A stretch of DNA of 52,344 nucleotides, taken from positions 1-52,344 of the IMG/VR virus record IMGVR_UViG_3300030106_002100; one strand, given 5' to 3'. Positions 1-52,344 of the stretch are shown here, piece by piece. This DNA is from a virus. Both the position numbers and the translations under genes were made by a program. Under the pieces are notes generated by a model, which did not search any database, was not told the origin of the DNA, and saw nothing but the letters and a program-made list of their open reading frames with translations. The stretch's first letter is position 1. Each line of letters starts with the position of its first letter.

Positions 1-206
1 ATAAACCATGGCTTGTCCAATGGCAAACCCCAAAATGTCCCTGCTTCCTTATCAAAAAACCGAGCATGTTTTTTACAACGCCAAGCGTGTCCGTCTCGCT
101 TCTGCTCCTTCTTCTTGAAATAATAGCCACGCTTCTTGCTGTACATTTTTATCTGCCCACCTTTGATAGCGTGTCGACACGCTTTCAGCTTCCCATAGTT
201 CCTCAT
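1..206 (-). CDS. Small basic Cys/His protein, C-terminus cut by window edge
   Basis: An open frame starts at an ATG at 206 and runs off the left edge, 68 codons visible. The start follows AAGGAGAAGCA, a strong ribosome binding site, and overlaps the stop of the next gene upstream as ATGA, so translation is probably coupled. The visible protein is rich in Lys and Arg and has Cys10, His12, His40, Cys44 and His47, which could bind a metal ion; that is inference. Function not recognised. If the two window ends were joined, the frame would close after only three more residues (Ile-Pro-Ala-stop). Confidence 0.7.
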   Translation of the reverse strand, partial: MRNYGKLKACRHAIKGGQIKMYSKKRGYYFKKKEQKRDGHAWRCKKHARFFDKEAGTFWGLPLDKPWF

Positions 207-451
207 TGCTTCTCCTTCCTCTCGTTATGTTCTTTGATTAAACGCCGACCCATCTCTGTCTCACGCATTGCAGGTGTACCACGAAAAGTAGGGTCGTCTA
301 AATCTTCTTTAGTAGGACTCTCATATACAACTTCTACCTTCACGTTGTCAGGTAAACCCATCTGTGAAAACTCTTGTTGAATACTCGCAGTCATTTCTGC
401 GGTCGAACAATCAAACACGTTTAACGTGTAGTAAACAAGTTTCTCTCTCAT
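203..451 (-). CDS. Hypothetical early protein, 82 aa
   Basis: The start at 451 is chosen because AAGGAGGAAGTT lies directly before it; a start at 475 would have no such site and would overlap the upstream gene. The product begins MREKLVYYTLNVFDC and is a mixed alpha/beta, charged, probably soluble protein. It overlaps its downstream neighbour by ATGA and follows the HAD phosphatase gene after 10 bases, so it belongs to the leftward early operon. No family recognised. Confidence 0.75.
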   Translation of the reverse strand: MREKLVYYTLNVFDCSTAEMTASIQQEFSQMGLPDNVKVEVVYESPTKEDLDDPTFRGTPAMRETEMGRRLIKEHNERKEKQ

Positions 452-461
452 AACTTCCTCC

Positions 462-974
462 TTAAAAATTACCATCTGCTACCTGATGACACACCAACCC
501 ATGCTTACGCCACATTTCAACAACTTTGTTGCGGTCGTCCAACACCATGAAAACTTCAAACCACGGCTTGATTTTGTTTAGGTATATTTCTTCCTTGACT
601 ATCGCATCACTTCGGTTGTCATCATCTGGTCGCATCAATAAACCTAGGCACTCCCACTTACTCCCGAACTGCTCTAGGTATTTCATCCAACTTTCGTCCA
701 ACACAGAATTTTTAACACAAAGGCAACACCACATAGCCAACCACTCCTCTGTGACTTTCCTGTACTTTTCTGGTCTACCAGACACAAAGAGCAAACCATA
801 CTCGCCATACCAACATAACTTTCTCACTACTTCTAAAGTCGGTTTAATAACTGTGTCGTCGGACTGTTTCGCATAGAAAGACTCGAAATCTTTTTTCTTT
901 CCTGCAACGTGTGGTCGCCTGTGTTCCACGTCGGCAATAGTGCCATCAATGTCACAAATAATTATTTCTTCCAT
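462..974 (-). CDS. HAD-family phosphatase, polynucleotide kinase 3'-phosphatase-like
   Basis: The N-terminus IIICDIDGTIADVEHRR has the DxDGT nucleophile motif of the haloacid dehalogenase superfamily (Asp8 and Asp10). A VSGRPEKYR segment matches HAD motif II, and VLDDRNKVVEMW near the C-terminus supplies the acidic motif IV. The spacing and the ADVEHR stretch resemble the phosphatase half of phage polynucleotide kinases and related stand-alone nucleotide phosphatases. There is no P-loop, so only the phosphatase is present. The start at 974 is preferred over 1025 because GGGAG precedes it and it avoids overlap with the 68-aa gene. Likely role is nucleic acid end healing or nucleotide metabolism; substrate unknown. 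Confidence 0.8.
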   Translation of the reverse strand: MEEIIICDIDGTIADVEHRRPHVAGKKKDFESFYAKQSDDTVIKPTLEVVRKLCWYGEYGLLFVSGRPEKYRKVTEEWLAMWCCLCVKNSVLDESWMKYLEQFGSKWECLGLLMRPDDDNRSDAIVKEEIYLNKIKPWFEVFMVLDDRNKVVEMWRKHGLVCHQVADGNF

Positions 975-975
975 G

Positions 976-1182
976 TCAAACTCCCTCGTTCCATGCTTGG
1001 TTCCACTTGTATTGACATATAGCATTACCTAGTTTTTTAAGGTCGGGGACGAGAGGAAAACTTAATTCTCTCGTCTTACCATTTACGATAATAATGCAGT
1101 CAAAGTGACCATACATATTCATATGTTTATCTAAAAGCTTTTTGGCTTTGGCTTGGTATTCTCTGAAATGTCGTCTTTTCAT
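976..1182 (-). CDS. Hypothetical early protein, 68 aa
   Basis: The chosen start at 1182 overlaps the stop of the upstream gene as ATGA; an alternative start lies at 1194. The product (MKRRHFREYQAKAKKLLDK...) has a basic N-terminal helix followed by a hydrophobic strand and is rich in Trp at its end. It sits between the HAD phosphatase gene and a 191-aa acidic protein gene in the leftward operon. Function not recognised. Confidence 0.65.
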   Translation of the reverse strand: MKRRHFREYQAKAKKLLDKHMNMYGHFDCIIIVNGKTRELSFPLVPDLKKLGNAICQYKWNQAWNEGV

Positions 1183-1754
1183 GACTTGTCCCAATCTCTA
1201 AATGGTTGCTTGTCCAAATCTATGCCCCCGACTCCATATTTCCAAGATGTCCAACAGTTGTCGGCAAAGTTGTGACATTGTTTTTTAGATGGACCTTCAC
1301 TACCCCAATCATCGGGTTCGCCCCAACCACTATGGGTTCTGTAAAATTCTCTGTCTTGTTGGGTTTGTGAGCCAACCCCATACTTTTCTGCTTCTCCTTC
1401 CCACTCCAAGAAACTCTCGATCATTCCCTCAGCGTCATTCATAGCTTGTTCGATAGTTTCAAACTTTGGTAAGCGTCTGTCCTTTTCAGGGTACCAATCT
1501 GGATATAATTCAACAGGTTCATACCCGCTTGAAAAATATCTTTGGATACCAAATTCATCATAGACTTCGTAGCCATATTTACCTTCGATATGGTCGTAAC
1601 CATTAATGTCTCCTGCCTTAAACTTTTTTAGAGTACCGTCTGAGTCTGTAAATTCATCGTCCTCTCTAAACCTAACCGCTATAAGCCCAGTCACTACTCG
1701 CACTTCGTGGTCGTAGATTTTTTGCATTGTTACGATTTTTTGCTTCTTAGTCAT
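1179..1754 (-). CDS. Hypothetical acidic early protein, 191 aa
   Basis: The start at 1754 follows AAGGAGATGTGAA, a strong ribosome binding site. The protein is acidic and rich in aromatic residues (Tyr, Trp), with stretches such as GYEPVELYPDWYPEKD and HSGWGEPDDWGSEG. It shows no membrane segment and no recognisable catalytic motif. Acidic small early proteins are sometimes DNA mimics or host-protein inhibitors; nothing in the sequence proves this here. Confidence 0.75.
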   Translation of the reverse strand: MTKKQKIVTMQKIYDHEVRVVTGLIAVRFREDDEFTDSDGTLKKFKAGDINGYDHIEGKYGYEVYDEFGIQRYFSSGYEPVELYPDWYPEKDRRLPKFETIEQAMNDAEGMIESFLEWEGEAEKYGVGSQTQQDREFYRTHSGWGEPDDWGSEGPSKKQCHNFADNCWTSWKYGVGGIDLDKQPFRDWDKS

Positions 1755-1779
1755 TTCACATCTCCTTAGTTAAAATAAT

Positions 1780-1938
1780 TTACTTCTCTCGGTTTTTTAA
1801 GACATCTTGCGTACTCTGCAATTTGTCTTGGTTTTTAACAACTTCCTCGACTCTATTTAATAGAGCCTCACTTGCCTTTGCGATAGCAATGCTCTCGGCA
1901 TAGACTTCTTCCAAAACTTCCTCAAATGACTTCTTCAT
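1780..1938 (-). CDS. Small helical protein, 52 aa
   Basis: A frame of 53 codons starting at 1938 with AAGGAG six bases upstream and an ATGA overlap with the stop of the preceding gene. The product (MKKSFEEVLEEVYAESIAI...) is highly charged, predicted almost wholly alpha-helical with heptad-like spacing, and could form a short coiled coil. The strong ribosome binding site and coupling support it as a real gene. Function unknown. Confidence 0.7.
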   Translation of the reverse strand: MKKSFEEVLEEVYAESIAIAKASEALLNRVEEVVKNQDKLQSTQDVLKNREK

Positions 1939-2255
1939 CTACATCTCCTTATATACTCATCAATAAATTCTTCAGAAGTAGTATCTTCGTCGGTTAACTC
2001 TCTACCCAACCTTGCTTCCCACTCAGCAATTAACGCATAGCCAATGCCTAACTCTTTCTCTATCTTGGCTTCTTCTGCTAATCTTAATTCTTCTTCGGTA
2101 AACCTCTTGATGCCCTGTATCAGTTCTTGTGCACCATCAACTAACCTAACCTTGCCGTCCTTCACATTGGCTTGTAATTTATCAAACCTAGCTTGCTCAG
2201 CTTCGGCACCTTCCCAAACTACTTCTTCTGCTTCAAAAGTTCTCCACTTACTCAT
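1935..2255 (-). CDS. Hypothetical acidic helical protein, 106 aa
   Basis: The start at 2255 (MSKWRTFEAEE) is preferred over the ATG at 2261 because GAGGAG sits six bases before it and would abut the other. The protein is Glu-rich and predicted helical throughout, with no membrane segment. It is coupled to both neighbours in the leftward early operon. No family recognised. Confidence 0.7.
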   Translation of the reverse strand: MSKWRTFEAEEVVWEGAEAEQARFDKLQANVKDGKVRLVDGAQELIQGIKRFTEEELRLAEEAKIEKELGIGYALIAEWEARLGRELTDEDTTSEEFIDEYIRRCR

Positions 2256-2257
2256 TT

Positions 2258-2557
2258 TCATCTCCTCATGGTTGCTTGATCTTTTGCTTCTGCGTCGGTA
2301 AAGACTGGCACAGCGTTGCTCTTGTGCAGAGTGCCAATGCCTTTGACGTTGTTGCCTGTGTAATACATAGTGTCTTTTTTGAGTGCCACTCCGTTGTCGG
2401 TACCGAGTGATGCAGGTCTCGGTGTTTCACGTGGCGGACATACCGTTGTGAATGGTAGGGTTTGATTTGCGACATGTTGCAAATTCTGCAACTTGTCTCG
2501 TCGTTTGCGTTGCTTGTTTTTCTGCAACATCTTGTAAGTTTGCTTTGACCACTTCAT
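2258..2557 (-). CDS. Conserved-looking small phage protein, 99 aa, first gene of leftward operon
   Basis: The start at 2557 (MKWSKQTYKM) has GAGG upstream; 2572 is an alternative. The N-terminal third is strongly basic (NKQRKRRDK), and the C-terminal part reads GVALKKDTMYYTG...GIGTLHKSNAVPVF, a pattern I associate with short conserved proteins in marine T4-like and T7-like phages, function unknown. This is the gene nearest the control region, so it should be the first expressed from a leftward promoter. A 27-bp near-palindrome repeated twice more in the control region lies inside this coding sequence at 2471-2497. Confidence 0.7.
   Translation of the reverse strand: MKWSKQTYKMLQKNKQRKRRDKLQNLQHVANQTLPFTTVCPPRETPRPASLGTDNGVALKKDTMYYTGNNVKGIGTLHKSNAVPVFTDAEAKDQATMRR
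2471..2497. promoter_or_regulatory. 27-bp near-palindrome, copy 1 (inside coding sequence)
   Basis: The site starts GACATGTTGCAAA and ends CTGCAACTTGTC. Its two halves are near reverse complements around a central TTGCAA/TTGCAA dyad. It lies inside the first leftward gene and matches two further copies in the control region in length and ends. Confidence 0.6.
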
Positions 2558-2614
2558 ACACGTTTCCCTCATAGATTGTTGTTGTAATATAGGCGCAATG
2601 CCCCCATTCTTTTT

Positions 2615-2643
2615 ATGGTATCATATTCTCAAGAATAAATCAA
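2615..2643 (-). promoter_or_regulatory. Candidate leftward sigma70-type promoter with internal palindrome
   Basis: On the minus strand a TTGATT box (2638-2643) is followed after 17 bases by TACCAT (2615-2620) preceded by TGA, giving an extended -10 pattern. A 12-bp palindrome, ATTCT-CA-AGAAT (2625-2636), fills the spacer and could be an operator. The -10 box is weak, so the call rests on spacing, the TG element and position upstream of the first leftward gene. Confidence 0.4.
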
Positions 2644-2656
2644 GTGTATTTAGCTA

Positions 2657-2695
2657 AAATGTGTCTTTAATTTCCATAAATGTGTCTTTAATTTC
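2657..2695. repeat. Two direct repeats, 21-bp period
   Basis: The 18-base word AAATGTGTCTTTAATTTC occurs at 2657-2674 and 2678-2695. The 21-base period places both copies on the same helix face, directly upstream of the candidate leftward promoter, as expected for a regulator binding site. Confidence 0.75.
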
Positions 2696-2697
2696 GC

Positions 2698-3018
2698 TAA
2701 GTATTTGATTTATAAGTAATGTTATAATGTTATGTTTTTTAGTGTAATGTTATGTATATTGTTATGATGTAAGTCGTTGATTTATAAGTAATGTTATAAT
2801 GTTATGTAAATAAAGTTATAAAGGGGGTTTTTAAAAAACAGGTAAAAGACCCTCCCTCTGTCTCTCCGAAATAAAATTCCCGTTTATTCCAAAATTTACA
2901 TAACATTACAGATTTACATAACATTACTTTAAAATCAATGACTTACGAGGGTAAAAACGATAACATTACACATAACATTACAGCGTTTACATAACATTAC
3001 TTAAAAATCAAATACTTA
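2698..3018. repeat. Nested inverted-repeat array with common centre, candidate replication origin
   Basis: Arm A (2698-2725) matches the reverse complement of A' (2991-3018) at 27 of 28 positions. Arm B (2770-2797) matches B' (2918-2945) at 25 of 28. Both pairs have the same midpoint, about 2858. All four arms share TAAGT...TTGATTT...AAGTAATGTTAT. The word GTAATGTTAT occurs three times in this orientation on the left (2716, 2744, 2788), and its reverse complement five times on the right (2900, 2918, 2960, 2972, 2991). The centre holds a C-rich stretch in AT-rich DNA. Iteron-like words arranged around an AT-rich region suggest an origin or a multi-site operator; the binding protein is unknown. 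Confidence 0.75.
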
Positions 3019-3019
3019 C

Positions 3020-3046
3020 GACACATTGCAAACTTTGCAACTTGTC
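3020..3046. promoter_or_regulatory. 27-bp near-palindrome, copy 2
   Basis: The site starts GACACATTGCAAA, ends TTTGCAACTTGTC and is the most symmetric copy. It directly abuts the outer inverted-repeat arm A', which suggests a regulator acting at the array edge. Confidence 0.65.
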
Positions 3047-3054
3047 CTTCTTCG

Positions 3055-3143
3055 CTATCACGTAGCTTTTAAATACATAACTGGTCAGGAGACTATCACG
3101 TGGCTTTAAATACAAAACTACCACGTGGCTATAAATACAAGAA
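3055..3143 (+). repeat. Three CACGTGG-type direct repeats
   Basis: Three related units start at 3055, 3093 and 3118. Each reads CTAYCACGTRGCT followed by an AT stretch with AAATACA. Units two and three contain the palindrome CACGTG. The spacings of 38 and 25 bases are uneven. They may be repeated activator or polymerase recognition sites for the rightward genes; this is inference. Confidence 0.65.
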
Positions 3144-3200
3144 AAAAATCGATCGACAGGTTACTCAAAGGTAACTTACCCAGAGGTAACCTAAAAATAT

Positions 3201-3227
3201 GACACATTGCACAATTTTCAACTTGTC
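3201..3227. promoter_or_regulatory. 27-bp near-palindrome, copy 3
   Basis: The site starts GACACATTGCAC and ends TTTTCAACTTGTC, with the same outer ends as the other copies and a degenerate centre. It lies about 50 bases upstream of the TATAAT at 3276 and could control rightward transcription. Confidence 0.55.
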
Positions 3228-3373
3228 TCAATCTGTGGCGGATATGCAACAAAGCAAAAAAATATTTTAAAAAATTATAATATTCTCTGGAACTATTTAG
3301 CGTTTTCGTGTATCTTATATGTAATGGCTCACAAAAAATTCGATTAACGGGCCAGATATAAGGAAACTTGAAT

Positions 3374-4012
3374 ATGTCAAAAGAAGCAAAAAAACCAGTA
3401 GTAAACCCTCCGCAGATTATTAGTGATGCGGAACTCAAAGCGACCCAGATTGGGGCCAAAGGTTGGAGTAAAGGACAGCAAGACCAAGAGGAGGCCGTCG
3501 CAAGTGTTGGGGATGTATTAAACGCGAAGACAACCTTGCAACAATATAACGAGATGCAATCTCAATGGTCATTGACTTATGTTGAGGAGAACCCAGAGGC
3601 ATCTAAGGAGAAGGTAAGCCAACAGCGGTCAAGGTTTTTCAGGGAGGCTTTGAAGTATGCTGGAATCAAGAAACCAACAGCCCAAAACGACGTAGCCGAG
3701 AACCGAGCCGAGAACCGCACGCAACGTGCGGAAAGGGTTGAGAAGTACGAGAAACTCGGAACGGCTGAACTAGAGAAGAGACTGCAAGGGGCAAAGAATG
3801 CCATTGGGAACGCAACAACTAAAAAAGCGGGAACATTGGCGGCTGCTCAAATGAATGAGATCCTAGAGGCGCAGGACAACCTGAAAAAGAAGGCCGAGGC
3901 CAAGCACGAAGAGGCCAAGAAGGCGTTATTATCCAAGGTTCGAGATCTCATAAAAGAGGCCAACTTTGCCACGCTCCAGAAGGTTGAAAAGGTACTACTA
4001 GGGAGAATCTAA
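3374..4012 (+). CDS. Highly charged helical protein, 212 aa, single-gene unit
   Basis: The start at 3374 (MSKEAKKPVVNPPQ) follows AAGGA; a TTG six bases upstream is less likely. The protein is rich in Ala, Lys, Glu and Arg and predicted helical from about residue 40 on, with a coiled-coil-like segment near residues 140-190 (DNLKKKAEAKHEEAKKALL). Its codon use is visibly GC-richer than that of the genes around it. It lies alone between the control region and a strong terminator, so it can be expressed independently of the late operon. That position fits an early regulatory or DNA-binding protein, but no known family is recognised. Confidence 0.75.
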   Translation: MSKEAKKPVVNPPQIISDAELKATQIGAKGWSKGQQDQEEAVASVGDVLNAKTTLQQYNEMQSQWSLTYVEENPEASKEKVSQQRSRFFREALKYAGIKKPTAQNDVAENRAENRTQRAERVEKYEKLGTAELEKRLQGAKNAIGNATTKKAGTLAAAQMNEILEAQDNLKKKAEAKHEEAKKALLSKVRDLIKEANFATLQKVEKVLLGRI

Positions 4013-4029
4013 GAACTGGTCAGGTTTGC

Positions 4030-4063
4030 GGGGTTGGGCTTGTAGCTCAGCCCCATTTTTTTT
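4030..4063 (+). terminator. Strong intrinsic terminator after the 3374-4012 gene
   Basis: An 11-bp stem (4030-4040 with 4044-4054, two G-T pairs) with a three-base loop is followed by eight T at 4056-4063. It ends the single-gene transcript starting in the control region. The hairpin contains GGGCTTGTAGCTCAG, which resembles the first 15 bases of many bacterial tRNA-Ile genes. Confidence 0.85.
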
Positions 4064-4076
4064 GCAAAAAATCTGT

Positions 4077-4188
4077 AAAATCGCTCGCTGTCGCTCGCCT
4101 AATAAGAAAAGTCAAAGTCAAAAGCATAATAGTTTGCTTCGCAAACCATAGGGTAAAAACTAAAAATCGCTCGCTGTCGCTCGCCTAA
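4077..4188. repeat. Pair of identical 26-bp direct repeats
   Basis: Identical 26-base copies lie at 4077-4102 and 4163-4188, 86 bases apart, each containing TCGCTCGCTGTCGCTCGCC. The GC-rich repeat is unlike the surrounding DNA. A short perfect hairpin (4132-4146) lies between the copies. Confidence 0.8.
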
Positions 4189-4317
4189 AAAGAAGTCGCT
4201 ACGCAAGTCGGTCCCCACCCAGGGGGTCCCCCCCAACTCGCTACGCTCCTAACACCTATACTTACATACTATTTTACACGTTAGAATATTTTCTCCAACT
4301 TCGACCCCCCACCCCCA

Positions 4318-4346
4318 TTGCGTTTTTCTAGAGAACGTGGTATACA
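4318..4346 (+). promoter_or_regulatory. Sigma70-type promoter for the late structural operon
   Basis: TTGCGT at 4318-4323 and TATACA at 4341-4346 are separated by 17 bases, with TGG directly before the -10 box (extended -10). It lies about 45 bases before the first late gene. It implies use of the host RNA polymerase for structural genes, consistent with no phage RNA polymerase in the window. Confidence 0.65.
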
Positions 4347-4390
4347 CTGAATATGCAAAACACCCCCCATGCTTTTTGGGTCCTATACCG

Positions 4391-4561
4391 ATGGAAAATA
4401 TAGCGCAAAAAGCTGCTAGAAGCGTGTATGAAATGTCGGTGAAGGAATTTTCAAAAAGGCTAGACGAGTTAGGGTATACTTTTGTGTTGAAGGATTTGGT
4501 AAAGAAAGTGGTAGTAGACGAACTACACAAAGCAAACGATGACGATAAAAATAAAAGTTGA
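4391..4561 (+). CDS. Hypothetical protein, 56 aa, first gene of late operon
   Basis: The ATG at 4391 lies downstream of the predicted transcription start, which rules out the GTG at 4337. No good ribosome binding site is seen. The product (MENIAQKAARSVYEMSVKEF...) is helical and charged and overlaps the terminase small subunit gene by 23 bases. Function unknown. Confidence 0.5.
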   Translation: MENIAQKAARSVYEMSVKEFSKRLDELGYTFVLKDLVKKVVVDELHKANDDDKNKS

Positions 4562-5159
4562 CAACGAACACCCAATACCTGAACGCATGAATATGGAAAA
4601 AGCGCCGACTCCAATGGAAGAGTTAGAGGTCGCAGAGAATACGGCACAGCTTATGAAAGAGCACGCCGAGCCAATAGACATCACAAAAGAAGATAAGAAA
4701 GAAGCGGAGAAGTTATTCAAGAACTTTCAAAAGGGTGTTACCCCAGGGTCGCTTACGCAACCAGCCGTCATATTAGCCCTTTCGGGCTACGTCAAGCAAT
4801 ACTCGAACTCTATAGTATCTGATGCTGCGGAGACTAGGAACCTTATACATAATAGGCTGCTTGAGATATCAAGCTGTGGAGATCCGAAGCACGAGCTAAA
4901 GGCATTAGAGTTACTGGGTAAGATGTCAGATGTAGGAGCGTTTACAGAAAAGTCAGAGATTACAGTAGCGCACAAGTCTGCGGATGTCCTGCAGGGGTTG
5001 ATAAAAGAGAAGATAAGTAGGTTAATAGAACTAGAAGTTCAAGATGTAGAGGATATAACCGATTCACTTGATGAGGAGCTAGATGCAATCAACAACGGAG
5101 ATGAGGCCGACGACGAGGGAACTCCAGGATCTGTTGAAGAAACTACCGAATCTACCTGA
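4539..5159 (+). CDS. Putative terminase small subunit, 206 aa
   Basis: This gene directly precedes and overlaps the large terminase gene by 77 bases, the usual place for the small subunit that recognises packaging-initiation DNA. The core (about residues 55-165) is helical, with SLTQPAVILALSGYV and ELKALELLGKMSDVGAF segments like those of small terminases in marine phages. The C-terminus is very acidic. I do not see a clear helix-turn-helix in the first 50 residues, so the call rests on context and general resemblance. Confidence 0.6.
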   Translation: MTIKIKVDNEHPIPERMNMEKAPTPMEELEVAENTAQLMKEHAEPIDITKEDKKEAEKLFKNFQKGVTPGSLTQPAVILALSGYVKQYSNSIVSDAAETRNLIHNRLLEISSCGDPKHELKALELLGKMSDVGAFTEKSEITVAHKSADVLQGLIKEKISRLIELEVQDVEDITDSLDEELDAINNGDEADDEGTPGSVEETTEST

Positions 5160-6618
5160 GCCGCAGTTACAGGATTTATATAAGACACTTATTGAACACG
5201 AGCACGCTGTTCAGAAAGAGGGGGCGGAGACTGACTTCTTAGAGTTTGTGAGAAGGGTATGGCCGAACTTTATATATGGTCCGCACCACAGGAGAATGGC
5301 TAGAGCTTTTGAGAAGGTCGCCAACGGAGAAATAAAACGCTTGATTGTAAACATGCCTCCACGACATACTAAAAGTGAGTTTGCTAGTTATTTATTACCA
5401 GCATGGTTTTTAGGAAGGTTCCCTGATAAAAAAGTAATCCAAACCTCGCATACAGCAGAACTTGCGGTTGGTTTTGGTAGAAAGGTGCGAAATCTTGTTG
5501 ATTCTGAACTCTATAAAGAAGTATTTTCAGACGTTGGACTTCAAGCTGACTCAAAGGCGGCTGGGCGTTGGGCTACCAACAAGGGAGGAGACTACTTTGC
5601 TATCGGTGTTGGAGGTGCTGTTACGGGTAAAGGTGCAGACGTGCTCATTATTGACGACCCTCATTCGGAACAAGAAGCGACATTAGCCGAAACAAGCCCA
5701 GAAATTTACGATAAAACCTACGAATGGTACACATCTGGACCAAGACAGCGTTTGCAACCGGGTGGAGCTATAGTAGTTGTGATGACAAGGTGGTCAAAAC
5801 GTGACTTAACAGGGCAAATACTTAAAAATTCTGTACAAAGATCGGGAGAAGACTGGGAATTGATAGAGTTTCCCGCTATTTTGCCTAGTGGCAACCCGCT
5901 TTGGCCCCAGTTTTGGCCTGTAGAAGAGCTAGAAGTCCTAAAAAACGAGTTACCCAACTCAAAATGGATGGCTCAGTACCAACAAAACCCCACATCAGAG
6001 GTATCTGCCATAGTAAAACGGGAATGGTGGCAAATTTGGGAGGAAGAAAACCCACCTGCTTGTGATTTTGTACTAATGTCGTGGGATACAGCGTTTGAAA
6101 AGACACAAAGAGCCGACTATTCTGCGTGTACTACTTGGGGTGTGTTTTATAAAGACGGACCTGACGGTATACCACAGGCAAATATTATTTTACTTAACGC
6201 ATTTAGAGATAGGTTAGAATTCCCAGAATTAAAAAGAGAAGCAATTAGTCAATATAGGTCTTGGGAACCCGATTCTGTTATTATAGAGAAAAAAGCATCA
6301 GGCGCTCCGTTGATATATGAGATGAGAGCGATGGGTATTCCTGTGCAAGAATTTACTCCTAGCCGTGGTAATGATAAAATTTCTAGATTAAATTCTGTTT
6401 CCGATTTGTTTGCATCAGGATTGGTATGGGTGCCCAATTTACGTTGGGCAGAAGAGGTTGTAGAGGAAGTTGCAAGCTTTCCTGCAGGAGAACACGACGA
6501 TTATGTGGATAGTACATCACTAGCGTTAATGAGATTTAGAAAGGGTGGGTACGTAAGAACTCCTCTAGATGAGGAAGACACACAAAATTACCGAGGGCGA
6601 AGAGAGCCTTACTATTAA
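5083..6618 (+). CDS. terL: Terminase large subunit (ATPase-nuclease packaging motor)
   Basis: The motor domain has a variant Walker A, MPPRHTKS (residues 91-98), Walker B VLIIDDP (187-193) and the coupling motif MTRWS (234-238). The RNase H-like nuclease domain supplies acidic residues in SWDTAF (Asp335), IIEKKASG (Glu402) and GEHDDYVD (Asp472/473). At 511 residues it has full family length. The start at 5083 is preceded by GAGGAG at a short spacing; 5101 is an alternative. It cuts concatemeric DNA and pumps it through the portal encoded next. Confidence 0.95.
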   Translation: MQSTTEMRPTTRELQDLLKKLPNLPEPQLQDLYKTLIEHEHAVQKEGAETDFLEFVRRVWPNFIYGPHHRRMARAFEKVANGEIKRLIVNMPPRHTKSEFASYLLPAWFLGRFPDKKVIQTSHTAELAVGFGRKVRNLVDSELYKEVFSDVGLQADSKAAGRWATNKGGDYFAIGVGGAVTGKGADVLIIDDPHSEQEATLAETSPEIYDKTYEWYTSGPRQRLQPGGAIVVVMTRWSKRDLTGQILKNSVQRSGEDWELIEFPAILPSGNPLWPQFWPVEELEVLKNELPNSKWMAQYQQNPTSEVSAIVKREWWQIWEEENPPACDFVLMSWDTAFEKTQRADYSACTTWGVFYKDGPDGIPQANIILLNAFRDRLEFPELKREAISQYRSWEPDSVIIEKKASGAPLIYEMRAMGIPVQEFTPSRGNDKISRLNSVSDLFASGLVWVPNLRWAEEVVEEVASFPAGEHDDYVDSTSLALMRFRKGGYVRTPLDEEDTQNYRGRREPYY

Positions 6619-6627
6619 GGATAAGAT

Positions 6628-9150
6628 ATGGCAATTAATAATATAGACAAACCAATGGAACCCACCGACTTGACGCAAGCTATGGGAGAACCCGATATCG
6701 AGATAGAAATCGAGGACCCAGAAAAAGTTACGATTGGCATCGGAGGTATGGAGGTTGTGATAGATCCAGATGCAGAAAGCTCTGATGATTTTAACGCAAA
6801 CTTAGCTGAGGATATGGATGAAGCTGAACTGCAAGAAATATCAGAAAACTTACTAGGTGACTTTGAAGAAGATTTAGCTAGTAGAAAAGACTGGATGCAG
6901 ACATATGTAGATGGTCTTGACTTGCTAGGTTTAAAGTTAGAAGAAAGAACTGAGCCTTGGCCTGGAGCTTGTGGGGTGCATCATCCACTGTTGACAGAAG
7001 CACTTGTGAAGTTTCAGTCAGAAACAATTATGGAGACATTTCCCGCTGCTGGTCCTGTTAAGACACAGATAATAGGTGAAGATACCAGAGAAAAGAAAGA
7101 AGCTGCTAATAGGGTAAGAGCTGATATGAATTATCAGCTAACTGAAAAAATGGTTGAATATCGACCAGAGCATGAAAGGATGCTTTGGGGTTTAGGTTTA
7201 TCTGGTAACGCATTTAAGAAAATATATTATGACCCAAATTTAGAGAGGCAGGTATCTATATTTGTACCTGCTGAAGACATTGTTGTGCCGTATGGTGCAT
7301 CAGACTTAGAGACGTCAGAACGTGTTACACACGTAATGCGTAAAACACCGAACGACCTCAAGAAATTACAGGTGTCTGGTTTTTATAAGGATGTTGAGCT
7401 AGAAGGACCGACGGACTACTTAGATGAGGTAGAAAAGAAGATAGCAGAGAAAATGGGTTTTTCTGCAACACATGATGACCGTTATAAAATTCTAGAGATG
7501 CACGTAGATTTAGATTTACCTGGATATGAGGATAAGGATAAAGATGGGAAGGAAACAGGAATTGCTCTGCCATATGTTGTCACTCTTGAAAAAGCTACGG
7601 GAGAAATTCTTGCCATACGGAGAAACTACCAACCGGAAGACGAACTAAAAGTTAAAAGAAACCACTTTGTACACTATGGTTATGTGCCAGGGTTTGGTTT
7701 TTACCACTTTGGTTTAATTCACCTCATAGGTGCTTTTGCTAAATCAGGTACTTCTCTGATAAGACAACTTGTAGATGCAGGTACATTATCTAACCTACCC
7801 GGCGGATTTAAGACAAAGGGTTTACGAGTAAAAGGTGATGACACACCAATCAGCCCAGCAGAGTTTAGAGATGTGGATGTGCCGAGTGGCTCTATAAAAG
7901 ACAATATCATGCCCCTGCCGTACAAGGAACCTAGCAACGTTCTATATAGTTTATTAGGCACTATCGTTGACGAGGGTAGAAGATTCGCTAGTGCAGCAGA
8001 TTTAAAGATTGCAGATATGTCTGCAAACAGTCCAGTAGGAACAACCCTAGCCATATTAGAGAGAACTTTAAAAGTCATGTCTGCTGTACAGGCTAGAGTT
8101 CACTATTCTATGAGGCAGGAGTTTAAGTTACTCAAAAATATAATAAGAGATTACACACCAGACAAATATAATTACAAGCCAGAAAGCGCTTCGCCAATGG
8201 TAAAGCAGTCAGATTATGACATGGTAGAAGTTTTACCTGTATCTGACCCTAACTCTTCAACAATGGCTCAAAAGGTAGTACAGTATCAGGCAGTCATGCA
8301 AATGGCACAGGCTGCGCCTCAGATATACAACCTTCCAAAGCTACACAGACAGATGTTAGACGTGATGGGTATAAAAGATGCTGCAAAACTCGTGCCGTTG
8401 GAGGATGACGAGAAACCAAAAGATCCAGTATCAGAAAATATGAACGCATTGAAAGTTAAGCCTTTAAAAGCATTTTTGTATCAAGACCACGATGCACATA
8501 TACTCGCTCACATGACTTTCTTAAATGACCCAACCATGGCGCAGATTATTGGACAGAATCCAAAAGCAAGGGCGATAGCCGCCTCACTACAGGCACACAT
8601 CGCAGAACACTATGGGTTTAAATACCGAGTTCAGATCGAGCAGCAACTTGGTGCGCCATTACCAAAACCAGATGCAGAGATACCAGAAGAGTACGAAACT
8701 CAAATATCTCGCTTGGTGGCTCAGGCTGCACAGCAACTATCACAGAACAACTTGGTTGCTGCAGCGCAAAAGAAAGCTCAACAACAGGCACAAGATCCTA
8801 TTATTCAAATGCAGCAACAAGAACTACAGATCAAAGCTCAAGATGCTATGCGTAAAGCTCAGAAAGATCAGGCAGATGTTGCTCTTAAACAGGCTCAGAT
8901 TGCTGTTGAACAAGAAAGAATTGCTTCTCAAGAACGTCAAGCACAACTTAATACATTGGCAAAAGCAGCTACAGATGACGCCAAACTAGAAGAAAAACAA
9001 TCTAGTCAAGTGGTAAAAGCATTGGTGGAAGAACAAAAAATTGAAAATCAAGCTGATAATGCAATAGCACAAACGATATTACAACAAGCTATGAGTCAAC
9101 CTGATGAACCAGAGGAGCCTACACCTCCGCCAACTGAGGAGAGACAGTAA
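6628..9150 (+). CDS. Portal protein, 840 aa
   Basis: It lies directly after the large terminase gene and is followed by scaffold and capsid genes. The N-terminal 60 residues are acidic; the core (about residues 80-600) contains EPWPGACGVHHPLLTEAL and an ALPYVVTLEKATGEIL segment typical of long podoviral portals. The last 200 residues are Gln/Ala-rich and predicted coiled coil, like the helical barrel of P22-type portals. The portal forms the dodecameric DNA channel at one capsid vertex and nucleates head assembly. Start ATG at 6628 follows AAGGATA. Confidence 0.88.
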   Translation: MAINNIDKPMEPTDLTQAMGEPDIEIEIEDPEKVTIGIGGMEVVIDPDAESSDDFNANLAEDMDEAELQEISENLLGDFEEDLASRKDWMQTYVDGLDLLGLKLEERTEPWPGACGVHHPLLTEALVKFQSETIMETFPAAGPVKTQIIGEDTREKKEAANRVRADMNYQLTEKMVEYRPEHERMLWGLGLSGNAFKKIYYDPNLERQVSIFVPAEDIVVPYGASDLETSERVTHVMRKTPNDLKKLQVSGFYKDVELEGPTDYLDEVEKKIAEKMGFSATHDDRYKILEMHVDLDLPGYEDKDKDGKETGIALPYVVTLEKATGEILAIRRNYQPEDELKVKRNHFVHYGYVPGFGFYHFGLIHLIGAFAKSGTSLIRQLVDAGTLSNLPGGFKTKGLRVKGDDTPISPAEFRDVDVPSGSIKDNIMPLPYKEPSNVLYSLLGTIVDEGRRFASAADLKIADMSANSPVGTTLAILERTLKVMSAVQARVHYSMRQEFKLLKNIIRDYTPDKYNYKPESASPMVKQSDYDMVEVLPVSDPNSSTMAQKVVQYQAVMQMAQAAPQIYNLPKLHRQMLDVMGIKDAAKLVPLEDDEKPKDPVSENMNALKVKPLKAFLYQDHDAHILAHMTFLNDPTMAQIIGQNPKARAIAASLQAHIAEHYGFKYRVQIEQQLGAPLPKPDAEIPEEYETQISRLVAQAAQQLSQNNLVAAAQKKAQQQAQDPIIQMQQQELQIKAQDAMRKAQKDQADVALKQAQIAVEQERIASQERQAQLNTLAKAATDDAKLEEKQSSQVVKALVEEQKIENQADNAIAQTILQQAMSQPDEPEEPTPPPTEERQ

Positions 9151-9347
9151 TGGATGATGAATTAGAAATGCTGTTAGAGCATATGGAACACGAGATAGAG
9201 GAAATAAAACAAAATATGGCTGACGGATCTGCTAAGTCTTACGAAGAATATAGAAAGTTTTGCGGAATGGTTAAAGGTCTTACCATTGCAATTAATTACG
9301 TAATAGACCTACAAGAGAGAAGAGGTGGATACGAGGATGACGACTGA
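9150..9347 (+). CDS. Hypothetical acidic helical protein, 65 aa
   Basis: Coupled to the portal gene by a TAATG overlap. The product (MDDELEMLLEHMEHEIEEIK...) is acidic and helical and ends ERRGGYEDDD. A small protein of this kind often lies between portal and capsid assembly genes in marine podoviruses; its function is not known to me. Confidence 0.7.
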   Translation: MDDELEMLLEHMEHEIEEIKQNMADGSAKSYEEYRKFCGMVKGLTIAINYVIDLQERRGGYEDDD

Positions 9348-9693
9348 AAGTGAAGAAAAAGCTAAACAACTACCAGAACCTTCTGGGTATCACATATTAT
9401 GTACAATACCTGATGTTGAAGAAAAGTATGATAGCGGTTTGATAAAAGCTGACACTACAAAGCATTTTGAGGAAGTTCTTAGTACTGTATTTTTTATAGT
9501 TAAGCTTGGTCCTGATTGTTATAAAGACAAAGACAGGTTTCCAAGTGGGCCTTGGTGTAAGGAAGGGGATTTTATTTTAGCTCGACCAAACTCAGGCACT
9601 AGACTGAAAATACATGGCAAAGAGTTTCGTTTAATTAACGACGACAGCGTGGAGGCAGTAGTGCAAGATCCACGAGGCATATCACGAGCATAG
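9337..9693 (+). CDS. GroES-like co-chaperonin, 118 aa
   Basis: The sequence GYHILCTIPDVEEKYDSGL followed by EEGDF-type and GTRLKIHGKEFRLINDDSVEAVV elements matches the beta-barrel of the 10-kDa chaperonin family: a strand, a mobile-loop region, and the terminal 'dD(S)VEA' strand. It is longer than bacterial GroES (about 97 residues) because the loop is extended (CYKDKDRFPSGPWCKEGDF). Phage co-chaperonins such as T4 gp31 replace host GroES to fold capsid protein, and the position beside the head genes agrees. The start at 9337 is chosen over GTG 9325. Confidence 0.75.
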   Translation: MTTESEEKAKQLPEPSGYHILCTIPDVEEKYDSGLIKADTTKHFEEVLSTVFFIVKLGPDCYKDKDRFPSGPWCKEGDFILARPNSGTRLKIHGKEFRLINDDSVEAVVQDPRGISRA

Positions 9694-9703
9694 GAGATAA
9701 AAG

Positions 9704-10678
9704 ATGGCTGAAGAGCAAAACTTACCTAACGAAGAGGATGTTAAGAAACCTGAAGCTGAGGTGAAAGAGGTGGAACAAAAGGCATCTGATGTTGAAATAG
9801 AAATAGAAGATGATACTCCTGAACCAGATCAGAACAGGAAGAACCTTCCTAAAGAGCTAGTTGAAAGATTAGACTCTGATGAGTTAACTGAGTACGACGA
9901 TAAAGTGAAAGATAAAATCTACCAGCTTAAAAAAGTCTGGCATGACGAACGTCGTGAAAAAGAGCGAATAGCAAGAGAGAATCAAGAAGCTATTAAAGCC
10001 GCTCAAAAGTTAATGGAAGAAAACAAAAAACTGAAAGCTAAACAGCAGGAGGATGAGAAAAGCTATATAGATGCTGCAAAAAATGCTGCCGAGTTGGAAA
10101 TAGCTGCAGCAAAAGTAGCATACAAAGAAGCTTATGATGCTGGTGATAGCGAAAAGCTAGTAGAAGCACAGCAAAAACTAAACGAAGCTAACTTTAAAGC
10201 AGAAAGAATAAAATCTTATAAACCCTCTTTACAAATTCCTGAGAATAGTGTAAAAGATAAAGAAGATAAAGCACCCGCTGCTCTGCCGCCTGACGCAAAG
10301 GCTTTAGAATGGCAGAAGAAGAATGATTGGTTCGGACAAGACGAAGAAATGACGAGCCTTGCGTTAGGGTTGCATGAGAAGCTGGTAAAACAAAATGGTC
10401 CAGCTTATGCTACGACGGACGAGTATTATGACCGCATTAATGAAACAATGCGTAAACGGTTTCCAGAACATTTCGACACCGATTCTGATGACGCCGAAGT
10501 AGAAACGAAAGAAACTACTAAAGCAAAACCTGCAGCAGTTGTTGCTCCAGTAACACGAACAACTTCTTCAAAGAAAATACGATTGACAACGTCACAAGTA
10601 AATTTAGCGAAAAAGTTAGGATTGTCACCAGAGCAGTATGCTAAAGAAATGATTAGATTGGAGAACAGAAATGGCTGA
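9704..10678 (+). CDS. Putative capsid scaffolding protein, 324 aa
   Basis: A highly charged protein between portal and major capsid genes. The N-terminus is acidic (KEVEQKASDVEIEIEDD); residues 75-180 form a long predicted coiled coil of Lys, Glu, Ala and Gln; the C-terminal 40 residues are basic and helical (KKIRLTTSQVNLAKKLGL), like the capsid-binding end of scaffolds. It has no enzyme motif. Scaffolds direct procapsid assembly and leave before DNA packaging. Confidence 0.75.
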   Translation: MAEEQNLPNEEDVKKPEAEVKEVEQKASDVEIEIEDDTPEPDQNRKNLPKELVERLDSDELTEYDDKVKDKIYQLKKVWHDERREKERIARENQEAIKAAQKLMEENKKLKAKQQEDEKSYIDAAKNAAELEIAAAKVAYKEAYDAGDSEKLVEAQQKLNEANFKAERIKSYKPSLQIPENSVKDKEDKAPAALPPDAKALEWQKKNDWFGQDEEMTSLALGLHEKLVKQNGPAYATTDEYYDRINETMRKRFPEHFDTDSDDAEVETKETTKAKPAAVVAPVTRTTSSKKIRLTTSQVNLAKKLGLSPEQYAKEMIRLENRNG

Positions 10679-11120
10679 AAAACGTACAAACAGACAATAC
10701 GAAGACAGAGCTTCACAAGAGAGACCAAAGGCTTGGGCACCCCCAACTGCTAAACCTGAACCAAATAAACAACCGGGATGGGTTTACTTTTGGAAACGTA
10801 CGGCTACTTTAAACGAGCCAGACCCAAGAAATATTTCTATGGCTTTTAGAGAAGGATGGGAACCAGTTAAGTCAGAGGAACAACCTCATATGAAACACTT
10901 ATCTGATCACAATTCTAAATTTAAAGGTTGTATAGAAATAGGTGGTCTTTTACTTTGTAAAGCTCCAGAAGAACTTATAAATCAGCGTAATGAATATTAT
11001 TTAAATCAGGCTAACCAACAAATGCAGTCTGTAGATAATAATCTTATGCGAGAAAGTGACCCAAGAGCGCCTATATTTAAGGAACACAAATCCTCGGTGT
11101 CTTTTGGTAAAGGTAAATAA
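10671..11120 (+). CDS. Conserved head-region protein, 149 aa
   Basis: It overlaps the scaffold gene by eight bases (ATGGCTGA). The product is soluble, with Pro-rich WAPPTAKPEPNKQPGWVYFW near residue 25 and a PHMKHLSDHNSKFKGCIEIGGLLLCKAP core. The position before decoration and capsid genes suggests a role in head assembly. No known family assigned. Confidence 0.65.
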   Translation: MAEKRTNRQYEDRASQERPKAWAPPTAKPEPNKQPGWVYFWKRTATLNEPDPRNISMAFREGWEPVKSEEQPHMKHLSDHNSKFKGCIEIGGLLLCKAPEELINQRNEYYLNQANQQMQSVDNNLMRESDPRAPIFKEHKSSVSFGKGK

Positions 11121-11140
11121 TTTTTCATTAGGAGATAAAA

Positions 11141-11803
11141 ATGGCAGCTACTGCTTCCCCTTTTGGGCTAAGACCTACCAATATGATTGGTGGTGCGCCC
11201 TATAATGGCGGTGCTATTAGACACTATCATGTGAAAGCTAATAACTCTGCCGCTATTTTTAACGGTGATTTAGTTGCGTTAAGCACTGCTGGTTTACCAG
11301 CCGCTGTATCTTCAAGTCCCACTGGTATAAAAATACCTGCTACTGCTGCTGATGCTACGGCAGGTATTGTAGGAGTTATGGTTGGAGCTAGATACATTGA
11401 TGATAATGGTGTTCAGCAATTTAGACAATTTCTTCCCGCTAATGCTACAACTTCAGGGTTTACAGAAATCAAAGTAATGGTTAATGATGACCCTAGACAG
11501 TTGTTTAAAGTTCAAGGTAATAATTCTTTAGGTACATTTAACAGTGGTACAGGTGGATCTGGTTTTGCTGGCGCAGTTGGTAAAAACGGAGAGTTAGATT
11601 TTAGTACATCTGGTAGCACAAGCACAGGTAATTCAGGCGTAAGTCTTAAAATTGACGCTAATGGTAGTAATTTAGCGGTTACTTCAACTTTCGCTGTAAG
11701 AATTATTGATGTTGTTGAAGGTACTGAGGGTGATAACTTCCCTGAGTTTATTGTTAAATTTAATGTTGGCGTACATTCGTATGACAACTCACTTGGTATC
11801 TAA
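11141..11803 (+). CDS. Putative capsid decoration or head protein, 220 aa
   Basis: It starts MAATASPFGLRPTNMIGG and is rich in Gly, Ala, Ser and Thr with alternating hydrophobic residues, so a mostly beta fold. It lies directly before the major capsid gene with a good ribosome binding site (GGAGATAAAA). In many marine phages a protein with a 'PFGLRP' N-terminus precedes the capsid gene. Decoration of the capsid surface is inferred from position and composition. Confidence 0.6.
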   Translation: MAATASPFGLRPTNMIGGAPYNGGAIRHYHVKANNSAAIFNGDLVALSTAGLPAAVSSSPTGIKIPATAADATAGIVGVMVGARYIDDNGVQQFRQFLPANATTSGFTEIKVMVNDDPRQLFKVQGNNSLGTFNSGTGGSGFAGAVGKNGELDFSTSGSTSTGNSGVSLKIDANGSNLAVTSTFAVRIIDVVEGTEGDNFPEFIVKFNVGVHSYDNSLGI

Positions 11804-11815
11804 GGAGATTTTTAA

Positions 11816-12733
11816 ATGGCTATTTCAAGAGCACAATTACTAAAAGAACTCCTTCCCGGCTTAAACGCTTTATTTGGTTTAGAGTATGCCAAGTATGGTG
11901 AAGAGCACAAGGAGATCTACGAAACAGAGACTTCTGAGCGTTCGTTTGAAGAGGAAACAAAGCTTTCCGGCTTTGGTGCAGCCCCAGTAAAAACTGAAGG
12001 TGCTGCTGTCGAATACGATAACGCACAAGAGGCATTTACAGCTCGCTATACGCACGAAACTGTTGCTATGGGCTTTGCGATAACAGAAGAGGCTTCTGAA
12101 GATAATCTTTATGATAGTCTCGGTGCTCGTTATACAAAGGCTTTAGCTCGTGCTATGGCGTACACAAAGCAGGTTAAGTCTGCTGCAGTTTTAAACAAAG
12201 GCTTTACTGGAACAGGTAATCCTACCTATGGTGACGGAAAAGTATTGTTTGCAACTGACCACCCATTAGTTTCTGGTGGAACAAACAGCAACCGTTTTAC
12301 AACAGGCTCAGATTTAAATGAAACATCTCTTGAAGATGCGGTAATTCAGATTGCAGCTTGGACAGACGAGCGTGGTTTGTTAATTGCAGCTAAACCAAGA
12401 AAGTTAATTATCCCTCCTGCACTTCAGTTCGTGGCAACACGTATACTAGAATCTCAGCAGAGAGTAGGAACAGCAGATAATGATATCAACGCTATTATGA
12501 CAACTGGGGCTATTCCAGAAGGTTATACAGTTAATCACTATTTGACTGATAATAATGCTTTCTTCTTAACAACTGATGTACCTAATGGATTGAAGCATTT
12601 TGTCCGTACGCCTATGGCGACTTCTATGGACGGTGACTTCGATACAGGTAACGTACGTTACAAAGCTCGTGAGCGTTATTCATTTGGCGTTTCCGATCCT
12701 TTGGGAATGTTTGGTTCACCCGGAGCATCATAA
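11816..12733 (+). CDS. Major capsid protein, HK97-like, 305 aa
   Basis: The protein shows the pattern of Mu-gpT-like HK97-fold capsid proteins: an acidic N-arm (YETETSERSFEEETKLSGFG), a middle with FAITEEASEDNLYDSLGARY, and a C-terminal strand GLKHFVRTPMA...VRYKARERYSFG typical of the capsid beta-sheet. Position after scaffold and decoration genes supports the call. The ribosome binding site AAGGAGATTTTTAA is strong, as expected for the most abundant virion protein, and a hairpin follows the stop. Confidence 0.88.
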   Translation: MAISRAQLLKELLPGLNALFGLEYAKYGEEHKEIYETETSERSFEEETKLSGFGAAPVKTEGAAVEYDNAQEAFTARYTHETVAMGFAITEEASEDNLYDSLGARYTKALARAMAYTKQVKSAAVLNKGFTGTGNPTYGDGKVLFATDHPLVSGGTNSNRFTTGSDLNETSLEDAVIQIAAWTDERGLLIAAKPRKLIIPPALQFVATRILESQQRVGTADNDINAIMTTGAIPEGYTVNHYLTDNNAFFLTTDVPNGLKHFVRTPMATSMDGDFDTGNVRYKARERYSFGVSDPLGMFGSPGAS

Positions 12734-12740
12734 ATCAGGG

Positions 12741-12757
12741 AGGGGCCTTGTGCCCCT
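12741..12757 (+). terminator. Hairpin after the major capsid gene, partial terminator
   Basis: AGGGGC (12741-12746) pairs with GCCCCT (12752-12757) around a five-base loop, followed by a pyrimidine stretch with few T. Probably an attenuator or a 3' mRNA stabiliser rather than a full stop, since late genes continue. A second hairpin, GTAGTAG/CTACTAC, lies at 12804-12835 before the next gene. Confidence 0.5.
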
Positions 12758-12848
12758 TTCCCCTTTCTAGGGTTTATATTCACACTTAACTGACCTAGCA
12801 GACGTAGTAGAGATGGTGTGAAAATGTGCTACTACACAGGAGATATAA

Positions 12849-13319
12849 ATGGGTACAACAACCTTTTCTGGTCCAGTTAAGGCCGGAACAATCAAAGACA
12901 CAACAGGCACGACTGTAGGAACTGACGTTAATAATGTTGGTTTCGTTTTAATGGCTCAGTCAGCAGTAATTGATATTACTGGCACGACCGCTACAACCAC
13001 AGTTGGTGTTATCCCAGCAAATTCTAAAATTACAGAAGTGATGTTAAACATTGTGGAAGCTTCAAACTCCCCTTCAGCAGCTACGGTTTCAGTAGGGTTT
13101 TCAGGAGCAACAACAGCTTTATTAAACGGGACAAACGCTAAAGCCGCAGCTTTAACATACAGCACAGGTATGGCTACCGCTTCTATTAATATAGGAACTG
13201 TTGATCGCACGGTAATCGCTACATTTAATCCAATAGCCACGGCAACTGGAACAGAGGGCATTGCTGACGTAACTGTTAAATATTTACAAGATACTAATCT
13301 AGACGTAACCGATTCTTAA
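12849..13319 (+). CDS. Putative head or structural protein, 156 aa
   Basis: A Thr, Ala, Val and Gly-rich beta protein (MGTTTFSGPVKAGTIKDTTG...) with a strong ribosome binding site (AGGAGATATAA). It sits between the capsid gene and another small beta protein. Composition and place suggest a capsid-associated or tail surface protein. No catalytic motif; family not recognised. Confidence 0.65.
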   Translation: MGTTTFSGPVKAGTIKDTTGTTVGTDVNNVGFVLMAQSAVIDITGTTATTTVGVIPANSKITEVMLNIVEASNSPSAATVSVGFSGATTALLNGTNAKAAALTYSTGMATASINIGTVDRTVIATFNPIATATGTEGIADVTVKYLQDTNLDVTDS

Positions 13320-13330
13320 AGGAGTAAGAC

Positions 13331-13636
13331 ATGAGTTTTGCATCTGACGTAAAAGCTCTTACTACAAAGGATACGGGTCAAAAGATTAGTGGTAGAACCA
13401 GAATACAAGGTATTCAGTATGTGCATAACGCTAGTGCTGATTTAACTCTTAGTAATGGAGCAACCTCTACAGGCACAACTTTATTACAGTTAACATCACA
13501 CAGCGCATTAGGCACAGAGGATGTCTTTATACCTGATAACGGTATATTGTTTGATTCTGGTATGCACCTAACTAATAGTAATACTGCAGCAATTACTAGC
13601 ATTACCGTATTCTATGTAGGTGGTGGCGAGACCTAA
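13331..13636 (+). CDS. Small structural protein, 101 aa
   Basis: Begins MSFASDVKALTTKDTG after AAGGAGTAAGAC. The sequence is beta-rich with Ser/Thr and a hydrophobic C-terminal strand (AAITSITVFYVGGGET). Likely a virion component paired with the preceding gene; function unknown. Confidence 0.65.
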   Translation: MSFASDVKALTTKDTGQKISGRTRIQGIQYVHNASADLTLSNGATSTGTTLLQLTSHSALGTEDVFIPDNGILFDSGMHLTNSNTAAITSITVFYVGGGET

Positions 13637-13638
13637 TA

Positions 13639-13938
13639 ATGGCAGAAAAAAAGAAGCGTAAGGGAATGGGGATTAAAACCTCTGTGAAGTCGGGTAATTT
13701 TCGCCCGACTAAGCAAGGTGCAGGTATGACTAAAAAAGGTGTAGCTGCATATCGCAGAGCTAACCCTGGCTCCAAACTTCAAACTGCTGTTACAGGTAAA
13801 GTTAAAAAAGGTTCTAAAGACGCAAAAAGGCGCAAGTCGTTCTGCGCCCGTTCTGCAGGACAAATGAAACAATTCCCCAAAGCAGCAAAAGACCCTAATA
13901 GCCGTTTACGGCAAGCTAGAAAAAGGTGGAAGTGTTAA
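13639..13938 (+). CDS. Small basic conserved phage protein, 99 aa
   Basis: A strongly basic protein with GAGMTKKGVAAYRRANPGSK and KRRKSFCARSAGQMK segments and a Cys at the C-terminus. This sequence type recurs in many marine phages and is, as far as I recall, listed as a domain of unknown function (possibly DUF6321). High charge suggests DNA or RNA contact inside the capsid. It is the first of a run of small Lys/Arg-rich genes and is coupled to the next by TAATG. Confidence 0.75.
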   Translation: MAEKKKRKGMGIKTSVKSGNFRPTKQGAGMTKKGVAAYRRANPGSKLQTAVTGKVKKGSKDAKRRKSFCARSAGQMKQFPKAAKDPNSRLRQARKRWKC

Positions 13939-14201
13939 TGGAAAAAGAAGATATACAAAGAGTCTTTGGTAAAGACATAAACAGCAAAGTTGCCGTTCAA
14001 GGTAATGAGATAAAACATATGCAGCAAGACATGGATGACATGAAAGCTGATATAGAGGAAATTAAAAAGTCTTTAGTTGAAATTCACGCTGTATTATCAG
14101 AGGCTAAGGGTGGTTGGAAAACATTGATGTGGGCAGCAGGTGCGGGTAGTGCCGTGACTGCTTTTATTATTGCAGTACAACAAATTTTTTGGGGAAAGTA
14201 A
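13938..14201 (+). CDS. Coiled-coil membrane protein, XhlA-like, 87 aa
   Basis: Residues 1-57 form a coiled coil (GNEIKHMQQDMDDMKADIEE...) and residues 62-84 a single membrane segment (TLMWAAGAGSAVTAFIIAV) ending in a short basic tail. This layout matches XhlA-type haemolysin/holin accessory proteins. It lies far from the main lysis genes, so a role in virion or membrane docking is also possible. The start is set by the TAATG overlap. Confidence 0.65.
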   Translation: MEKEDIQRVFGKDINSKVAVQGNEIKHMQQDMDDMKADIEEIKKSLVEIHAVLSEAKGGWKTLMWAAGAGSAVTAFIIAVQQIFWGK

Positions 14202-14677
14202 TGGCTAAGAAAAAAAGAATTAGTGGTGGTTTTGGTAAATTTCATATGGATGATAAGTCTTTTGGTGAAGCTTTTAACAAATTTAAAGCAGAAGGTATTA
14301 ATCCTTTTCCATATAAAGGCAAGATGTATTCTACTAAAACTAGAGACGAAGTAGAGGCTGAAAGAAAAGATAAAAATATAGGTGCTTCATCTGATTATTC
14401 AAAAGCTTCATCTAGTTATCAAGATGCTCCTAAACCACCAAAAGTTAAAAAAAATATTTCTATGCCTAGTACAAAGTCAACTAGATCAGATACGTCTAAA
14501 TCAGACAAAGTTAAAGGCACTACAAATGTTAAAACTGAGAAAAAAAAGAAAGGTGGTAATCCTTTATTTATGAAAAAAGGCGGTGTAGTTAAAACTAAAA
14601 TGAAAAGAACTAATAAAGCTTCTAAAAGAGCTGATGGTATAGCTAGAAAGGGTAAAACAAAAGGGAGGTTCGTATAA
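14201..14677 (+). CDS. Basic protein with DGIARKGKTKGR tail, 158 aa
   Basis: The TAATG overlap sets the start at 14201. The protein is Lys-rich and mostly disordered, with a GKFHMDDKSFGEAFNKFKAEG N-terminal part, a MKKGGVVKTKMKR segment and a C-terminal SKRADGIARKGKTKGRFV. The same tail is on the next gene and on the 126-aa gene at 15715. The 34 bases coding for the tail are identical in the next gene. Probably a packaged nucleic-acid-binding protein; function not established. Confidence 0.7.
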   Translation: MAKKKRISGGFGKFHMDDKSFGEAFNKFKAEGINPFPYKGKMYSTKTRDEVEAERKDKNIGASSDYSKASSSYQDAPKPPKVKKNISMPSTKSTRSDTSKSDKVKGTTNVKTEKKKKGGNPLFMKKGGVVKTKMKRTNKASKRADGIARKGKTKGRFV

Positions 14678-15033
14678 TGGCTAAAAAAGTAAAAGGTCAA
14701 ACAGGAACACAATCTGGAAAAGCAGAAGACGTTGATGCTAGGATAGAAAAACTTAAAGAAAAAGATAGTGAAAAACGACCGTTTTTCCAAAAAAACAGAA
14801 AATATTATTTGGAGTTAGACAGATTACAACAAAAAAAGGGTGGTTTTCCCAGAATGCACAACAAAAAAACTCTAGATAAATACATAGCAGAAAGAGATAA
14901 AGAGGTTGAGGAAATGAAAGCCGGAGGTAAAGTAGAAGCTAAGAAAAAGAAAACTGCTAAGAAAAAAACAACCAGAAAATTTAGAGGTGATGGTATAGCT
15001 AGAAAGGGTAAAACAAAAGGGCGCATGATTTAA
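14677..15033 (+). CDS. Basic protein with DGIARKGKTKGR tail, 118 aa
   Basis: Coupled to the previous gene by TAATG. The Lys-rich protein has a charged helical first half (EDVDARIEKLKEKDSEK), a MKAGGKVEAKKKKTAKKK stretch and ends FRGDGIARKGKTKGRMI. It shares tail and composition with its neighbour, so the two are probably paralogues or carry a common functional tag. Confidence 0.7.
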   Translation: MAKKVKGQTGTQSGKAEDVDARIEKLKEKDSEKRPFFQKNRKYYLELDRLQQKKGGFPRMHNKKTLDKYIAERDKEVEEMKAGGKVEAKKKKTAKKKTTRKFRGDGIARKGKTKGRMI

Positions 15034-15047
15034 AAAGGAGGTGTAGG

Positions 15048-15722
15048 GTGGCGTATTTAATTAGTAACATTCCATATACAAAGGTTTGGATTAGGAAAGA
15101 GTTTACACATGGGCATCAAAAATATCACGGAGAGTTTATACACGGACTGGCGGTTGCTGTCACGACAATGCCAGACAGATGTCTCAGCTTCCAAATTATA
15201 TTTACAGGATGTGAAGAAGAGGAAGGCGAGAGTAATCCGCACGGAGGGGCCATGTGGGCAAGGATGCCTATCACAGCCTTATGTGGGGACATCCCAATGG
15301 ATGAGTGGCCTGAAAGAATGGAAACCCACCTCGCACAGCCGTGGGACTGCCCATCACACCACCACTCCATTGTGTCCTTTGACAGGTGTAAGCCTAGCCC
15401 ATGGTTATGTAAGATCGCCGGGGAGTTTCATACATCGAGATATCTCTTCACTGTGGATTACACCGAAAGCGAAATCGCAGACTGTCCAGCCCAGCACAAG
15501 CAGAGTCACGTTATGGTGTTGACAGACGGACCTTGGAAGGGCAACATGGTTGCATTACCTAATAACAGAGTCAGAGTTACAAGCCCTGCTCTTTGGGTCA
15601 CAGGTGAAGGCGCACCTGATTTTAGACCAAGCCAACATACACACTGCGCTGAGCAGGATGACTCGTACATGGACCCAGAAGTAACATTCAACAATTTATA
15701 CAAAGGAGATGAAGATGGCTAA
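15048..15722 (+). CDS. Cys/His-rich conserved protein of unknown function, 224 aa
   Basis: The GTG start at 15048 follows AAAGGAGG, a near-perfect ribosome binding site. The protein is globular, rich in Cys, His and Trp (CPSHHHSIVSFDRC, DFRPSQHTHCAEQDD), suggesting one or more metal sites. Its DNA is clearly GC-richer than the AT-rich genes on either side, which hints at a different origin or different codon pressure. It lies inside a cluster of small basic proteins but is not basic itself. Confidence 0.65.
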   Translation: MAYLISNIPYTKVWIRKEFTHGHQKYHGEFIHGLAVAVTTMPDRCLSFQIIFTGCEEEEGESNPHGGAMWARMPITALCGDIPMDEWPERMETHLAQPWDCPSHHHSIVSFDRCKPSPWLCKIAGEFHTSRYLFTVDYTESEIADCPAQHKQSHVMVLTDGPWKGNMVALPNNRVRVTSPALWVTGEGAPDFRPSQHTHCAEQDDSYMDPEVTFNNLYKGDEDG

Positions 15723-16095
15723 AATGCCGATGAGTAGAGACCCAAAAACGGGTAAGATGGTTCCAAGTTTCGCTATGGATGGTAAGGGAGCGGGAGATTT
15801 AAAGAAAATGCGTGGCGGTGGTATGACGGCTAAAGGAATGGCTAAAGGCGGAGCAGTAATGGCTAAAGGTGGAGCAGTTAAAATGCGTGGCGGCGGTATG
15901 GCTTCTAAAGGTTACTCTATTGGGGGCGCCATAGATGAAATAAATAAAAAGAAAATGGCTAAAGGTATGTCTAAAGGCGGCGTTGCTGGTGGCAAAAAGA
16001 CTGTCGCAAAAAAGACTGCTGCAAAGAAAACCACTACCAGAAAAGTTGCTAAAAAGCGTGATGGTATAGCTAAAAGAGGAAAGACGAGGGCATAA
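15715..16095 (+). CDS. Gly/Lys-rich basic protein with DGIAKRGKTR tail, 126 aa
   Basis: The start at 15715 has AAAGGAG six bases upstream; 15709 is an alternative. It carries Gly-rich repeats (two MRGGGM and two MAKGGAV units), a Lys-rich stretch like histone-tail proteins (KKTVAKKTAAKKTTTRK) and the C-terminus KRDGIAKRGKTRA, related to the tail of the 14201 and 14677 products. Likely binds DNA electrostatically; function inferred only. Confidence 0.7.
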   Translation: MAKMPMSRDPKTGKMVPSFAMDGKGAGDLKKMRGGGMTAKGMAKGGAVMAKGGAVKMRGGGMASKGYSIGGAIDEINKKKMAKGMSKGGVAGGKKTVAKKTAAKKTTTRKVAKKRDGIAKRGKTRA

Positions 16096-16271
16096 TGGCT
16101 GTTAAAAAGAAAAAAACTACTAAGAAAAAAGCAGGTTCTAAACCTACGAATCCATCTTTATATGCTCGTGTAAAAGCGGAGACAAAGCGTAAATTCAAGG
16201 TATATCCAAGCGCTTACGCTAATGCTTATTTAGTCCGTGAGTACAAGAAAAGAGGAGGAGGTTACGCATGA
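16095..16271 (+). CDS. Small basic protein with YPSAYAN motif, 58 aa
   Basis: The start is set by TAATG overlap at 16095. After a Lys-rich leader the protein reads NPSLYARVKAETKRKFKVYP-SAYANAYLVREYKKRGG, a pattern repeated in many phages as a short conserved domain of unknown function. It overlaps the next gene as ATGATGA. Position suggests a virion-linked nucleic-acid contact protein. Confidence 0.75.
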   Translation: MAVKKKKTTKKKAGSKPTNPSLYARVKAETKRKFKVYPSAYANAYLVREYKKRGGGYA

Positions 16272-16456
16272 TGTTTGTTTTAAAAAATTATAGCTATGAT
16301 GGAAACAAAATTTTGTTGTACAAGTTTGGTGGAACATACAGGCTTTATTGTTCTTTTTATAACTTAAAAGATTGGGTAAAAAGTAAAGGAACAAGAGAGT
16401 ATATTTTTAACACATTTGATGAAGCTAAAACAAAAGCAGAAAGATTTTTTAACTAA
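16268..16456 (+). CDS. Hypothetical protein, 62 aa
   Basis: Starts MMFVLKNYSYDGNKILLYKF after GGAGGAGG at a good spacing, with ATGA overlap to the previous gene and TAATG to the next. Unlike its neighbours it is aromatic-rich and not strongly basic. Predicted small beta/alpha fold. Function unknown. Confidence 0.65.
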   Translation: MMFVLKNYSYDGNKILLYKFGGTYRLYCSFYNLKDWVKSKGTREYIFNTFDEAKTKAERFFN

Positions 16457-16725
16457 TGTCTCTTAAAGAATGGTTTGGTAAAGGTAAAAAAGGTGACTGG
16501 GTTGATATCGGTGCGCCTAAGAAAAAAGGTAAATACCAAGCTTGTGGACGAAAGTCTGCTAAAGACAGTAAAAGATCCTATCCTAAATGTGTACCAAGAG
16601 CAAAAGCTAAATCTATGACTGCAGCACAACGTAAATCTGCTGTTCAGAGAAAACGAGCAGCAGGTAATCCTGGGGGTAAACCCACAAATGTAAAAACTAT
16701 TTTAAAGAAGAAAGGAAAAAAGTAA
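16456..16725 (+). CDS. Small basic protein with YxACGR...YPKCVP motif, 89 aa
   Basis: The sequence MSLKEWFGKGKKGDWVDIG, then KYQACGRKSAKDSKRSYPKC and AQRKSAVQRKRAAGNPGGKP, is of a type I associate with marine phages as a conserved domain of unknown function. Two Cys and many Lys/Arg suggest nucleic acid binding or a metal site. Coupled on both sides by TAATG overlaps in the basic-protein cluster. Confidence 0.75.
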   Translation: MSLKEWFGKGKKGDWVDIGAPKKKGKYQACGRKSAKDSKRSYPKCVPRAKAKSMTAAQRKSAVQRKRAAGNPGGKPTNVKTILKKKGKK

Positions 16726-16886
16726 TGGAAGCCATTATTAATACATTTCAACAAGCTCGGAAGTATGGTGTTGAGCAAACCAAAAGCGCTATAGACTTTA
16801 ACGCTCGTGCTGCTAAAGCAGTAGTAGAACACTGCGAAACAAGCATAAAGTGGTGGGAAGATATATTCTCTAAAAAAGATAAGTAG
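16725..16886 (+). CDS. Small helical protein, 53 aa
   Basis: A 54-codon frame starting at TAATG and ending where a GTG starts the next gene (TAGTG). The product (MEAIINTFQQARKYGVEQTK...) is an amphipathic helix ending WWEDIFSKKDK. Tight coupling on both sides supports expression. Function unknown. Confidence 0.6.
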   Translation: MEAIINTFQQARKYGVEQTKSAIDFNARAAKAVVEHCETSIKWWEDIFSKKDK

Positions 16887-17029
16887 TGTGGAGTAAAAAG
16901 TATAAGCGCTCTATTGACTGTAAAAATCCAAAAGGGTTTAGTCAAAGGGCGCATTGCCAAGGAAGAAAAAAACGTGCGGAAATCAAATCCAAGAATACCA
17001 AGAAAACCAGGTCAACCCGCAAGGTCTAA
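16886..17029 (+). CDS. Very small basic protein with PKGFSQRAHCQGRKKR motif, 47 aa
   Basis: Starts with GTG overlapping the previous stop (TAGTG). The product, MWSKKYKRSIDCKNPKGFSQ then RAHCQGRKKR, contains two Cys and a His and matches a short sequence type I recall from marine phage genomes, which argues that this short frame is real. It overlaps the following gene by 56 bases in another frame. Probably nucleic-acid-binding, possibly metal-binding. Confidence 0.6.
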   Translation: MWSKKYKRSIDCKNPKGFSQRAHCQGRKKRAEIKSKNTKKTRSTRKV

Positions 17030-17264
17030 GAAACATTCTGATTTATATACGGATGAGAACCCCAAGGGTACAATAAAGGGATTAAAGTTTGCCACACGAG
17101 ATGACGCAGTAAAAAGTGTAAGTAAGATTAGAAATAGTGGTAGATCAAAGGCACATAAGATACAAGCTGCTATCGCTATGGAACAAAGAGCCAGAGTTAT
17201 GGGAAAAAAAGATGCTGCTGGCGTTTACAGAAAATATATAAATAGCGTGAAAGCAAAGAAATAA
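16974..17264 (+). CDS. Small basic conserved phage protein, 96 aa
   Basis: I place the start at GTG 16974, which follows AAGGAAG; this gives the N-terminus MRKSNPRIPRKPGQPARSKK, whereas a TTG at 16914 would add 20 residues. The core HSDLYTDENPKGTIKGLKFA and HKIQAAIAMEQRARVMGK-type helix recur in many marine phages as a protein of unknown function. Coupled to the following adaptor gene by TAATG. Confidence 0.7.
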   Translation: MRKSNPRIPRKPGQPARSKKHSDLYTDENPKGTIKGLKFATRDDAVKSVSKIRNSGRSKAHKIQAAIAMEQRARVMGKKDAAGVYRKYINSVKAKK

Positions 17265-17974
17265 TGGCTACTACAGACACAACAAGTTTTAATTTAGACC
17301 TTAATGAATTAGCGGAAGAAGCATTTTCACGATGCGGAACCGAGATGCGTACTGGCTATGACCTTAAAACAGCCAGACGTTCTTTAAATTTATTAACTAT
17401 TGACTGGGCTAACCGAGGCATAAATTTGTGGACTATAGAAGAGGGCACTATACCTTTAACCCAAGGCACTATTACATATGACCTACCTGTAGACACTATA
17501 GATTTATTAGAGCATCAGGTAAGAACAGGTTCAGGCTCAAATCAACAAGACCTAACAATTAGCCGTATATCAGTTAGCACATACGCAACAATACCGAATA
17601 AAAATGCGACAGGCCGACCCATACAAATATTTATTGATAGAAAGTCTGGGGCTACAGATTCTTCCGGTGTTGTTCAAACTCCTCAAGTAAAAGTATGGCC
17701 GACTCCAGATCAGAGTAATTTCTATACTCTTGTGTACTTTAGAATGAGAAGAATACAGGATGCAGGTAATGGTGTGAATACACCGGATATACCGTTTAGA
17801 ATGTTGCCTTGCTTGGTATCAGGATTAGCGTATTATCTTTCCTTAAAAATACCAGAGGCAACTGACAGAATACAGATGTTAAAACAAGACTATGAAGAGC
17901 AGTGGATGATAGCTTCTAGTGAAGATAGAGAGAAGGCTCCGTTACGGTTAGCTCCGAGAGAGTTTTTATACTGA
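17264..17974 (+). CDS. Head-tail adaptor, P22 gp4 / tail tubular A-like, 236 aa
   Basis: The N-terminal helix pair (LNELAEEAFSRCGTEMRTGY, DLKTARRSLNLLTIDWANRG) and the C-terminal LVSGLAYYLSLKIPEATDR followed by YEEQWMIASSEDREKAPLR are characteristic of the adaptor that docks below the portal in short-tailed phages. Full length. The position after the head genes agrees. It links the portal to the tail hub. Confidence 0.8.
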   Translation: MATTDTTSFNLDLNELAEEAFSRCGTEMRTGYDLKTARRSLNLLTIDWANRGINLWTIEEGTIPLTQGTITYDLPVDTIDLLEHQVRTGSGSNQQDLTISRISVSTYATIPNKNATGRPIQIFIDRKSGATDSSGVVQTPQVKVWPTPDQSNFYTLVYFRMRRIQDAGNGVNTPDIPFRMLPCLVSGLAYYLSLKIPEATDRIQMLKQDYEEQWMIASSEDREKAPLRLAPREFLY

Positions 17975-17975
17975 T

Positions 17976-18335
17976 ATGGGATCTAACTACGCAAAAGGCA
18001 AAAGAGCTATCGCAGAGTGCGATAGATGTGGTTTTAGGTATAAATTAAAAGAATTAAAACAGCTTACAATTAAGACAAAAAATGTTAATATTCTGGTATG
18101 CCCAGAGTGCTTTGAGCAGGATCAGCCACAATTACAACTCGGCATGTTTCCTGTAAACGACCCTCAAGCTCTGAGGAACCCACGACCAGATTTAACACGA
18201 TTTGCAGAATCAGATTCTAGAAGTTATCAGTATGGGTTTGACCCTGTAGGTTTTAGTAATCCTTTTAATTTGGATCTAATAGATAATTTAAAAATAACTA
18301 CAAGTGTAGGAACTGTTACGGTAACTACAAACTAG
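17976..18335 (+). CDS. Zinc-ribbon protein next to adaptor, 119 aa
   Basis: Two Cys pairs, CDRCGF near residue 15 and CPECF near residue 42, form a classic zinc ribbon. The rest is Pro- and Asn-rich and ends in a Thr-rich beta tail. Proteins of this layout commonly follow the adaptor gene in marine podoviruses. A virion assembly role is inferred from position only. Confidence 0.7.
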   Translation: MGSNYAKGKRAIAECDRCGFRYKLKELKQLTIKTKNVNILVCPECFEQDQPQLQLGMFPVNDPQALRNPRPDLTRFAESDSRSYQYGFDPVGFSNPFNLDLIDNLKITTSVGTVTVTTN

Positions 18336-18343
18336 GAGAACTT

Positions 18344-18496
18344 ATGAAAGATACCGGAAAATTTAAACAACCTATGGATATGCCTGTGCCAAAACAAGAT
18401 GGGTATCCTAACAATGTAGCAAACACTCAAACAGTTAAAACAAGAGGTACGGGCGCTGCTACAAAAGGCACAAACTCTTCTAAGAAACTTGGATAA
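18344..18496 (+). CDS. Small disordered protein with TVKTRGTGAATKGT motif, 50 aa
   Basis: Starts at 18344 after AGGAGAACTT, and its stop overlaps the next start (TAATG). The product is Lys, Thr and Gly-rich with QTVKTRGTGAATKGTNSSKK at its C-terminus, a motif I recall from other marine phages. Probably a minor virion protein; function unknown. Confidence 0.7.
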   Translation: MKDTGKFKQPMDMPVPKQDGYPNNVANTQTVKTRGTGAATKGTNSSKKLG

Positions 18497-19173
18497 TGAA
18501 CTATAGTCAATTATTTGAAACTATAAAAGGTTATTGTGAAAATGACTTTCCTGATACTTCTTTCACAGATAGCGGTGGAAATACTATTACCCTCACAAGC
18601 ACAGAGCAAATAAATACGTTCATAAAACAAGCTGAACAGAAAATACATAATTCAGTTCAGATACTAGATCTTAGAAAAAATGTAACAGGAGGTATGACCA
18701 CAGGTAATCAGTATCTTACAGTCCCAACAGATTGGCTTGCTAACTTTTCTTTAGCGATTATTGATTCTTCTGGTGACTATAGTTATTTATTAAACAAAGA
18801 TGTTAATTTTATTCGTGAGGCTTTTCCTAACCCAACATCTACTGGACAACCTACACATTATGCTTTGTTTGATAACAATTCATATATTTTAGGTCCAACT
18901 CCAGATCAAGATTATACATCAGAACTTCATTATTTTTATTATCCAGAGTCCATTGTCACTGCAAATACTTCTTGGTTGGGTGATAACTACGATTCTGTAT
19001 TGTTGTATGGAGCATTAATAGAAGCTCACATATTTATGAAAGGTGAAGCAGATAGCTATCAAAGTTATGTGCAGAGGTATAATGAATCTTTAGCTGGGCT
19101 TAAAATGCTTAGTGAAGGTAAGAATCGTCAGGATATGTATAGAACTAAACAAATAAGGTTGGGGGTACAATGA
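18496..19173 (+). CDS. Second head-tail adaptor-like protein, 225 aa
   Basis: MNYSQLFETIKGYCENDFPD, TFIKQAEQKIHNSVQILDLR and the C-terminal YDSVLLYGALIEAHIFMKGE-type helix match the helical adaptor fold of phage head completion proteins. It resembles the 17264 product in architecture (N-terminal helices, central beta domain, C-terminal helices), not in close sequence. Likely a second connector ring or tail tube-like component. Confidence 0.7.
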   Translation: MNYSQLFETIKGYCENDFPDTSFTDSGGNTITLTSTEQINTFIKQAEQKIHNSVQILDLRKNVTGGMTTGNQYLTVPTDWLANFSLAIIDSSGDYSYLLNKDVNFIREAFPNPTSTGQPTHYALFDNNSYILGPTPDQDYTSELHYFYYPESIVTANTSWLGDNYDSVLLYGALIEAHIFMKGEADSYQSYVQRYNESLAGLKMLSEGKNRQDMYRTKQIRLGVQ

Positions 19174-19460
19174 TTGGTAATAGCACATCAGTATTGTTAG
19201 GTGGTGGAGTAAAAGTTATGACAACTTCTAATAGAGGTTTTAACGCAGAAGAGGTCGCTGAAAGAGCATTAAATAAGATAATAGCTGTTGGTAGTGATTC
19301 ACACCCTGCAGTTAGAATGCAAGCTAAAGCTTTTAAAGAAGATATACGAAAAGTTTTAGTTTTGTATATGAAAGAAATGATCAGGAGCCATAACACAACC
19401 TTAGCTCACAGGTTTAAAGAAATGGGTTATCCTGAATTAATTAAATTATTAGAGGAGTAA
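19170..19460 (+). CDS. Conserved phage protein with NRGFNAEEVAERAL motif, 96 aa
   Basis: Starts ATGA-overlapped with the adaptor gene. The core TSNRGFNAEEVAERALNKII followed by VRMQAKAFKEDIRKVLVLYMKEMIRS belongs to a small helical protein type I know from many phage and prophage virion regions, function unknown. All helical, soluble. Possibly assists tail assembly. Confidence 0.75.
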   Translation: MIGNSTSVLLGGGVKVMTTSNRGFNAEEVAERALNKIIAVGSDSHPAVRMQAKAFKEDIRKVLVLYMKEMIRSHNTTLAHRFKEMGYPELIKLLEE

Positions 19461-19463
19461 AAA

Positions 19464-19925
19464 ATGGCTATTACACAAGCGATGTGTACATCTTTTAAAG
19501 CAGAAGTATTACTAGGTGTTCACGATTTTAGACCTGATGCATCTGCTTCATCAGACGTTTTTAAACTAGCGTTGTATTCTGCAGCGGCTACTTTAAGCGC
19601 TGGAACCACGTCTTTTACAACTGATAGCGAATCTACTGGAACTACATCTGGTGGGTCTGCTCTTGTAAATTTGGGTGTGACTACTGGAACGTCATCTGGG
19701 TTTGTTGATTTTTCTGACTTAACATTTACTAGTGTTACTATAAATGCGGCAGGATGTTTAATCTACAATAGTTCACCTTCTACAAATTCAAATACTGGAG
19801 CTTCTTTAACTAATCCTGCTGTGTGTGTACTTGACTTTGGTGGGACTAAAACATCAACTGCGGGAGACTTTAGTATTATATTTCCGAATAACGATAGCGC
19901 ACAAGCAATTATTAGGATAGCCTAA
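19464..19925 (+). CDS. Structural beta protein of tail region, 153 aa
   Basis: MAITQAMCTSFKAEVLLGVH opens a Ser/Thr/Gly-rich beta protein. Comparable sequences occur in marine phages beside tail fibre genes. The GGTKTSTAGDFSIIFPNNDS end suggests a jelly-roll or immunoglobulin-like sheet. No enzyme motif. Confidence 0.65.
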   Translation: MAITQAMCTSFKAEVLLGVHDFRPDASASSDVFKLALYSAAATLSAGTTSFTTDSESTGTTSGGSALVNLGVTTGTSSGFVDFSDLTFTSVTINAAGCLIYNSSPSTNSNTGASLTNPAVCVLDFGGTKTSTAGDFSIIFPNNDSAQAIIRIA

Positions 19926-19927
19926 CA

Positions 19928-20518
19928 ATGTCAAACGGCTGGGGTCAGAATACTTGGGGAACCTCAGACTTTGGATGGGGCGGAGTATCTGTAGTTTCAG
20001 TTGAGGTAACAGGTGTTCCCGCTTCAGGTAGTGTAGGGTCTGCTGGGATTGAAAAACCAGAAATAGTCACGGTGGGTAGAGTAGCAACTCAAGGAGGATG
20101 GGGTAGAAGTTCGTGGGGTTTTGGTGCTTGGAACGAGGCTACTCAGTTACCCGATATGAGTATGGTTGGAGCCGTTGGCTCTACATCTACCAGTGCGGAT
20201 GCAAATGTTAACGGTATATTTGGTGTAGCTGGAGTTAAATTTTTAGGTGACGAAGAAGTAAGAAGTAATAATAATATAAGTGTTACCGGATTTAATTTAA
20301 GTGGTAATTTAGGTTCACTTGGTGTTAGATTAGTTAACAGGATAGATGTAACAGGCATTAGCGGAAGTTCTAACATAGGTGTTATATCAACGATTATAAA
20401 CGCTAACATAAACGTAACAGGGCTTTCGGCAATAGGAAGTATAGGAAATAATTTAGTATGGGGTAAGGTTAATACGGATCAGATCCCTAATTGGCAAGAA
20501 ATTAAAGAAGCAGCATAG
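19928..20518 (+). CDS. Trp/Gly-rich repeat protein of tail fibre region, 196 aa
   Basis: The N-terminus MSNGWGQNTWGTSDFGWGG and a second GGWGRSSWGFGAWNE block are Trp/Gly-rich, followed by imperfect repeats of the type VTGxxxSGSxGSxGV (about four copies). Such repeats form beta-rich fibre or adhesin segments. Lies between two other tail proteins in the fibre module. Confidence 0.7.
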   Translation: MSNGWGQNTWGTSDFGWGGVSVVSVEVTGVPASGSVGSAGIEKPEIVTVGRVATQGGWGRSSWGFGAWNEATQLPDMSMVGAVGSTSTSADANVNGIFGVAGVKFLGDEEVRSNNNISVTGFNLSGNLGSLGVRLVNRIDVTGISGSSNIGVISTIINANINVTGLSAIGSIGNNLVWGKVNTDQIPNWQEIKEAA

Positions 20519-20527
20519 GAGAATAAA

Positions 20528-21412
20528 ATGGCTTCATCATATTCAAATTTAAAAATACAACTCATGGGAACTGGAGATAATTCAGGCCAATGGGGTGACG
20601 TTACAAACACAAACTTAGGCACTGCGATAGAAGAAGCTATTTGCGAATCGGCAGATGTAGCTTTTTCTCAGGATAGTCTTACGTTGCCTTTTAACAACGA
20701 TAATGCCTCTCAATCATTTAGGCATTTACGCCTTAACTTAACTGGTACAGGATCGGCAGGGATAACTTTAACCGTTCCTGATATAGAAAAAAACTACATA
20801 ATTAATAATACTTTAGCCACTGATGTAGGAATAAAAAACTCTTCAGGAGCGCAAGTAACTGTACCTAATGGTAGATCAGCAATAGTATATAGCACGGGAT
20901 CTGGAGTGGTAGATGCGATTACAAGTTTAAATACCGCAGAAATAACACAGTTAACTGTTACAGGTGATACAGATGTTACTAATCTATCCGCTAACGGTAC
21001 GTTAGATGTATCAGGCAAAGGTTCTGTAGGCGGTGCGTTTGTTGTAACTAGCTCTGCTACGATTGGAAACACTGTATCAGACCAAGACGGTGATTTAAGA
21101 GACATACCGAAATCGGGGAGCACAAAAGCCGGAGCATACACATTAGCAGTCGGTGATGTTGGTAATCACGTTTTATACAATTCTTCTGCGGCAAACTTTA
21201 CAATTCCTGCAACAACCTTTGCTGAAGGAGATATTATTAGCATCGTTTCATTAGATGCAAAAACAGCAACTGTAAGTAGTGCTATTACTAACGGAATGTT
21301 TGTTGCCGGGAGTGTATCTGCAACGGCTACTGCGGCCATAGGTGCAAATGGTATTGCTTCAGTGTTTTTTGTTAGTGCAGGGCATGTAATTTTAACTGGA
21401 AATGTTTCGTAA
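20528..21412 (+). CDS. Tail fibre or tail spike-like protein, 294 aa
   Basis: MASSYSNLKIQLMGTGDNSG is the N-terminal signature of a tail fibre type common in marine phages; TWGDVTNTNLG-like text follows (WGDVTNTNLGTAIEEA). The centre has fibre-like Thr/Ser repeats (VTGDTDVTNLSANGTLDVSG), and the end is a small beta domain. Probably trimeric and virion-attached at its N-terminus. Confidence 0.75.
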   Translation: MASSYSNLKIQLMGTGDNSGQWGDVTNTNLGTAIEEAICESADVAFSQDSLTLPFNNDNASQSFRHLRLNLTGTGSAGITLTVPDIEKNYIINNTLATDVGIKNSSGAQVTVPNGRSAIVYSTGSGVVDAITSLNTAEITQLTVTGDTDVTNLSANGTLDVSGKGSVGGAFVVTSSATIGNTVSDQDGDLRDIPKSGSTKAGAYTLAVGDVGNHVLYNSSAANFTIPATTFAEGDIISIVSLDAKTATVSSAITNGMFVAGSVSATATAAIGANGIASVFFVSAGHVILTGNVS

Positions 21413-21424
21413 GGATTATAAACA

Positions 21425-22354
21425 ATGATTGGTAGCCATCAACTTTTAATGACTAATTTCACAAGTGGAGAAGTTGGAACTGTCGTAGAAACTTTTAATT
21501 CCACAGGTACATTTACTGTTCCTTCAGACGTATCAACAATTGAATTATTGATGGTAGGTGGTGGAGCGGGAGGCAGTGGAGTTCGAGGTGGCGGCGGCGG
21601 AGCAGGAGGCGTTGTTTTTTATTCAGCAGGAAACTCACTACAAGTAACCGCAGGAGAAACATACACCGTAACTGTAGGCACAGGAGGTACAGGTGGTGGT
21701 AATGGTTTTACAGGTGCTACTGCTACAGGAGGATTTAACACCTCATTTACAAAATCTGGTTTTCCTGATTTAGTCGTGGCTAGTGGCGGAGGTGAGGGCG
21801 GTAGAGGTTTTAATACTGAAATAGGTAAAGATGGTGGCTGTGGAGGCGGTGGCGGTGCTGGAGCAGGCGGTAAAGCAGGTGGTGGTACAAACCAATCTGC
21901 TCAAGATACTAATCGAATTAACATTGTGGTTGGTCACGGCTTTGCCGGAGGTGATGGTAATGGAGCTTCTGGCGGTGGTACTGCTGGTGCTGGAGGGGGG
22001 GGCGGTGCTGGTCAAGTAGGAGGAGACGGAAGAGATTCTGGAACGGATAACACTGTTGCAAAAGGTGGTCACGGATATACCGCAGATATTACTGGGGTTG
22101 CTCTTGCTTATGGTGGTGGTGGCGGAGGTGGTGAAGATCAGCCAGGATCTACTTCAGGAGTTGTTGCCGCAGGTGGTGACGGTGGTGGCGGTAGAGCAGG
22201 TTTTGATTCATCTGGCTCAGAAGACGGAGCTGACGGGACCGATGGTTTAGGCGGTGGTGGCGGTGGTGGAGCAGGTGGAACTAGCCCAATCGGAGCAGGA
22301 GGTGATGGTGGGGATGGTGTCGTAATTATTAAATATACAACAAGTACAGGTTAA
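21425..22354 (+). CDS. Glycine-rich receptor-binding adhesin, 309 aa
   Basis: After a beta domain (ETFNSTGTFTVPSDVSTIEL) the protein contains many polyglycine runs (GGGGGAGGV, GGGGGGGE, GGGGGGGAGG) separated by short variable loops. This matches the glycine-rich sandwich of phage adhesins such as the T4-group gp38 type, where the loops between glycine helices bind the receptor. The polyG end is capped by GDGVVIIKYTTSTG. It is the best candidate for host recognition. Confidence 0.75.
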   Translation: MIGSHQLLMTNFTSGEVGTVVETFNSTGTFTVPSDVSTIELLMVGGGAGGSGVRGGGGGAGGVVFYSAGNSLQVTAGETYTVTVGTGGTGGGNGFTGATATGGFNTSFTKSGFPDLVVASGGGEGGRGFNTEIGKDGGCGGGGGAGAGGKAGGGTNQSAQDTNRINIVVGHGFAGGDGNGASGGGTAGAGGGGGAGQVGGDGRDSGTDNTVAKGGHGYTADITGVALAYGGGGGGGEDQPGSTSGVVAAGGDGGGGRAGFDSSGSEDGADGTDGLGGGGGGGAGGTSPIGAGGDGGDGVVIIKYTTSTG

Positions 22355-22356
22355 TT

Positions 22357-22734
22357 ATGAAATATTATTTTGCAAAATTAGATTCAAACAATACTGTAAC
22401 CGCCGTTCATGTTGTTGCTCACGACAATTGTTTAGATTCAGACGGGAGCGCATCCGAAACGGCTGGAATAAACTTTTTAAATAACGTATTTGGCACTTCT
22501 GATACATATAAACAAACTTGGAAAGAACGTAAATCAGGAAGCCGAGAAAGAATACATAGAAAAAACTATGCAGGTGTTGGTTTTATTTATAAACCAGACA
22601 TTGATGCTTTTGTCAGACCACAACCTTTTCCAAGTTGGACATTAGATGATACTGCAAACTGGCAAGCACCATCTGCGATGCCTACAGATGGTAAATATTA
22701 TACGTGGGATGAAGACAACCAAACATGGATTTAA
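22357..22734 (+). CDS. Conserved phage protein, 125 aa, fibre-associated
   Basis: MKYYFAKLDSNNTVTAVHVV then TYKQTWKERKSGSRERIHRK and VRPQPFPSWTLDDTANWQAP belong to a short protein type I recall from fibre modules of marine phages. It may be a fibre chaperone or a small tail protein. Function not known. Confidence 0.7.
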   Translation: MKYYFAKLDSNNTVTAVHVVAHDNCLDSDGSASETAGINFLNNVFGTSDTYKQTWKERKSGSRERIHRKNYAGVGFIYKPDIDAFVRPQPFPSWTLDDTANWQAPSAMPTDGKYYTWDEDNQTWI

Positions 22735-22763
22735 AAAAGGGTGGGGAATAGAGTGAATGATAG

Positions 22764-23282
22764 ATGATAGATCCCATCACTGCACTGAGTGCAGCAAATT
22801 TAGCATTCAATGGTGTCAAAAAAGCCATTCAAGTAGGGAGAGACCTAGAAGATATTTTTAGCCAATTATCGACTTGGAGTGGGCATGTTTCTGATTTACA
22901 AGAATGGATGGGGCAAGAAAGGAAGTTCAAGAAACCTACTTTATGGCAAAAACTGACATGGGATAAAAGCGAAACCGCAGAGGCATTTGATGAACTTATC
23001 GCAAAAAAGAAAATTAAAGAGATGGAAGACGCAATCAAGCATGAATTTACATGGGGAAAATTGCACCATCTGGGCATGGATGGCCCATATGGATATCGTG
23101 CCTTCATCCGCATACGCCGTGACATTAAGGCCAAACGCAAGACCCAAATATACAATCAGATGCGAAGGCGGAAAGCTTTTTTATATAACACCAAGATGGG
23201 AGTGGCAATTGGAACCCTTGTATTAATTTTAATATGGTTATCGCATTTTTTATGGACAGCAATTGTGGAGGCGGGTAAGTGA
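22764..23282 (+). CDS. Membrane protein at start of lysis module, 172 aa
   Basis: A soluble helical N-terminal part (ALSAANLAFNGVKKAIQVGR, WGKLHHLGMDGPYGYRAFIR) is followed by a basic stretch and one C-terminal membrane segment (residues about 147-168, GVAIGTLVLILIWLSHFLWTA). Single-membrane proteins with a basic cytoplasmic domain near holin genes may act as pinholin or regulator. It is coupled (GTGA) to the following small gene. Confidence 0.65.
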   Translation: MIDPITALSAANLAFNGVKKAIQVGRDLEDIFSQLSTWSGHVSDLQEWMGQERKFKKPTLWQKLTWDKSETAEAFDELIAKKKIKEMEDAIKHEFTWGKLHHLGMDGPYGYRAFIRIRRDIKAKRKTQIYNQMRRRKAFLYNTKMGVAIGTLVLILIWLSHFLWTAIVEAGK

Positions 23283-23434
23283 AAAATTATACAAGAACAA
23301 GTTGGTCACATCATGGTGAATACATAAAATTTAAATACGTGCCTGACCCTAATGTAATAGTCACAAAAAAAGAAATAGTTAAAGTTATGAGTGAGGCAGT
23401 GAATAAAGCAAAAAATTATAAGGCATACAAGTGA
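23279..23434 (+). CDS. Small protein in lysis module, 51 aa
   Basis: Starts with GTG overlapping the previous stop (GTGA), with GGAGG upstream. The basic product (MKNYTRTSWSHHGEYIKFKY...) has no membrane segment. The strong ribosome binding site and coupling support it; function unknown. Confidence 0.6.
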   Translation: MKNYTRTSWSHHGEYIKFKYVPDPNVIVTKKEIVKVMSEAVNKAKNYKAYK

Positions 23435-23637
23435 TTAGCGTAGCGTTTTGGGTAGCTACCTTAGTTCCACATGTAAATCAATACTATTGTAAGCTACAGT
23501 GGGTTGAAAGAAGTTTATGCACTTATTGGTGCGCTAATACAAAAAGAGGGTTCAACTGGTTTGAACCAAAAACAGATAAAGGCTGTAAAATAGAAAAGTT
23601 GTTTTATAAAGTAGAAAAGGAAAAGACAAGTGCTTAA
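23431..23637 (+). CDS. Small Cys-containing, possibly secreted protein, 68 aa
   Basis: A GTG start with GTGA coupling, no clear ribosome binding site. The N-terminal MISVAFWVATLVPHVNQYYC could be a weak signal or anchor, and four Cys follow (including CTYWCANTKRG), suggesting a disulphide-bonded periplasmic protein. A spanin-type role in this lysis module is possible but unproven. Confidence 0.55.
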   Translation: MISVAFWVATLVPHVNQYYCKLQWVERSLCTYWCANTKRGFNWFEPKTDKGCKIEKLFYKVEKEKTSA

Positions 23638-24067
23638 TTTAATATCAGGGTTATTACCAATAGGTGAGAAGCTTGTAGAGCGGTTAATACCAGACAAACA
23701 GGCACAGGCAAAAGCTCTTCAACAACTAAAACAAATGGAGCAAGACGGAAGCCTTAAAAAGATGGAAGCTGAGTTTGCTGATAAAGATAGTGCTAGAAAA
23801 CGTGAAATGGCTATCTCTACTAGCGAACATAGCCCTTGGTTAAACAAAATCATCACCAGTCTACTCGCACTCGGTATTGTGGGCCTGGCCTTTGCTTTGT
23901 TTGCTGTTATATTATTCTTGGAAGTCACACCTGCTAATAAAGATATCTTAATTTTTTTACTAGGTAATCTAACAACGTTGGTGGGATTGGTGTGTTCATA
24001 TTATTTTGGGAGTTCAGTGGGTAGCAAAGATAAAACAGAAGAAATAAAAGGGTTAATGAACAAATGA
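23630..24067 (+). CDS. Holin, three-membrane-segment/GTA type, 145 aa
   Basis: The amphipathic N-terminus MLNLISGLLPIGEKLVERLI and Lys/Gln-rich helix are followed by HSPWLNKIITSLLALGIVGL and two strong membrane segments (about residues 72-100 and 106-130). The pattern fits the 3TM holin family found in gene transfer agents and marine phages (PF11351, from memory). It forms membrane lesions that release the endolysin encoded directly downstream (ATGA overlap). Confidence 0.8.
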   Translation: MLNLISGLLPIGEKLVERLIPDKQAQAKALQQLKQMEQDGSLKKMEAEFADKDSARKREMAISTSEHSPWLNKIITSLLALGIVGLAFALFAVILFLEVTPANKDILIFLLGNLTTLVGLVCSYYFGSSVGSKDKTEEIKGLMNK

Positions 24068-24447
24068 TGGATTGGAACACAAGCACGTATTTTTCACAGT
24101 ATGAATTTAAATGCTCGCACACAGGTAAGTGTGATATGAACCCAGAGTTTATAGATAAGTTAAATGATCTGCGTCTGGCTTTTGGAAAGCCTATGACAAT
24201 AACTTCCGGGTTTAGGGATGTTACTCATCCTATTGAAGCTAAGAAAAAAACTCCAGGGGCGCATACAACAGGACAAGCTGCGGATATAGCTGTATCAAGA
24301 GAAGACGCTTTTGATTTATTATCTCTTGCTTTGACAAAAGGATTTACAGGTATAGGTATACAACAAAAAGGTTCAGGCAGATTTATACACTTAGATACGT
24401 TAAAAAATTCACCAGAAAGACCAAGACCAACAATCTGGTCTTATTAA
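24064..24447 (+). CDS. M15-family peptidase endolysin, 127 aa
   Basis: The sequence contains ITSGFRD (residues 46-52), HTTGQAADI with His67 and Asp74, and RFIHLDT with His109 and Asp111: the HxxGxAxD and HxD zinc-binding motifs of M15 D-Ala-D-Ala peptidases. The length is that of a minimal catalytic domain. It cleaves peptidoglycan crosslinks at lysis. It has no signal peptide and so depends on the holin. Confidence 0.88.
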   Translation: MMDWNTSTYFSQYEFKCSHTGKCDMNPEFIDKLNDLRLAFGKPMTITSGFRDVTHPIEAKKKTPGAHTTGQAADIAVSREDAFDLLSLALTKGFTGIGIQQKGSGRFIHLDTLKNSPERPRPTIWSY

Positions 24448-24448
24448 A

Positions 24449-26329
24449 ATGACTTTACAAAAATTACAATTTAGGCCCGGTATAAATAGAGATGTAACTA
24501 ACTACTCTAATGAGGGCGGTTGGTTTGAATGTGATAAGGTACGGTTTTTAAATGGTTACCCTGAAAAATTAAATGGGTGGGCTACGTACGCACCGTCTTC
24601 TATACTAGGAACTTGTAGAGCTTTGTTTGGGTGGATAACATCTTTCGAAGATAATTTTTTGGCTATAGGCACAAATTCTAAAGTGTATATAGAAGTTGGT
24701 ACAAACTTAAATGATGTGACACCTTTGCGTTCTTCTAATCCAACTCTAGCAGTTCATGAGTTTTCTGCTACAAACGGTTCTGCGGTTATAAACATAGAAG
24801 CCACAGCACATGCGACAAGCACAGGAGACTTTGTAACTTTCTCTGGAGCATCCTCTTTAGGTGGAAACATAACGGCTGACGTATTAAACCAGAACTACGA
24901 AATAACAGAAATAGATGCTAACAACTACAGCATATCCGCAGCGGTGACTGCTAATGCTTCTGATACAGGAGATGGTGGCTCTAGCGCTATAGGTTCGTAT
25001 GAAATACCAATAGGAAATGGAACTATTACTTATGGTTATGGTTGGGGTGTAGGTACATGGGGTAGATTAGGTTGGGGGTCCGGCACGTTACAACCAATAT
25101 TATTACCATTGACTGTTTGGTTCTTTGATAACTTTGATAATGACTTAGTCATGAACGTCAATGTAGGCGGCAAAGGAGCTATATTTTACTGGCCTAGAGG
25201 TTTGTCATCTGATCCCGGCTCTTCTCTTGGGACTAGAGCTGTTAAATTATCTACGAGATCAGGGGCTGCGAATGTTCCTGCCGAGGTAGGGCAGATTATG
25301 GTGTCTCAAACAGATAGGCATTTATTAGCTTTTGGAGCAACTCCGTTTTCAGGCTTAGATACTACAGAAGACACAGGCACATTTGATCCTTTATTAATAC
25401 GTTTTGCAAACCAAGATGACCCTGAAAATTTTAAACCAACTACCACTAACAGTGCAGGTTTTATAAGAGTTAGTAGCGGTTCAAGAATTGTAGCTGCGTT
25501 TAGAACAAGACAAGAAACATTAGTGTTTACAGATATGTCCGTTCATTCACTACAGTTTTTAGGTACTACCGAAGTATTCAGTTTACAAGAATTAGAAACT
25601 AACATATCTATATCTAGCCCACGTTGTATAGCAGCAGCGAGTAATGTGTTGTTTTGGATGGGTACAGATAAGTTTTATTTATATAACGGACGTGTAGATA
25701 CGTTACCGTGTACTTTGAGAGATCACGTATTTGATGATTTAAATTTTGATGCTTTGCAATATGTGTATGCAGGAACTGTAGAATCTCACAATGAAGTGTG
25801 GTGGTTTTACCCTTCTAAAGATAGTGAGATAAATGACTCTTACGTAACTTATAATTACAAAGATAACTTGTGGTTTTATGGAAAGCTAAACCGATCTGCT
25901 TGGTTAGACGCTAATTTAAGACAATTTCCACAAGCTGTGGGGGAAAACACTTTATTTGACCATGAAAATGGTATGGATGCAGACGGTTCTGCTATGGAGT
26001 CGTTTATTACAAGCTCTGACTTTGATATAGGTGATGGAGAGAAGTTTACTTTAGTTAAAAGAATAATACCTGATGTAGATTTTACGGGTTCCAATGCAGC
26101 AGAACCTCGTGTTAAAATGACTGTAAAACCTAGAGACTTCCCCGGTAGTGTATATCGAGTAGAAGATGATAGGAATGTTATTGAAACATCTGTAGGTGTC
26201 TACACCGATCAAGTATATTTAAGAGCAAGGGCAAGACAGATAGGTTTTAAAATAACATCTGACACTTTAGGTACAATGTGGAAGTTAGGCTCTCCAAGAT
26301 TAGATGGTAGACCTGATGGGAGAAGATAA
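24449..26329 (+). CDS. Large tail hub or stabilisation protein, 626 aa
   Basis: MTLQKLQFRPGINRDVTNYS opens a beta-rich protein with YGYGWGVGTWGRLGWGSG and regularly spaced blades (TVWFFDNFDNDLVMNVNVGG; EVWWFYPSKDSEINDSYVTY). The layout recalls podoviral tail proteins built as beta propellers, such as P22 gp10-like DNA stabilisation proteins or T7 tail tubular B. Assignment to a single one of these is uncertain. It follows the lysis genes and precedes the internal virion proteins. Confidence 0.65.
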   Translation: MTLQKLQFRPGINRDVTNYSNEGGWFECDKVRFLNGYPEKLNGWATYAPSSILGTCRALFGWITSFEDNFLAIGTNSKVYIEVGTNLNDVTPLRSSNPTLAVHEFSATNGSAVINIEATAHATSTGDFVTFSGASSLGGNITADVLNQNYEITEIDANNYSISAAVTANASDTGDGGSSAIGSYEIPIGNGTITYGYGWGVGTWGRLGWGSGTLQPILLPLTVWFFDNFDNDLVMNVNVGGKGAIFYWPRGLSSDPGSSLGTRAVKLSTRSGAANVPAEVGQIMVSQTDRHLLAFGATPFSGLDTTEDTGTFDPLLIRFANQDDPENFKPTTTNSAGFIRVSSGSRIVAAFRTRQETLVFTDMSVHSLQFLGTTEVFSLQELETNISISSPRCIAAASNVLFWMGTDKFYLYNGRVDTLPCTLRDHVFDDLNFDALQYVYAGTVESHNEVWWFYPSKDSEINDSYVTYNYKDNLWFYGKLNRSAWLDANLRQFPQAVGENTLFDHENGMDADGSAMESFITSSDFDIGDGEKFTLVKRIIPDVDFTGSNAAEPRVKMTVKPRDFPGSVYRVEDDRNVIETSVGVYTDQVYLRARARQIGFKITSDTLGTMWKLGSPRLDGRPDGRR

Positions 26330-26628
26330 TGGCGATGAGAAACTTTCGGTCTCCGCCGTTGCCTTTGCCTCAAAACGAGTACGACCAGCAGTATTTCAAT
26401 CAGTTAATAAAAGTTCTTCAAACATATTTTAGACAGTTGGATTCACAGAATCCGCTACATGTAGACGGACTTGTATTAACTGATTTAACAGAGAACCCAG
26501 TAGGATTTCCTAACTATAGCTTATATAGAAAAGGTAGAGATGTTAAGATATTATTGCCCGGTGATGCGGCGGTAGAGGGGAGTTTAGGAATAACAGGTTT
26601 AGGATCAGTAACGGTGACAATATCATGA
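26329..26628 (+). CDS. Small conserved structural protein, 99 aa
   Basis: TAATG coupling to the large tail gene. PPLPLPQNEYDQQYFNQLIK and LQTYFRQLDSQNPLHVDGLV are a recurring text in marine phage tail regions. The C-terminus has a SLGITGLGSVTVTIS strand. Probably a short tail component. Confidence 0.7.
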   Translation: MAMRNFRSPPLPLPQNEYDQQYFNQLIKVLQTYFRQLDSQNPLHVDGLVLTDLTENPVGFPNYSLYRKGRDVKILLPGDAAVEGSLGITGLGSVTVTIS

Positions 26629-26765
26629 ATATAGTTTTAACCTGCGATAACAACCTCCTTGGTGGCATCACCACCCTACCTCTCTACCTTGGGGGTTGGC
26701 AGGTCTTTGGTAAGGTAAAAAGAACCAGCAGTAACACCAAAAGAAACAACAAAAACAGGAGCTAG
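26625..26765 (+). CDS. Possible small protein, 46 aa
   Basis: A 47-codon frame starts ATGA-coupled to the previous stop. The product has a hydrophobic N-terminal half (MNIVLTCDNNLLGGITTLPL) and a basic tail (KRTSSNTKRNNKNR), like a small membrane or secreted peptide. There is no separate ribosome binding site and I recognise no family, so the call is tentative. Confidence 0.4.
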   Translation: MNIVLTCDNNLLGGITTLPLYLGGWQVFGKVKRTSSNTKRNNKNRS

Positions 26766-26769
26766 TGGT

Positions 26770-29160
26770 ATGGCTACATTTAAAAATGTACAAAGACAAG
26801 GTACGGGGTACATAATAAAAGAAAATAATACTTCTTATTTTGTTCCGGGAGATATAGTAAATAATGTTGATACTAGATTTGGTGCTGCAGGAGCGCAAAT
26901 AACAGATATTGACGTGCCTAATAATTATGATTATAAACAAATTATCTTTACTCCTGGGGCAACTGGAGGAGCAGGAGCGCAACCTAAAGATCCAACAGTT
27001 ACTAATGTAGCCACGGGAGAAGAGCGCACACTTAATGAGTATAGTAGAGTTGGATTCGGTTCAAGTTTGTTTGATCCGCCAGATGACGAGGAAGAAGGCC
27101 CAGTGGGCAGTAACTTGCTAGATCCCGCTGTAGATGTAGCGAAAGATTTCACCACAACTGATACACCTAATAATTCTGGTAATTTAACTACTTCTGGATT
27201 AGATGCGTTATATAAAGAAATACTAGGGAGACCATTTACAGACGGAGATGCGGTAGCTGCCAGATACTTGGGAATGAGTGAAGCTGATGTTAGAAAAGAA
27301 TTATCATCATCGCCGGAAGCCTTAATTTATAAACAAGGGGGAGATGATTTAACATTAGATCAGAGAGCAGGTTTTTTAGATATGGTCCAACAAGGGTTGC
27401 CAGACATTCAAGATGTTAATAATGATGGCGTAGTAAATATAGACGATTTATTGATTGACATGGGTAGAGCAGGTTATGGCGAAAATATACTTCCCCGATC
27501 AGAAGACCCAGTGGGCAGTAACTTGCTAGATCCCGCTGTAGATGTAGCGAAAGATTTAACCACAACTGATACACCTTCTGCAGTGGCAGGACCAAATGAG
27601 GTTCCGTTTTTTGGGAGTCAAGGACTAGAAAGAATTTTCACAGATGTTGTGGGCAGGAAACCTACAACAAATGATTATAATTTTTATTTTAACGAGTTTG
27701 GTGGTGGGCTTAACCCTCAAGAAAGAGCTGATTTAACAAGAAGATTAAGACCAGAGCAGCTAGAAAGATTTGATAGGCAACTAGGCCTACCTTCAACTGT
27801 AAGACGAGATGCGGCGGGTAATATACCAACCACACCTGCTTTAGACTTTTCAAAATTTAATAAAACTCTTGACACAGTAGGTATTGACAGATTAAAACCA
27901 CGAGATGATGCAGGTGCGTTAATAGGTGGTACTATGGCAAGTGCTTTCGCAAATCCTCAGTTTACATCGCCTTTTTCTATTCAAACTGAACAGCAAGAAC
28001 TACCTAAAGATACTTTTACACAACTTGGCGATTTGTTTGGTGAACAATTTAAAGCAGATTTAAGAGCAGAAGTAGCGGCTGAAGAGGCAGAGGGTAAAAG
28101 AGCAGGTGGTCTTGCTAGTTTAGGGTATAGACGTGGTGGTGTGGTAGATGAAAATGGTATACCTCGTTTGTTTCTTGGAGGTTTGTTTAAAGGTATAGGT
28201 AGAGCATTAAAAGGAATAACTAAAATAGCTCCGTTTATATTACCATTTATACCGGGATTTCAAGCTCTTACCTTGCCAATGCAATCCTTAATTGCAGGGG
28301 GTGTTGGTGGTTTTAGAGACGGTAAGTTTGATTTAAAACGTGCGTTAACAAGTGGTCTTACAACTTATGGTATTGGTAAACTAGCGCAAGCAGCAGGTAC
28401 TCCTGTTGGTCCAGAAGGTGGTGGAGGCGTTCAAACAGCTCAAGCTGGTCCACAAAGTGCCTTTGATCCAGTATCGGGTGCTGCTACTGACTCTAGTAGT
28501 TATTTTGTTCCTAAAGCTGCAGATGTAGGACGTGCAGGAGTTCCAGCAGGACAAGGAATTGTTGCCACAAACTCTGCGGCAGTAAATCCCGCTGCTGTTG
28601 ATCCAAGTCTAACTGGAATAGATAGATTAAAAGCAGAGGCTGTTGGCACAGGACAAAGGATTGGTGACACATTTAGTAATATTGCTTCAGGAAATGTTGA
28701 AAGCGGAAAATTAATTGCTCCTACTCTAACAACTGTTGGAGGTATAACAGCTACAAAAGCTGGCGATGAGTATGCTAAACAACAAGCAGAATACAAAGCT
28801 TTAACAGCGGCAGATGCAGCAGAAAAAGAAAGAAAACGTAGACTAGCTTTAGAAGCTATAAAAAGAAACCCATTTGGTTATAACGAAGGTGGTGTGTCGT
28901 CACTTCCTGCTAGATATTTAGATGGTATGGGTGATGGTATGAGTGATTCAATACGAGCCAACATAGGCGGTATGCAAGAAGCAAGATTAGCTGATGGAGA
29001 ATTTGTAGTCCCTGCCGATGTAGTGGCAGACCTTGGTAACGGTTCCTCAAATGCAGGAGCTGAAAGATTATACTCCATGATGGATAGAATTAGACAGGCA
29101 CGTCATGGAACAACAAAACAACCGCCTGAAGTAAATGTAAATAAAACATTACCAGCGTAA
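26770..29160 (+). CDS. Internal or structural virion protein with duplicated module and dockerin-like loop, 796 aa
   Basis: The N-terminal domain is followed by two near-identical linkers, PVGSNLLDPAVDVAKD (about residues 111 and 247), each before a helical segment resembling DUF4214-type repeats (LYKEILGRPFTDGDAVAARY; IFTDVVGRKPTTNDYNFYFN). Between them DVNNDGVVNIDD (215-226) matches a calcium-binding EF-hand/dockerin loop. A hydrophobic stretch (APFILPFIPGFQALTLPMQS, about 490-510) and a C-terminal ARLADGEFVVPADVVADLGN domain, common in virion proteins of marine phages, follow. It is probably ejected or lines the internal core. RRGGVV and NEGGV motifs recur. Confidence 0.75.
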   Translation: MATFKNVQRQGTGYIIKENNTSYFVPGDIVNNVDTRFGAAGAQITDIDVPNNYDYKQIIFTPGATGGAGAQPKDPTVTNVATGEERTLNEYSRVGFGSSLFDPPDDEEEGPVGSNLLDPAVDVAKDFTTTDTPNNSGNLTTSGLDALYKEILGRPFTDGDAVAARYLGMSEADVRKELSSSPEALIYKQGGDDLTLDQRAGFLDMVQQGLPDIQDVNNDGVVNIDDLLIDMGRAGYGENILPRSEDPVGSNLLDPAVDVAKDLTTTDTPSAVAGPNEVPFFGSQGLERIFTDVVGRKPTTNDYNFYFNEFGGGLNPQERADLTRRLRPEQLERFDRQLGLPSTVRRDAAGNIPTTPALDFSKFNKTLDTVGIDRLKPRDDAGALIGGTMASAFANPQFTSPFSIQTEQQELPKDTFTQLGDLFGEQFKADLRAEVAAEEAEGKRAGGLASLGYRRGGVVDENGIPRLFLGGLFKGIGRALKGITKIAPFILPFIPGFQALTLPMQSLIAGGVGGFRDGKFDLKRALTSGLTTYGIGKLAQAAGTPVGPEGGGGVQTAQAGPQSAFDPVSGAATDSSSYFVPKAADVGRAGVPAGQGIVATNSAAVNPAAVDPSLTGIDRLKAEAVGTGQRIGDTFSNIASGNVESGKLIAPTLTTVGGITATKAGDEYAKQQAEYKALTAADAAEKERKRRLALEAIKRNPFGYNEGGVSSLPARYLDGMGDGMSDSIRANIGGMQEARLADGEFVVPADVVADLGNGSSNAGAERLYSMMDRIRQARHGTTKQPPEVNVNKTLPA
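27099..27576 (+). repeat. 70-bp direct repeat pair inside virion protein gene
   Basis: Copies at 27099-27168 and 27507-27576 differ at one base in 70. They encode the PVGSNLLDPAVDVAKD linker. Near identity, including third codon positions, points to recent duplication or gene conversion. Confidence 0.9.
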
Positions 29161-29169
29161 GGAAGAGAT

Positions 29170-30090
29170 ATGGTACAACAAGTAACCCAAGTAACGAGTG
29201 AAATACCTGAGGTATTAGAACCTTATTTTGTAGGCGATCCCGATGCGGGTATAACAGGCATAATGCCAAAAGCCCAAGAACTATTTAGTAAAGGGTTCGA
29301 TGACGTATACGGGGCAGGAGCGCAATCTCTTATGGGGCTTGGTGGCGTGGCTCCAATGTCATTCTCACAGGAAGAACTTGGTAGGCAAATACAAAACCTA
29401 GCAGCACCAGACGCATTTACTATTGGTCAACAAGCTCAGGAAGAGGGCATAAGAGGGTTATTAGCAGCACCCGGAAGATTTGATTCAGCGGCAGCTCAAG
29501 CTTATATGTCACCGTATCAACAAGGTGTTGTAGATATAGCGCAAAGAAAAGCAATTGATGCTGCAAAAAAAGCTCAGTTAGATGCTAACTTAGCGTCAGC
29601 TAGACAAGGCACGTACGGTGGCGCAAGACAAGCTCTTTTAACAGGAGCTAGAGAATCAGGACTTAGGACACAACTTGGTGATATACAAACAAAAGGTTTA
29701 CAAGATGCGTTCTTAAATGCTCAACAACAGTTTGAGAGAGACCGTGCCGCACAAATGACAGCAGCTCAAGGACTAGGCACACTAGGACAACAACAAGGAG
29801 CATTAGGAGTTCAACAACAAGCAGCAGAACTAGACCGACTCAAAACACTCGGTGCGTTTGGAGACTTAGAAAGAGCTATAATGCAAGAAGGTCTAAGCGC
29901 AGAGGGCGCATTTCAAAGACGTAGAGACGAGTTTGGACAACAGCAACTAGGTAACCTTGCAAACATCTTGCGTGGTGTACCGACAACAAGCTCAACACAA
30001 ACAACTGCTACACCTCCACCAAGCTTTGCATCACAATTAACAGGTCTTGGTATTACAGGTCTAAGTTTAGCTAAATTATTAGGGGGTTAA
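29170..30090 (+). CDS. Helical internal virion protein, 306 aa
   Basis: Gln- and Ala-rich with long helices (RKAIDAAKKAQLDANLASAR; QQFERDRAAQMTAAQGLGTL) and a Thr-rich C-terminal linker ending in a small hydrophobic segment (ITGLSLAKLLGG). The location between the two other internal virion proteins and the helical, Gln-rich make-up fit an ejection protein that helps form the DNA-translocation channel. No enzyme motif. Confidence 0.65.
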   Translation: MVQQVTQVTSEIPEVLEPYFVGDPDAGITGIMPKAQELFSKGFDDVYGAGAQSLMGLGGVAPMSFSQEELGRQIQNLAAPDAFTIGQQAQEEGIRGLLAAPGRFDSAAAQAYMSPYQQGVVDIAQRKAIDAAKKAQLDANLASARQGTYGGARQALLTGARESGLRTQLGDIQTKGLQDAFLNAQQQFERDRAAQMTAAQGLGTLGQQQGALGVQQQAAELDRLKTLGAFGDLERAIMQEGLSAEGAFQRRRDEFGQQQLGNLANILRGVPTTSSTQTTATPPPSFASQLTGLGITGLSLAKLLGG

Positions 30091-30093
30091 GAA

Positions 30094-31932
30094 ATGTCAA
30101 TAGGTATACTAAGTGCAATGGATGGTCTACAAGGTAAGGATAGGCCCGACGATAATTCTGTATTGTCTGATATAGATAGATTAGCCAGTTTACCTCAAGC
30201 GTTGATTATGCAGATGGCGCAGAAAGGACAGATTCCTAAAGAAGACGTGCTACCCATAATGAACAAAAAAAATGAGAACGCACAAGCGGCTGCTCAAATT
30301 AGAGCAGTAGCACAACAAATGGCACAGCAACAACAAATGGGAGGTCCTCCACCGAGCACAGTTTTTGAAAAAGTTATGGCGCAAAACGCATCTAGAGAAG
30401 CTGTTCCTATGGATAGATCAAACGTCGGTATTGCCTCGGCTCCAATGAGACCGGATATGTTTGCTAAAGCAAGTGGTGGTATCGTTGCGTTTAGTGGAGA
30501 AGATGGTTCGTTAGTACGTCAAAAAAGATTAGCTGAAGCTGAAAGAAATAGGTTACTAGGCCTAGCTGGGCCTTCAAATGCACCAGTATTTGGGTTTGTT
30601 GATGCTTTAGTAAAACAAGGGTTAAGGACGTATCCGGGAACACAAACTCTTTTGGATGGCGCAAGGACTTTACCTGCTGACCCTAATGATCGCCCTTTAG
30701 ATGACGCCATTAATCCAGTAGGCCGAATAGAAGATAATAACCCACTAGCTAATGCAAGATTGCTAGGTGCCTCTACTGAAGTAAAAGCTGAACCTATATA
30801 TGATGAAAAAACAGGCAAGGTTATATACCCAGAAGGTTATACGGACATAAAAGAAGGAGAATATCCAGAAAGAGCGGCTGTTAGAGATTATTTAGCAGAA
30901 GGAGAAAGACGAGGTATGCTACCTGAAGAAGGGGAAAAGCCGTCAGGTTTACAAGAGGCTCAGGCTGAACAATACTTTGCAGAACAACGTGCTGCCAGAG
31001 AAATACCTAAATCTGGTCCGACTGATGAAGATCTATTAGGTAGGCCTGAAGGTGAAGTAGAAGGTTTGGGTGATGTCGTGGCAGATATGGCAGATAAAAC
31101 GCAATCTATAATGGATAGCATAGGGTTACAAAAACCAGAAGACTTTAAGCCAGAAGACTTTTCTGTAGAGAATACTCGTAAATTATTTACAGATGCAGGG
31201 GTTAATTTAAATCTATTAAGCGATCAAGCTAAAAAATTAGGTCAAGAAAGATTAAAATTAGACAAGGATAAAAAAGAAGCACTTGCGTTCTTTGGTTTAG
31301 AAGCAGGACTTAACATACTAGCTGGAAAAGATCCAAATGCTTTGGTTAATATTGGAGCTGGGGCTGGTAAAGCAATAGCACCTTTGAGAAAAGAATTAAC
31401 TAGACTTAAAGACCAACACAATGCTTTAAGAAAAGAAGAAAATCAGTTAGCACGTATGCAGTCTCAACAAGATATGGGTATTGCTAAGTTTTCTCAAGAA
31501 CGCCTTAACGATGCTAGAAAGTCATATGATGCAAATCTCAGGAATTACAATACAACTAGAGCACAAATTGCAAATAGAGTATTAGCTGATAATTCTGCTT
31601 TACAGCGTGTGAAAATGCAGGTGAAAGGGCAAAAAGAAGCTGCTGAAATAAAAGCAGGTGCAACAGGACTTACAGCATCAGCACTTCGTGATTACAGGCA
31701 AAAAAAATTGCAAACTGATGCACTTGAAGATATAAATAATACTAATGAACAAGTAATTTCGTTAAATGTGGCTATGAGTAGAGAGAAAGATCCTAAGAGG
31801 TTAAAAGAGTTAGAAAAAGAAAGAGATTCTATTATAAATAGAGAGTTAGCAAAACGTGGCATTGGGACTCTCGAAGAACCGATTACTTCTGATAGATATA
31901 AAGGGTTCTCAGTAACTGAAGTTGATGGGTAA
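30094..31932 (+). CDS. Internal virion protein, 612 aa
   Basis: MSIGILSAMDGLQGKDRPDD then Gln-rich QQMAQQQQMGGPPPS and the motif KASGGIVAFSGEDG near residue 130. The centre is acidic and likely disordered; the C-terminal half has long coiled coils (RLKDQHNALRKEENQLARMQ). It is the second of three large proteins preceding the replication module and most likely an ejected core protein. Function in detail unknown. Confidence 0.65.
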   Translation: MSIGILSAMDGLQGKDRPDDNSVLSDIDRLASLPQALIMQMAQKGQIPKEDVLPIMNKKNENAQAAAQIRAVAQQMAQQQQMGGPPPSTVFEKVMAQNASREAVPMDRSNVGIASAPMRPDMFAKASGGIVAFSGEDGSLVRQKRLAEAERNRLLGLAGPSNAPVFGFVDALVKQGLRTYPGTQTLLDGARTLPADPNDRPLDDAINPVGRIEDNNPLANARLLGASTEVKAEPIYDEKTGKVIYPEGYTDIKEGEYPERAAVRDYLAEGERRGMLPEEGEKPSGLQEAQAEQYFAEQRAAREIPKSGPTDEDLLGRPEGEVEGLGDVVADMADKTQSIMDSIGLQKPEDFKPEDFSVENTRKLFTDAGVNLNLLSDQAKKLGQERLKLDKDKKEALAFFGLEAGLNILAGKDPNALVNIGAGAGKAIAPLRKELTRLKDQHNALRKEENQLARMQSQQDMGIAKFSQERLNDARKSYDANLRNYNTTRAQIANRVLADNSALQRVKMQVKGQKEAAEIKAGATGLTASALRDYRQKKLQTDALEDINNTNEQVISLNVAMSREKDPKRLKELEKERDSIINRELAKRGIGTLEEPITSDRYKGFSVTEVDG

Positions 31933-31938
31933 TTTAAA

Positions 31939-34900
31939 ATGCCTATATACGAAGTAACTTCACCAACTGGTAAAAAATATAGGGTTGACGCACCAGAAGG
32001 AGCTACTCAAGAAGACGCTATTAGATACATAGCCGACGAAGTAGAGGCACCTCCAACAACCGAACCAGATTTAGCACAACCCACTGAGCCGATACCCGAT
32101 CCTGAAGATCAAAGCTTTCTTAGATCTGTTGCAGACGTTCCTCTTAGTTTTGGTCGAGGTGTGGTTTCCGGTATTAAGTTTATATCTGATGCGCTAGGTG
32201 CAGACAATGAATTTTCTCAAGCAGCAGAGGGCGTAGAAGAATACTTAGCCTCTCTTATGTCGGCACAGTCTAAACAAGATAGTGCAGAAATATCTAGAAT
32301 AATGAAAGATGCCGAGGATAAAGGTGTCGGTGATCAAGTTGTAGCTGCTCTAAAAGCTTTCACAGTTGCCCCCATAGATTTAGTCACGAACGCTCTTGGC
32401 ACTGCAGCTCCCGGTATTGTCGCTGCTGTTGGTTCTACAGTTGCAGGGGCACCTGCTGCTGCCACAGTCGGAGTTCTTGGAGCCGTCGGTACGACCCAAG
32501 GTTTAGGTATAGTAAAAGACACTATTTATGATGGAACAAAACAAGCATTATTAGATGCGGGTGCAACCGAACGACAAGCCGAAGAAAGAGCAAGATTAGC
32601 GCAAGAGTATGGTGGTCAGAATTTAGACTTAATATTGGGAGGTGGTGCTTTTGGTGGACTTGCTGCCATAACAGGTGTTGACAAAGCGTTGGCCGGACCC
32701 ATAGCTAAAAAAATATTAGGCGACTCCTTAATAAAATCTGGAAGTAAAGGAGGTTTAAAAGACTACGCATCGGCAATATTAAAAGAGGCAGGGCCGGAAG
32801 GTGCCCAAGCTGCTCAGGAACAACTTTCTGAGAATATAGCGTTACAAAGAGAGGGGTTCGATGTCCCAACATTTAGAGGGGTTGCAGGTGCTACAACACT
32901 TGAAGGAATAGTTGCAGGTGCGCTTGCTGCTGGTGTAGAGTTTGCAACACCGAAAGAAGATACTGAAGCTGATACTCTAGATGAAGAGTCACAGCGCACT
33001 CAACAAAGATTAGAGGAGGCACAGAAAAAAGATGATGCAGCCACAAAACCTGATGAACCTGACAGCAAAGGAGCTGAGTCTGGCGTTCCTAGTGCTGACG
33101 TCACAAAAACCGATGAAGGTGCCGAAGAAGTTGGAGAACCTGTCGGAAGAGGAGTGGGACCTGCTGGGGTTACTCCTGACAAGCCTGGAGATACAGAAAG
33201 ACGAGTCGACGATACAGTAGAAGAAGAAGGAGAGGTGTTTTTTAGAGGGCAATCGAAAAAAACTAAAAAGGGTACTGGCGCTGGAGCCATGGGTGAAGGC
33301 ATATATTTAACACCTAGTGAAACACAAGCTCAAGATTTTGCTGATCGACAAGAAGATGGTGAAGTAGTTAAGTACAAAGTTAAACCTAACTTAAAAATAG
33401 CCGACTACAAAGAAATGTTAAGAACAGATGAGGTTAATAAATTTAGGGAAAATTTTTTTAATGATCCAACAAATAGAAAGAGTCTAAGAGAATCTTATCC
33501 TCAATTAACTGATGAAGTATTTGGAAGGTTTTTAGGCACTTTACGGAGTCAGCCTGAAGTATTTCCAACTGAGCAACGAGGGTTTTCAAAGAAACAAATA
33601 GCTGACTATAACAAAGGTATAAAAGAAGTTATTCAAAAACTAGGATTCGATGGAGTTAATGACCCTTCACCTGAAATCGGGCTTGTCATATTTGATCCTA
33701 AAAATACAACAGAAGTAAAACCAGAAGTAACAGAAGAGGCAAAACCAGAACCAGAAGTAAAAACAGAACCAGAAGTAAAAACAGAACCAGAAGTAAAAAC
33801 AGAACCAGAAGTAAAACCAGAACCAGAAGTAAAACCAGAACCAGAAGTAACAACCATACCAAAATCAGATTTAGTAAAACAAGAAAAGAAACTAACAAAA
33901 GAGTTCGATAGTATAAAGCCAGGTAAAGGTAGGCGAAAAGCAAGTGCTGGAGATACAGGTTTCTTAGGTCTTAAAGAAATAGAAGACATGTTTGCTAATA
34001 TGCGAGGTTATAAGGTATCTCCAGAAGAAGAGCAAAAAATAAGAGATAAATTTAAAGGGACGTCTGTATTACCCAGAGATATAGAAAACTCTATACAAAA
34101 TAGAAACAATCTGTCTTATGAAAAAAGAAAAGAAAAAGCTTTACGTCTAGGAAATATTGCGAAAGCTAGATTAGAAATTCTTAAAGAAGCAAAAGGTAAA
34201 GACCTTAATTCTGAGGGCAGACAAAACGTAATTGATGCAGTCATAAAACGCATATTTAATGATGATAAAAACTTAAAAGAAGCTAGCGTTAAAAAATACG
34301 GTAAAGGTAGAGAGTTTGTTTTAGCTGAAGAACTTGTAAGCGAACGCTCTGTTGTTGATTTAGGTAAGGCAGTATTACTTCAAGATAGCGCAAGTATAGA
34401 TGAATTAAGCTCCAGTGATACGGTAGATATAAAAAGAATAGAAAAAGCTGCCGAGCTTGCAGAGTTGCAAGAAAAAATGTTTGAGTATGTAGAGCAATCA
34501 GAAACACCTGAAGGAAAACAACCAACAGCGCCGACAGCAGAGGTAAAAGAAGATGCTACAAAAGATCCTGAAACTATAAAACAAGCTAAGACGATAGCTG
34601 AAAATACAAAGGACTTAAAAGAAGAAGATAGCTTTGAAGATTTATCTATAGAAAATTCTCAAACACCCAACGCTGATCAAACGACACCCAACAATGTCGG
34701 TAACATAAACCAAAACGCTAGGCCTAAATGGAAGCAGGTAATAGGTAAGTACACTCCAAAAGCTTTAATGCAAATGGCAGGTGCAGCAAGAGCAAAACTG
34801 TTTAGAATATACACCCTTCGTATGTTAAACGATACGAACAACTTGCTTGGCGGTTCTAAAATGGTTCAGTATCTACAAGCTTTAAAAATAAGTGAGGCTA

Positions 34901-37900
34901 ATGTTGCAGATAGGAACTCAATAATAAATGAAGCTGCCGTAATAATGCGTGACATTCAAAACTTCCGAAAAGAAAAAACAAAAGGTAGAGACAACAACAA
35001 TATATTAAAAGATTTAGGAATCATAATGAACTCTGCAACTATGAGGCAAAAAGATCCTATGTCTTTACCTAAGGATGATGAATTAAGAAAAGCGTATGAA
35101 AAGCTACCCCCTAAAGCTAAAAACATATACAAAGCTTTACAGGCATTTTATCAGAAACAAACGGATGGGTTTGTCTTTGACCTTGTAGAAAAATATCAAA
35201 GAACTATGGTTACTGTAAACCACGACGATGATCCAGAATATACACAAAAAAGACGTATAAAAATAGCAGAAGCATTAATACAATTTGGATCTGAAGAACA
35301 AATAAAGAAGACCTACTTTGATAAAACAAATGAAGAAACTGTAAACTATGTAGATGAGTACATAAAAATAAAAGAAAACGATTTACAAAAAGAAAAAGAT
35401 TTTAGGGAAAAGAACTTAAATGCTATGTCAGCGCAAAGAGCAGCAGATACTTTAGCTGATATAAGAGACCTTGAAAAAAATATTATTAAGTTAAAAAGCA
35501 AAAAGTCTAGGAGAATAGCTCCGTATTTCCCATTAAAAAGATTTGGAGAGTATTGGTTTCAAGTTAAACGAGCAGGTAAAAAACAACCTGTTGAATTTTA
35601 TACTTTTGAATCTGCTGCAGATAGAGATGCGGCATTAGAGACTAGATTAAAAGAGTTACAAGAAGCGGGAGACCCTAATTTAAGTATAGACGCTAAATTT
35701 ACAGCCGATGGTTTAGAGGGTAATGATGTAGGAAATAGATTACTAAAAGCTTTAAACTCTTTCGATGTTTCTTCGTCTGTTGGAAACAATATAAAAGATA
35801 TAGTGGATGGCATAATTCAAAATAGAAAAAAAGAATTTGAAAACTCTAATTTAACAGAAGAACAAATAGCAGATATTCAAGACGAAAGAGATAAACAGAC
35901 CCGTACTTCAGACGATGGCAGACCCATAAAAGGTGTGAGTTTAAATAAACTACAAAACGATATAGAAGATGCTGTAACTCAATTGGTATTTATGACTCTC
36001 CCTGAAAATAACATAAGAAAAGCTTTTTTAGAAAGAAGAAACATAGTTGGAGCTGGCACAGATATAGCTAGAATATTTTCAGGACAAGCGATTAGTTTTG
36101 CGTATCAGAGATCAAGATTAAAATACACCGACTCTTTCTTTACACAAATAGACAATGCGTATATAGCAGCAAAACAAGACAGAAATGTAGACAGATCTAC
36201 GTTAAAAATAGACTTAGTCAGAGAGCTTGATGCTAGAGCAACACACATATTAGGTATAAAACCAACCACAACAGCAGATAACATATCTAACGGACTAACT
36301 CAGTTTACTTTCTTGTGGTTACTAACTGCTCCTGCCTCTGGTTTAATAAACATTGCAGGTATGGCAGCAATAGGTATGCCCTATATAGGAGCTAGATTCG
36401 GCTTCGGTAAAACCAATAAACTTATGATGCAGTATTCTACAAAATACTTAACGTCTAGATGGTTCTCGTCCAGTAAACAAGCTAAAGATGCACAAGGTAA
36501 TACAGTAAATGTACAGTATTCTACTACTGCGCCAACGCTAGAGAAAAAGATAGATGAATTAGACGTAGATCCTAAACTGCAACCTGTACTAAAAACTGCG
36601 TATAAAAGATTTATGCACGACAACGATGTTAACGCATCCCTAACACATGACTTTACAGGTGCTGGAAGAGAACAAGATGTGCCGGGTGTTGCAAGAGGTA
36701 TTGTGGGCGGTTACAGAACTTCAGTTGACTTTATTTCTGCTTTCTTTCATCACACTGAGAGGTTCCAAAGAGAGATAATGTTAATGACTTCGTTTCAATT
36801 AGCATACGAAAAGAACGTAAAAGATGGTAAGAAAGATGCTTTTGAAGATGCCATACAACAGGCGAAAGATCTAACAGGTATGTCTATAGGTGATTTTACA
36901 AGTGCTGGAAAACCTCCTGTTTTGGCTCAACCTTTTATTAAAAACATCTTCCAATTCAAGCAATACTCTTTGATTCAAACATACAACATGATACGTAATG
37001 CTTACGTTATGACAGCATTTAAGGATGGAGATGATCCGCAACTCAAAGCTGAAAAAGCAGAGGCAAGAAAAAGGCTAGTTGGTATGTTAGGTATAACATT
37101 TTTAATGGCTGGTGCAGCGGGCTTACCTATATACACGTTTAGTATGCTTGCAATAGAAGCATTTTCTGCTGCGTTTGATGATGAAGAAGACAGAATAGAA
37201 GACGGAGAAGCTTATGTAAATGGTTTATTGTCTCAAACAATAGGCGGTAAAGGAGCGGCTATGTTGTTAAGAGGTGCTCCGGGAGAGTTAGCAAATATAG
37301 GTATATCAGAGAGGGTTAGTTTAGATTTAGCAAATTTATGGATGCGAGATAGCGGTCTTCAACTTAACTATGAAGATGCTTACAAGGCTACACTAATAAA
37401 TCTATTAGGTCCTACCGTATCAATAGGAGCTAACTTTGCTAAAGCTGCAAACTTATACATGAATGAATACAATCCAAGAGCCGCATTTGAAGCTGCCGCA
37501 CCTATACTTGCAGCAAACATTTCAAAAGCAGAACGTTACCTAGCAGATAAAGCTGCAGTATCTCTCACAAAAGGAACTGAAATACAAGGTGATTTAGACG
37601 CTGTAGATGTATTGTACAGAGCACTTGGTTTTGCACCAGAGAATGTATTACGTAAGCAAAAGTCTGCAATAAGAATGAAAGCAGGTGAGCTTAAAATTAC
37701 AGGCTTAAGAACTCGTCTTTTAGGCGCATTGTTTTTAGCTACTCACTTTGATGACGATAATATGTATGACGACATAAAAGAAAAAATAGATAGGTTTAAC
37801 GATAAATACCCAGAGTTTCGTATAAGCGGTAGAGACATAAGAAACTCTTTGAGTAGAAGAATGGATGCTTTGAGAGAAAGAGAACGAAACAACGGTGTAA

Positions 37901-39051
37901 ATATAAATAGAAAACTTAGACGTAGATTGGAAGAAGATTACCCTGCTTTTTACACAGATGAAGAAGACTATAAAAAGGGCGGCTTAGTTAAGAGATTCCA
38001 AAAAGGAGGTGTATCAGAAATAGATAGAGATAAACTAATAAAACTTATGAAAGAGGGTAGTTACGATCCCACCATAGCTAACCCTAATTTGGGGTTTAAG
38101 TATGACCCTAAAGGTAGTCCTCTTGGTTATGTTAAACAAGATCACTTAGTCCCCTATCGAACAGACGAAGAGTATGAAAAGGCCATACAAGAAAAGTTAA
38201 CAAAAAATAGTGGGGAGAGAGTTAGTAGATTGCCATTAAAAAAAGCACAAGATATGTATTTAACAGATAAATTTTTAGACCAAGATAGAGAAACGCAAAA
38301 ATTTATTTTACAGCATGAGAAAGAACATATAGAGGGTCAAAAAGCTAAACCCTACTTTACTCAAATAACAGAGAAAGAAAAAGAACTTCCAGCAGATCAA
38401 TTTAAAGAACTAATTATTCAAAAACAGAAAGCGAGTAGCCAACCAAGAACTTATGCTGCTATAGGCACTTATGAAGATGTTTTTGGTGTATCGGAAGAAG
38501 ATGCCATCAGTAGAATTAACAGCTTTACAAGGAATATTTTTGAAAAAAATGGTGTTGGGTTTAAAAGCACATTAAAAAAACTTGAGGGGGTAGACCCTTT
38601 ATTTGATAAATTACGGCAAGAGGCGGGAGACAAAACACATGAGTATCTCCCTGGAAAAGTATCTGAAGTTTCTGAACATATAGGTGAAGGAGTTTTACAA
38701 AAGTATATATCAGAAAAATATGAGGTCCCTATAAAGGCTGTAGGTTATATTGGTGCTTCAGACACTAAAAGGTATGGCGCTTCTTTTGAAGAAGGGGTAT
38801 CTGATTTATCTGCTATTGAAACTGTAAAAAATGTAGACCTAACAACAGACCCTATTTTAAGAGAACTTATATTTGATAGCGATCCTGAGTTAATCCAAGT
38901 ATATAAAGCAGTAACTGGTTTAAGAACTGATAGACTAGATCCTAGAGATTTACCTCCATTTACTGCACAAAATATAAAAGGTTCAAAAGAAGAGGAAGAA
39001 GGTTTGCGGCTTAGAAAAGAAATAAGAGAAGATATGAAGAAAAAGAAATGA
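31939..39051 (+). CDS. Giant polyvalent virion protein with PLxRFG, ART-like and zincin-like domains, 2370 aa
   Basis: The N-terminus IYEVTSPTGKKYRVDAPEGA starts a known phage virion module; a Gly/Ala hydrophobic stretch follows (about 143-190). Residues about 432-592 resemble an ADP-ribosyltransferase fold (VFFRGQ, GEGIYLTPSETQAQDFAD, LVIFDPKN). After tandem EVKTEP repeats comes a long helical region with APYFPLKRFGEYW (PLxRFG at 1198-1203), the marker of PLxRFG polyvalent proteins. Two candidate membrane segments lie near 1453-1490 and 1712-1746. At the C-terminus, after KKGGLVKRFQKGGV, HEKEH (2126-2130) is a zinc-peptidase HExxH motif. Probably injected with the DNA to act in the host. The ART and zincin domains are assigned by motif only. 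Confidence 0.8.
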   Translation: MPIYEVTSPTGKKYRVDAPEGATQEDAIRYIADEVEAPPTTEPDLAQPTEPIPDPEDQSFLRSVADVPLSFGRGVVSGIKFISDALGADNEFSQAAEGVEEYLASLMSAQSKQDSAEISRIMKDAEDKGVGDQVVAALKAFTVAPIDLVTNALGTAAPGIVAAVGSTVAGAPAAATVGVLGAVGTTQGLGIVKDTIYDGTKQALLDAGATERQAEERARLAQEYGGQNLDLILGGGAFGGLAAITGVDKALAGPIAKKILGDSLIKSGSKGGLKDYASAILKEAGPEGAQAAQEQLSENIALQREGFDVPTFRGVAGATTLEGIVAGALAAGVEFATPKEDTEADTLDEESQRTQQRLEEAQKKDDAATKPDEPDSKGAESGVPSADVTKTDEGAEEVGEPVGRGVGPAGVTPDKPGDTERRVDDTVEEEGEVFFRGQSKKTKKGTGAGAMGEGIYLTPSETQAQDFADRQEDGEVVKYKVKPNLKIADYKEMLRTDEVNKFRENFFNDPTNRKSLRESYPQLTDEVFGRFLGTLRSQPEVFPTEQRGFSKKQIADYNKGIKEVIQKLGFDGVNDPSPEIGLVIFDPKNTTEVKPEVTEEAKPEPEVKTEPEVKTEPEVKTEPEVKPEPEVKPEPEVTTIPKSDLVKQEKKLTKEFDSIKPGKGRRKASAGDTGFLGLKEIEDMFANMRGYKVSPEEEQKIRDKFKGTSVLPRDIENSIQNRNNLSYEKRKEKALRLGNIAKARLEILKEAKGKDLNSEGRQNVIDAVIKRIFNDDKNLKEASVKKYGKGREFVLAEELVSERSVVDLGKAVLLQDSASIDELSSSDTVDIKRIEKAAELAELQEKMFEYVEQSETPEGKQPTAPTAEVKEDATKDPETIKQAKTIAENTKDLKEEDSFEDLSIENSQTPNADQTTPNNVGNINQNARPKWKQVIGKYTPKALMQMAGAARAKLFRIYTLRMLNDTNNLLGGSKMVQYLQALKISEANVADRNSIINEAAVIMRDIQNFRKEKTKGRDNNNILKDLGIIMNSATMRQKDPMSLPKDDELRKAYEKLPPKAKNIYKALQAFYQKQTDGFVFDLVEKYQRTMVTVNHDDDPEYTQKRRIKIAEALIQFGSEEQIKKTYFDKTNEETVNYVDEYIKIKENDLQKEKDFREKNLNAMSAQRAADTLADIRDLEKNIIKLKSKKSRRIAPYFPLKRFGEYWFQVKRAGKKQPVEFYTFESAADRDAALETRLKELQEAGDPNLSIDAKFTADGLEGNDVGNRLLKALNSFDVSSSVGNNIKDIVDGIIQNRKKEFENSNLTEEQIADIQDERDKQTRTSDDGRPIKGVSLNKLQNDIEDAVTQLVFMTLPENNIRKAFLERRNIVGAGTDIARIFSGQAISFAYQRSRLKYTDSFFTQIDNAYIAAKQDRNVDRSTLKIDLVRELDARATHILGIKPTTTADNISNGLTQFTFLWLLTAPASGLINIAGMAAIGMPYIGARFGFGKTNKLMMQYSTKYLTSRWFSSSKQAKDAQGNTVNVQYSTTAPTLEKKIDELDVDPKLQPVLKTAYKRFMHDNDVNASLTHDFTGAGREQDVPGVARGIVGGYRTSVDFISAFFHHTERFQREIMLMTSFQLAYEKNVKDGKKDAFEDAIQQAKDLTGMSIGDFTSAGKPPVLAQPFIKNIFQFKQYSLIQTYNMIRNAYVMTAFKDGDDPQLKAEKAEARKRLVGMLGITFLMAGAAGLPIYTFSMLAIEAFSAAFDDEEDRIEDGEAYVNGLLSQTIGGKGAAMLLRGAPGELANIGISERVSLDLANLWMRDSGLQLNYEDAYKATLINLLGPTVSIGANFAKAANLYMNEYNPRAAFEAAAPILAANISKAERYLADKAAVSLTKGTEIQGDLDAVDVLYRALGFAPENVLRKQKSAIRMKAGELKITGLRTRLLGALFLATHFDDDNMYDDIKEKIDRFNDKYPEFRISGRDIRNSLSRRMDALRERERNNGVNINRKLRRRLEEDYPAFYTDEEDYKKGGLVKRFQKGGVSEIDRDKLIKLMKEGSYDPTIANPNLGFKYDPKGSPLGYVKQDHLVPYRTDEEYEKAIQEKLTKNSGERVSRLPLKKAQDMYLTDKFLDQDRETQKFILQHEKEHIEGQKAKPYFTQITEKEKELPADQFKELIIQKQKASSQPRTYAAIGTYEDVFGVSEEDAISRINSFTRNIFEKNGVGFKSTLKKLEGVDPLFDKLRQEAGDKTHEYLPGKVSEVSEHIGEGVLQKYISEKYEVPIKAVGYIGASDTKRYGASFEEGVSDLSAIETVKNVDLTTDPILRELIFDSDPELIQVYKAVTGLRTDRLDPRDLPPFTAQNIKGSKEEEEGLRLRKEIREDMKKKK
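33751..33855 (+). repeat. 18-bp tandem repeat array (five full copies plus a partial)
   Basis: Units of CCAGAAGTAAAAACAGAA and close variants follow in frame, encoding (P-E-V-K-T/P-E)n. It forms the flexible linker after the ART-like segment. Copy number probably varies between relatives by slippage. Confidence 0.9.
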
Positions 39052-39422
39052 ATAAATACCCTATAGTATCCGGTATGAAAGAAAAAACTAGACCGCCTTT
39101 GGTTCTAGTTACTTGGCGTGATGCAGAACATGAATTTGGGTGGAAAGACGGCAATACACATATAGAGCCTATAGCTCTTCCGCTAGTTTATAGCATTGGT
39201 TGGTTTATATATTCTAACGAACACGGTGTCAAGATATGTCAAACCTGGACGGTGGATAATCATGCACAAACACTTGTGATCCCAAAGAATATGATTGAGA
39301 AGGTAGAAGAGATATGGCCCGAAAAAGAGATAGTAAAGGGCAGTACCAAAAGCATGGCAAAACCCACTATGAAAAAAACAAAAAAGCCTACGTCGAGAAA
39401 GCCAAGAAGCACAAAGCGATAG
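39048..39422 (+). CDS. Hypothetical protein, 124 aa, coupled to the giant virion gene
   Basis: Starts ATGA overlapping the giant gene. PPLVLVTWRDAEHEFGWKDG and a globular alpha/beta domain are followed by a Lys/Thr-rich basic tail (MAKPTMKKTKKPTSRKPRST). The fold and function are not recognised. It overlaps the HNH gene by 109 bases in another frame. Confidence 0.65.
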   Translation: MNKYPIVSGMKEKTRPPLVLVTWRDAEHEFGWKDGNTHIEPIALPLVYSIGWFIYSNEHGVKICQTWTVDNHAQTLVIPKNMIEKVEEIWPEKEIVKGSTKSMAKPTMKKTKKPTSRKPRSTKR

Positions 39423-39763
39423 AAAAACAAAAGTGGGCAGCGTTCAAAGCTACCTTGTCATGTACTCAGTGTGGAGAAAACCACCCTGCAGCCTTAGATT
39501 TTCACCATATAAAGAGAAGTAGAGACAACATAAAAGTCCACGTCTTAGTGAAAGACGGTCGGTTCAAGAGAGCCTATGAAGAAATAAAAAAGTGTATAGT
39601 GTTGTGTTCTAATTGTCACAGAAAACTTCACCATGAAGAGTACAAAAAAAACCCCCGCACTGGGCGGGGGCAAACTAAGGAAACATGTCAAGATGATTAT
39701 ATCACTCAATCCTCCAAAAGCGCAAGCCCCTCAGCTTGTCTTCTATTACGGACTTACAAATAA
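39314..39763 (+). CDS. HNH endonuclease-like protein, 149 aa
   Basis: The core SCTQCGENHPAALDFHHIKR and KKCIVLCSNCHRKLHHEE forms the beta-beta-alpha metal fold of HNH nucleases, with zinc Cys pairs CxxC and CxxC and catalytic HH. A basic helical leader (YEKNKKAYVEKAKKHK) could bind DNA. It may be a free-standing nuclease or a homing-type element. Its 3' end runs through the minus-strand terminator and 62 bases into the opposing gene; the C-terminal 35 residues look unlike a normal protein end. Confidence 0.75.
   Translation: MARKRDSKGQYQKHGKTHYEKNKKAYVEKAKKHKAIEKQKWAAFKATLSCTQCGENHPAALDFHHIKRSRDNIKVHVLVKDGRFKRAYEEIKKCIVLCSNCHRKLHHEEYKKNPRTGRGQTKETCQDDYITQSSKSASPSACLLLRTYK
39644..39670 (-). 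terminator. Intrinsic terminator for the leftward replication operon
   Basis: On the minus strand a GC-rich stem, CCCCCGC with GCGGGGG (loop of five), is followed by eight T. It lies 31 bases after the stop of the last leftward gene and inside the 3' part of the rightward HNH gene. Confidence 0.9.
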
Positions 39764-39899
39764 CCTTATATTTAAACTTTTTAGCCTCTGTCTTAACCAC
39801 CGACTCTGCATCTTTAGTGTCGGTACAGGGTAAAAAGAAGGACCACCCCACCTTTACCGTGTTCCAATTAATCTTGTACGTCACTCCTTGTATTTTCAT
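39702..39899 (-). CDS. Small conserved phage protein, 65 aa, last gene of leftward operon
   Basis: MKIQGVTYKINWNTVKVGWS, FFLPCTDTKDAESVVKTEAK and the end DKLRGLRFWRIE fit a small alpha/beta phage protein type I have seen next to replication genes. It overlaps the primase gene's 3' end and, on the other strand, the last 62 bases of the HNH gene. Function unknown. Confidence 0.7.
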   Translation of the reverse strand: MKIQGVTYKINWNTVKVGWSFFLPCTDTKDAESVVKTEAKKFKYKVICKSVIEDKLRGLRFWRIE

Positions 39900-42630
39900 T
39901 CTTTAAGTCTTCTATATATTCTGTTAAATCAATAAACCCTGACACGGAACAATCAAACTCGTAGCAAGCCACAGCAGGGGTAGTAGTTTCCAAACCTTTA
40001 TCTATTCTCTTATTCAAAGAAGATAGATACACCCCATCGTTTTTCAAAGAATTAATTACATCCCGTAAAGTTATCTGATTGTCAGCACAATATTTCTTAA
40101 AATGCTTTGCCGCTATATACATCCTGCGAGTATCCGGTTCTATACGGATACATAATTTTGAACTTCTTGGCACCAGTATGGGTAGATGCTCGGCTCCAGA
40201 TCTTCTGTCTAAGTCGTTGTTAACGACTAATATGCTTGTTCTGTTTTCATTTATAAACTCACCAACGGTTGCGGCGTGGTCAGCAGACGGAGCTTTTATT
40301 TCTGAACGCATGATGTCCATGTTCTCTATCACCCACTTGAGCACTTTACCAATATCTATCTCTTTCGGTATCAAACCTAGACGTTTAGCTATCCTAGCAC
40401 CGCCGATGTTACATGCGATAATCGCAGACCAAAACCTTTCTCGACTTGTAAACCCAACCTTTTTATCTATGTACGCTTGCACTTTCTTTATCTCATCTAC
40501 TACATCTTTTCTGTTCTTCACAATGTGTTGTATGTATATAGGGCCTGCTAGTCCGTAGTTTTCTGATAACGCATCATCAAACATTGCTTGAGCAAAAGCT
40601 TTCGGCATTTTACTTTCTGGGGGTACATCAAATTCTAAGAACCTCATCAACTCACCATCAGGTGTTTTCTTAGTAGCACGTAATTTATCTACCATGGAGG
40701 CGTTAGAAGTTGTGATAGCTATAGTTGCCCACTTTGTAAAGTTTGCTCTTTCTTCATTTGACGAGGCTTTCATTCTACCTGCACCTCTACCTTGTGTTAT
40801 AGAGAATACTAAGTCAGAAAACTGTTCTCCCGGCATAGCCGTCACTTCGTCCATAGCCACCGACATATTATTGAGTATGCCCATCCTATGTATCTTAGTG
40901 GCAAGAGTATCTCTAGGAATCATAACTAATCCGTTGGGGTCGCCCCATACGCTCTGCGCCATACGCAAAGAAGTTGTCTTTCCTGTACCTGATGTGTTGT
41001 TAACTAGATTTATGATACCGCCTTTGTAGTTTAAGAATTTAAGAAGCGGTGCGCCGAATCCTGTAAAGAACCCAAAGGCTTGAACGTGCATGTCACGCTC
41101 GCCATATATAGCCGCAATATTTTTCCACGCTTCTAAACTACCTCTCGATTCTACAAAATCTATTAACTCTTTTACTCTAGATGATGGCGGGCTAAACATT
41201 GTAGTTTCACCATCTAACTCTTGCCTTCCTAGGATAAACTTAGTATCGTTATCTACCCATCCAAACTGTGATCTCATAATTTCTGCTTTCTTTGTCATTT
41301 GTAAATGTTTAAAAGACCTAATTATATAGTTTATAATTTCAGTCATTTGTTTTTTACCACCAATCACACCACTGTGTGCTAGTTTCTTTTTCGCTTCCTC
41401 AGCCGACAAAACATCTTGAGCAGATATAACTAAACCTTTTTCTCCATCTAAAGGAAGGGTGTGTTTTATAACTGCAACCTCTCCATCGACTGGGTCTATC
41501 ATTCTTTTATCTAAAAACAGTTGATGTTCATAAATTAATTTAGGCTCTTCCTCTTCTACCTGTGCATATACACCACCGTTCTTTGCAAACACATAAGGCC
41601 AAGGTAGCTCTGGTAGTTGTGGGCTACCACTTTCGGGTTGTTCTATATTATCTATTTCTGCTAATACTTTATCGCCTAACTGTATGGGCGAAGTTATTTT
41701 TTGTTTGTGTGGGCAACCTTCACAACCTTTAGGATTCAAGCTTTCAAAAGTCTCGCATCTATAAGGGCCTTTTATTTTACTAGCCGCATCTTCAGTATCG
41801 TTGTAGCTATATTTAGAAGAGTTCCTAGACATAGCATGTATTGCCTCTGCACTGTCGGCGCAGTTAGCGGCTACGGATAAACCTGCTCTCCAAAGAGGGT
41901 ACTCTACTACCTCTTGATTTTCTTTTATGTAATTTATTTGGTTACATGTTTTTATATTTTCAAAAACACTTTGTTTGTTTCCCGCAAGCGCCATTGTCAA
42001 AGCATCTGCTTTTTGTTTTTCAGGCAACGCTTGTTTCTCACCGACGATACCTTTGAAAAAGAAAAAGTTTACTGGCTTTGCATATTTACCAATTAACTTA
42101 CATTCTTTTGGCGGGTCGGTTTTGTAATTAAACGAGTCAGGGAATCTTAGTATCCTACCTTCATCTTCTGTTACTGCGGGGTCGGCGTGAAACTTATGTG
42201 TATCACACAACGCTTTCAAAGATCTTGCTACCGGTTTCCAATCTTTCGGATGTATAGTATTTTCAAGAACCCAGTAAGCATGTATCCCATTACCGGAGCT
42301 AACTATTGTTGGTTTTGGAAGTCCTACCGCATCGCAGAATTGACGTAGAGCTGCGGCCCCCTCTCCCTGACTTTTGTATTCTTTGAGAGGTCCACAGTCT
42401 ACATCTAAGTAAAAAATCTTACAGTATTCTGCGTTAGCCTGAGAACGTCTGTCCGTGTTGTATCTACTACAACCGAAATAAATATTACGCTCTTCAGACT
42501 TCCACTTGTCTATGAGTTGGTAGGCTTCTTCAAAAGTTTCTACACATTTCTGCGTAGTGTCTTTCTCTCCTTTAAAGCCGCCTACCCATAACCACCCTTT
42601 GTCTCCTAAAACATGCTCTAGAAACTTCAT
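39868..42630 (-). CDS. Primase-helicase (archaeo-eukaryotic primase plus DUF927-like ATPase), 920 aa
   Basis: The primase half has the AEP catalytic pattern: FYLDVDCG (Asp76, Asp78), SSGNGIHAYW (His117) and RFPDSFNYK (Asp165). A Cys-rich segment (Cys292, Cys303, Cys306, CEGCPHKQ) may bind zinc. The C-terminal half is a DUF927-type helicase with Walker A NTSGTGKTT (545-553) and Walker B VAMDEV (591-596). The fused layout primes and unwinds DNA for the phage polymerase. The start at 42630 (TGATG with the upstream gene) is preferred to TTG 42633. Confidence 0.9.
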   Translation of the reverse strand: MKFLEHVLGDKGWLWVGGFKGEKDTTQKCVETFEEAYQLIDKWKSEERNIYFGCSRYNTDRRSQANAEYCKIFYLDVDCGPLKEYKSQGEGAAALRQFCDAVGLPKPTIVSSGNGIHAYWVLENTIHPKDWKPVARSLKALCDTHKFHADPAVTEDEGRILRFPDSFNYKTDPPKECKLIGKYAKPVNFFFFKGIVGEKQALPEKQKADALTMALAGNKQSVFENIKTCNQINYIKENQEVVEYPLWRAGLSVAANCADSAEAIHAMSRNSSKYSYNDTEDAASKIKGPYRCETFESLNPKGCEGCPHKQKITSPIQLGDKVLAEIDNIEQPESGSPQLPELPWPYVFAKNGGVYAQVEEEEPKLIYEHQLFLDKRMIDPVDGEVAVIKHTLPLDGEKGLVISAQDVLSAEEAKKKLAHSGVIGGKKQMTEIINYIIRSFKHLQMTKKAEIMRSQFGWVDNDTKFILGRQELDGETTMFSPPSSRVKELIDFVESRGSLEAWKNIAAIYGERDMHVQAFGFFTGFGAPLLKFLNYKGGIINLVNNTSGTGKTTSLRMAQSVWGDPNGLVMIPRDTLATKIHRMGILNNMSVAMDEVTAMPGEQFSDLVFSITQGRGAGRMKASSNEERANFTKWATIAITTSNASMVDKLRATKKTPDGELMRFLEFDVPPESKMPKAFAQAMFDDALSENYGLAGPIYIQHIVKNRKDVVDEIKKVQAYIDKKVGFTSRERFWSAIIACNIGGARIAKRLGLIPKEIDIGKVLKWVIENMDIMRSEIKAPSADHAATVGEFINENRTSILVVNNDLDRRSGAEHLPILVPRSSKLCIRIEPDTRRMYIAAKHFKKYCADNQITLRDVINSLKNDGVYLSSLNKRIDKGLETTTPAVACYEFDCSVSGFIDLTEYIEDLKNENTRSDVQD

Positions 42631-43505
42631 CAATCGTCAGTCTCTGTCCAAGCACTCATAACAGACTCTAAGTCTTTTGATTCCTTTAATTCCTTTGGAG
42701 TACCATCCGAATTATGCGTAGCCTTTTTTACTGTTTTCTTTTTAGGCTCCACAGGTTCAGAGGGTTCTTCAAGTTTTAGTGGTGCGACATCTTTCTTTGC
42801 ACCTATAGATAAAGTTATAGCTTGCGTAGCCAGAGGAGTTTTACCTTTCTCTGTTGCCTTTAACCACTCATCTCTTTCTAAGAAACGTACAGGTTTAAAT
42901 ACAAGCTTCGGTGTATCAGAGTCACTATCGAATTTCATTTCAGTAACAAGTGTGCTAATACTCTTACCTTGTGCATTTAAGTATTTCGCATACTGCTGAA
43001 ACGGCATTTTGTTCATGTCTTTTGATGTGCCGAATATTGACGTGGCAGGTAGCGTAAGCTGATAAATATCTCCATCTATATCCTCTGCTAAAACTACAGC
43101 AAGACGCTGTTGAAATCTACAAGCCCTACTGTTACCCATACCAGAACCTTGTACGTTCTGCGGACAAGTTGCACAGTTTGTGCTTTGCGGATTCTCCACT
43201 GACTCATCCGGTTTAGAAGAATCACTAGACCAACAATCAGGCGCAATGCTTTCTCCTGCTATATACGGACCAGAATAATATTGCCTATGTAGTTTCGGTG
43301 CTCCGTTCGTAACCACAATATTCATAGAACGGTTCTCGTTCTTAGCAACTTCTTCTCCACCAACCATCAAACGAAAGACGGAGCCACGGATAGATATTCT
43401 CTTTAATCCACCACCGGAGCCGCCTCCTAAGTTTTTTGTAAGGTCGTCATCTTGCACCTCTTTAAGATAGTCTGGTGCCGACTGTGTGAGTGAAAACTCA
43501 GCCAT
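42630..43505 (-). CDS. Putative single-stranded DNA-binding protein, 291 aa
   Basis: The protein lies directly upstream of the primase in the operon and starts after AGGAGAATGAA. It has a beta-rich core (RISIRGSVFRLMVGGEEVAK), a zinc-like Cys cluster (NCATCPQN...RACRFQQR), a Lys/Pro/Glu-rich linker, and a short acidic end ESVMSAWTETDD like the C-terminal tails of SSBs that recruit partners. The SSB role is inferred from these features and context; I cannot match a specific family. Confidence 0.6.
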   Translation of the reverse strand: MAEFSLTQSAPDYLKEVQDDDLTKNLGGGSGGGLKRISIRGSVFRLMVGGEEVAKNENRSMNIVVTNGAPKLHRQYYSGPYIAGESIAPDCWSSDSSKPDESVENPQSTNCATCPQNVQGSGMGNSRACRFQQRLAVVLAEDIDGDIYQLTLPATSIFGTSKDMNKMPFQQYAKYLNAQGKSISTLVTEMKFDSDSDTPKLVFKPVRFLERDEWLKATEKGKTPLATQAITLSIGAKKDVAPLKLEEPSEPVEPKKKTVKKATHNSDGTPKELKESKDLESVMSAWTETDD

Positions 43506-43514
43506 TTCATTCTC

Positions 43515-43907
43515 CTATTTTCTACGAACTGTAACGGAATATTTACTGTCAACGTTTAACCCTTCTGGTAATACCTCAGGGTTCTCTTCTAAAAACAACT
43601 TCATATTTGATTGATGTATCCTCCTTTCTAATAAATCGAACGCATCATGGTTCTGAATAAAGTTATACATAGCCTCCCAATTATCAGTCCAATATCTGGC
43701 TTTGATAGTTTGGTATGCTGTGCCGTGTGGGGTTTTAATACTTGTTGCGCCTGTTTCTTTTAAGATGTTCTGTAGCTTCTGATTAATAACATCTAGCTGT
43801 TCATCTAAACTGGCGATTTGTTGGTCTGCTTCTTTGCGAATTTTATCTTTCGCATCTCTGATTTTTAGCAGGACTTTTACTAATTCGTTAGCATTAAAGT
43901 CTGACAT
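43515..43907 (-). CDS. Conserved coiled-coil phage protein, 130 aa
   Basis: The first 55 residues are a coiled coil (RDAKDKIRKEADQQIASLDE), followed by a compact domain with IKTPHGTAYQTIKARYWTDN and FLEENPEVLPEGLNVDSKYS. Starts at 43907 after AAGGAAACAAACC. It sits between the SNF2 helicase and SSB-like genes, so a role in replication or recombination is likely. A 75-base gap upstream holds only a weak promoter-like TATATT. Confidence 0.7.
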   Translation of the reverse strand: MSDFNANELVKVLLKIRDAKDKIRKEADQQIASLDEQLDVINQKLQNILKETGATSIKTPHGTAYQTIKARYWTDNWEAMYNFIQNHDAFDLLERRIHQSNMKLFLEENPEVLPEGLNVDSKYSVTVRRK

Positions 43908-43982
43908 GGTTTGTTTCCTTTCGTATTAGATTGTGTGTTTTCGTTAAACAATATAAGACACCTTGATATTAGCATTTTATTA

Positions 43983-45536
43983 TTATAATTCCAACTCTTT
44001 TTTATAAAGGTCGACTAATTTAGTATGGTTTTTTAGTTTGCTTTGCAACATGTCATATAATCTTTTTTCTACAGGACTTCCTGATATATGAAATACAGTC
44101 ATAGGGCTGTCTTGCCCCGGCCTATCTATTCTAGCGTTGGCCTGTAAATAGGTTTCCAAAGATGTAACAGGTGCATACCATATGATTGTGTCTGCGGCAG
44201 TTAGAGTTACTCCGTGCGATGCCGCTTGCGGTTGAATAATTAAAACGTTCGGATGCTTTGTTTCTTGAAACGACTTAAATATTTGTGCTCTCTTATTTAC
44301 AGGCACCGAACCATTTATTATCTCGCTTGTAATTTTATGCTTGTCTAAAAACTCACTAAGCAGTTGTATAGTGTGCTTGAAAGGCACGAATACTAGAACT
44401 TTATTACTAGCTTCTTCTATGACTTCACGAACAACATTGAGTCGGTTAGACACATCAAATTCTATTACCTCTTTATTGTCGGTGTAGATTGCACCACCGG
44501 ATATCTGCAATAGCTTGTTTAAATTAACAGCCGCATTTACAGAACTTATTTCTTCTCCGGCTGCAGTCATGTACATATCTTGTTTTAACTTTTTGTAGTA
44601 TTTGTTTTGCTGTGCAGTGAGAGGTGCTTCTCTATTAACGTGTGTGACAGGAGGTAAGTCCAGGCACTCTGCTTTTGTAAATCTTATTGCAGGTTGTAAC
44701 ATAGTAAATACCGTAGACTCCGCATCATCTTTCGGTATCCATTTGAATCTACCCACATTGTACATAACCATATCTCTGAACCTGCCAAAAAATCTAGGGC
44801 ATCTGTCAGGCACACAAAGTTTACCAAGACCAAAGGCATCAACTGGAGATTGCGCTGCAGGAGTTCCTGTCATCATCCACAACCATGTATCGTCGCCTAA
44901 TAGTCTTTGCATAGACTTCCATCGTTTTGTAGATATAGATTTGTAAGCGTTAGCTTCGTCAATAATTATTAAATCAAAACCCGCTTTCTTTATGTCTTCT
45001 TCTACAAGCTCTATACCATCATAGTTTATGATTACATACTCAGCATCTGAGTTAATTATATCTTTACGTTTTTCTCGTGTACCGTATGCTATGTTAACTG
45101 TTCTATGCAGCGCAAACTTAAACAAATCTGCTTGCCATGCAGAGTGCATAATAGATAGAGGGCAAACAACTAACACTCTTTTAATCTTGCCGAGTTTCAT
45201 CAGATAATCTGATGCCCAGATAGAGGAAGCTGTTTTTCCTGTGCCTTGCTCGTTAAAACAAAAACCACGTTTAACTATAGATAAAAAAGAAGCTGTCACC
45301 TTTTGATGTTCCATTGGTTCAAACTCGCCCGCCCAATCGTAGTCTCTCTCCATAGGAGATGGCACATTCTTAAATCTGAGTTCTTTCAAAGCCCTAGCTT
45401 CTTCAAAATCCCAGTGGACTAATACTTTACTAAACTCGTTATCTTTTCTAATTACTTTACTTTTGGTAATCGCATTAGTTATACGATCAGGGTGCTTAGT
45501 ATTTATTAATAACGCTTTATTATTTACTACTTGCAT
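43983..45536 (-). CDS. SNF2-family superfamily 2 helicase, 517 aa
   Basis: Motif I NEQGTGKT (95-102), motif II IIIDEAN (190-196), motif III MTGTPA (222-227) and motif VI QANARIDRPGQ (465-475) place it in the SNF2-like DNA-dependent ATPase group common in phages. It has two RecA-like domains and little else. Probably remodels replication forks or recombination intermediates. It overlaps the preceding gene by TAATG. Confidence 0.92.
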   Translation of the reverse strand: MQVVNNKALLINTKHPDRITNAITKSKVIRKDNEFSKVLVHWDFEEARALKELRFKNVPSPMERDYDWAGEFEPMEHQKVTASFLSIVKRGFCFNEQGTGKTASSIWASDYLMKLGKIKRVLVVCPLSIMHSAWQADLFKFALHRTVNIAYGTREKRKDIINSDAEYVIINYDGIELVEEDIKKAGFDLIIIDEANAYKSISTKRWKSMQRLLGDDTWLWMMTGTPAAQSPVDAFGLGKLCVPDRCPRFFGRFRDMVMYNVGRFKWIPKDDAESTVFTMLQPAIRFTKAECLDLPPVTHVNREAPLTAQQNKYYKKLKQDMYMTAAGEEISSVNAAVNLNKLLQISGGAIYTDNKEVIEFDVSNRLNVVREVIEEASNKVLVFVPFKHTIQLLSEFLDKHKITSEIINGSVPVNKRAQIFKSFQETKHPNVLIIQPQAASHGVTLTAADTIIWYAPVTSLETYLQANARIDRPGQDSPMTVFHISGSPVEKRLYDMLQSKLKNHTKLVDLYKKELEL

Positions 45537-45832
45537 TATGCTTTCTTCACTGATCTATCAGAGTTGCGTTTAAAAGATCTGTTCGTACTAGCTTTAACAA
45601 CTCTAAGGTTTTTTTTATTATTAGTACCGCCTTTAGAAAGAGCTTTTTTGTGGTCGATATCTTTACCCTCTCTTCTGTCGGCTTTACCGTTTTTATTTTT
45701 ATCTACACCTGTTTTGTCCATGGCATATCTAGCACGTTCACGAGCGTTACGCTTATCTTGCTCTCTCTTACCTCGCTTTTTTTGTTGCACGTATTCTTTT
45801 TTATAAGGTCTTGGTTTGTTTACGTAAGGCAT
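45536..45832 (-). CDS. Basic protein with HNH-like DIDHKK motif, 98 aa
   Basis: After a strongly basic leader, DIDHKKALSKGGTNNKKNLR then VVKASTNRSFKRN matches the metal and DNA-binding turn of HNH nucleases (DH...N..R..N) in a small form seen in many phages. Starts after AAAGGAGATAATAA. It may nick or bind DNA in replication; activity unproven. Confidence 0.75.
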   Translation of the reverse strand: MPYVNKPRPYKKEYVQQKKRGKREQDKRNARERARYAMDKTGVDKNKNGKADRREGKDIDHKKALSKGGTNNKKNLRVVKASTNRSFKRNSDRSVKKA

Positions 45833-45984
45833 TTATTATCTCCTTTTTTATAATGTTCTTTAGACCTTGCTTCGCTACCAATTTCTCTGTGTAGTCGAGT
45901 GCATATTATGTTGGGGTCAGGAACAAAAATAAATTTATTTGCAAGCAACGCTTCTTGTCTTTTACTAACTTTCCAAAATATCAT
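45820..45984 (-). CDS. Small hypothetical protein, 54 aa
   Basis: The start at 45984 is supported by AAGGAG upstream and an ATGA overlap with the preceding gene; upstream ATGs in frame lack these. The product (MIFWKVSKRQEALLANKFIF...) is basic and ends in a Lys-rich tail with one Cys. Function unknown. Confidence 0.65.
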   Translation of the reverse strand: MIFWKVSKRQEALLANKFIFVPDPNIICTRLHREIGSEARSKEHYKKGDNKCLT

Positions 45985-46157
45985 TGTAAAGTCTCCTTCA
46001 CCACCAAATTCCATTCTCCTTGCTCCATAATCCATGTGCAATCCCCTTCAAACTCCCCCTCCTTTAACTGTCTCAATTCTTTTTCAGTAAACCCACGAGT
46101 TGTAAAGTTAGGTATTGGTAAAGTTACCAAAGGTTTCCATTCAAATTTCTTTTTCAT
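45981..46157 (-). CDS. Small hypothetical protein, 58 aa
   Basis: A 59-codon frame ATGA-coupled to the ribonucleotide reductase stop. The product MKKKFEWKPLVTLPIPNFTT continues to a short C-terminal strand (EQGEWNLVVKETLQ) and has one Cys. The pattern PxPNFTTRGFTEKEL looks like a genuine small fold. Function unknown. Confidence 0.65.
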   Translation of the reverse strand: MKKKFEWKPLVTLPIPNFTTRGFTEKELRQLKEGEFEGDCTWIMEQGEWNLVVKETLQ

Positions 46158-48085
46158 ATCTCACAACCTCCTGCAGCACATGCTAACTCCTGCACGCCCT
46201 TAACATTGTCATCATCTTCTATTAATTCAGCCCAGTTTATTTTTGTAGGCATTTTGGCTAACATTTCATTATACTCTTGCTCGGTACATTCTTCATAGGG
46301 AGCTTGTTTGTAAGTACCGCCATCCCAAGGTAAGAAAGATATACCTGATATGTCGTTGAAGTTATTCCATACCCAAGCACCCACATCTAACCACTCATGC
46401 TCTTTTACAGAAATAGTTACCGATGGCTTATGTTCACACCAATGCTTCTGGTACATCATCCACAACTCCAAGTGGTCAACCGCTGTTAAGTCTTCTCTAA
46501 CTTTACAACCGTCTGGAGATTTTATCGGAAAGGAAAACACAGCGGTCGAGTCTGGTTTCATTACACAATCTTCCGTTGGTATACCCGCTTCCTTTAAGAA
46601 GTGTGTGAGGGGGTCTTTTTTATCTCCACGAACCCTGCGAATATAATGAGGGCTATGTCTAGTATGAATACCACTGGCAGAATTAACAAGCTGACTAACA
46701 GTGCCAGAAGGTTTGACACAAGTAATCGCAGTCGATTGAGGGATTCCCAAAAGAACAGATAAGTCAGCGTTTGTTTTAACAGCCGCCTGTTTAAGTTGCT
46801 CAAGTTTTTCTTTAGTATCATCGTTAACTTCTGACATCCATTTATTATCTAGTATACCAGTCAACGACACCCCAAGCAGTCTTTCTTCCTCCGTGTTCTT
46901 TTTCCACACTTTTCGTAAATAGGGAAAGTTTGTAAGTGTGGCTTGCCATGTGCCTAATATAGTAGCCACTTCAACTTTTTCTTTTATAGATTCAAACGTG
47001 TCGTCCTCACGCACCACAACCTCTGACAAATTACAAAACTGACCGCCTGTTCCTGTAATTGGTTGTCCATTCTTGTCTAACTTACAACCACGCAAAATAA
47101 TCTCACTGCATGGATTTGTGCCAAAGTCATAATTGATATCTCTTCTACCATTATTAGCAGCTTGTCTCTTAGATGCGTCTCTAGAAAATATACCTCGTTC
47201 TCCAGAATGACTGTTATATAAACTTGTCCACTCATGTAAGAACAAACTTACATCAGGTTTCTCTTCATAGATAGCTGAATTATTAGCCAACGCTCTTTGA
47301 CCGTTTTGTTCCCACCATGCGCCTGATTTACACTCCCTCATTCTTGAGTCTTCTAAATCAGATAGAGAAATCATAGCTGATCTACGCACACCACCGACCA
47401 CAACAATTTGACCTACCATACACATTATGTCGTGACATTCTATGGAAGAAAGTTTTCTCCCGCTGGCTTGTTTGAACTTGTTGATGGTAAATTTAAATAG
47501 TTCTTCTAGTGGGGCAGGACCACTTGCCCTACCTCCAAAGGTTTTTAGTTTTGCCCCTGCTGGTCGCACTTTAGATAAATTCCATTTAGGTATTTCACCA
47601 GAATATAATAAAGCAATAAGTTGCCTCAAACTCTTAGCCCAACCTTCTTTACTGTCAGACACAGATATAGTGGTGTCTGACTCAAACATTTTCTCAGGTA
47701 TCTCAGGAAGTTTTTGTATGTATTTTTGTTCCACAGAAAAGCCGACTCCTGTACCGCACAATAGGATATACATAGCTTCGTCAAAAGCTTTGGGGTCGTC
47801 AATCGGTAAATAAGAACAGTTATATCCTGCTGTGTTATCACGTGCCAACGCTTTACCTGCTGTCATTATGGCTCGCATACTTGGCATAACTTCTAGGTTA
47901 CATATTGCTTCGTGCACCCTAAACTTAGTAGGGGTATCTACCACGTGTCCGCACTCGGCTTCTAGATGACTCACCATAAAATCCATATAACGACTCACAG
48001 ACTCATGCCAATCTTCTCTGCGGTTTTCTTCAGGTAAATATCTTGCGTAACGGCTTTTGGCGATGAATTGACTATAACTATCCAT
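46154..48085 (-). CDS. nrdJ: Class II (B12-dependent) ribonucleoside-triphosphate reductase, 643 aa
   Basis: The monomeric class II layout is clear: redox Cys90 in TAGYNCSYL, thiyl Cys326 and Glu328 in FGTNPCSEI, second redox Cys351 in QFCNLSEV, and a C-terminal CAAGGCEI with Cys636 and Cys641 (CxxxxC) for re-reduction. The radical is generated from adenosylcobalamin, so the enzyme needs B12 but not iron or an NrdB subunit. It supplies dNTPs during infection. Start at 48085 (TAATG); 48127 is unlikely. Confidence 0.93.
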   Translation of the reverse strand: MDSYSQFIAKSRYARYLPEENRREDWHESVSRYMDFMVSHLEAECGHVVDTPTKFRVHEAICNLEVMPSMRAIMTAGKALARDNTAGYNCSYLPIDDPKAFDEAMYILLCGTGVGFSVEQKYIQKLPEIPEKMFESDTTISVSDSKEGWAKSLRQLIALLYSGEIPKWNLSKVRPAGAKLKTFGGRASGPAPLEELFKFTINKFKQASGRKLSSIECHDIMCMVGQIVVVGGVRRSAMISLSDLEDSRMRECKSGAWWEQNGQRALANNSAIYEEKPDVSLFLHEWTSLYNSHSGERGIFSRDASKRQAANNGRRDINYDFGTNPCSEIILRGCKLDKNGQPITGTGGQFCNLSEVVVREDDTFESIKEKVEVATILGTWQATLTNFPYLRKVWKKNTEEERLLGVSLTGILDNKWMSEVNDDTKEKLEQLKQAAVKTNADLSVLLGIPQSTAITCVKPSGTVSQLVNSASGIHTRHSPHYIRRVRGDKKDPLTHFLKEAGIPTEDCVMKPDSTAVFSFPIKSPDGCKVREDLTAVDHLELWMMYQKHWCEHKPSVTISVKEHEWLDVGAWVWNNFNDISGISFLPWDGGTYKQAPYEECTEQEYNEMLAKMPTKINWAELIEDDDNVKGVQELACAAGGCEI

Positions 48086-48480
48086 TAGTTCCCTTTCATT
48101 TCTTTTATCAATCGGTTTAAATACCACAATGCTTTTTCTAAATCTTGCAACGTGTTCTCTTTCTCTTCTGCTCTACTTAAATATTTCATTGCATTTAATC
48201 GTAAATAAGTCTGAAACCCATGAGGTGTAGACTTTGCTTTTAAATACTCTATGGTCTCCATGCCACCTTTCATATAATGCTCTGGATGATTAACCATATC
48301 TTTATTAGCTGAGTCTTCAAAAGTTTTTAACCCCGTATATGCGCCCTCAAAAGGGTACGCATCTTTAAAAGAAGGAGCCTCTTCACTGTGTACTTCCCCA
48401 CACTCTTGACAAATTTTTTCTACTAAGTTTTCACGAAACAACTTTTTTTCGTCTTCATAATGTTTTTCTGAGTTTTTCAC
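48085..48480 (-). CDS. DUF3310 protein, T7 gp1.7-like nucleotide kinase-related, 131 aa
   Basis: The C-terminal half VNHPEHYMKGGMETIEYLKA then YLRLNAMKYLSRAEEKENTL and DLEKALWYLNRLI is the DUF3310 signature, related to the nucleotide kinase region of T7 gp1.7. An N-terminal CQECGE pair may bind metal. GTG start with GGAGGA upstream. It belongs with ribonucleotide reductase in nucleotide supply. Confidence 0.8.
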   Translation of the reverse strand: MKNSEKHYEDEKKLFRENLVEKICQECGEVHSEEAPSFKDAYPFEGAYTGLKTFEDSANKDMVNHPEHYMKGGMETIEYLKAKSTPHGFQTYLRLNAMKYLSRAEEKENTLQDLEKALWYLNRLIKEMKGN

Positions 48481-49139
48481 GCATATCCTCCATTATGTTC
48501 ACAATCTGTTACAGGACAATACTTCCTACAAGTAAAATTAGGCACCGGATTCCACACATCTGTTTCATATGCCTTGTCTAGTCTCGCTACGTCAGACTTA
48601 AAACTGTCTGCTAAACCATCTATCTGGTTTCTCACATAATTAGTTTTTATTAAATCTTTGGATACAACAAACAGTAGTCCTGCTTTTATATAGTTGACTT
48701 TTGGGAAGTGTTTGAATGTAGCTATTGATAGTATCTGTAGCTGTTTAACGTCGGCGTAGCGAGAACTTTTACCAGTCTTGTAATCTACTACGTATGCTAT
48801 GTCGTTATTGTGCACCACCAAATCGGCTATACCCCTCCACCAATACTTTGTATCATTAAAACCACAAGGTTCTAAGTCTTTGGTTAAACCCATCTCGTAT
48901 TCACAAAGTTTGTTGCCTTTTAACTTCTTTAAAATATTTAAATAAGGCTCAATGTACTTAAACTTTTCTGGTATTACCGTATCTTGGCGCACATAGTCTT
49001 CTGCCGCCTTGTGCGCTTCTTTACCATATATCAAAGCGGTATTGTCTTTTTGTTTTATATCTTTGACAACTCGTAGCCTATGATATTTTCTAGGGCATTG
49101 TTTGAACAAAGACAACGACGAATAAGACCATTTAGCCAT
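48477..49139 (-). CDS. PD-(D/E)XK exonuclease, Cas4/RecB-like with Fe-S Cys set, 220 aa
   Basis: The nuclease core is WRGIADLVV (Asp106) and VVDYKTGK (Asp119, Lys121) with an upstream His43 and a QLQIL helix. Cys15 together with Cys204, Cys208 and Cys213 gives the C...C-x3-C-x4-C arrangement of Cas4/AddB-type iron-sulphur nucleases. The start at 49139 is set by GGAGAG. Probably a 5'-3' exonuclease for recombination or end processing next to the polymerase. Confidence 0.88.
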   Translation of the reverse strand: MAKWSYSSLSLFKQCPRKYHRLRVVKDIKQKDNTALIYGKEAHKAAEDYVRQDTVIPEKFKYIEPYLNILKKLKGNKLCEYEMGLTKDLEPCGFNDTKYWWRGIADLVVHNNDIAYVVDYKTGKSSRYADVKQLQILSIATFKHFPKVNYIKAGLLFVVSKDLIKTNYVRNQIDGLADSFKSDVARLDKAYETDVWNPVPNFTCRKYCPVTDCEHNGGYA

Positions 49140-50904
49140 AAGACTCTCCACATTCTGTTTCACAATCCAACGGCAAGTCTTGACACCAATCTGGTTTCCA
49201 CTTCATACATTTTGTTACGTATGCCGCCGCTTCTTCCGCTTCCTGTTCTGGTGCAATACACGTTACAGCGTCATGTACTGTCATTACCACTTTATATTTC
49301 TTAGCCACCCTCAACATCTGCTCGCCTATTACACATCTAGCCACGGCTTGACATATATTCTCTACTACTTTTCCACCGTAAATATTAATTCTGTCTTTTT
49401 TACTTTTATAAGAAAAGTAGTATTCTCCACTAGAATCTTGTTCTTTTTTGAGGTCTGGATACTTTAGTTGTAGTCCGTTAGGCAGATCAAATCCTATGTT
49501 GGGAATAACCCCTAAAGCTTGCTTCTGTTTCGTTACCTCTATATATCTACCTTTTATTATAGCTTCTAAACCTGCTTGAGCTTTCCTCCAAAAATTAGGT
49601 ATAAAAGGATATACTTTTCTGTAAGTTTGAATTATCTTTTTACATTCTTCAACGTCTAAATCTTTCCCGAAAGCTTTTAATTGTACACTAAATTTCTTAG
49701 CACCCATACCGTAGCCGCAACCCAATATTGTCGTTTTGCCTACGAATCTTTGCTCACTATCTATATCCTCCACTGGCCTACCATATATCGCAGAAGCCAT
49801 TATCTTATATACATCATCCCCATTTGCAAAGGCTTGTACCAAGTCTTCCTGACCAGACAACCAAGCCAATACCCTAGCTTCTATCTGTGAAGAGTCGGAG
49901 TTGATAACAACAAAACCTCCTGGGGCCTGGATAGCTTCTTTAAGCACAGATTTCCTTGGAATATTTTGTAGGTTTACATTATCTGAACCGCCCCACCTTC
50001 CTGTGTGAGCGGCATAGTATTTCAAAGGGACTGGAAGGCTACCACGATTACCTATATCCAAAAATCTCTGAGTCCTTGTTTCTTCCAAAGTTGACTTAGT
50101 GCCTAACCTAGCCGCAACTAGCGTTTGCACCTTTTCGTTAGAATGCTCTTGTAGCTTCTTGAATCCTTCGTCGGTCTTAGAAAAAGCAAAAGTCTCTTTG
50201 CCTGTGCGTGGGCTAATTTTCATCGGCGGTTCAACACCTAATGATTTTAGTTTCTCGGCAAACTTAGGGTTAGACATCAAGGTTTCTTTGTCTGCTATAC
50301 AAGCCTCAAGAAGTTTTTCTTTCTGCAGCACGACATTTTCTAAATGATTCTCAAGAATAGCTAAGTCTAACTCAAGAACTGGTTGGGCAAACATATTGAT
50401 GGTCAAATCAATTAACCTAAACTCAATCGCAGGAAACCCTTCGCTAAGAACCTCAAAAAGTTTTTTAGTTAGCCGCACATCTTGTTTACAGTATTCAGCG
50501 TATCTAGCTAACTCGTTTTCGACTTCGGTTCCTTTTTGCCCGATGTTATAGTAGTCGGATAACTTTTTGAGACTTCCTCCAACTTCCGCACCATGCAAAG
50601 CCCTTGCCATGCTAAGAGTGTCAAGCCACCCCCTAGGACGAACACCAAATTTCCAAGAAAGGATAGCGGCATCAAACATAGTGTTGTGAGCGAGACAAAA
50701 ACTCTCCTTCCAGTTATATGACAAGAGTATTCTTTTAAGATCTTCAAATCCTCCTGTGTGCCATTCCTCTTCTCCGTCTCCTTGCTTGATACAAAACCCA
50801 ATGACTTCAAATCTTTCATCTCGCACGTACTCCTCTGTAGTTAATTTAGAAAGTGAATATTTTTTATCGTAGTAAGTCTCAAAATCAATCGTAATTATTT
50901 GCAT
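49132..50904 (-). CDS. DNA polymerase I family (family A) with 3'-5' exonuclease, 590 aa
   Basis: Exonuclease motifs are DFET (Asp7, Glu9), LAHNTMFD (Asp78) and YCKQD (Asp142). Polymerase motif A is SDSSQIE (Asp337, Glu342), motif B RFVGKTTILGCGYG (Arg386, Lys390, Tyr398) and motif C VHDAV (His544, Asp545). The 762-equivalent residue of E. coli Pol I is Leu394, and the usual Glu in motif C (HDE) is Ala546. There is no DnaJ-like insert. The start at 50904 is preferred over 50934. Confidence 0.95.
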   Translation of the reverse strand: MQIITIDFETYYDKKYSLSKLTTEEYVRDERFEVIGFCIKQGDGEEEWHTGGFEDLKRILLSYNWKESFCLAHNTMFDAAILSWKFGVRPRGWLDTLSMARALHGAEVGGSLKKLSDYYNIGQKGTEVENELARYAEYCKQDVRLTKKLFEVLSEGFPAIEFRLIDLTINMFAQPVLELDLAILENHLENVVLQKEKLLEACIADKETLMSNPKFAEKLKSLGVEPPMKISPRTGKETFAFSKTDEGFKKLQEHSNEKVQTLVAARLGTKSTLEETRTQRFLDIGNRGSLPVPLKYYAAHTGRWGGSDNVNLQNIPRKSVLKEAIQAPGGFVVINSDSSQIEARVLAWLSGQEDLVQAFANGDDVYKIMASAIYGRPVEDIDSEQRFVGKTTILGCGYGMGAKKFSVQLKAFGKDLDVEECKKIIQTYRKVYPFIPNFWRKAQAGLEAIIKGRYIEVTKQKQALGVIPNIGFDLPNGLQLKYPDLKKEQDSSGEYYFSYKSKKDRINIYGGKVVENICQAVARCVIGEQMLRVAKKYKVVMTVHDAVTCIAPEQEAEEAAAYVTKCMKWKPDWCQDLPLDCETECGESYG

Positions 50905-51122
50905 ATTTCCACTTCTGCTTCGGTTTCTACCCATACTTTAGCACCACAACTTAAAGGCTTATCTGGAGAATAAATAATTTTAGACTCTCCCAAAACTTTT
51001 ACTTCGTGGCAATAAGTATTGCTTTTGCTAGTCTTAATAGTTATTACTGGCTCTCTTTCAGAATCAGGTTTTTTGCTATTAGACCTAATCTTGTGTTGGT
51101 TTATGTGTATTCTCTTTTTCAA
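50895..51122 (-). CDS. Small basic phage protein, 75 aa
   Basis: MKKRIHINQHKIRSNSKKPD then a beta segment (EPVITIKTSKSNTYCHEVKV) and CGAKVWVETEAEVEI form a small DNA-binding-like barrel. Two Cys present. It overlaps both neighbours by a few bases between a glycosyltransferase-like gene and the polymerase. Function unknown. Confidence 0.7.
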   Translation of the reverse strand: MKKRIHINQHKIRSNSKKPDSEREPVITIKTSKSNTYCHEVKVLGESKIIYSPDKPLSCGAKVWVETEAEVEICK

Positions 51123-51940
51123 TTGCCCATGTTTCTTACAGTTGTCAGGTCGCCCTCGAATGCGTGGGTGCCTATGTGTTTTAAATGAATGTTGAGGTCT
51201 ACAAAAATCTTACCACCATGCTTTGCCCACAACTCGCAAAAGTGGTAGTCCTCAGATAGCAGTGCGCCTGTATTATCTATACTTGTGTCAAAGTATTGTC
51301 TTACGAGTGGTTTTATATATTTACCAGTTGGGTCTTGAAGTGTTGACGACCTATACTCTGGCACGTGTTGTTCAAGCTTTTCAAATACTTCTCGTTTAAT
51401 TAACATAAAACCTGTACCCGCATGGCGAACTTCTAACAAACCTTTGTTGTTTAATTCCGCTTTTGTTTTACCATGCGGTAGGTTCAGCACGAACTGTGAT
51501 GCGTAATAACTCAAATCTTTTCTGTTTAGTTGGACAGCCTGTCTAACTCTACCCCAATCAATTTCTTTCTTAGGGTATAAGGCACAAACAACGTCTTCAT
51601 CTGCATCAAGCAGTCTGCCTACAGCGTCAGCTTCAAAATACATATCCGCATCAATAAACATCAAGTGTGTACAATTGGTATTCTTTAGAAACATACGTAC
51701 CAACTCGTTTCTGGCTCTCGTAATTAAAGACTCGTTCATCAAGTTCGCAAGAAACGCTTCGACCTTTCGTTCACGTAAATTATTTATCGTGTTAATTGTT
51801 GCGATTGTATAATGCCCTGTGCACATACCGCCGTACATGGGCGTGGCTATAAGGATTGATTTTTCTTTTGTTTGTTCTCCTACATTTATACCTTTAACTT
51901 CAGCAACATAATCTTCAATCGTAAACTGCTTATCTTCCAT
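51119..51940 (-). CDS. GT-A-type glycosyltransferase-like protein, 273 aa
   Basis: SILIATPMYGGMCTGHYT, then THLMFIDADMYFEADAVGRL with the DAD metal motif at 97-99, then CALYPKK are features of GT-A nucleotide-sugar transferases (Anp1-like). Start at 51940 follows AAGGAGGTAGT. Phage glycosyltransferases modify DNA or host surface glycans; place in the replication operon fits DNA or nucleotide modification, but the acceptor is unknown. Confidence 0.75.
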   Translation of the reverse strand: MEDKQFTIEDYVAEVKGINVGEQTKEKSILIATPMYGGMCTGHYTIATINTINNLRERKVEAFLANLMNESLITRARNELVRMFLKNTNCTHLMFIDADMYFEADAVGRLLDADEDVVCALYPKKEIDWGRVRQAVQLNRKDLSYYASQFVLNLPHGKTKAELNNKGLLEVRHAGTGFMLIKREVFEKLEQHVPEYRSSTLQDPTGKYIKPLVRQYFDTSIDNTGALLSEDYHFCELWAKHGGKIFVDLNIHLKHIGTHAFEGDLTTVRNMGN

Positions 51941-51941
51941 A

Positions 51942-52175
51942 CTACCTCCTTGTTCCAAAAACTGTGCCTTTGTCAGAATATAAAAACATACACATTGCTT
52001 CTTTCTCTACAAAGGTGAAATCATCTAAGGTTGCGTCATTCCTGCCTAGTACGTAACCATCATCTTTACCAACTGTGTAAGCTTCAGTCCACAAATCAAA
52101 CATACTGTCATCGTAGTTTTTTAACCAAACCCAAGCGAACCAAGCACCTAATATAAAAGCTATCACAATCTTCAT
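51942..52175 (-). CDS. Small membrane-anchored protein, 77 aa
   Basis: The N-terminus MKIVIAFILGAWFAWVWLKN is one membrane segment, followed by an acidic soluble domain with YTVGKDDGYVLGRNDATLDD. Type and function unknown. It is coupled to the partial gene at the right edge (ATGA). Confidence 0.65.
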   Translation of the reverse strand: MKIVIAFILGAWFAWVWLKNYDDSMFDLWTEAYTVGKDDGYVLGRNDATLDDFTFVEKEAMCMFLYSDKGTVFGTRR

Positions 52176-52344
52176 ATCAAGGCTTCCTCTAAATTGTTTA
52201 GCATTTCTTTTAGAGCCTTGCTTTTTTCTCTAGCCTTTTTCCTTTCCTGTTTTTTCCTCAGTTTTTTCATGTAGTCGGGGTCGATCTGTTGCAAAAGTTC
52301 TAACTCGTAGCTTTCATCTTTGTTTTCTTCTTTCTTATGCGGGA
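52172..52344 (-). CDS. Basic helical protein, N-terminus cut by window edge
   Basis: A leftward frame enters at the right edge and ends at TGA (52172-52174), 57 codons visible. The visible part is a charged helix (LELLQQIDPDYMKKLRKKQE, then KKAREKSKALKEMLNNLEEA). It overlaps the next gene by ATGA, so it belongs to the same operon. Function unknown. Confidence 0.65.
   Translation of the reverse strand, partial: PHKKEENKDESYELELLQQIDPDYMKKLRKKQERKKAREKSKALKEMLNNLEEALI

Follow-up and report, generated by a model that had tools for sequence, protein, structure and literature searches.

A giant PLxRFG-family polyvalent protein gene in an uncultured virus and a conserved gene nested in its +1 frame

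Giant polyvalent proteins are thought to be the first weapon of a phage on entry, and their assembly, their harmlessness in the producing cell and their diversification are unsettled. A 52,344-base IMG/VR virus record, which was analysed over its whole length and is called the window here, contains a gene for a chain of this kind, and the question is what the chain is made of, how its parts have been exchanged and what else the same DNA encodes. The locus offers a natural comparison, in that the flanks of a sister phage are up to 98% identical, the cargo is completely different, and an HExxH motif is always present but relocated. We propose, with a probability of about 0.78 for the explanation as a whole, that the locus encodes an ejected modular polyvalent giant together with an independently translated gene nested in its +1 frame.

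The giant gene and its place in the virion block

The giant gene, the recognisable parts of its product (aa, residues of the giant) and the genes before it are as follows.

24449-26329, hub/stabilisation-type protein gene (phrog_3287)
26770-29160, virion-block gene between the hub and ejection genes
29170-30090, DNA ejection protein gene, two genes upstream of the giant (phrog_4287, E 1.8e-14)
30094-31932, + strand, gene directly before the giant
31939..39051, + strand, giant PLxRFG-family polyvalent protein gene, 2370 aa, ATG start (NF032893, 324.6 bits)
31939..32052, + strand, N-terminal tag, aa 1-38 (tblastn E 4e-4, 1e-3 and 0.1; each match starts at residue 1 of the protein matched)
32089..32958, + strand, constant N-module, aa 51-340 (about 50% identity across giants of 57 viral loci)
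33211..33738, + strand, ADP-ribosyltransferase-like segment, aa 425-600 (PF18760, 17 bits, E 2.7e-4)
33730..33858, + strand, acidic Pro/Glu/Lys/Val repeat linker, aa 598-640 (low-complexity matches)
34882..35250, + strand, LPD39-like domain, aa 982-1104 (PF18858, 20.6 bits against a cut-off of 27, sub-threshold)
35500..37920, + strand, PLxRFG (tail-700) domain, aa 1188-1994 (NF032893 match at 1335-1994, and alignment; predicted mostly helical, AF2 pLDDT 61)
35530..35547, + strand, PLKRFG motif, aa 1198-1203
37951..39048, + strand, C-terminal extension with HEKEH (aa 2126-2130), aa 2005-2370 (72-73% identity, only with sisters L059 and L060)

An earlier note on this DNA had proposed one 2370-residue chain of the PLxRFG type. 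A single open reading frame of that length is present, its stop codon overlapping the ATG of the next gene, and PLKRFG occurs in it once, at the residues given by the note and within APYFPLKRFGEYW. The profile comparison on which the note had staked its claim gave a match of aa 1335-1994 to NF032893 ('PLxRFG domain-containing protein', tail-700, NCBIfam) with an E value of 1.4e-96, and the score lies far above the cut-off of 100 bits; membership of the PLxRFG family is thereby settled. Because this adjoining segment matches, PLKRFG is not a chance hexamer, and at the start of the module it aligns with the PLRRFG or PLMRYG of relatives. The note had credited the description of PLxRFG proteins to Iyer, Burroughs and Aravind; the term is absent from Iyer et al. 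2017, and the name is NCBI's. In that paper the domain matching PLxRFG proteins is LPD39, listed among potentially enzymatic domains of unknown function (PMC5512222). The LPD39 match is above the cut-off in sister L060 (32.4 bits). A Foldseek comparison of the PLxRFG module model with the PDB gave a best E value of 0.12 at a probability of 0.28 and no T7 gp16-like match. The repeat linker that had been noticed is real (E-P-E-V-K repeats), and of two membrane-like segments one, aa 1713-1739, is strongly hydrophobic (peak 1.92), whereas the other, aa 134-192, is weaker, with a mean KD of about 1.4-1.5 and an Ala/Gly-rich composition. An Rfam search of the window gave no match.

The N-terminal virion module and the virion operon of the earlier note both found support. 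The first 38 residues align with the very start of three proteins from other phages, a 'DNA injection protein', a 'lytic transglycosylase' and an 802-residue protein whose gene adjoins an internal virion protein gene (tblastn, modest E values), and aa 51-340 are kept in other giants. The giant gene lies among late virion genes, follows structural and DNA ejection genes, and is the last of the virion/ejection block. Two cultured phages, HTVC023P and DSL-LC04, have homologues of the capsid, portal, hub and ejection genes, and a third, CRP-902, has homologues of each except the ejection gene; the capsid is 56-66% identical to those of cultured relatives, and Planktothrix phage Pag-Yong1 also has the common portal and capsid. 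The corresponding block of DSL-LC04 ends with a protein annotated 'DNA transfer protein'. The N-module and the nested gene described below were not found in the stretches of HTVC023P, DSL-LC04, CRP-902 and Pag-Yong1 that were compared, and the 612-residue protein encoded directly upstream gave no confirmed match as a query. Tag, neighbourhood and gene order suggest that the giant is probably injected into the host together with the DNA by an uncultured short-tailed phage.

Several side observations concern this block and its surroundings. Three neighbouring genes for small basic proteins (14189-14677, 14677-15033 and 15709-16095) share a near-identical C-terminal tail, DGIA[RK][KR]GKT. Short GG[ILV]-V...GG motifs, e.g. 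KKGGLVKRFQKGG and MAKGGAVMAKGGAV, recur in the products of 14189-14677, 15709-16095, 26770-29160, 30094-31932 and the giant gene, where the motif (aa 2011-2026) coincides exactly with the junction to the C-terminal extension; these motifs may have a packaging, cleavage or linker role. Just behind the giant gene, an HNH endonuclease gene (39314-39763) shares about 109 bases, in another frame, with a 124-aa gene (39048-39422).

Exchangeable cargo and the HExxH motif

The sister phage L063 (IMGVR_UViG_3300030108_002379) is close to the window on both sides of the giant. Its downstream genes are 82-95% identical, except the gene at 42630-43505, and its upstream genes 62-98%, with the virion protein of 26770-29160 as the exception at 34-49%. 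DNA similarity ends at 30491, 133 codons into the gene preceding the giant, and sets in again at 39047, at the close of the giant gene. Between these points identity is down to 25-36% in the constant modules of the two giants, whose cargo is unrelated. The L063 giant has neither the ART-like region nor the C-terminal extension; its cargo is a GHKL ATPase (HATPase_c_3, 25.5 vs 25 bits) and a WLM-type core zincin (29.1 vs 26). In this gene, L063:2055-10001, the GHKL ATPase is the apparent injected cargo and adjoins the WLM-type zincin. The giant of L060 has a different, coiled-coil-like cargo and a C-terminal extension 73% identical to that of the window, the giant of L067 ends at the PLxRFG module, and the end of the extension is common also to L061. 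Recognisable cargo among relatives comprises a C5-methylase, RadC, ddrB-ParB, GNAT, ART and the GHKL ATPase. LPD39 and PLxRFG were each found in 14 of 21 giants of a first set and in 1 of 19 of a second, and LPD38 in 22 giants; this distribution indicates that the constant N-module has been joined to two alternative C-terminal modules. On the N-module tree the four classes require 10 label changes where the minimum would be 3, so that several switches are needed. On these comparisons, the giant is a fast-swapping cargo protein in an ejection-protein slot.

Variation also touches other genes. The gene at 30094-31932 is hypervariable too: its first 133 residues are 67% identical to those of L063 and the rest is unrelated, the break lying at a GGIVAF(xKGG) motif. 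The gene at 42630-43505 is 95% identical in L059-L061, and its place in L063 (13580-15186) is taken by two diverged open reading frames of 36-62% identity. A 177-aa gene, by eye an MT-A70-type methylase, stands beside ribonucleotide reductase in L059 (9321-9854) and L060 (12053-12586) and is absent from the window.

The ART-like region named in the earlier note is recognisable in part. The PF18760 (ART-PolyVal) match spans the GxGIYLT region, but its score lies under the Pfam cut-off of 31.2 bits and the first catalytic His is replaced: in an alignment against ART-PolyVal domains from relatives, Arg (FFRGQS) takes the position of the YHG(T) His, GIYLT retains its Tyr, and the last strand has no clearly placed acidic residue, which leaves the H-Y-D/E catalytic set incomplete. 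No homologue of the region was found in the viral contigs and phages searched. We regard the segment as degenerate or divergent, and probably degenerate. T4 Alt modifies its host target after injection, and the giant might likewise be an active ADP-ribosyltransferase effector whose 425-600 domain modifies a host target; the E value of the match and the ART-PolyVal domains of six other giants (two Pfam scans) speak for this reading, but the low score, the residues missing from the first and last strands and the retention of the domain in no sister phage found make it unlikely.

The zincin-like region of the earlier note is weaker than the note implied: at an E limit of 10 the MPTase-PolyVal profile (PF18818) does not match the window, and the claim comes down to one conserved HExxH in the C-terminal extension. 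In sequence comparison HEKEH or HELEH and a downstream FEE(G/A)VSD are conserved between sisters; a structure model of the extension, built on a three-sequence alignment, reached pLDDT 43 and was unusable, and no homologue of the extension was found in phages or bacterial genomes. Across 45 complete giants, some of them near-duplicates, HExxH is present in 44 and HExxxH alone in one, against an expectation of 0.007 per protein in shuffled sequences. Except in the giant of the window, at least one motif stands over 1000 residues ahead of the C-terminal end, in most cases upstream of LPD39 or LPD38. The motif is thus in the core of every complete giant but that of the window, where it has moved to the tail. 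The giants of the window and L060 (the latter N-terminally truncated) show no core zincin domain, the profile aligning with the LPD39-like part only, and their HEKEH/HELEH stands about 245 residues before the chain ends, in an extension without sequence relationship to the core domain. The idea that a degenerate core zincin is hidden in the window's giant (VLAEELV at 794, for example) was considered and rejected, the profile having covered the LPD39-like part alone. The simplest reading is that the core zincin was lost and a different HExxH domain gained. A processing role has been proposed for such peptidases (Iyer et al. 2017, PMC5512222), and the core zincin and the HExxH domain of the tail may both do this job.

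A further possibility is that the giant is a purely structural or ejection-channel protein of the T7 gp16 type, with its cargo a filler and not an effector. The position in the ejection block, the helical PLxRFG module and an N-terminal tag common to injection proteins would suit such a protein, but the recognisable enzymes among the cargo of relatives, the retention of HExxH or HExxxH in every complete giant and the lack of a fold match to gp16 argue against it, and we consider it improbable.

The earlier note had also thought that the combination of ART and zincin might be undescribed. In Iyer et al. 2017 (PMC5512222) the two already occur together in one polyvalent protein, e.g. that of Acetonema longum, and the combination is therefore not new in itself. 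The disparate domains by which polyvalent proteins are recognised are, in the window's giant, sub-threshold for the ART-like and LPD39 segments and confined to a motif for HExxH, and they are clear in relatives. The giant gene encodes a PLxRFG-family, probably polyvalent protein, and its exchange history and relocated HExxH are of more interest than ART plus zincin.

A conserved gene in the +1 frame

Within the interval from 30491 to 39047, the sole DNA that aligns with L063 is a stretch of about 94 bp (33132-33225), which also aligns with L060 and L065. When it was read in three frames, the conserved frame proved to be +1, not that of the giant, and an initial view of the island as a recombination anchor was dropped on this result. 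The frame belongs to the following elements.

33014..33019, + strand, Shine-Dalgarno-like AGGAGG, 12 nt before the nested ATG
33032-33220, + strand, nested gene in the giant's +1 frame, 62-aa protein MMQPQNLMNLTAKEL...KDESTIQ, stop TAG at 33218-33220

The window's nested protein reads MMQPQNLMNLTAKELSLAFLVLTSQKPMKVPKKLENLSEEEWDLLGLLLTSLEIQKDESTIQ, followed by the stop. A profile search of the first set found the nested frame in 29 of 49 giants; every match was in frame +1, with none in +2 or in reverse, and a wider profile run over all loci matched the + strand only. A scan of IMG/VR with one nested peptide gave 111 relatives, of which 80 were kept, several of them contigs of the first set or near-duplicates; in all 79 inspected (L083 was left out) the gene is nested within a long open reading frame in the identical relative frame. 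The family consensus is MLxxLSxxQVExALxWLxSPxxxxPPEELxxLxxxEWxLLxxMLxxLxxEKxxSxLH. About 24 other giants, mostly of LPD38 types, lack the gene, which indicates that it is dispensable in some contexts and not essential to every such giant. In our sample it occurs only within the giant gene, with no free-standing copy. No relative of the family was found in PHROGs, the PDB, phage genomes or bacterial genome contigs, none of the cultured phages of the collection searched has the gene, and the literature searched gave no description of it. Of 24 nested peptides compared with Pfam, one matched NblA at E 0.002, which was treated as chance. The nested overlapping gene is a new, previously unrecorded element; the earlier note had mentioned neither it nor the cargo swap between sister phages nor the change of place of HExxH. 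As a separate observation, three near relatives that lack the main nested gene have another +1 open reading frame of 49 aa with AAGGA, identical in sequence among them (L012:11495-11641, L017:11430-11576 and L018:11541-11687).

The comparative evidence for coding is consistent. Mean protein identity among 60 sequences is 54% in the alternate frame and 32% in the giant's frame, and the alternate frame is the more conserved in 1769 of 1770 pairs, which are non-independent through shared ancestry and uniform in direction at all distances. Differences at the three alternate codon positions (0.41, 0.27 and 0.49) follow the order of a coding frame. The N-module of the same genes, used as a control, shows the reverse, with 0.46-0.67 for the main frame against 0.27-0.35 for the +1 frame. 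When the window and its sisters were left out of the profile, the window's frame scored 39.5 bits; in 400 synonymous-codon shuffles that keep the giant's protein the score never exceeded 9.5, and the +1 frame stays open in only 8 of those 400. Taken together, these comparisons mark the nested frame as almost certainly a real coding sequence.

An AGGA, GGAG or GAGG core precedes the nested start in 59 of 60 sequences, and among 48 distinct sequences GGAG at -10 to -7 is 90-100% identical, whereas flanking bases are far less conserved. The spacer of 12 nt in the window exceeds the usual 6-8 and that of most relatives, and is long for efficient initiation. The conserved start signals suggest that the nested gene is very probably translated by internal initiation. 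The +1 peptide could instead arise by programmed +1 ribosomal frameshifting, which would yield the N-module with about 60 further residues beside the full giant. In keeping with this, AAAAAAG stands directly before the nested ATG in the window, the frame is always +1, and many relatives have an alternate frame that opens well ahead of the ATG; but frameshifting needs neither a Shine-Dalgarno sequence nor a start codon, both of which are fixed in nearly all sequences, the alternate frame of L079 opens exactly at the ATG, and most relatives have not kept the A-run. Frameshifting is thus decidedly improbable, and internal initiation remains the preferred reading.

The nested product does not appear strongly hydrophobic, which makes a holin unlikely. 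Since the nested gene shares an mRNA with the giant, is retained at the same place while the cargo downstream of it is replaced and has no free-standing copies, its role may be linked to the giant, and its job could perhaps be that of a folding or packaging partner or of an inhibitor of the protease or cargo.

Overall explanation and comparison with known systems

In the explanation that we favour, the giant would belong to the internal (ejection) proteins of a short-tailed phage's virion and would be packaged and delivered into the host with the DNA. Its build order would be an N-terminal ejection tag, the constant N-module, exchangeable cargo, LPD39 and the helical PLxRFG module, and in the lineage of the window a C-terminal HExxH cassette would replace the core zincin of relatives. 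We infer that the HExxH domain cleaves the giant and frees the cargo, and that the helical PLxRFG module helps in crossing the envelope. The nested gene would be started from its own Shine-Dalgarno sequence, under a protein-level constraint that appears stronger than that on the giant's frame, and its product may act on or with the giant as an assembly chaperone, or as an inhibitor that silences cargo or protease in the producing cell. A DarB-type anti-restriction protein protecting incoming DNA is highly unlikely: aa 851-2002 do match phrog_10089, labelled 'DarB-like antirestriction' (E 5.7e-52), and phage homologues are annotated DarB-like or methylase, but the common part is the C-terminal PLxRFG module alone, the label derives from other domains of those larger proteins, and adenine methylase and SNF2 helicase domains are absent from the giant in Pfam, NCBIfam and PHROG scans.

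We speculate, as a doubtful extension, that throughout a large clade of uncultured short-tailed phages a conserved +1 nested protein of a new family controls the giant, as assembly partner or as inhibitor of protease or cargo. If this is true, a single message supplies the weapon cartridge as well as its safety catch, and the two outlast the exchange of cargo between constant modules. The nested gene, absent from the family libraries searched, is a small and directly testable handle on the giant, and where annotation rules out overlaps a conserved gene can go unnoticed in about 100 viral contigs.

Polyvalent proteins as described in the accessible text of Iyer et al. 2017 (PMC5512222) resemble the giant in chain size, late virion neighbourhood and LPD39-like, HExxH and ART-like regions; the giant differs in that its ART and LPD39 matches are sub-threshold and its HExxH domain is at the extreme C-terminus with no MPTase-PolyVal match. 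That text mentions no overlapping gene. The PLxRFG proteins of Klebsiella phages ZX1, LASTA and SopranoGao and of Serratia phage Parlo are likewise giant and multidomain, and the window's giant is about half the length of the 495-kDa protein of the ZX1 group (PMC9505181). With GenBank phage homologues the common part is confined to the C-terminal PLxRFG module, where homology extends over as many as about 950 residues at 21-27% identity. Compared with PLxRFG proteins of the ZX1-group type, the giant of the window has an unrelated N-module and cargo, a 366-residue extension after the module and the nested +1 gene. Overprinted phage genes, e.g. the embedded lysis genes of ssRNA phages (PMC7693330), are alike in encoding a small alternative-frame protein with its own start. 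In contrast to these, the window comes from a dsDNA phage, the gene that hosts the overlap encodes a product of 2000-3000 residues that is probably injected, and the nested product looks soluble and is kept in very diverged relatives, down to about 30% identity.

What the first reader, a model, noticed from the sequence alone, without database searches (positions are those of the whole stretch)
33232..33714. ADP-ribosyltransferase-like segment in the ejected protein
Residues about 432-592 read VFFRGQ, then GEGIYLTPSETQAQDFAD, later FDGVND and LVIFDPKN. The order 'F-x-R/H-G', 'G-x-Y-L-T/S...A..FA', '...V-I-F-D-P' follows the toxin-like ART pattern. If active, the phage would modify a host target at infection start. 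The NAD-binding Arg/His and Glu have not been confirmed.
Basis: inference. Interest (0 to 1): 0.7.

Follow-up and report, generated by a model that had tools for sequence, protein, structure and literature searches.

The report
Injected phage ADP-ribosyltransferase domain, Arg-type
A giant phage protein, probably injected into the bacterium with the phage DNA, carries a small enzyme-like domain of the ADP-ribosyltransferase kind; its only close relatives found are small stand-alone proteins of other (T4-like) phages, and the whole group has an arginine where the known polyvalent-protein family has a histidine.

Summary
Residues 433-592 of the 2370-aa ORF 31939-39051 contain VFFRG, GEGIYLT...A..FA, GFDGV and LVIFDP in order, far above shuffled controls. 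The domain is an ADP-ribosyltransferase (ART) superfamily domain, related to but outside Pfam ART-PolyVal: it scores 18.8 bits against a cut-off of 31.2, has Arg (R436) where 109 of 114 canonical members have His, and lacks their WFG head and KSA-GN-G tail. A DNA-pattern search found its true relatives: six stand-alone proteins of about 150 aa (one cut short) in phage contigs, one lying between tail-sheath-stabiliser and terminase genes as in T4-like phages. A profile built from five of them finds the window at E=9.5e-23. R436, Y456 and D586 are invariant; D571 is kept in five of six. The stand-alone proteins start with a T4-type capsid-targeting-like leader. The host protein has a DarB/PLxRFG C-terminus and an N-terminal domain shared with many phages, with varied payloads between. 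Most likely: an effector ejected with DNA that uses NAD+ to modify a host macromolecule. There is no conserved catalytic Glu; the acidic residue is Asp. New variant of a known kind.

The parts
31939..39051 (+). 2370-aa giant polyvalent-type protein that holds the domain
   Evidence: Single open frame; PHROG DarB-like antirestriction E=5.7e-52 at residues 851-2002; weak LPD39 at 982-1104
32077..32988 (+). Conserved N-terminal domain (residues 47-350)
   Evidence: 41-49% identity to L022, L045, L043, L047; 311 relatives confirmed in viral contigs, 80 kept
33235..33714 (+). ART-like domain (residues 433-592)
   Evidence: Held-out profiles and shuffles; hhalign to stand-alone relatives 99.5%, E=1.5e-22; relatives to canonical ART-PolyVal E=2.6e-8 to 3e-12
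33244..33246 (+). R436, strand-1 position (FFRG)
   Evidence: Invariant in window and 5 aligned stand-alone relatives; His in 109 of 114 canonical domains
33304..33306 (+). Y456, strand-2 position (GIYLT)
   Evidence: Invariant in subfamily; Y56/F33/W17 of 114 in canonical family
33649..33651 (+). D571 (GFDG), the position that is Asp in 113 canonical domains
   Evidence: five of six in subfamily, His in L316
33694..33696 (+). D586 (IFDP)
   Evidence: Invariant in subfamily, variable in canonical family
33741..33854 (+). Glu-Pro-Glu-Val-Lys repeat linker directly after the domain
   Evidence: 18-base tandem repeat, 6.3 copies, 95% matches
35080..37947 (+). Conserved C-terminal DarB/PLxRFG region (residues 1048-2003)
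   Evidence: tblastn to Parlo, ZX1, LASTA and others, 24-27% identity; L002 49-54%
29170..30090 (+). DNA ejection protein, two genes upstream
   Evidence: phrog_4287 E=1.8e-14

Best explanation
The segment is a complete ART-superfamily domain of an undescribed R-Y-D subfamily, carried as one exchangeable payload of a giant ejection-type protein. Inferred mechanism: the protein is packed in the head, enters the cell with the DNA, and the domain, held between flexible linkers, binds NAD+ with R436 and Y456, uses D571 or D586 as the acidic residue, and transfers ADP-ribose to a host macromolecule early in infection, as T4 Alt does. Shown: homology to ARTs, conservation of R, Y and Asp, modular setting. 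Inferred: packaging, injection, catalysis. Target unknown.
For: Held-out profiles; hhalign 99.5% to five stand-alone relatives and E=3e-12 from that group to 114 canonical ARTs, controls no better than 0.003. R, Y and the FD aspartate are invariant across the window and five stand-alone proteins only 41-59% identical to the reference L344, which argues for selection on a site. Phages sharing the N-terminal domain carry canonical ART-PolyVal in the same giant ORF: six of 80 above cut-off and one cut by a contig end. All six stand-alone relatives start with a leader ending in x-E-A, like T4 internal proteins, which enter the head by such leaders (PMC3012670, PMC5694885). In L270 the gene sits between a tail-sheath stabiliser and, after one small gene, terminase. 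Gene order and DarB-like C-terminus suit a virion protein.
Against: No structure could be predicted and no solved structure matched by sequence. Pfam score is below the gathering cut-off. The profile-profile alignments to canonical ARTs do not cover strand 1, so the R-for-H equivalence rests on the multiple alignment. L316 has His instead of D571. No proteomics shows the giant protein in virions.
Confidence: 0.66

Rival explanations
1. Pseudo-enzyme: an ART fold that has lost catalysis (His to Arg) and serves as a binding or structural module.
For: The defining His is Arg, the segment is strongly diverged, and no close copy was found by sequence in phages, plasmids or prokaryote genomes.
Against: Arg is invariant in an independent set of stand-alone proteins together with Tyr and Asp; decay would not keep it. 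Arg is the normal strand-1 residue in the R-S-E clade of ARTs (PMC5512222, PMC7955679).
Confidence: 0.2
2. NADase or small-molecule/nucleic-acid ART rather than a protein modifier.
For: The ART superfamily includes NADases and DNA-modifying members (PMC9503650). In L303 and L344 the stand-alone gene lies next to a cytidylyltransferase-like gene, compatible with nucleotide metabolism.
Against: Nearest characterised comparison, ARTs of polyvalent proteins, is predicted to modify proteins (PMC5512222). No direct evidence either way.
Confidence: 0.25
3. Chance resemblance of short motifs in a linker region.
For: Pfam score alone is sub-threshold and whole-protein E-value is 4.5.
Against: Held-out profile E=9.5e-23 and 2000 shuffles; 45% identity over 119 aligned columns to the stand-alone family.
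Confidence: 0.02

Closest known systems
ART-PolyVal (PF18760), the Tox-ART-HYD2-type ART of polyvalent proteins (Iyer et al. 2017, PMC5512222)
   Same: Order of motifs, strand-2 Tyr, GyDG Asp, setting in a giant ejected-type protein; profile similarity E=3e-12
   Different: Arg instead of His in strand 1; no WFGdSKVVD head and no KSA-GN-G tail; below gathering score
T4 Alt (Alt/VIP2 ARTs, R-S-E clade)
   Same: Strand-1 Arg; proposed delivery from the head at infection start (PMC5512222)
   Different: Second motif is Y-L-T, not S-T-S type, and no conserved Glu
P1 DarB and DarB-like/PLxRFG phage proteins
   Same: C-terminal half related, phrog_10089 E=5.7e-52; head-associated proteins
   Different: No methyltransferase or helicase domain found here, whereas Parlo has both kinds of match
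Stand-alone phage proteins in L270, L303, L316, L324, L340, L344
   Same: Full-length homology including R, Y, FD; 36-65 bits by phmmer, profile E=9.5e-23
   Different: About 150 aa, leader at N-terminus, no fusion; window has a longer insert between Y and D motifs

Membership tests
ART-PolyVal PF18760 / Tox-ART-HYD2 | Score above curated cut-off (31.2 bits) | tested here: not met
   18.8 bits on the segment
ART-PolyVal PF18760 / Tox-ART-HYD2 | His in strand 1 | tested here: not met
   R436; canonical 109 of 114 His
ART-PolyVal PF18760 / Tox-ART-HYD2 | Tyr in strand 2 | tested here: met
   Y456
ART-PolyVal PF18760 / Tox-ART-HYD2 | Asp in strand 5 | tested here: met
   D571 aligns with the near-invariant GyDG Asp; that this is the published strand-5 Asp is my inference
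ART-PolyVal PF18760 / Tox-ART-HYD2 | WFG head and KSA-GN-G tail seen in the canonical set | tested here: not met
   Absent in window and in stand-alone relatives
ART superfamily | Split beta-sheet NAD cleft fold | not testable with these tools
ART superfamily | Profile similarity to established ART families | tested here: met
   hhalign E=3e-12 against 114 ART-PolyVal domains, controls at best 0.003
R-S-E clade (T4 Alt) | Strand-1 Arg | tested here: met
   R436
R-S-E clade (T4 Alt) | Ser-containing strand-2 motif and conserved strand-5 Glu | tested here: not met
   GIYLT invariant; E579 not conserved
DarB | DNA methyltransferase-helicase dyad | tested here: not met
   No such Pfam match in the full protein up to E=10
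Polyvalent protein | Large multi-domain phage protein in a virion/ejection gene cluster with varied effector domains | tested here: met

The most novel reading that the evidence does not exclude
A distinct R-Y-D group of ARTs, mixing the strand-1 Arg of one great clade with the Tyr and Asp of another, circulates among phages in two delivery formats: a small head-targeted protein in T4-like phages and a payload domain inside giant ejection proteins of a DarB-type phage. It would be a shared pool of injected effectors swapped between virion architectures.
Probability: 0.5. Interest if true: 0.6.

Novelty: new variant of a known kind. Interest (0 to 1): 0.48.

Why it matters
ARTs in polyvalent proteins are predicted but, to my knowledge, mostly untested. 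This case offers a compact 150-aa stand-alone version of the same domain that can be purified and assayed, makes the role of the strand-1 residue testable, and links head-packaged internal proteins with giant ejection proteins as alternative vehicles for the same effector.

Tried and rejected
Single-sequence searches with the segment found nothing in phages, plasmids, viral contigs or prokaryote genomes. PDB searches gave only weak unrelated matches such as ribosomal eL22 and GT6. An alignment of the window with canonical and W-type domains had no stretch conserved enough to scan with. My first DNA pattern had a frame error in its spacing and found nothing; the corrected one, checked on the window first, found the stand-alone family. 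The F-R-G motif recalls the FRG and RES domains, but Pfam gave no match to either, so I dropped that. Pfam's PARP hit after the domain is a low-complexity repeat match (procyclic acidic repetitive protein), unrelated to poly-ADP-ribose polymerase. Arg/Trp-type segments in L172, L148, L264, L266 and L155 look ART-like but have no Pfam support where tested; kept as a lead only.

Full report
Check of the observation. The ORF 31939-39051 is open over 2370 codons. Pfam gives ART-PolyVal E=0.003 (18.8 bits, cut-off 31.2) and DUF3990 E=0.024 on the segment alone; on the whole protein the ART match drops to E=4.5. The signal is real: a profile of seven canonical domains that excludes the window scores the segment 26.1 bits, the best of 2000 shuffles 8.9, and the window ORF is the only non-member above threshold among 15,528 ORFs.

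The protein around it. Residues 851-2002 match the DarB-like family phrog_10089 at E=5.7e-52, and 1048-2003 align at 24-27% identity with PLxRFG/DarB-like proteins of Parlo, ZX1, LASTA and others. Residues 47-350 form a second conserved block, 41-49% identical to L022, L045, L043 and L047, with 311 confirmed relatives in viral contigs. Between the blocks relatives differ: a GHKL ATPase in L022, canonical ART-PolyVal in six of 80 relatives above the cut-off and one cut by a contig end. In more distant DarB-like phages there are a transglycosylase, helicase and methyltransferase (Parlo) or a pyrophosphatase (douglas 12A4). The window lacks methyltransferase and helicase matches. Two genes upstream is a DNA ejection protein, and terminase, portal and major head genes lie in the same strand run. 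So the domain is one payload of a polyvalent-type protein, in the sense of Iyer et al. 2017 (PMC5512222).

Canonical family for comparison. 564 relatives of the canonical set were confirmed in viral contigs, 80 kept. Among 114 domains His is present at strand 1 in 109; strand 2 is Y56/F33/W17; the GyDG Asp is present in 113; a WFG head and a KSA-GN-G tail are near-universal. The window has Arg, Tyr and Asp and neither head nor tail. It is therefore not filed as a member.

True relatives. Six encode small proteins matching the window (phmmer 2.9e-20 to 1.8e-11; L340 is cut by a contig end). Five aligned with the window share F-x-RG, G-x-GIYLT, the FD aspartate and other positions; GyDG Asp is kept except in L316. 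A profile of these five finds the window at E=9.5e-23; hhalign gives 99.5% and 45% identity. The same group matches 114 canonical ARTs at E=3e-12, with 30 column-shuffled controls no better than 0.003. These alignments to canonical ARTs begin after strand 1, so the R-for-H equivalence rests on the multiple alignment. The stand-alone proteins score below the Pfam cut-off too where tested (five of them), have no tblastn match in reference phages where tested (L324, L344), and no confirmed relative in the collection of 84,980 prokaryote species genomes.

Delivery clue. All six stand-alone proteins begin with a leader ending in Glu-Ala about ten residues in (MKNFKSYITE-A, MKTFKQHLKE-A and similar; L316 by a GTG start). 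T4 internal proteins enter the head by 10-20-residue N-terminal leaders cut after Glu (PMC3012670, PMC5694885). A regular expression drawn from these sequences, so not independent of them, matched only two other ORFs of 10,464: a cytidylyltransferase-like neighbour in L303 and another ART-like protein in L360. In L270 the gene follows a tail-sheath stabiliser and precedes, after one small gene, the terminase. This suggests, without proving, that the same domain is head-packaged on its own in T4-like phages.

Mechanism and limits. I infer NAD+ binding by R436 and Y456 and an acidic role for D571 or D586. In published classification ARTs fall into H-H-h, H-Y-[EDQ] and R-S-E clades (PMC9503650, PMC7955679); an R-Y-D set does not fit any of them neatly.

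Verdict. The kind, an ART inside an injected polyvalent protein, is known. New here are the Arg-type subfamily and its occurrence both as a head-leader protein and as a fused payload.

Noticed in passing
window 38314-38328 (residues 2126-2130): HEKEH zincin-type metal-binding motif in the extra C-terminal region (about residues 2010-2370), which has no match in the fetched relatives or Pfam; a possible second effector.
   Followed up: partly
window 39314-39763: Small ORF with CxxC...HHI...CxxCH pattern typical of HNH endonucleases, overlapping the preceding ORF 39048-39422.
   Followed up: no
L022:4850-9190: GHKL ATPase (HATPase_c_3 E=1.5e-9) as payload in the same variable stretch of a relative's giant protein.
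   Followed up: partly
L172:2275-2814, L148:6514-7068, L264, L266, L155:9426-9845: Other ART-like segments with strand-1 Arg and Trp in place of Tyr, in giant proteins with the same N-terminal domain (L172, L148, L155); no Pfam match for the three tested.
   Followed up: partly
L296, L360, L364: Stand-alone His-type ART-like proteins in phage contigs also begin with Glu-ending leaders resembling capsid-targeting sequences.
   Followed up: no
L303:3732-4772, L344:5153-7192: Cytidylyltransferase-like gene directly after the stand-alone ART gene; in L303 it has the same kind of leader plus an AAA/zeta-toxin-like kinase domain.
   Followed up: partly
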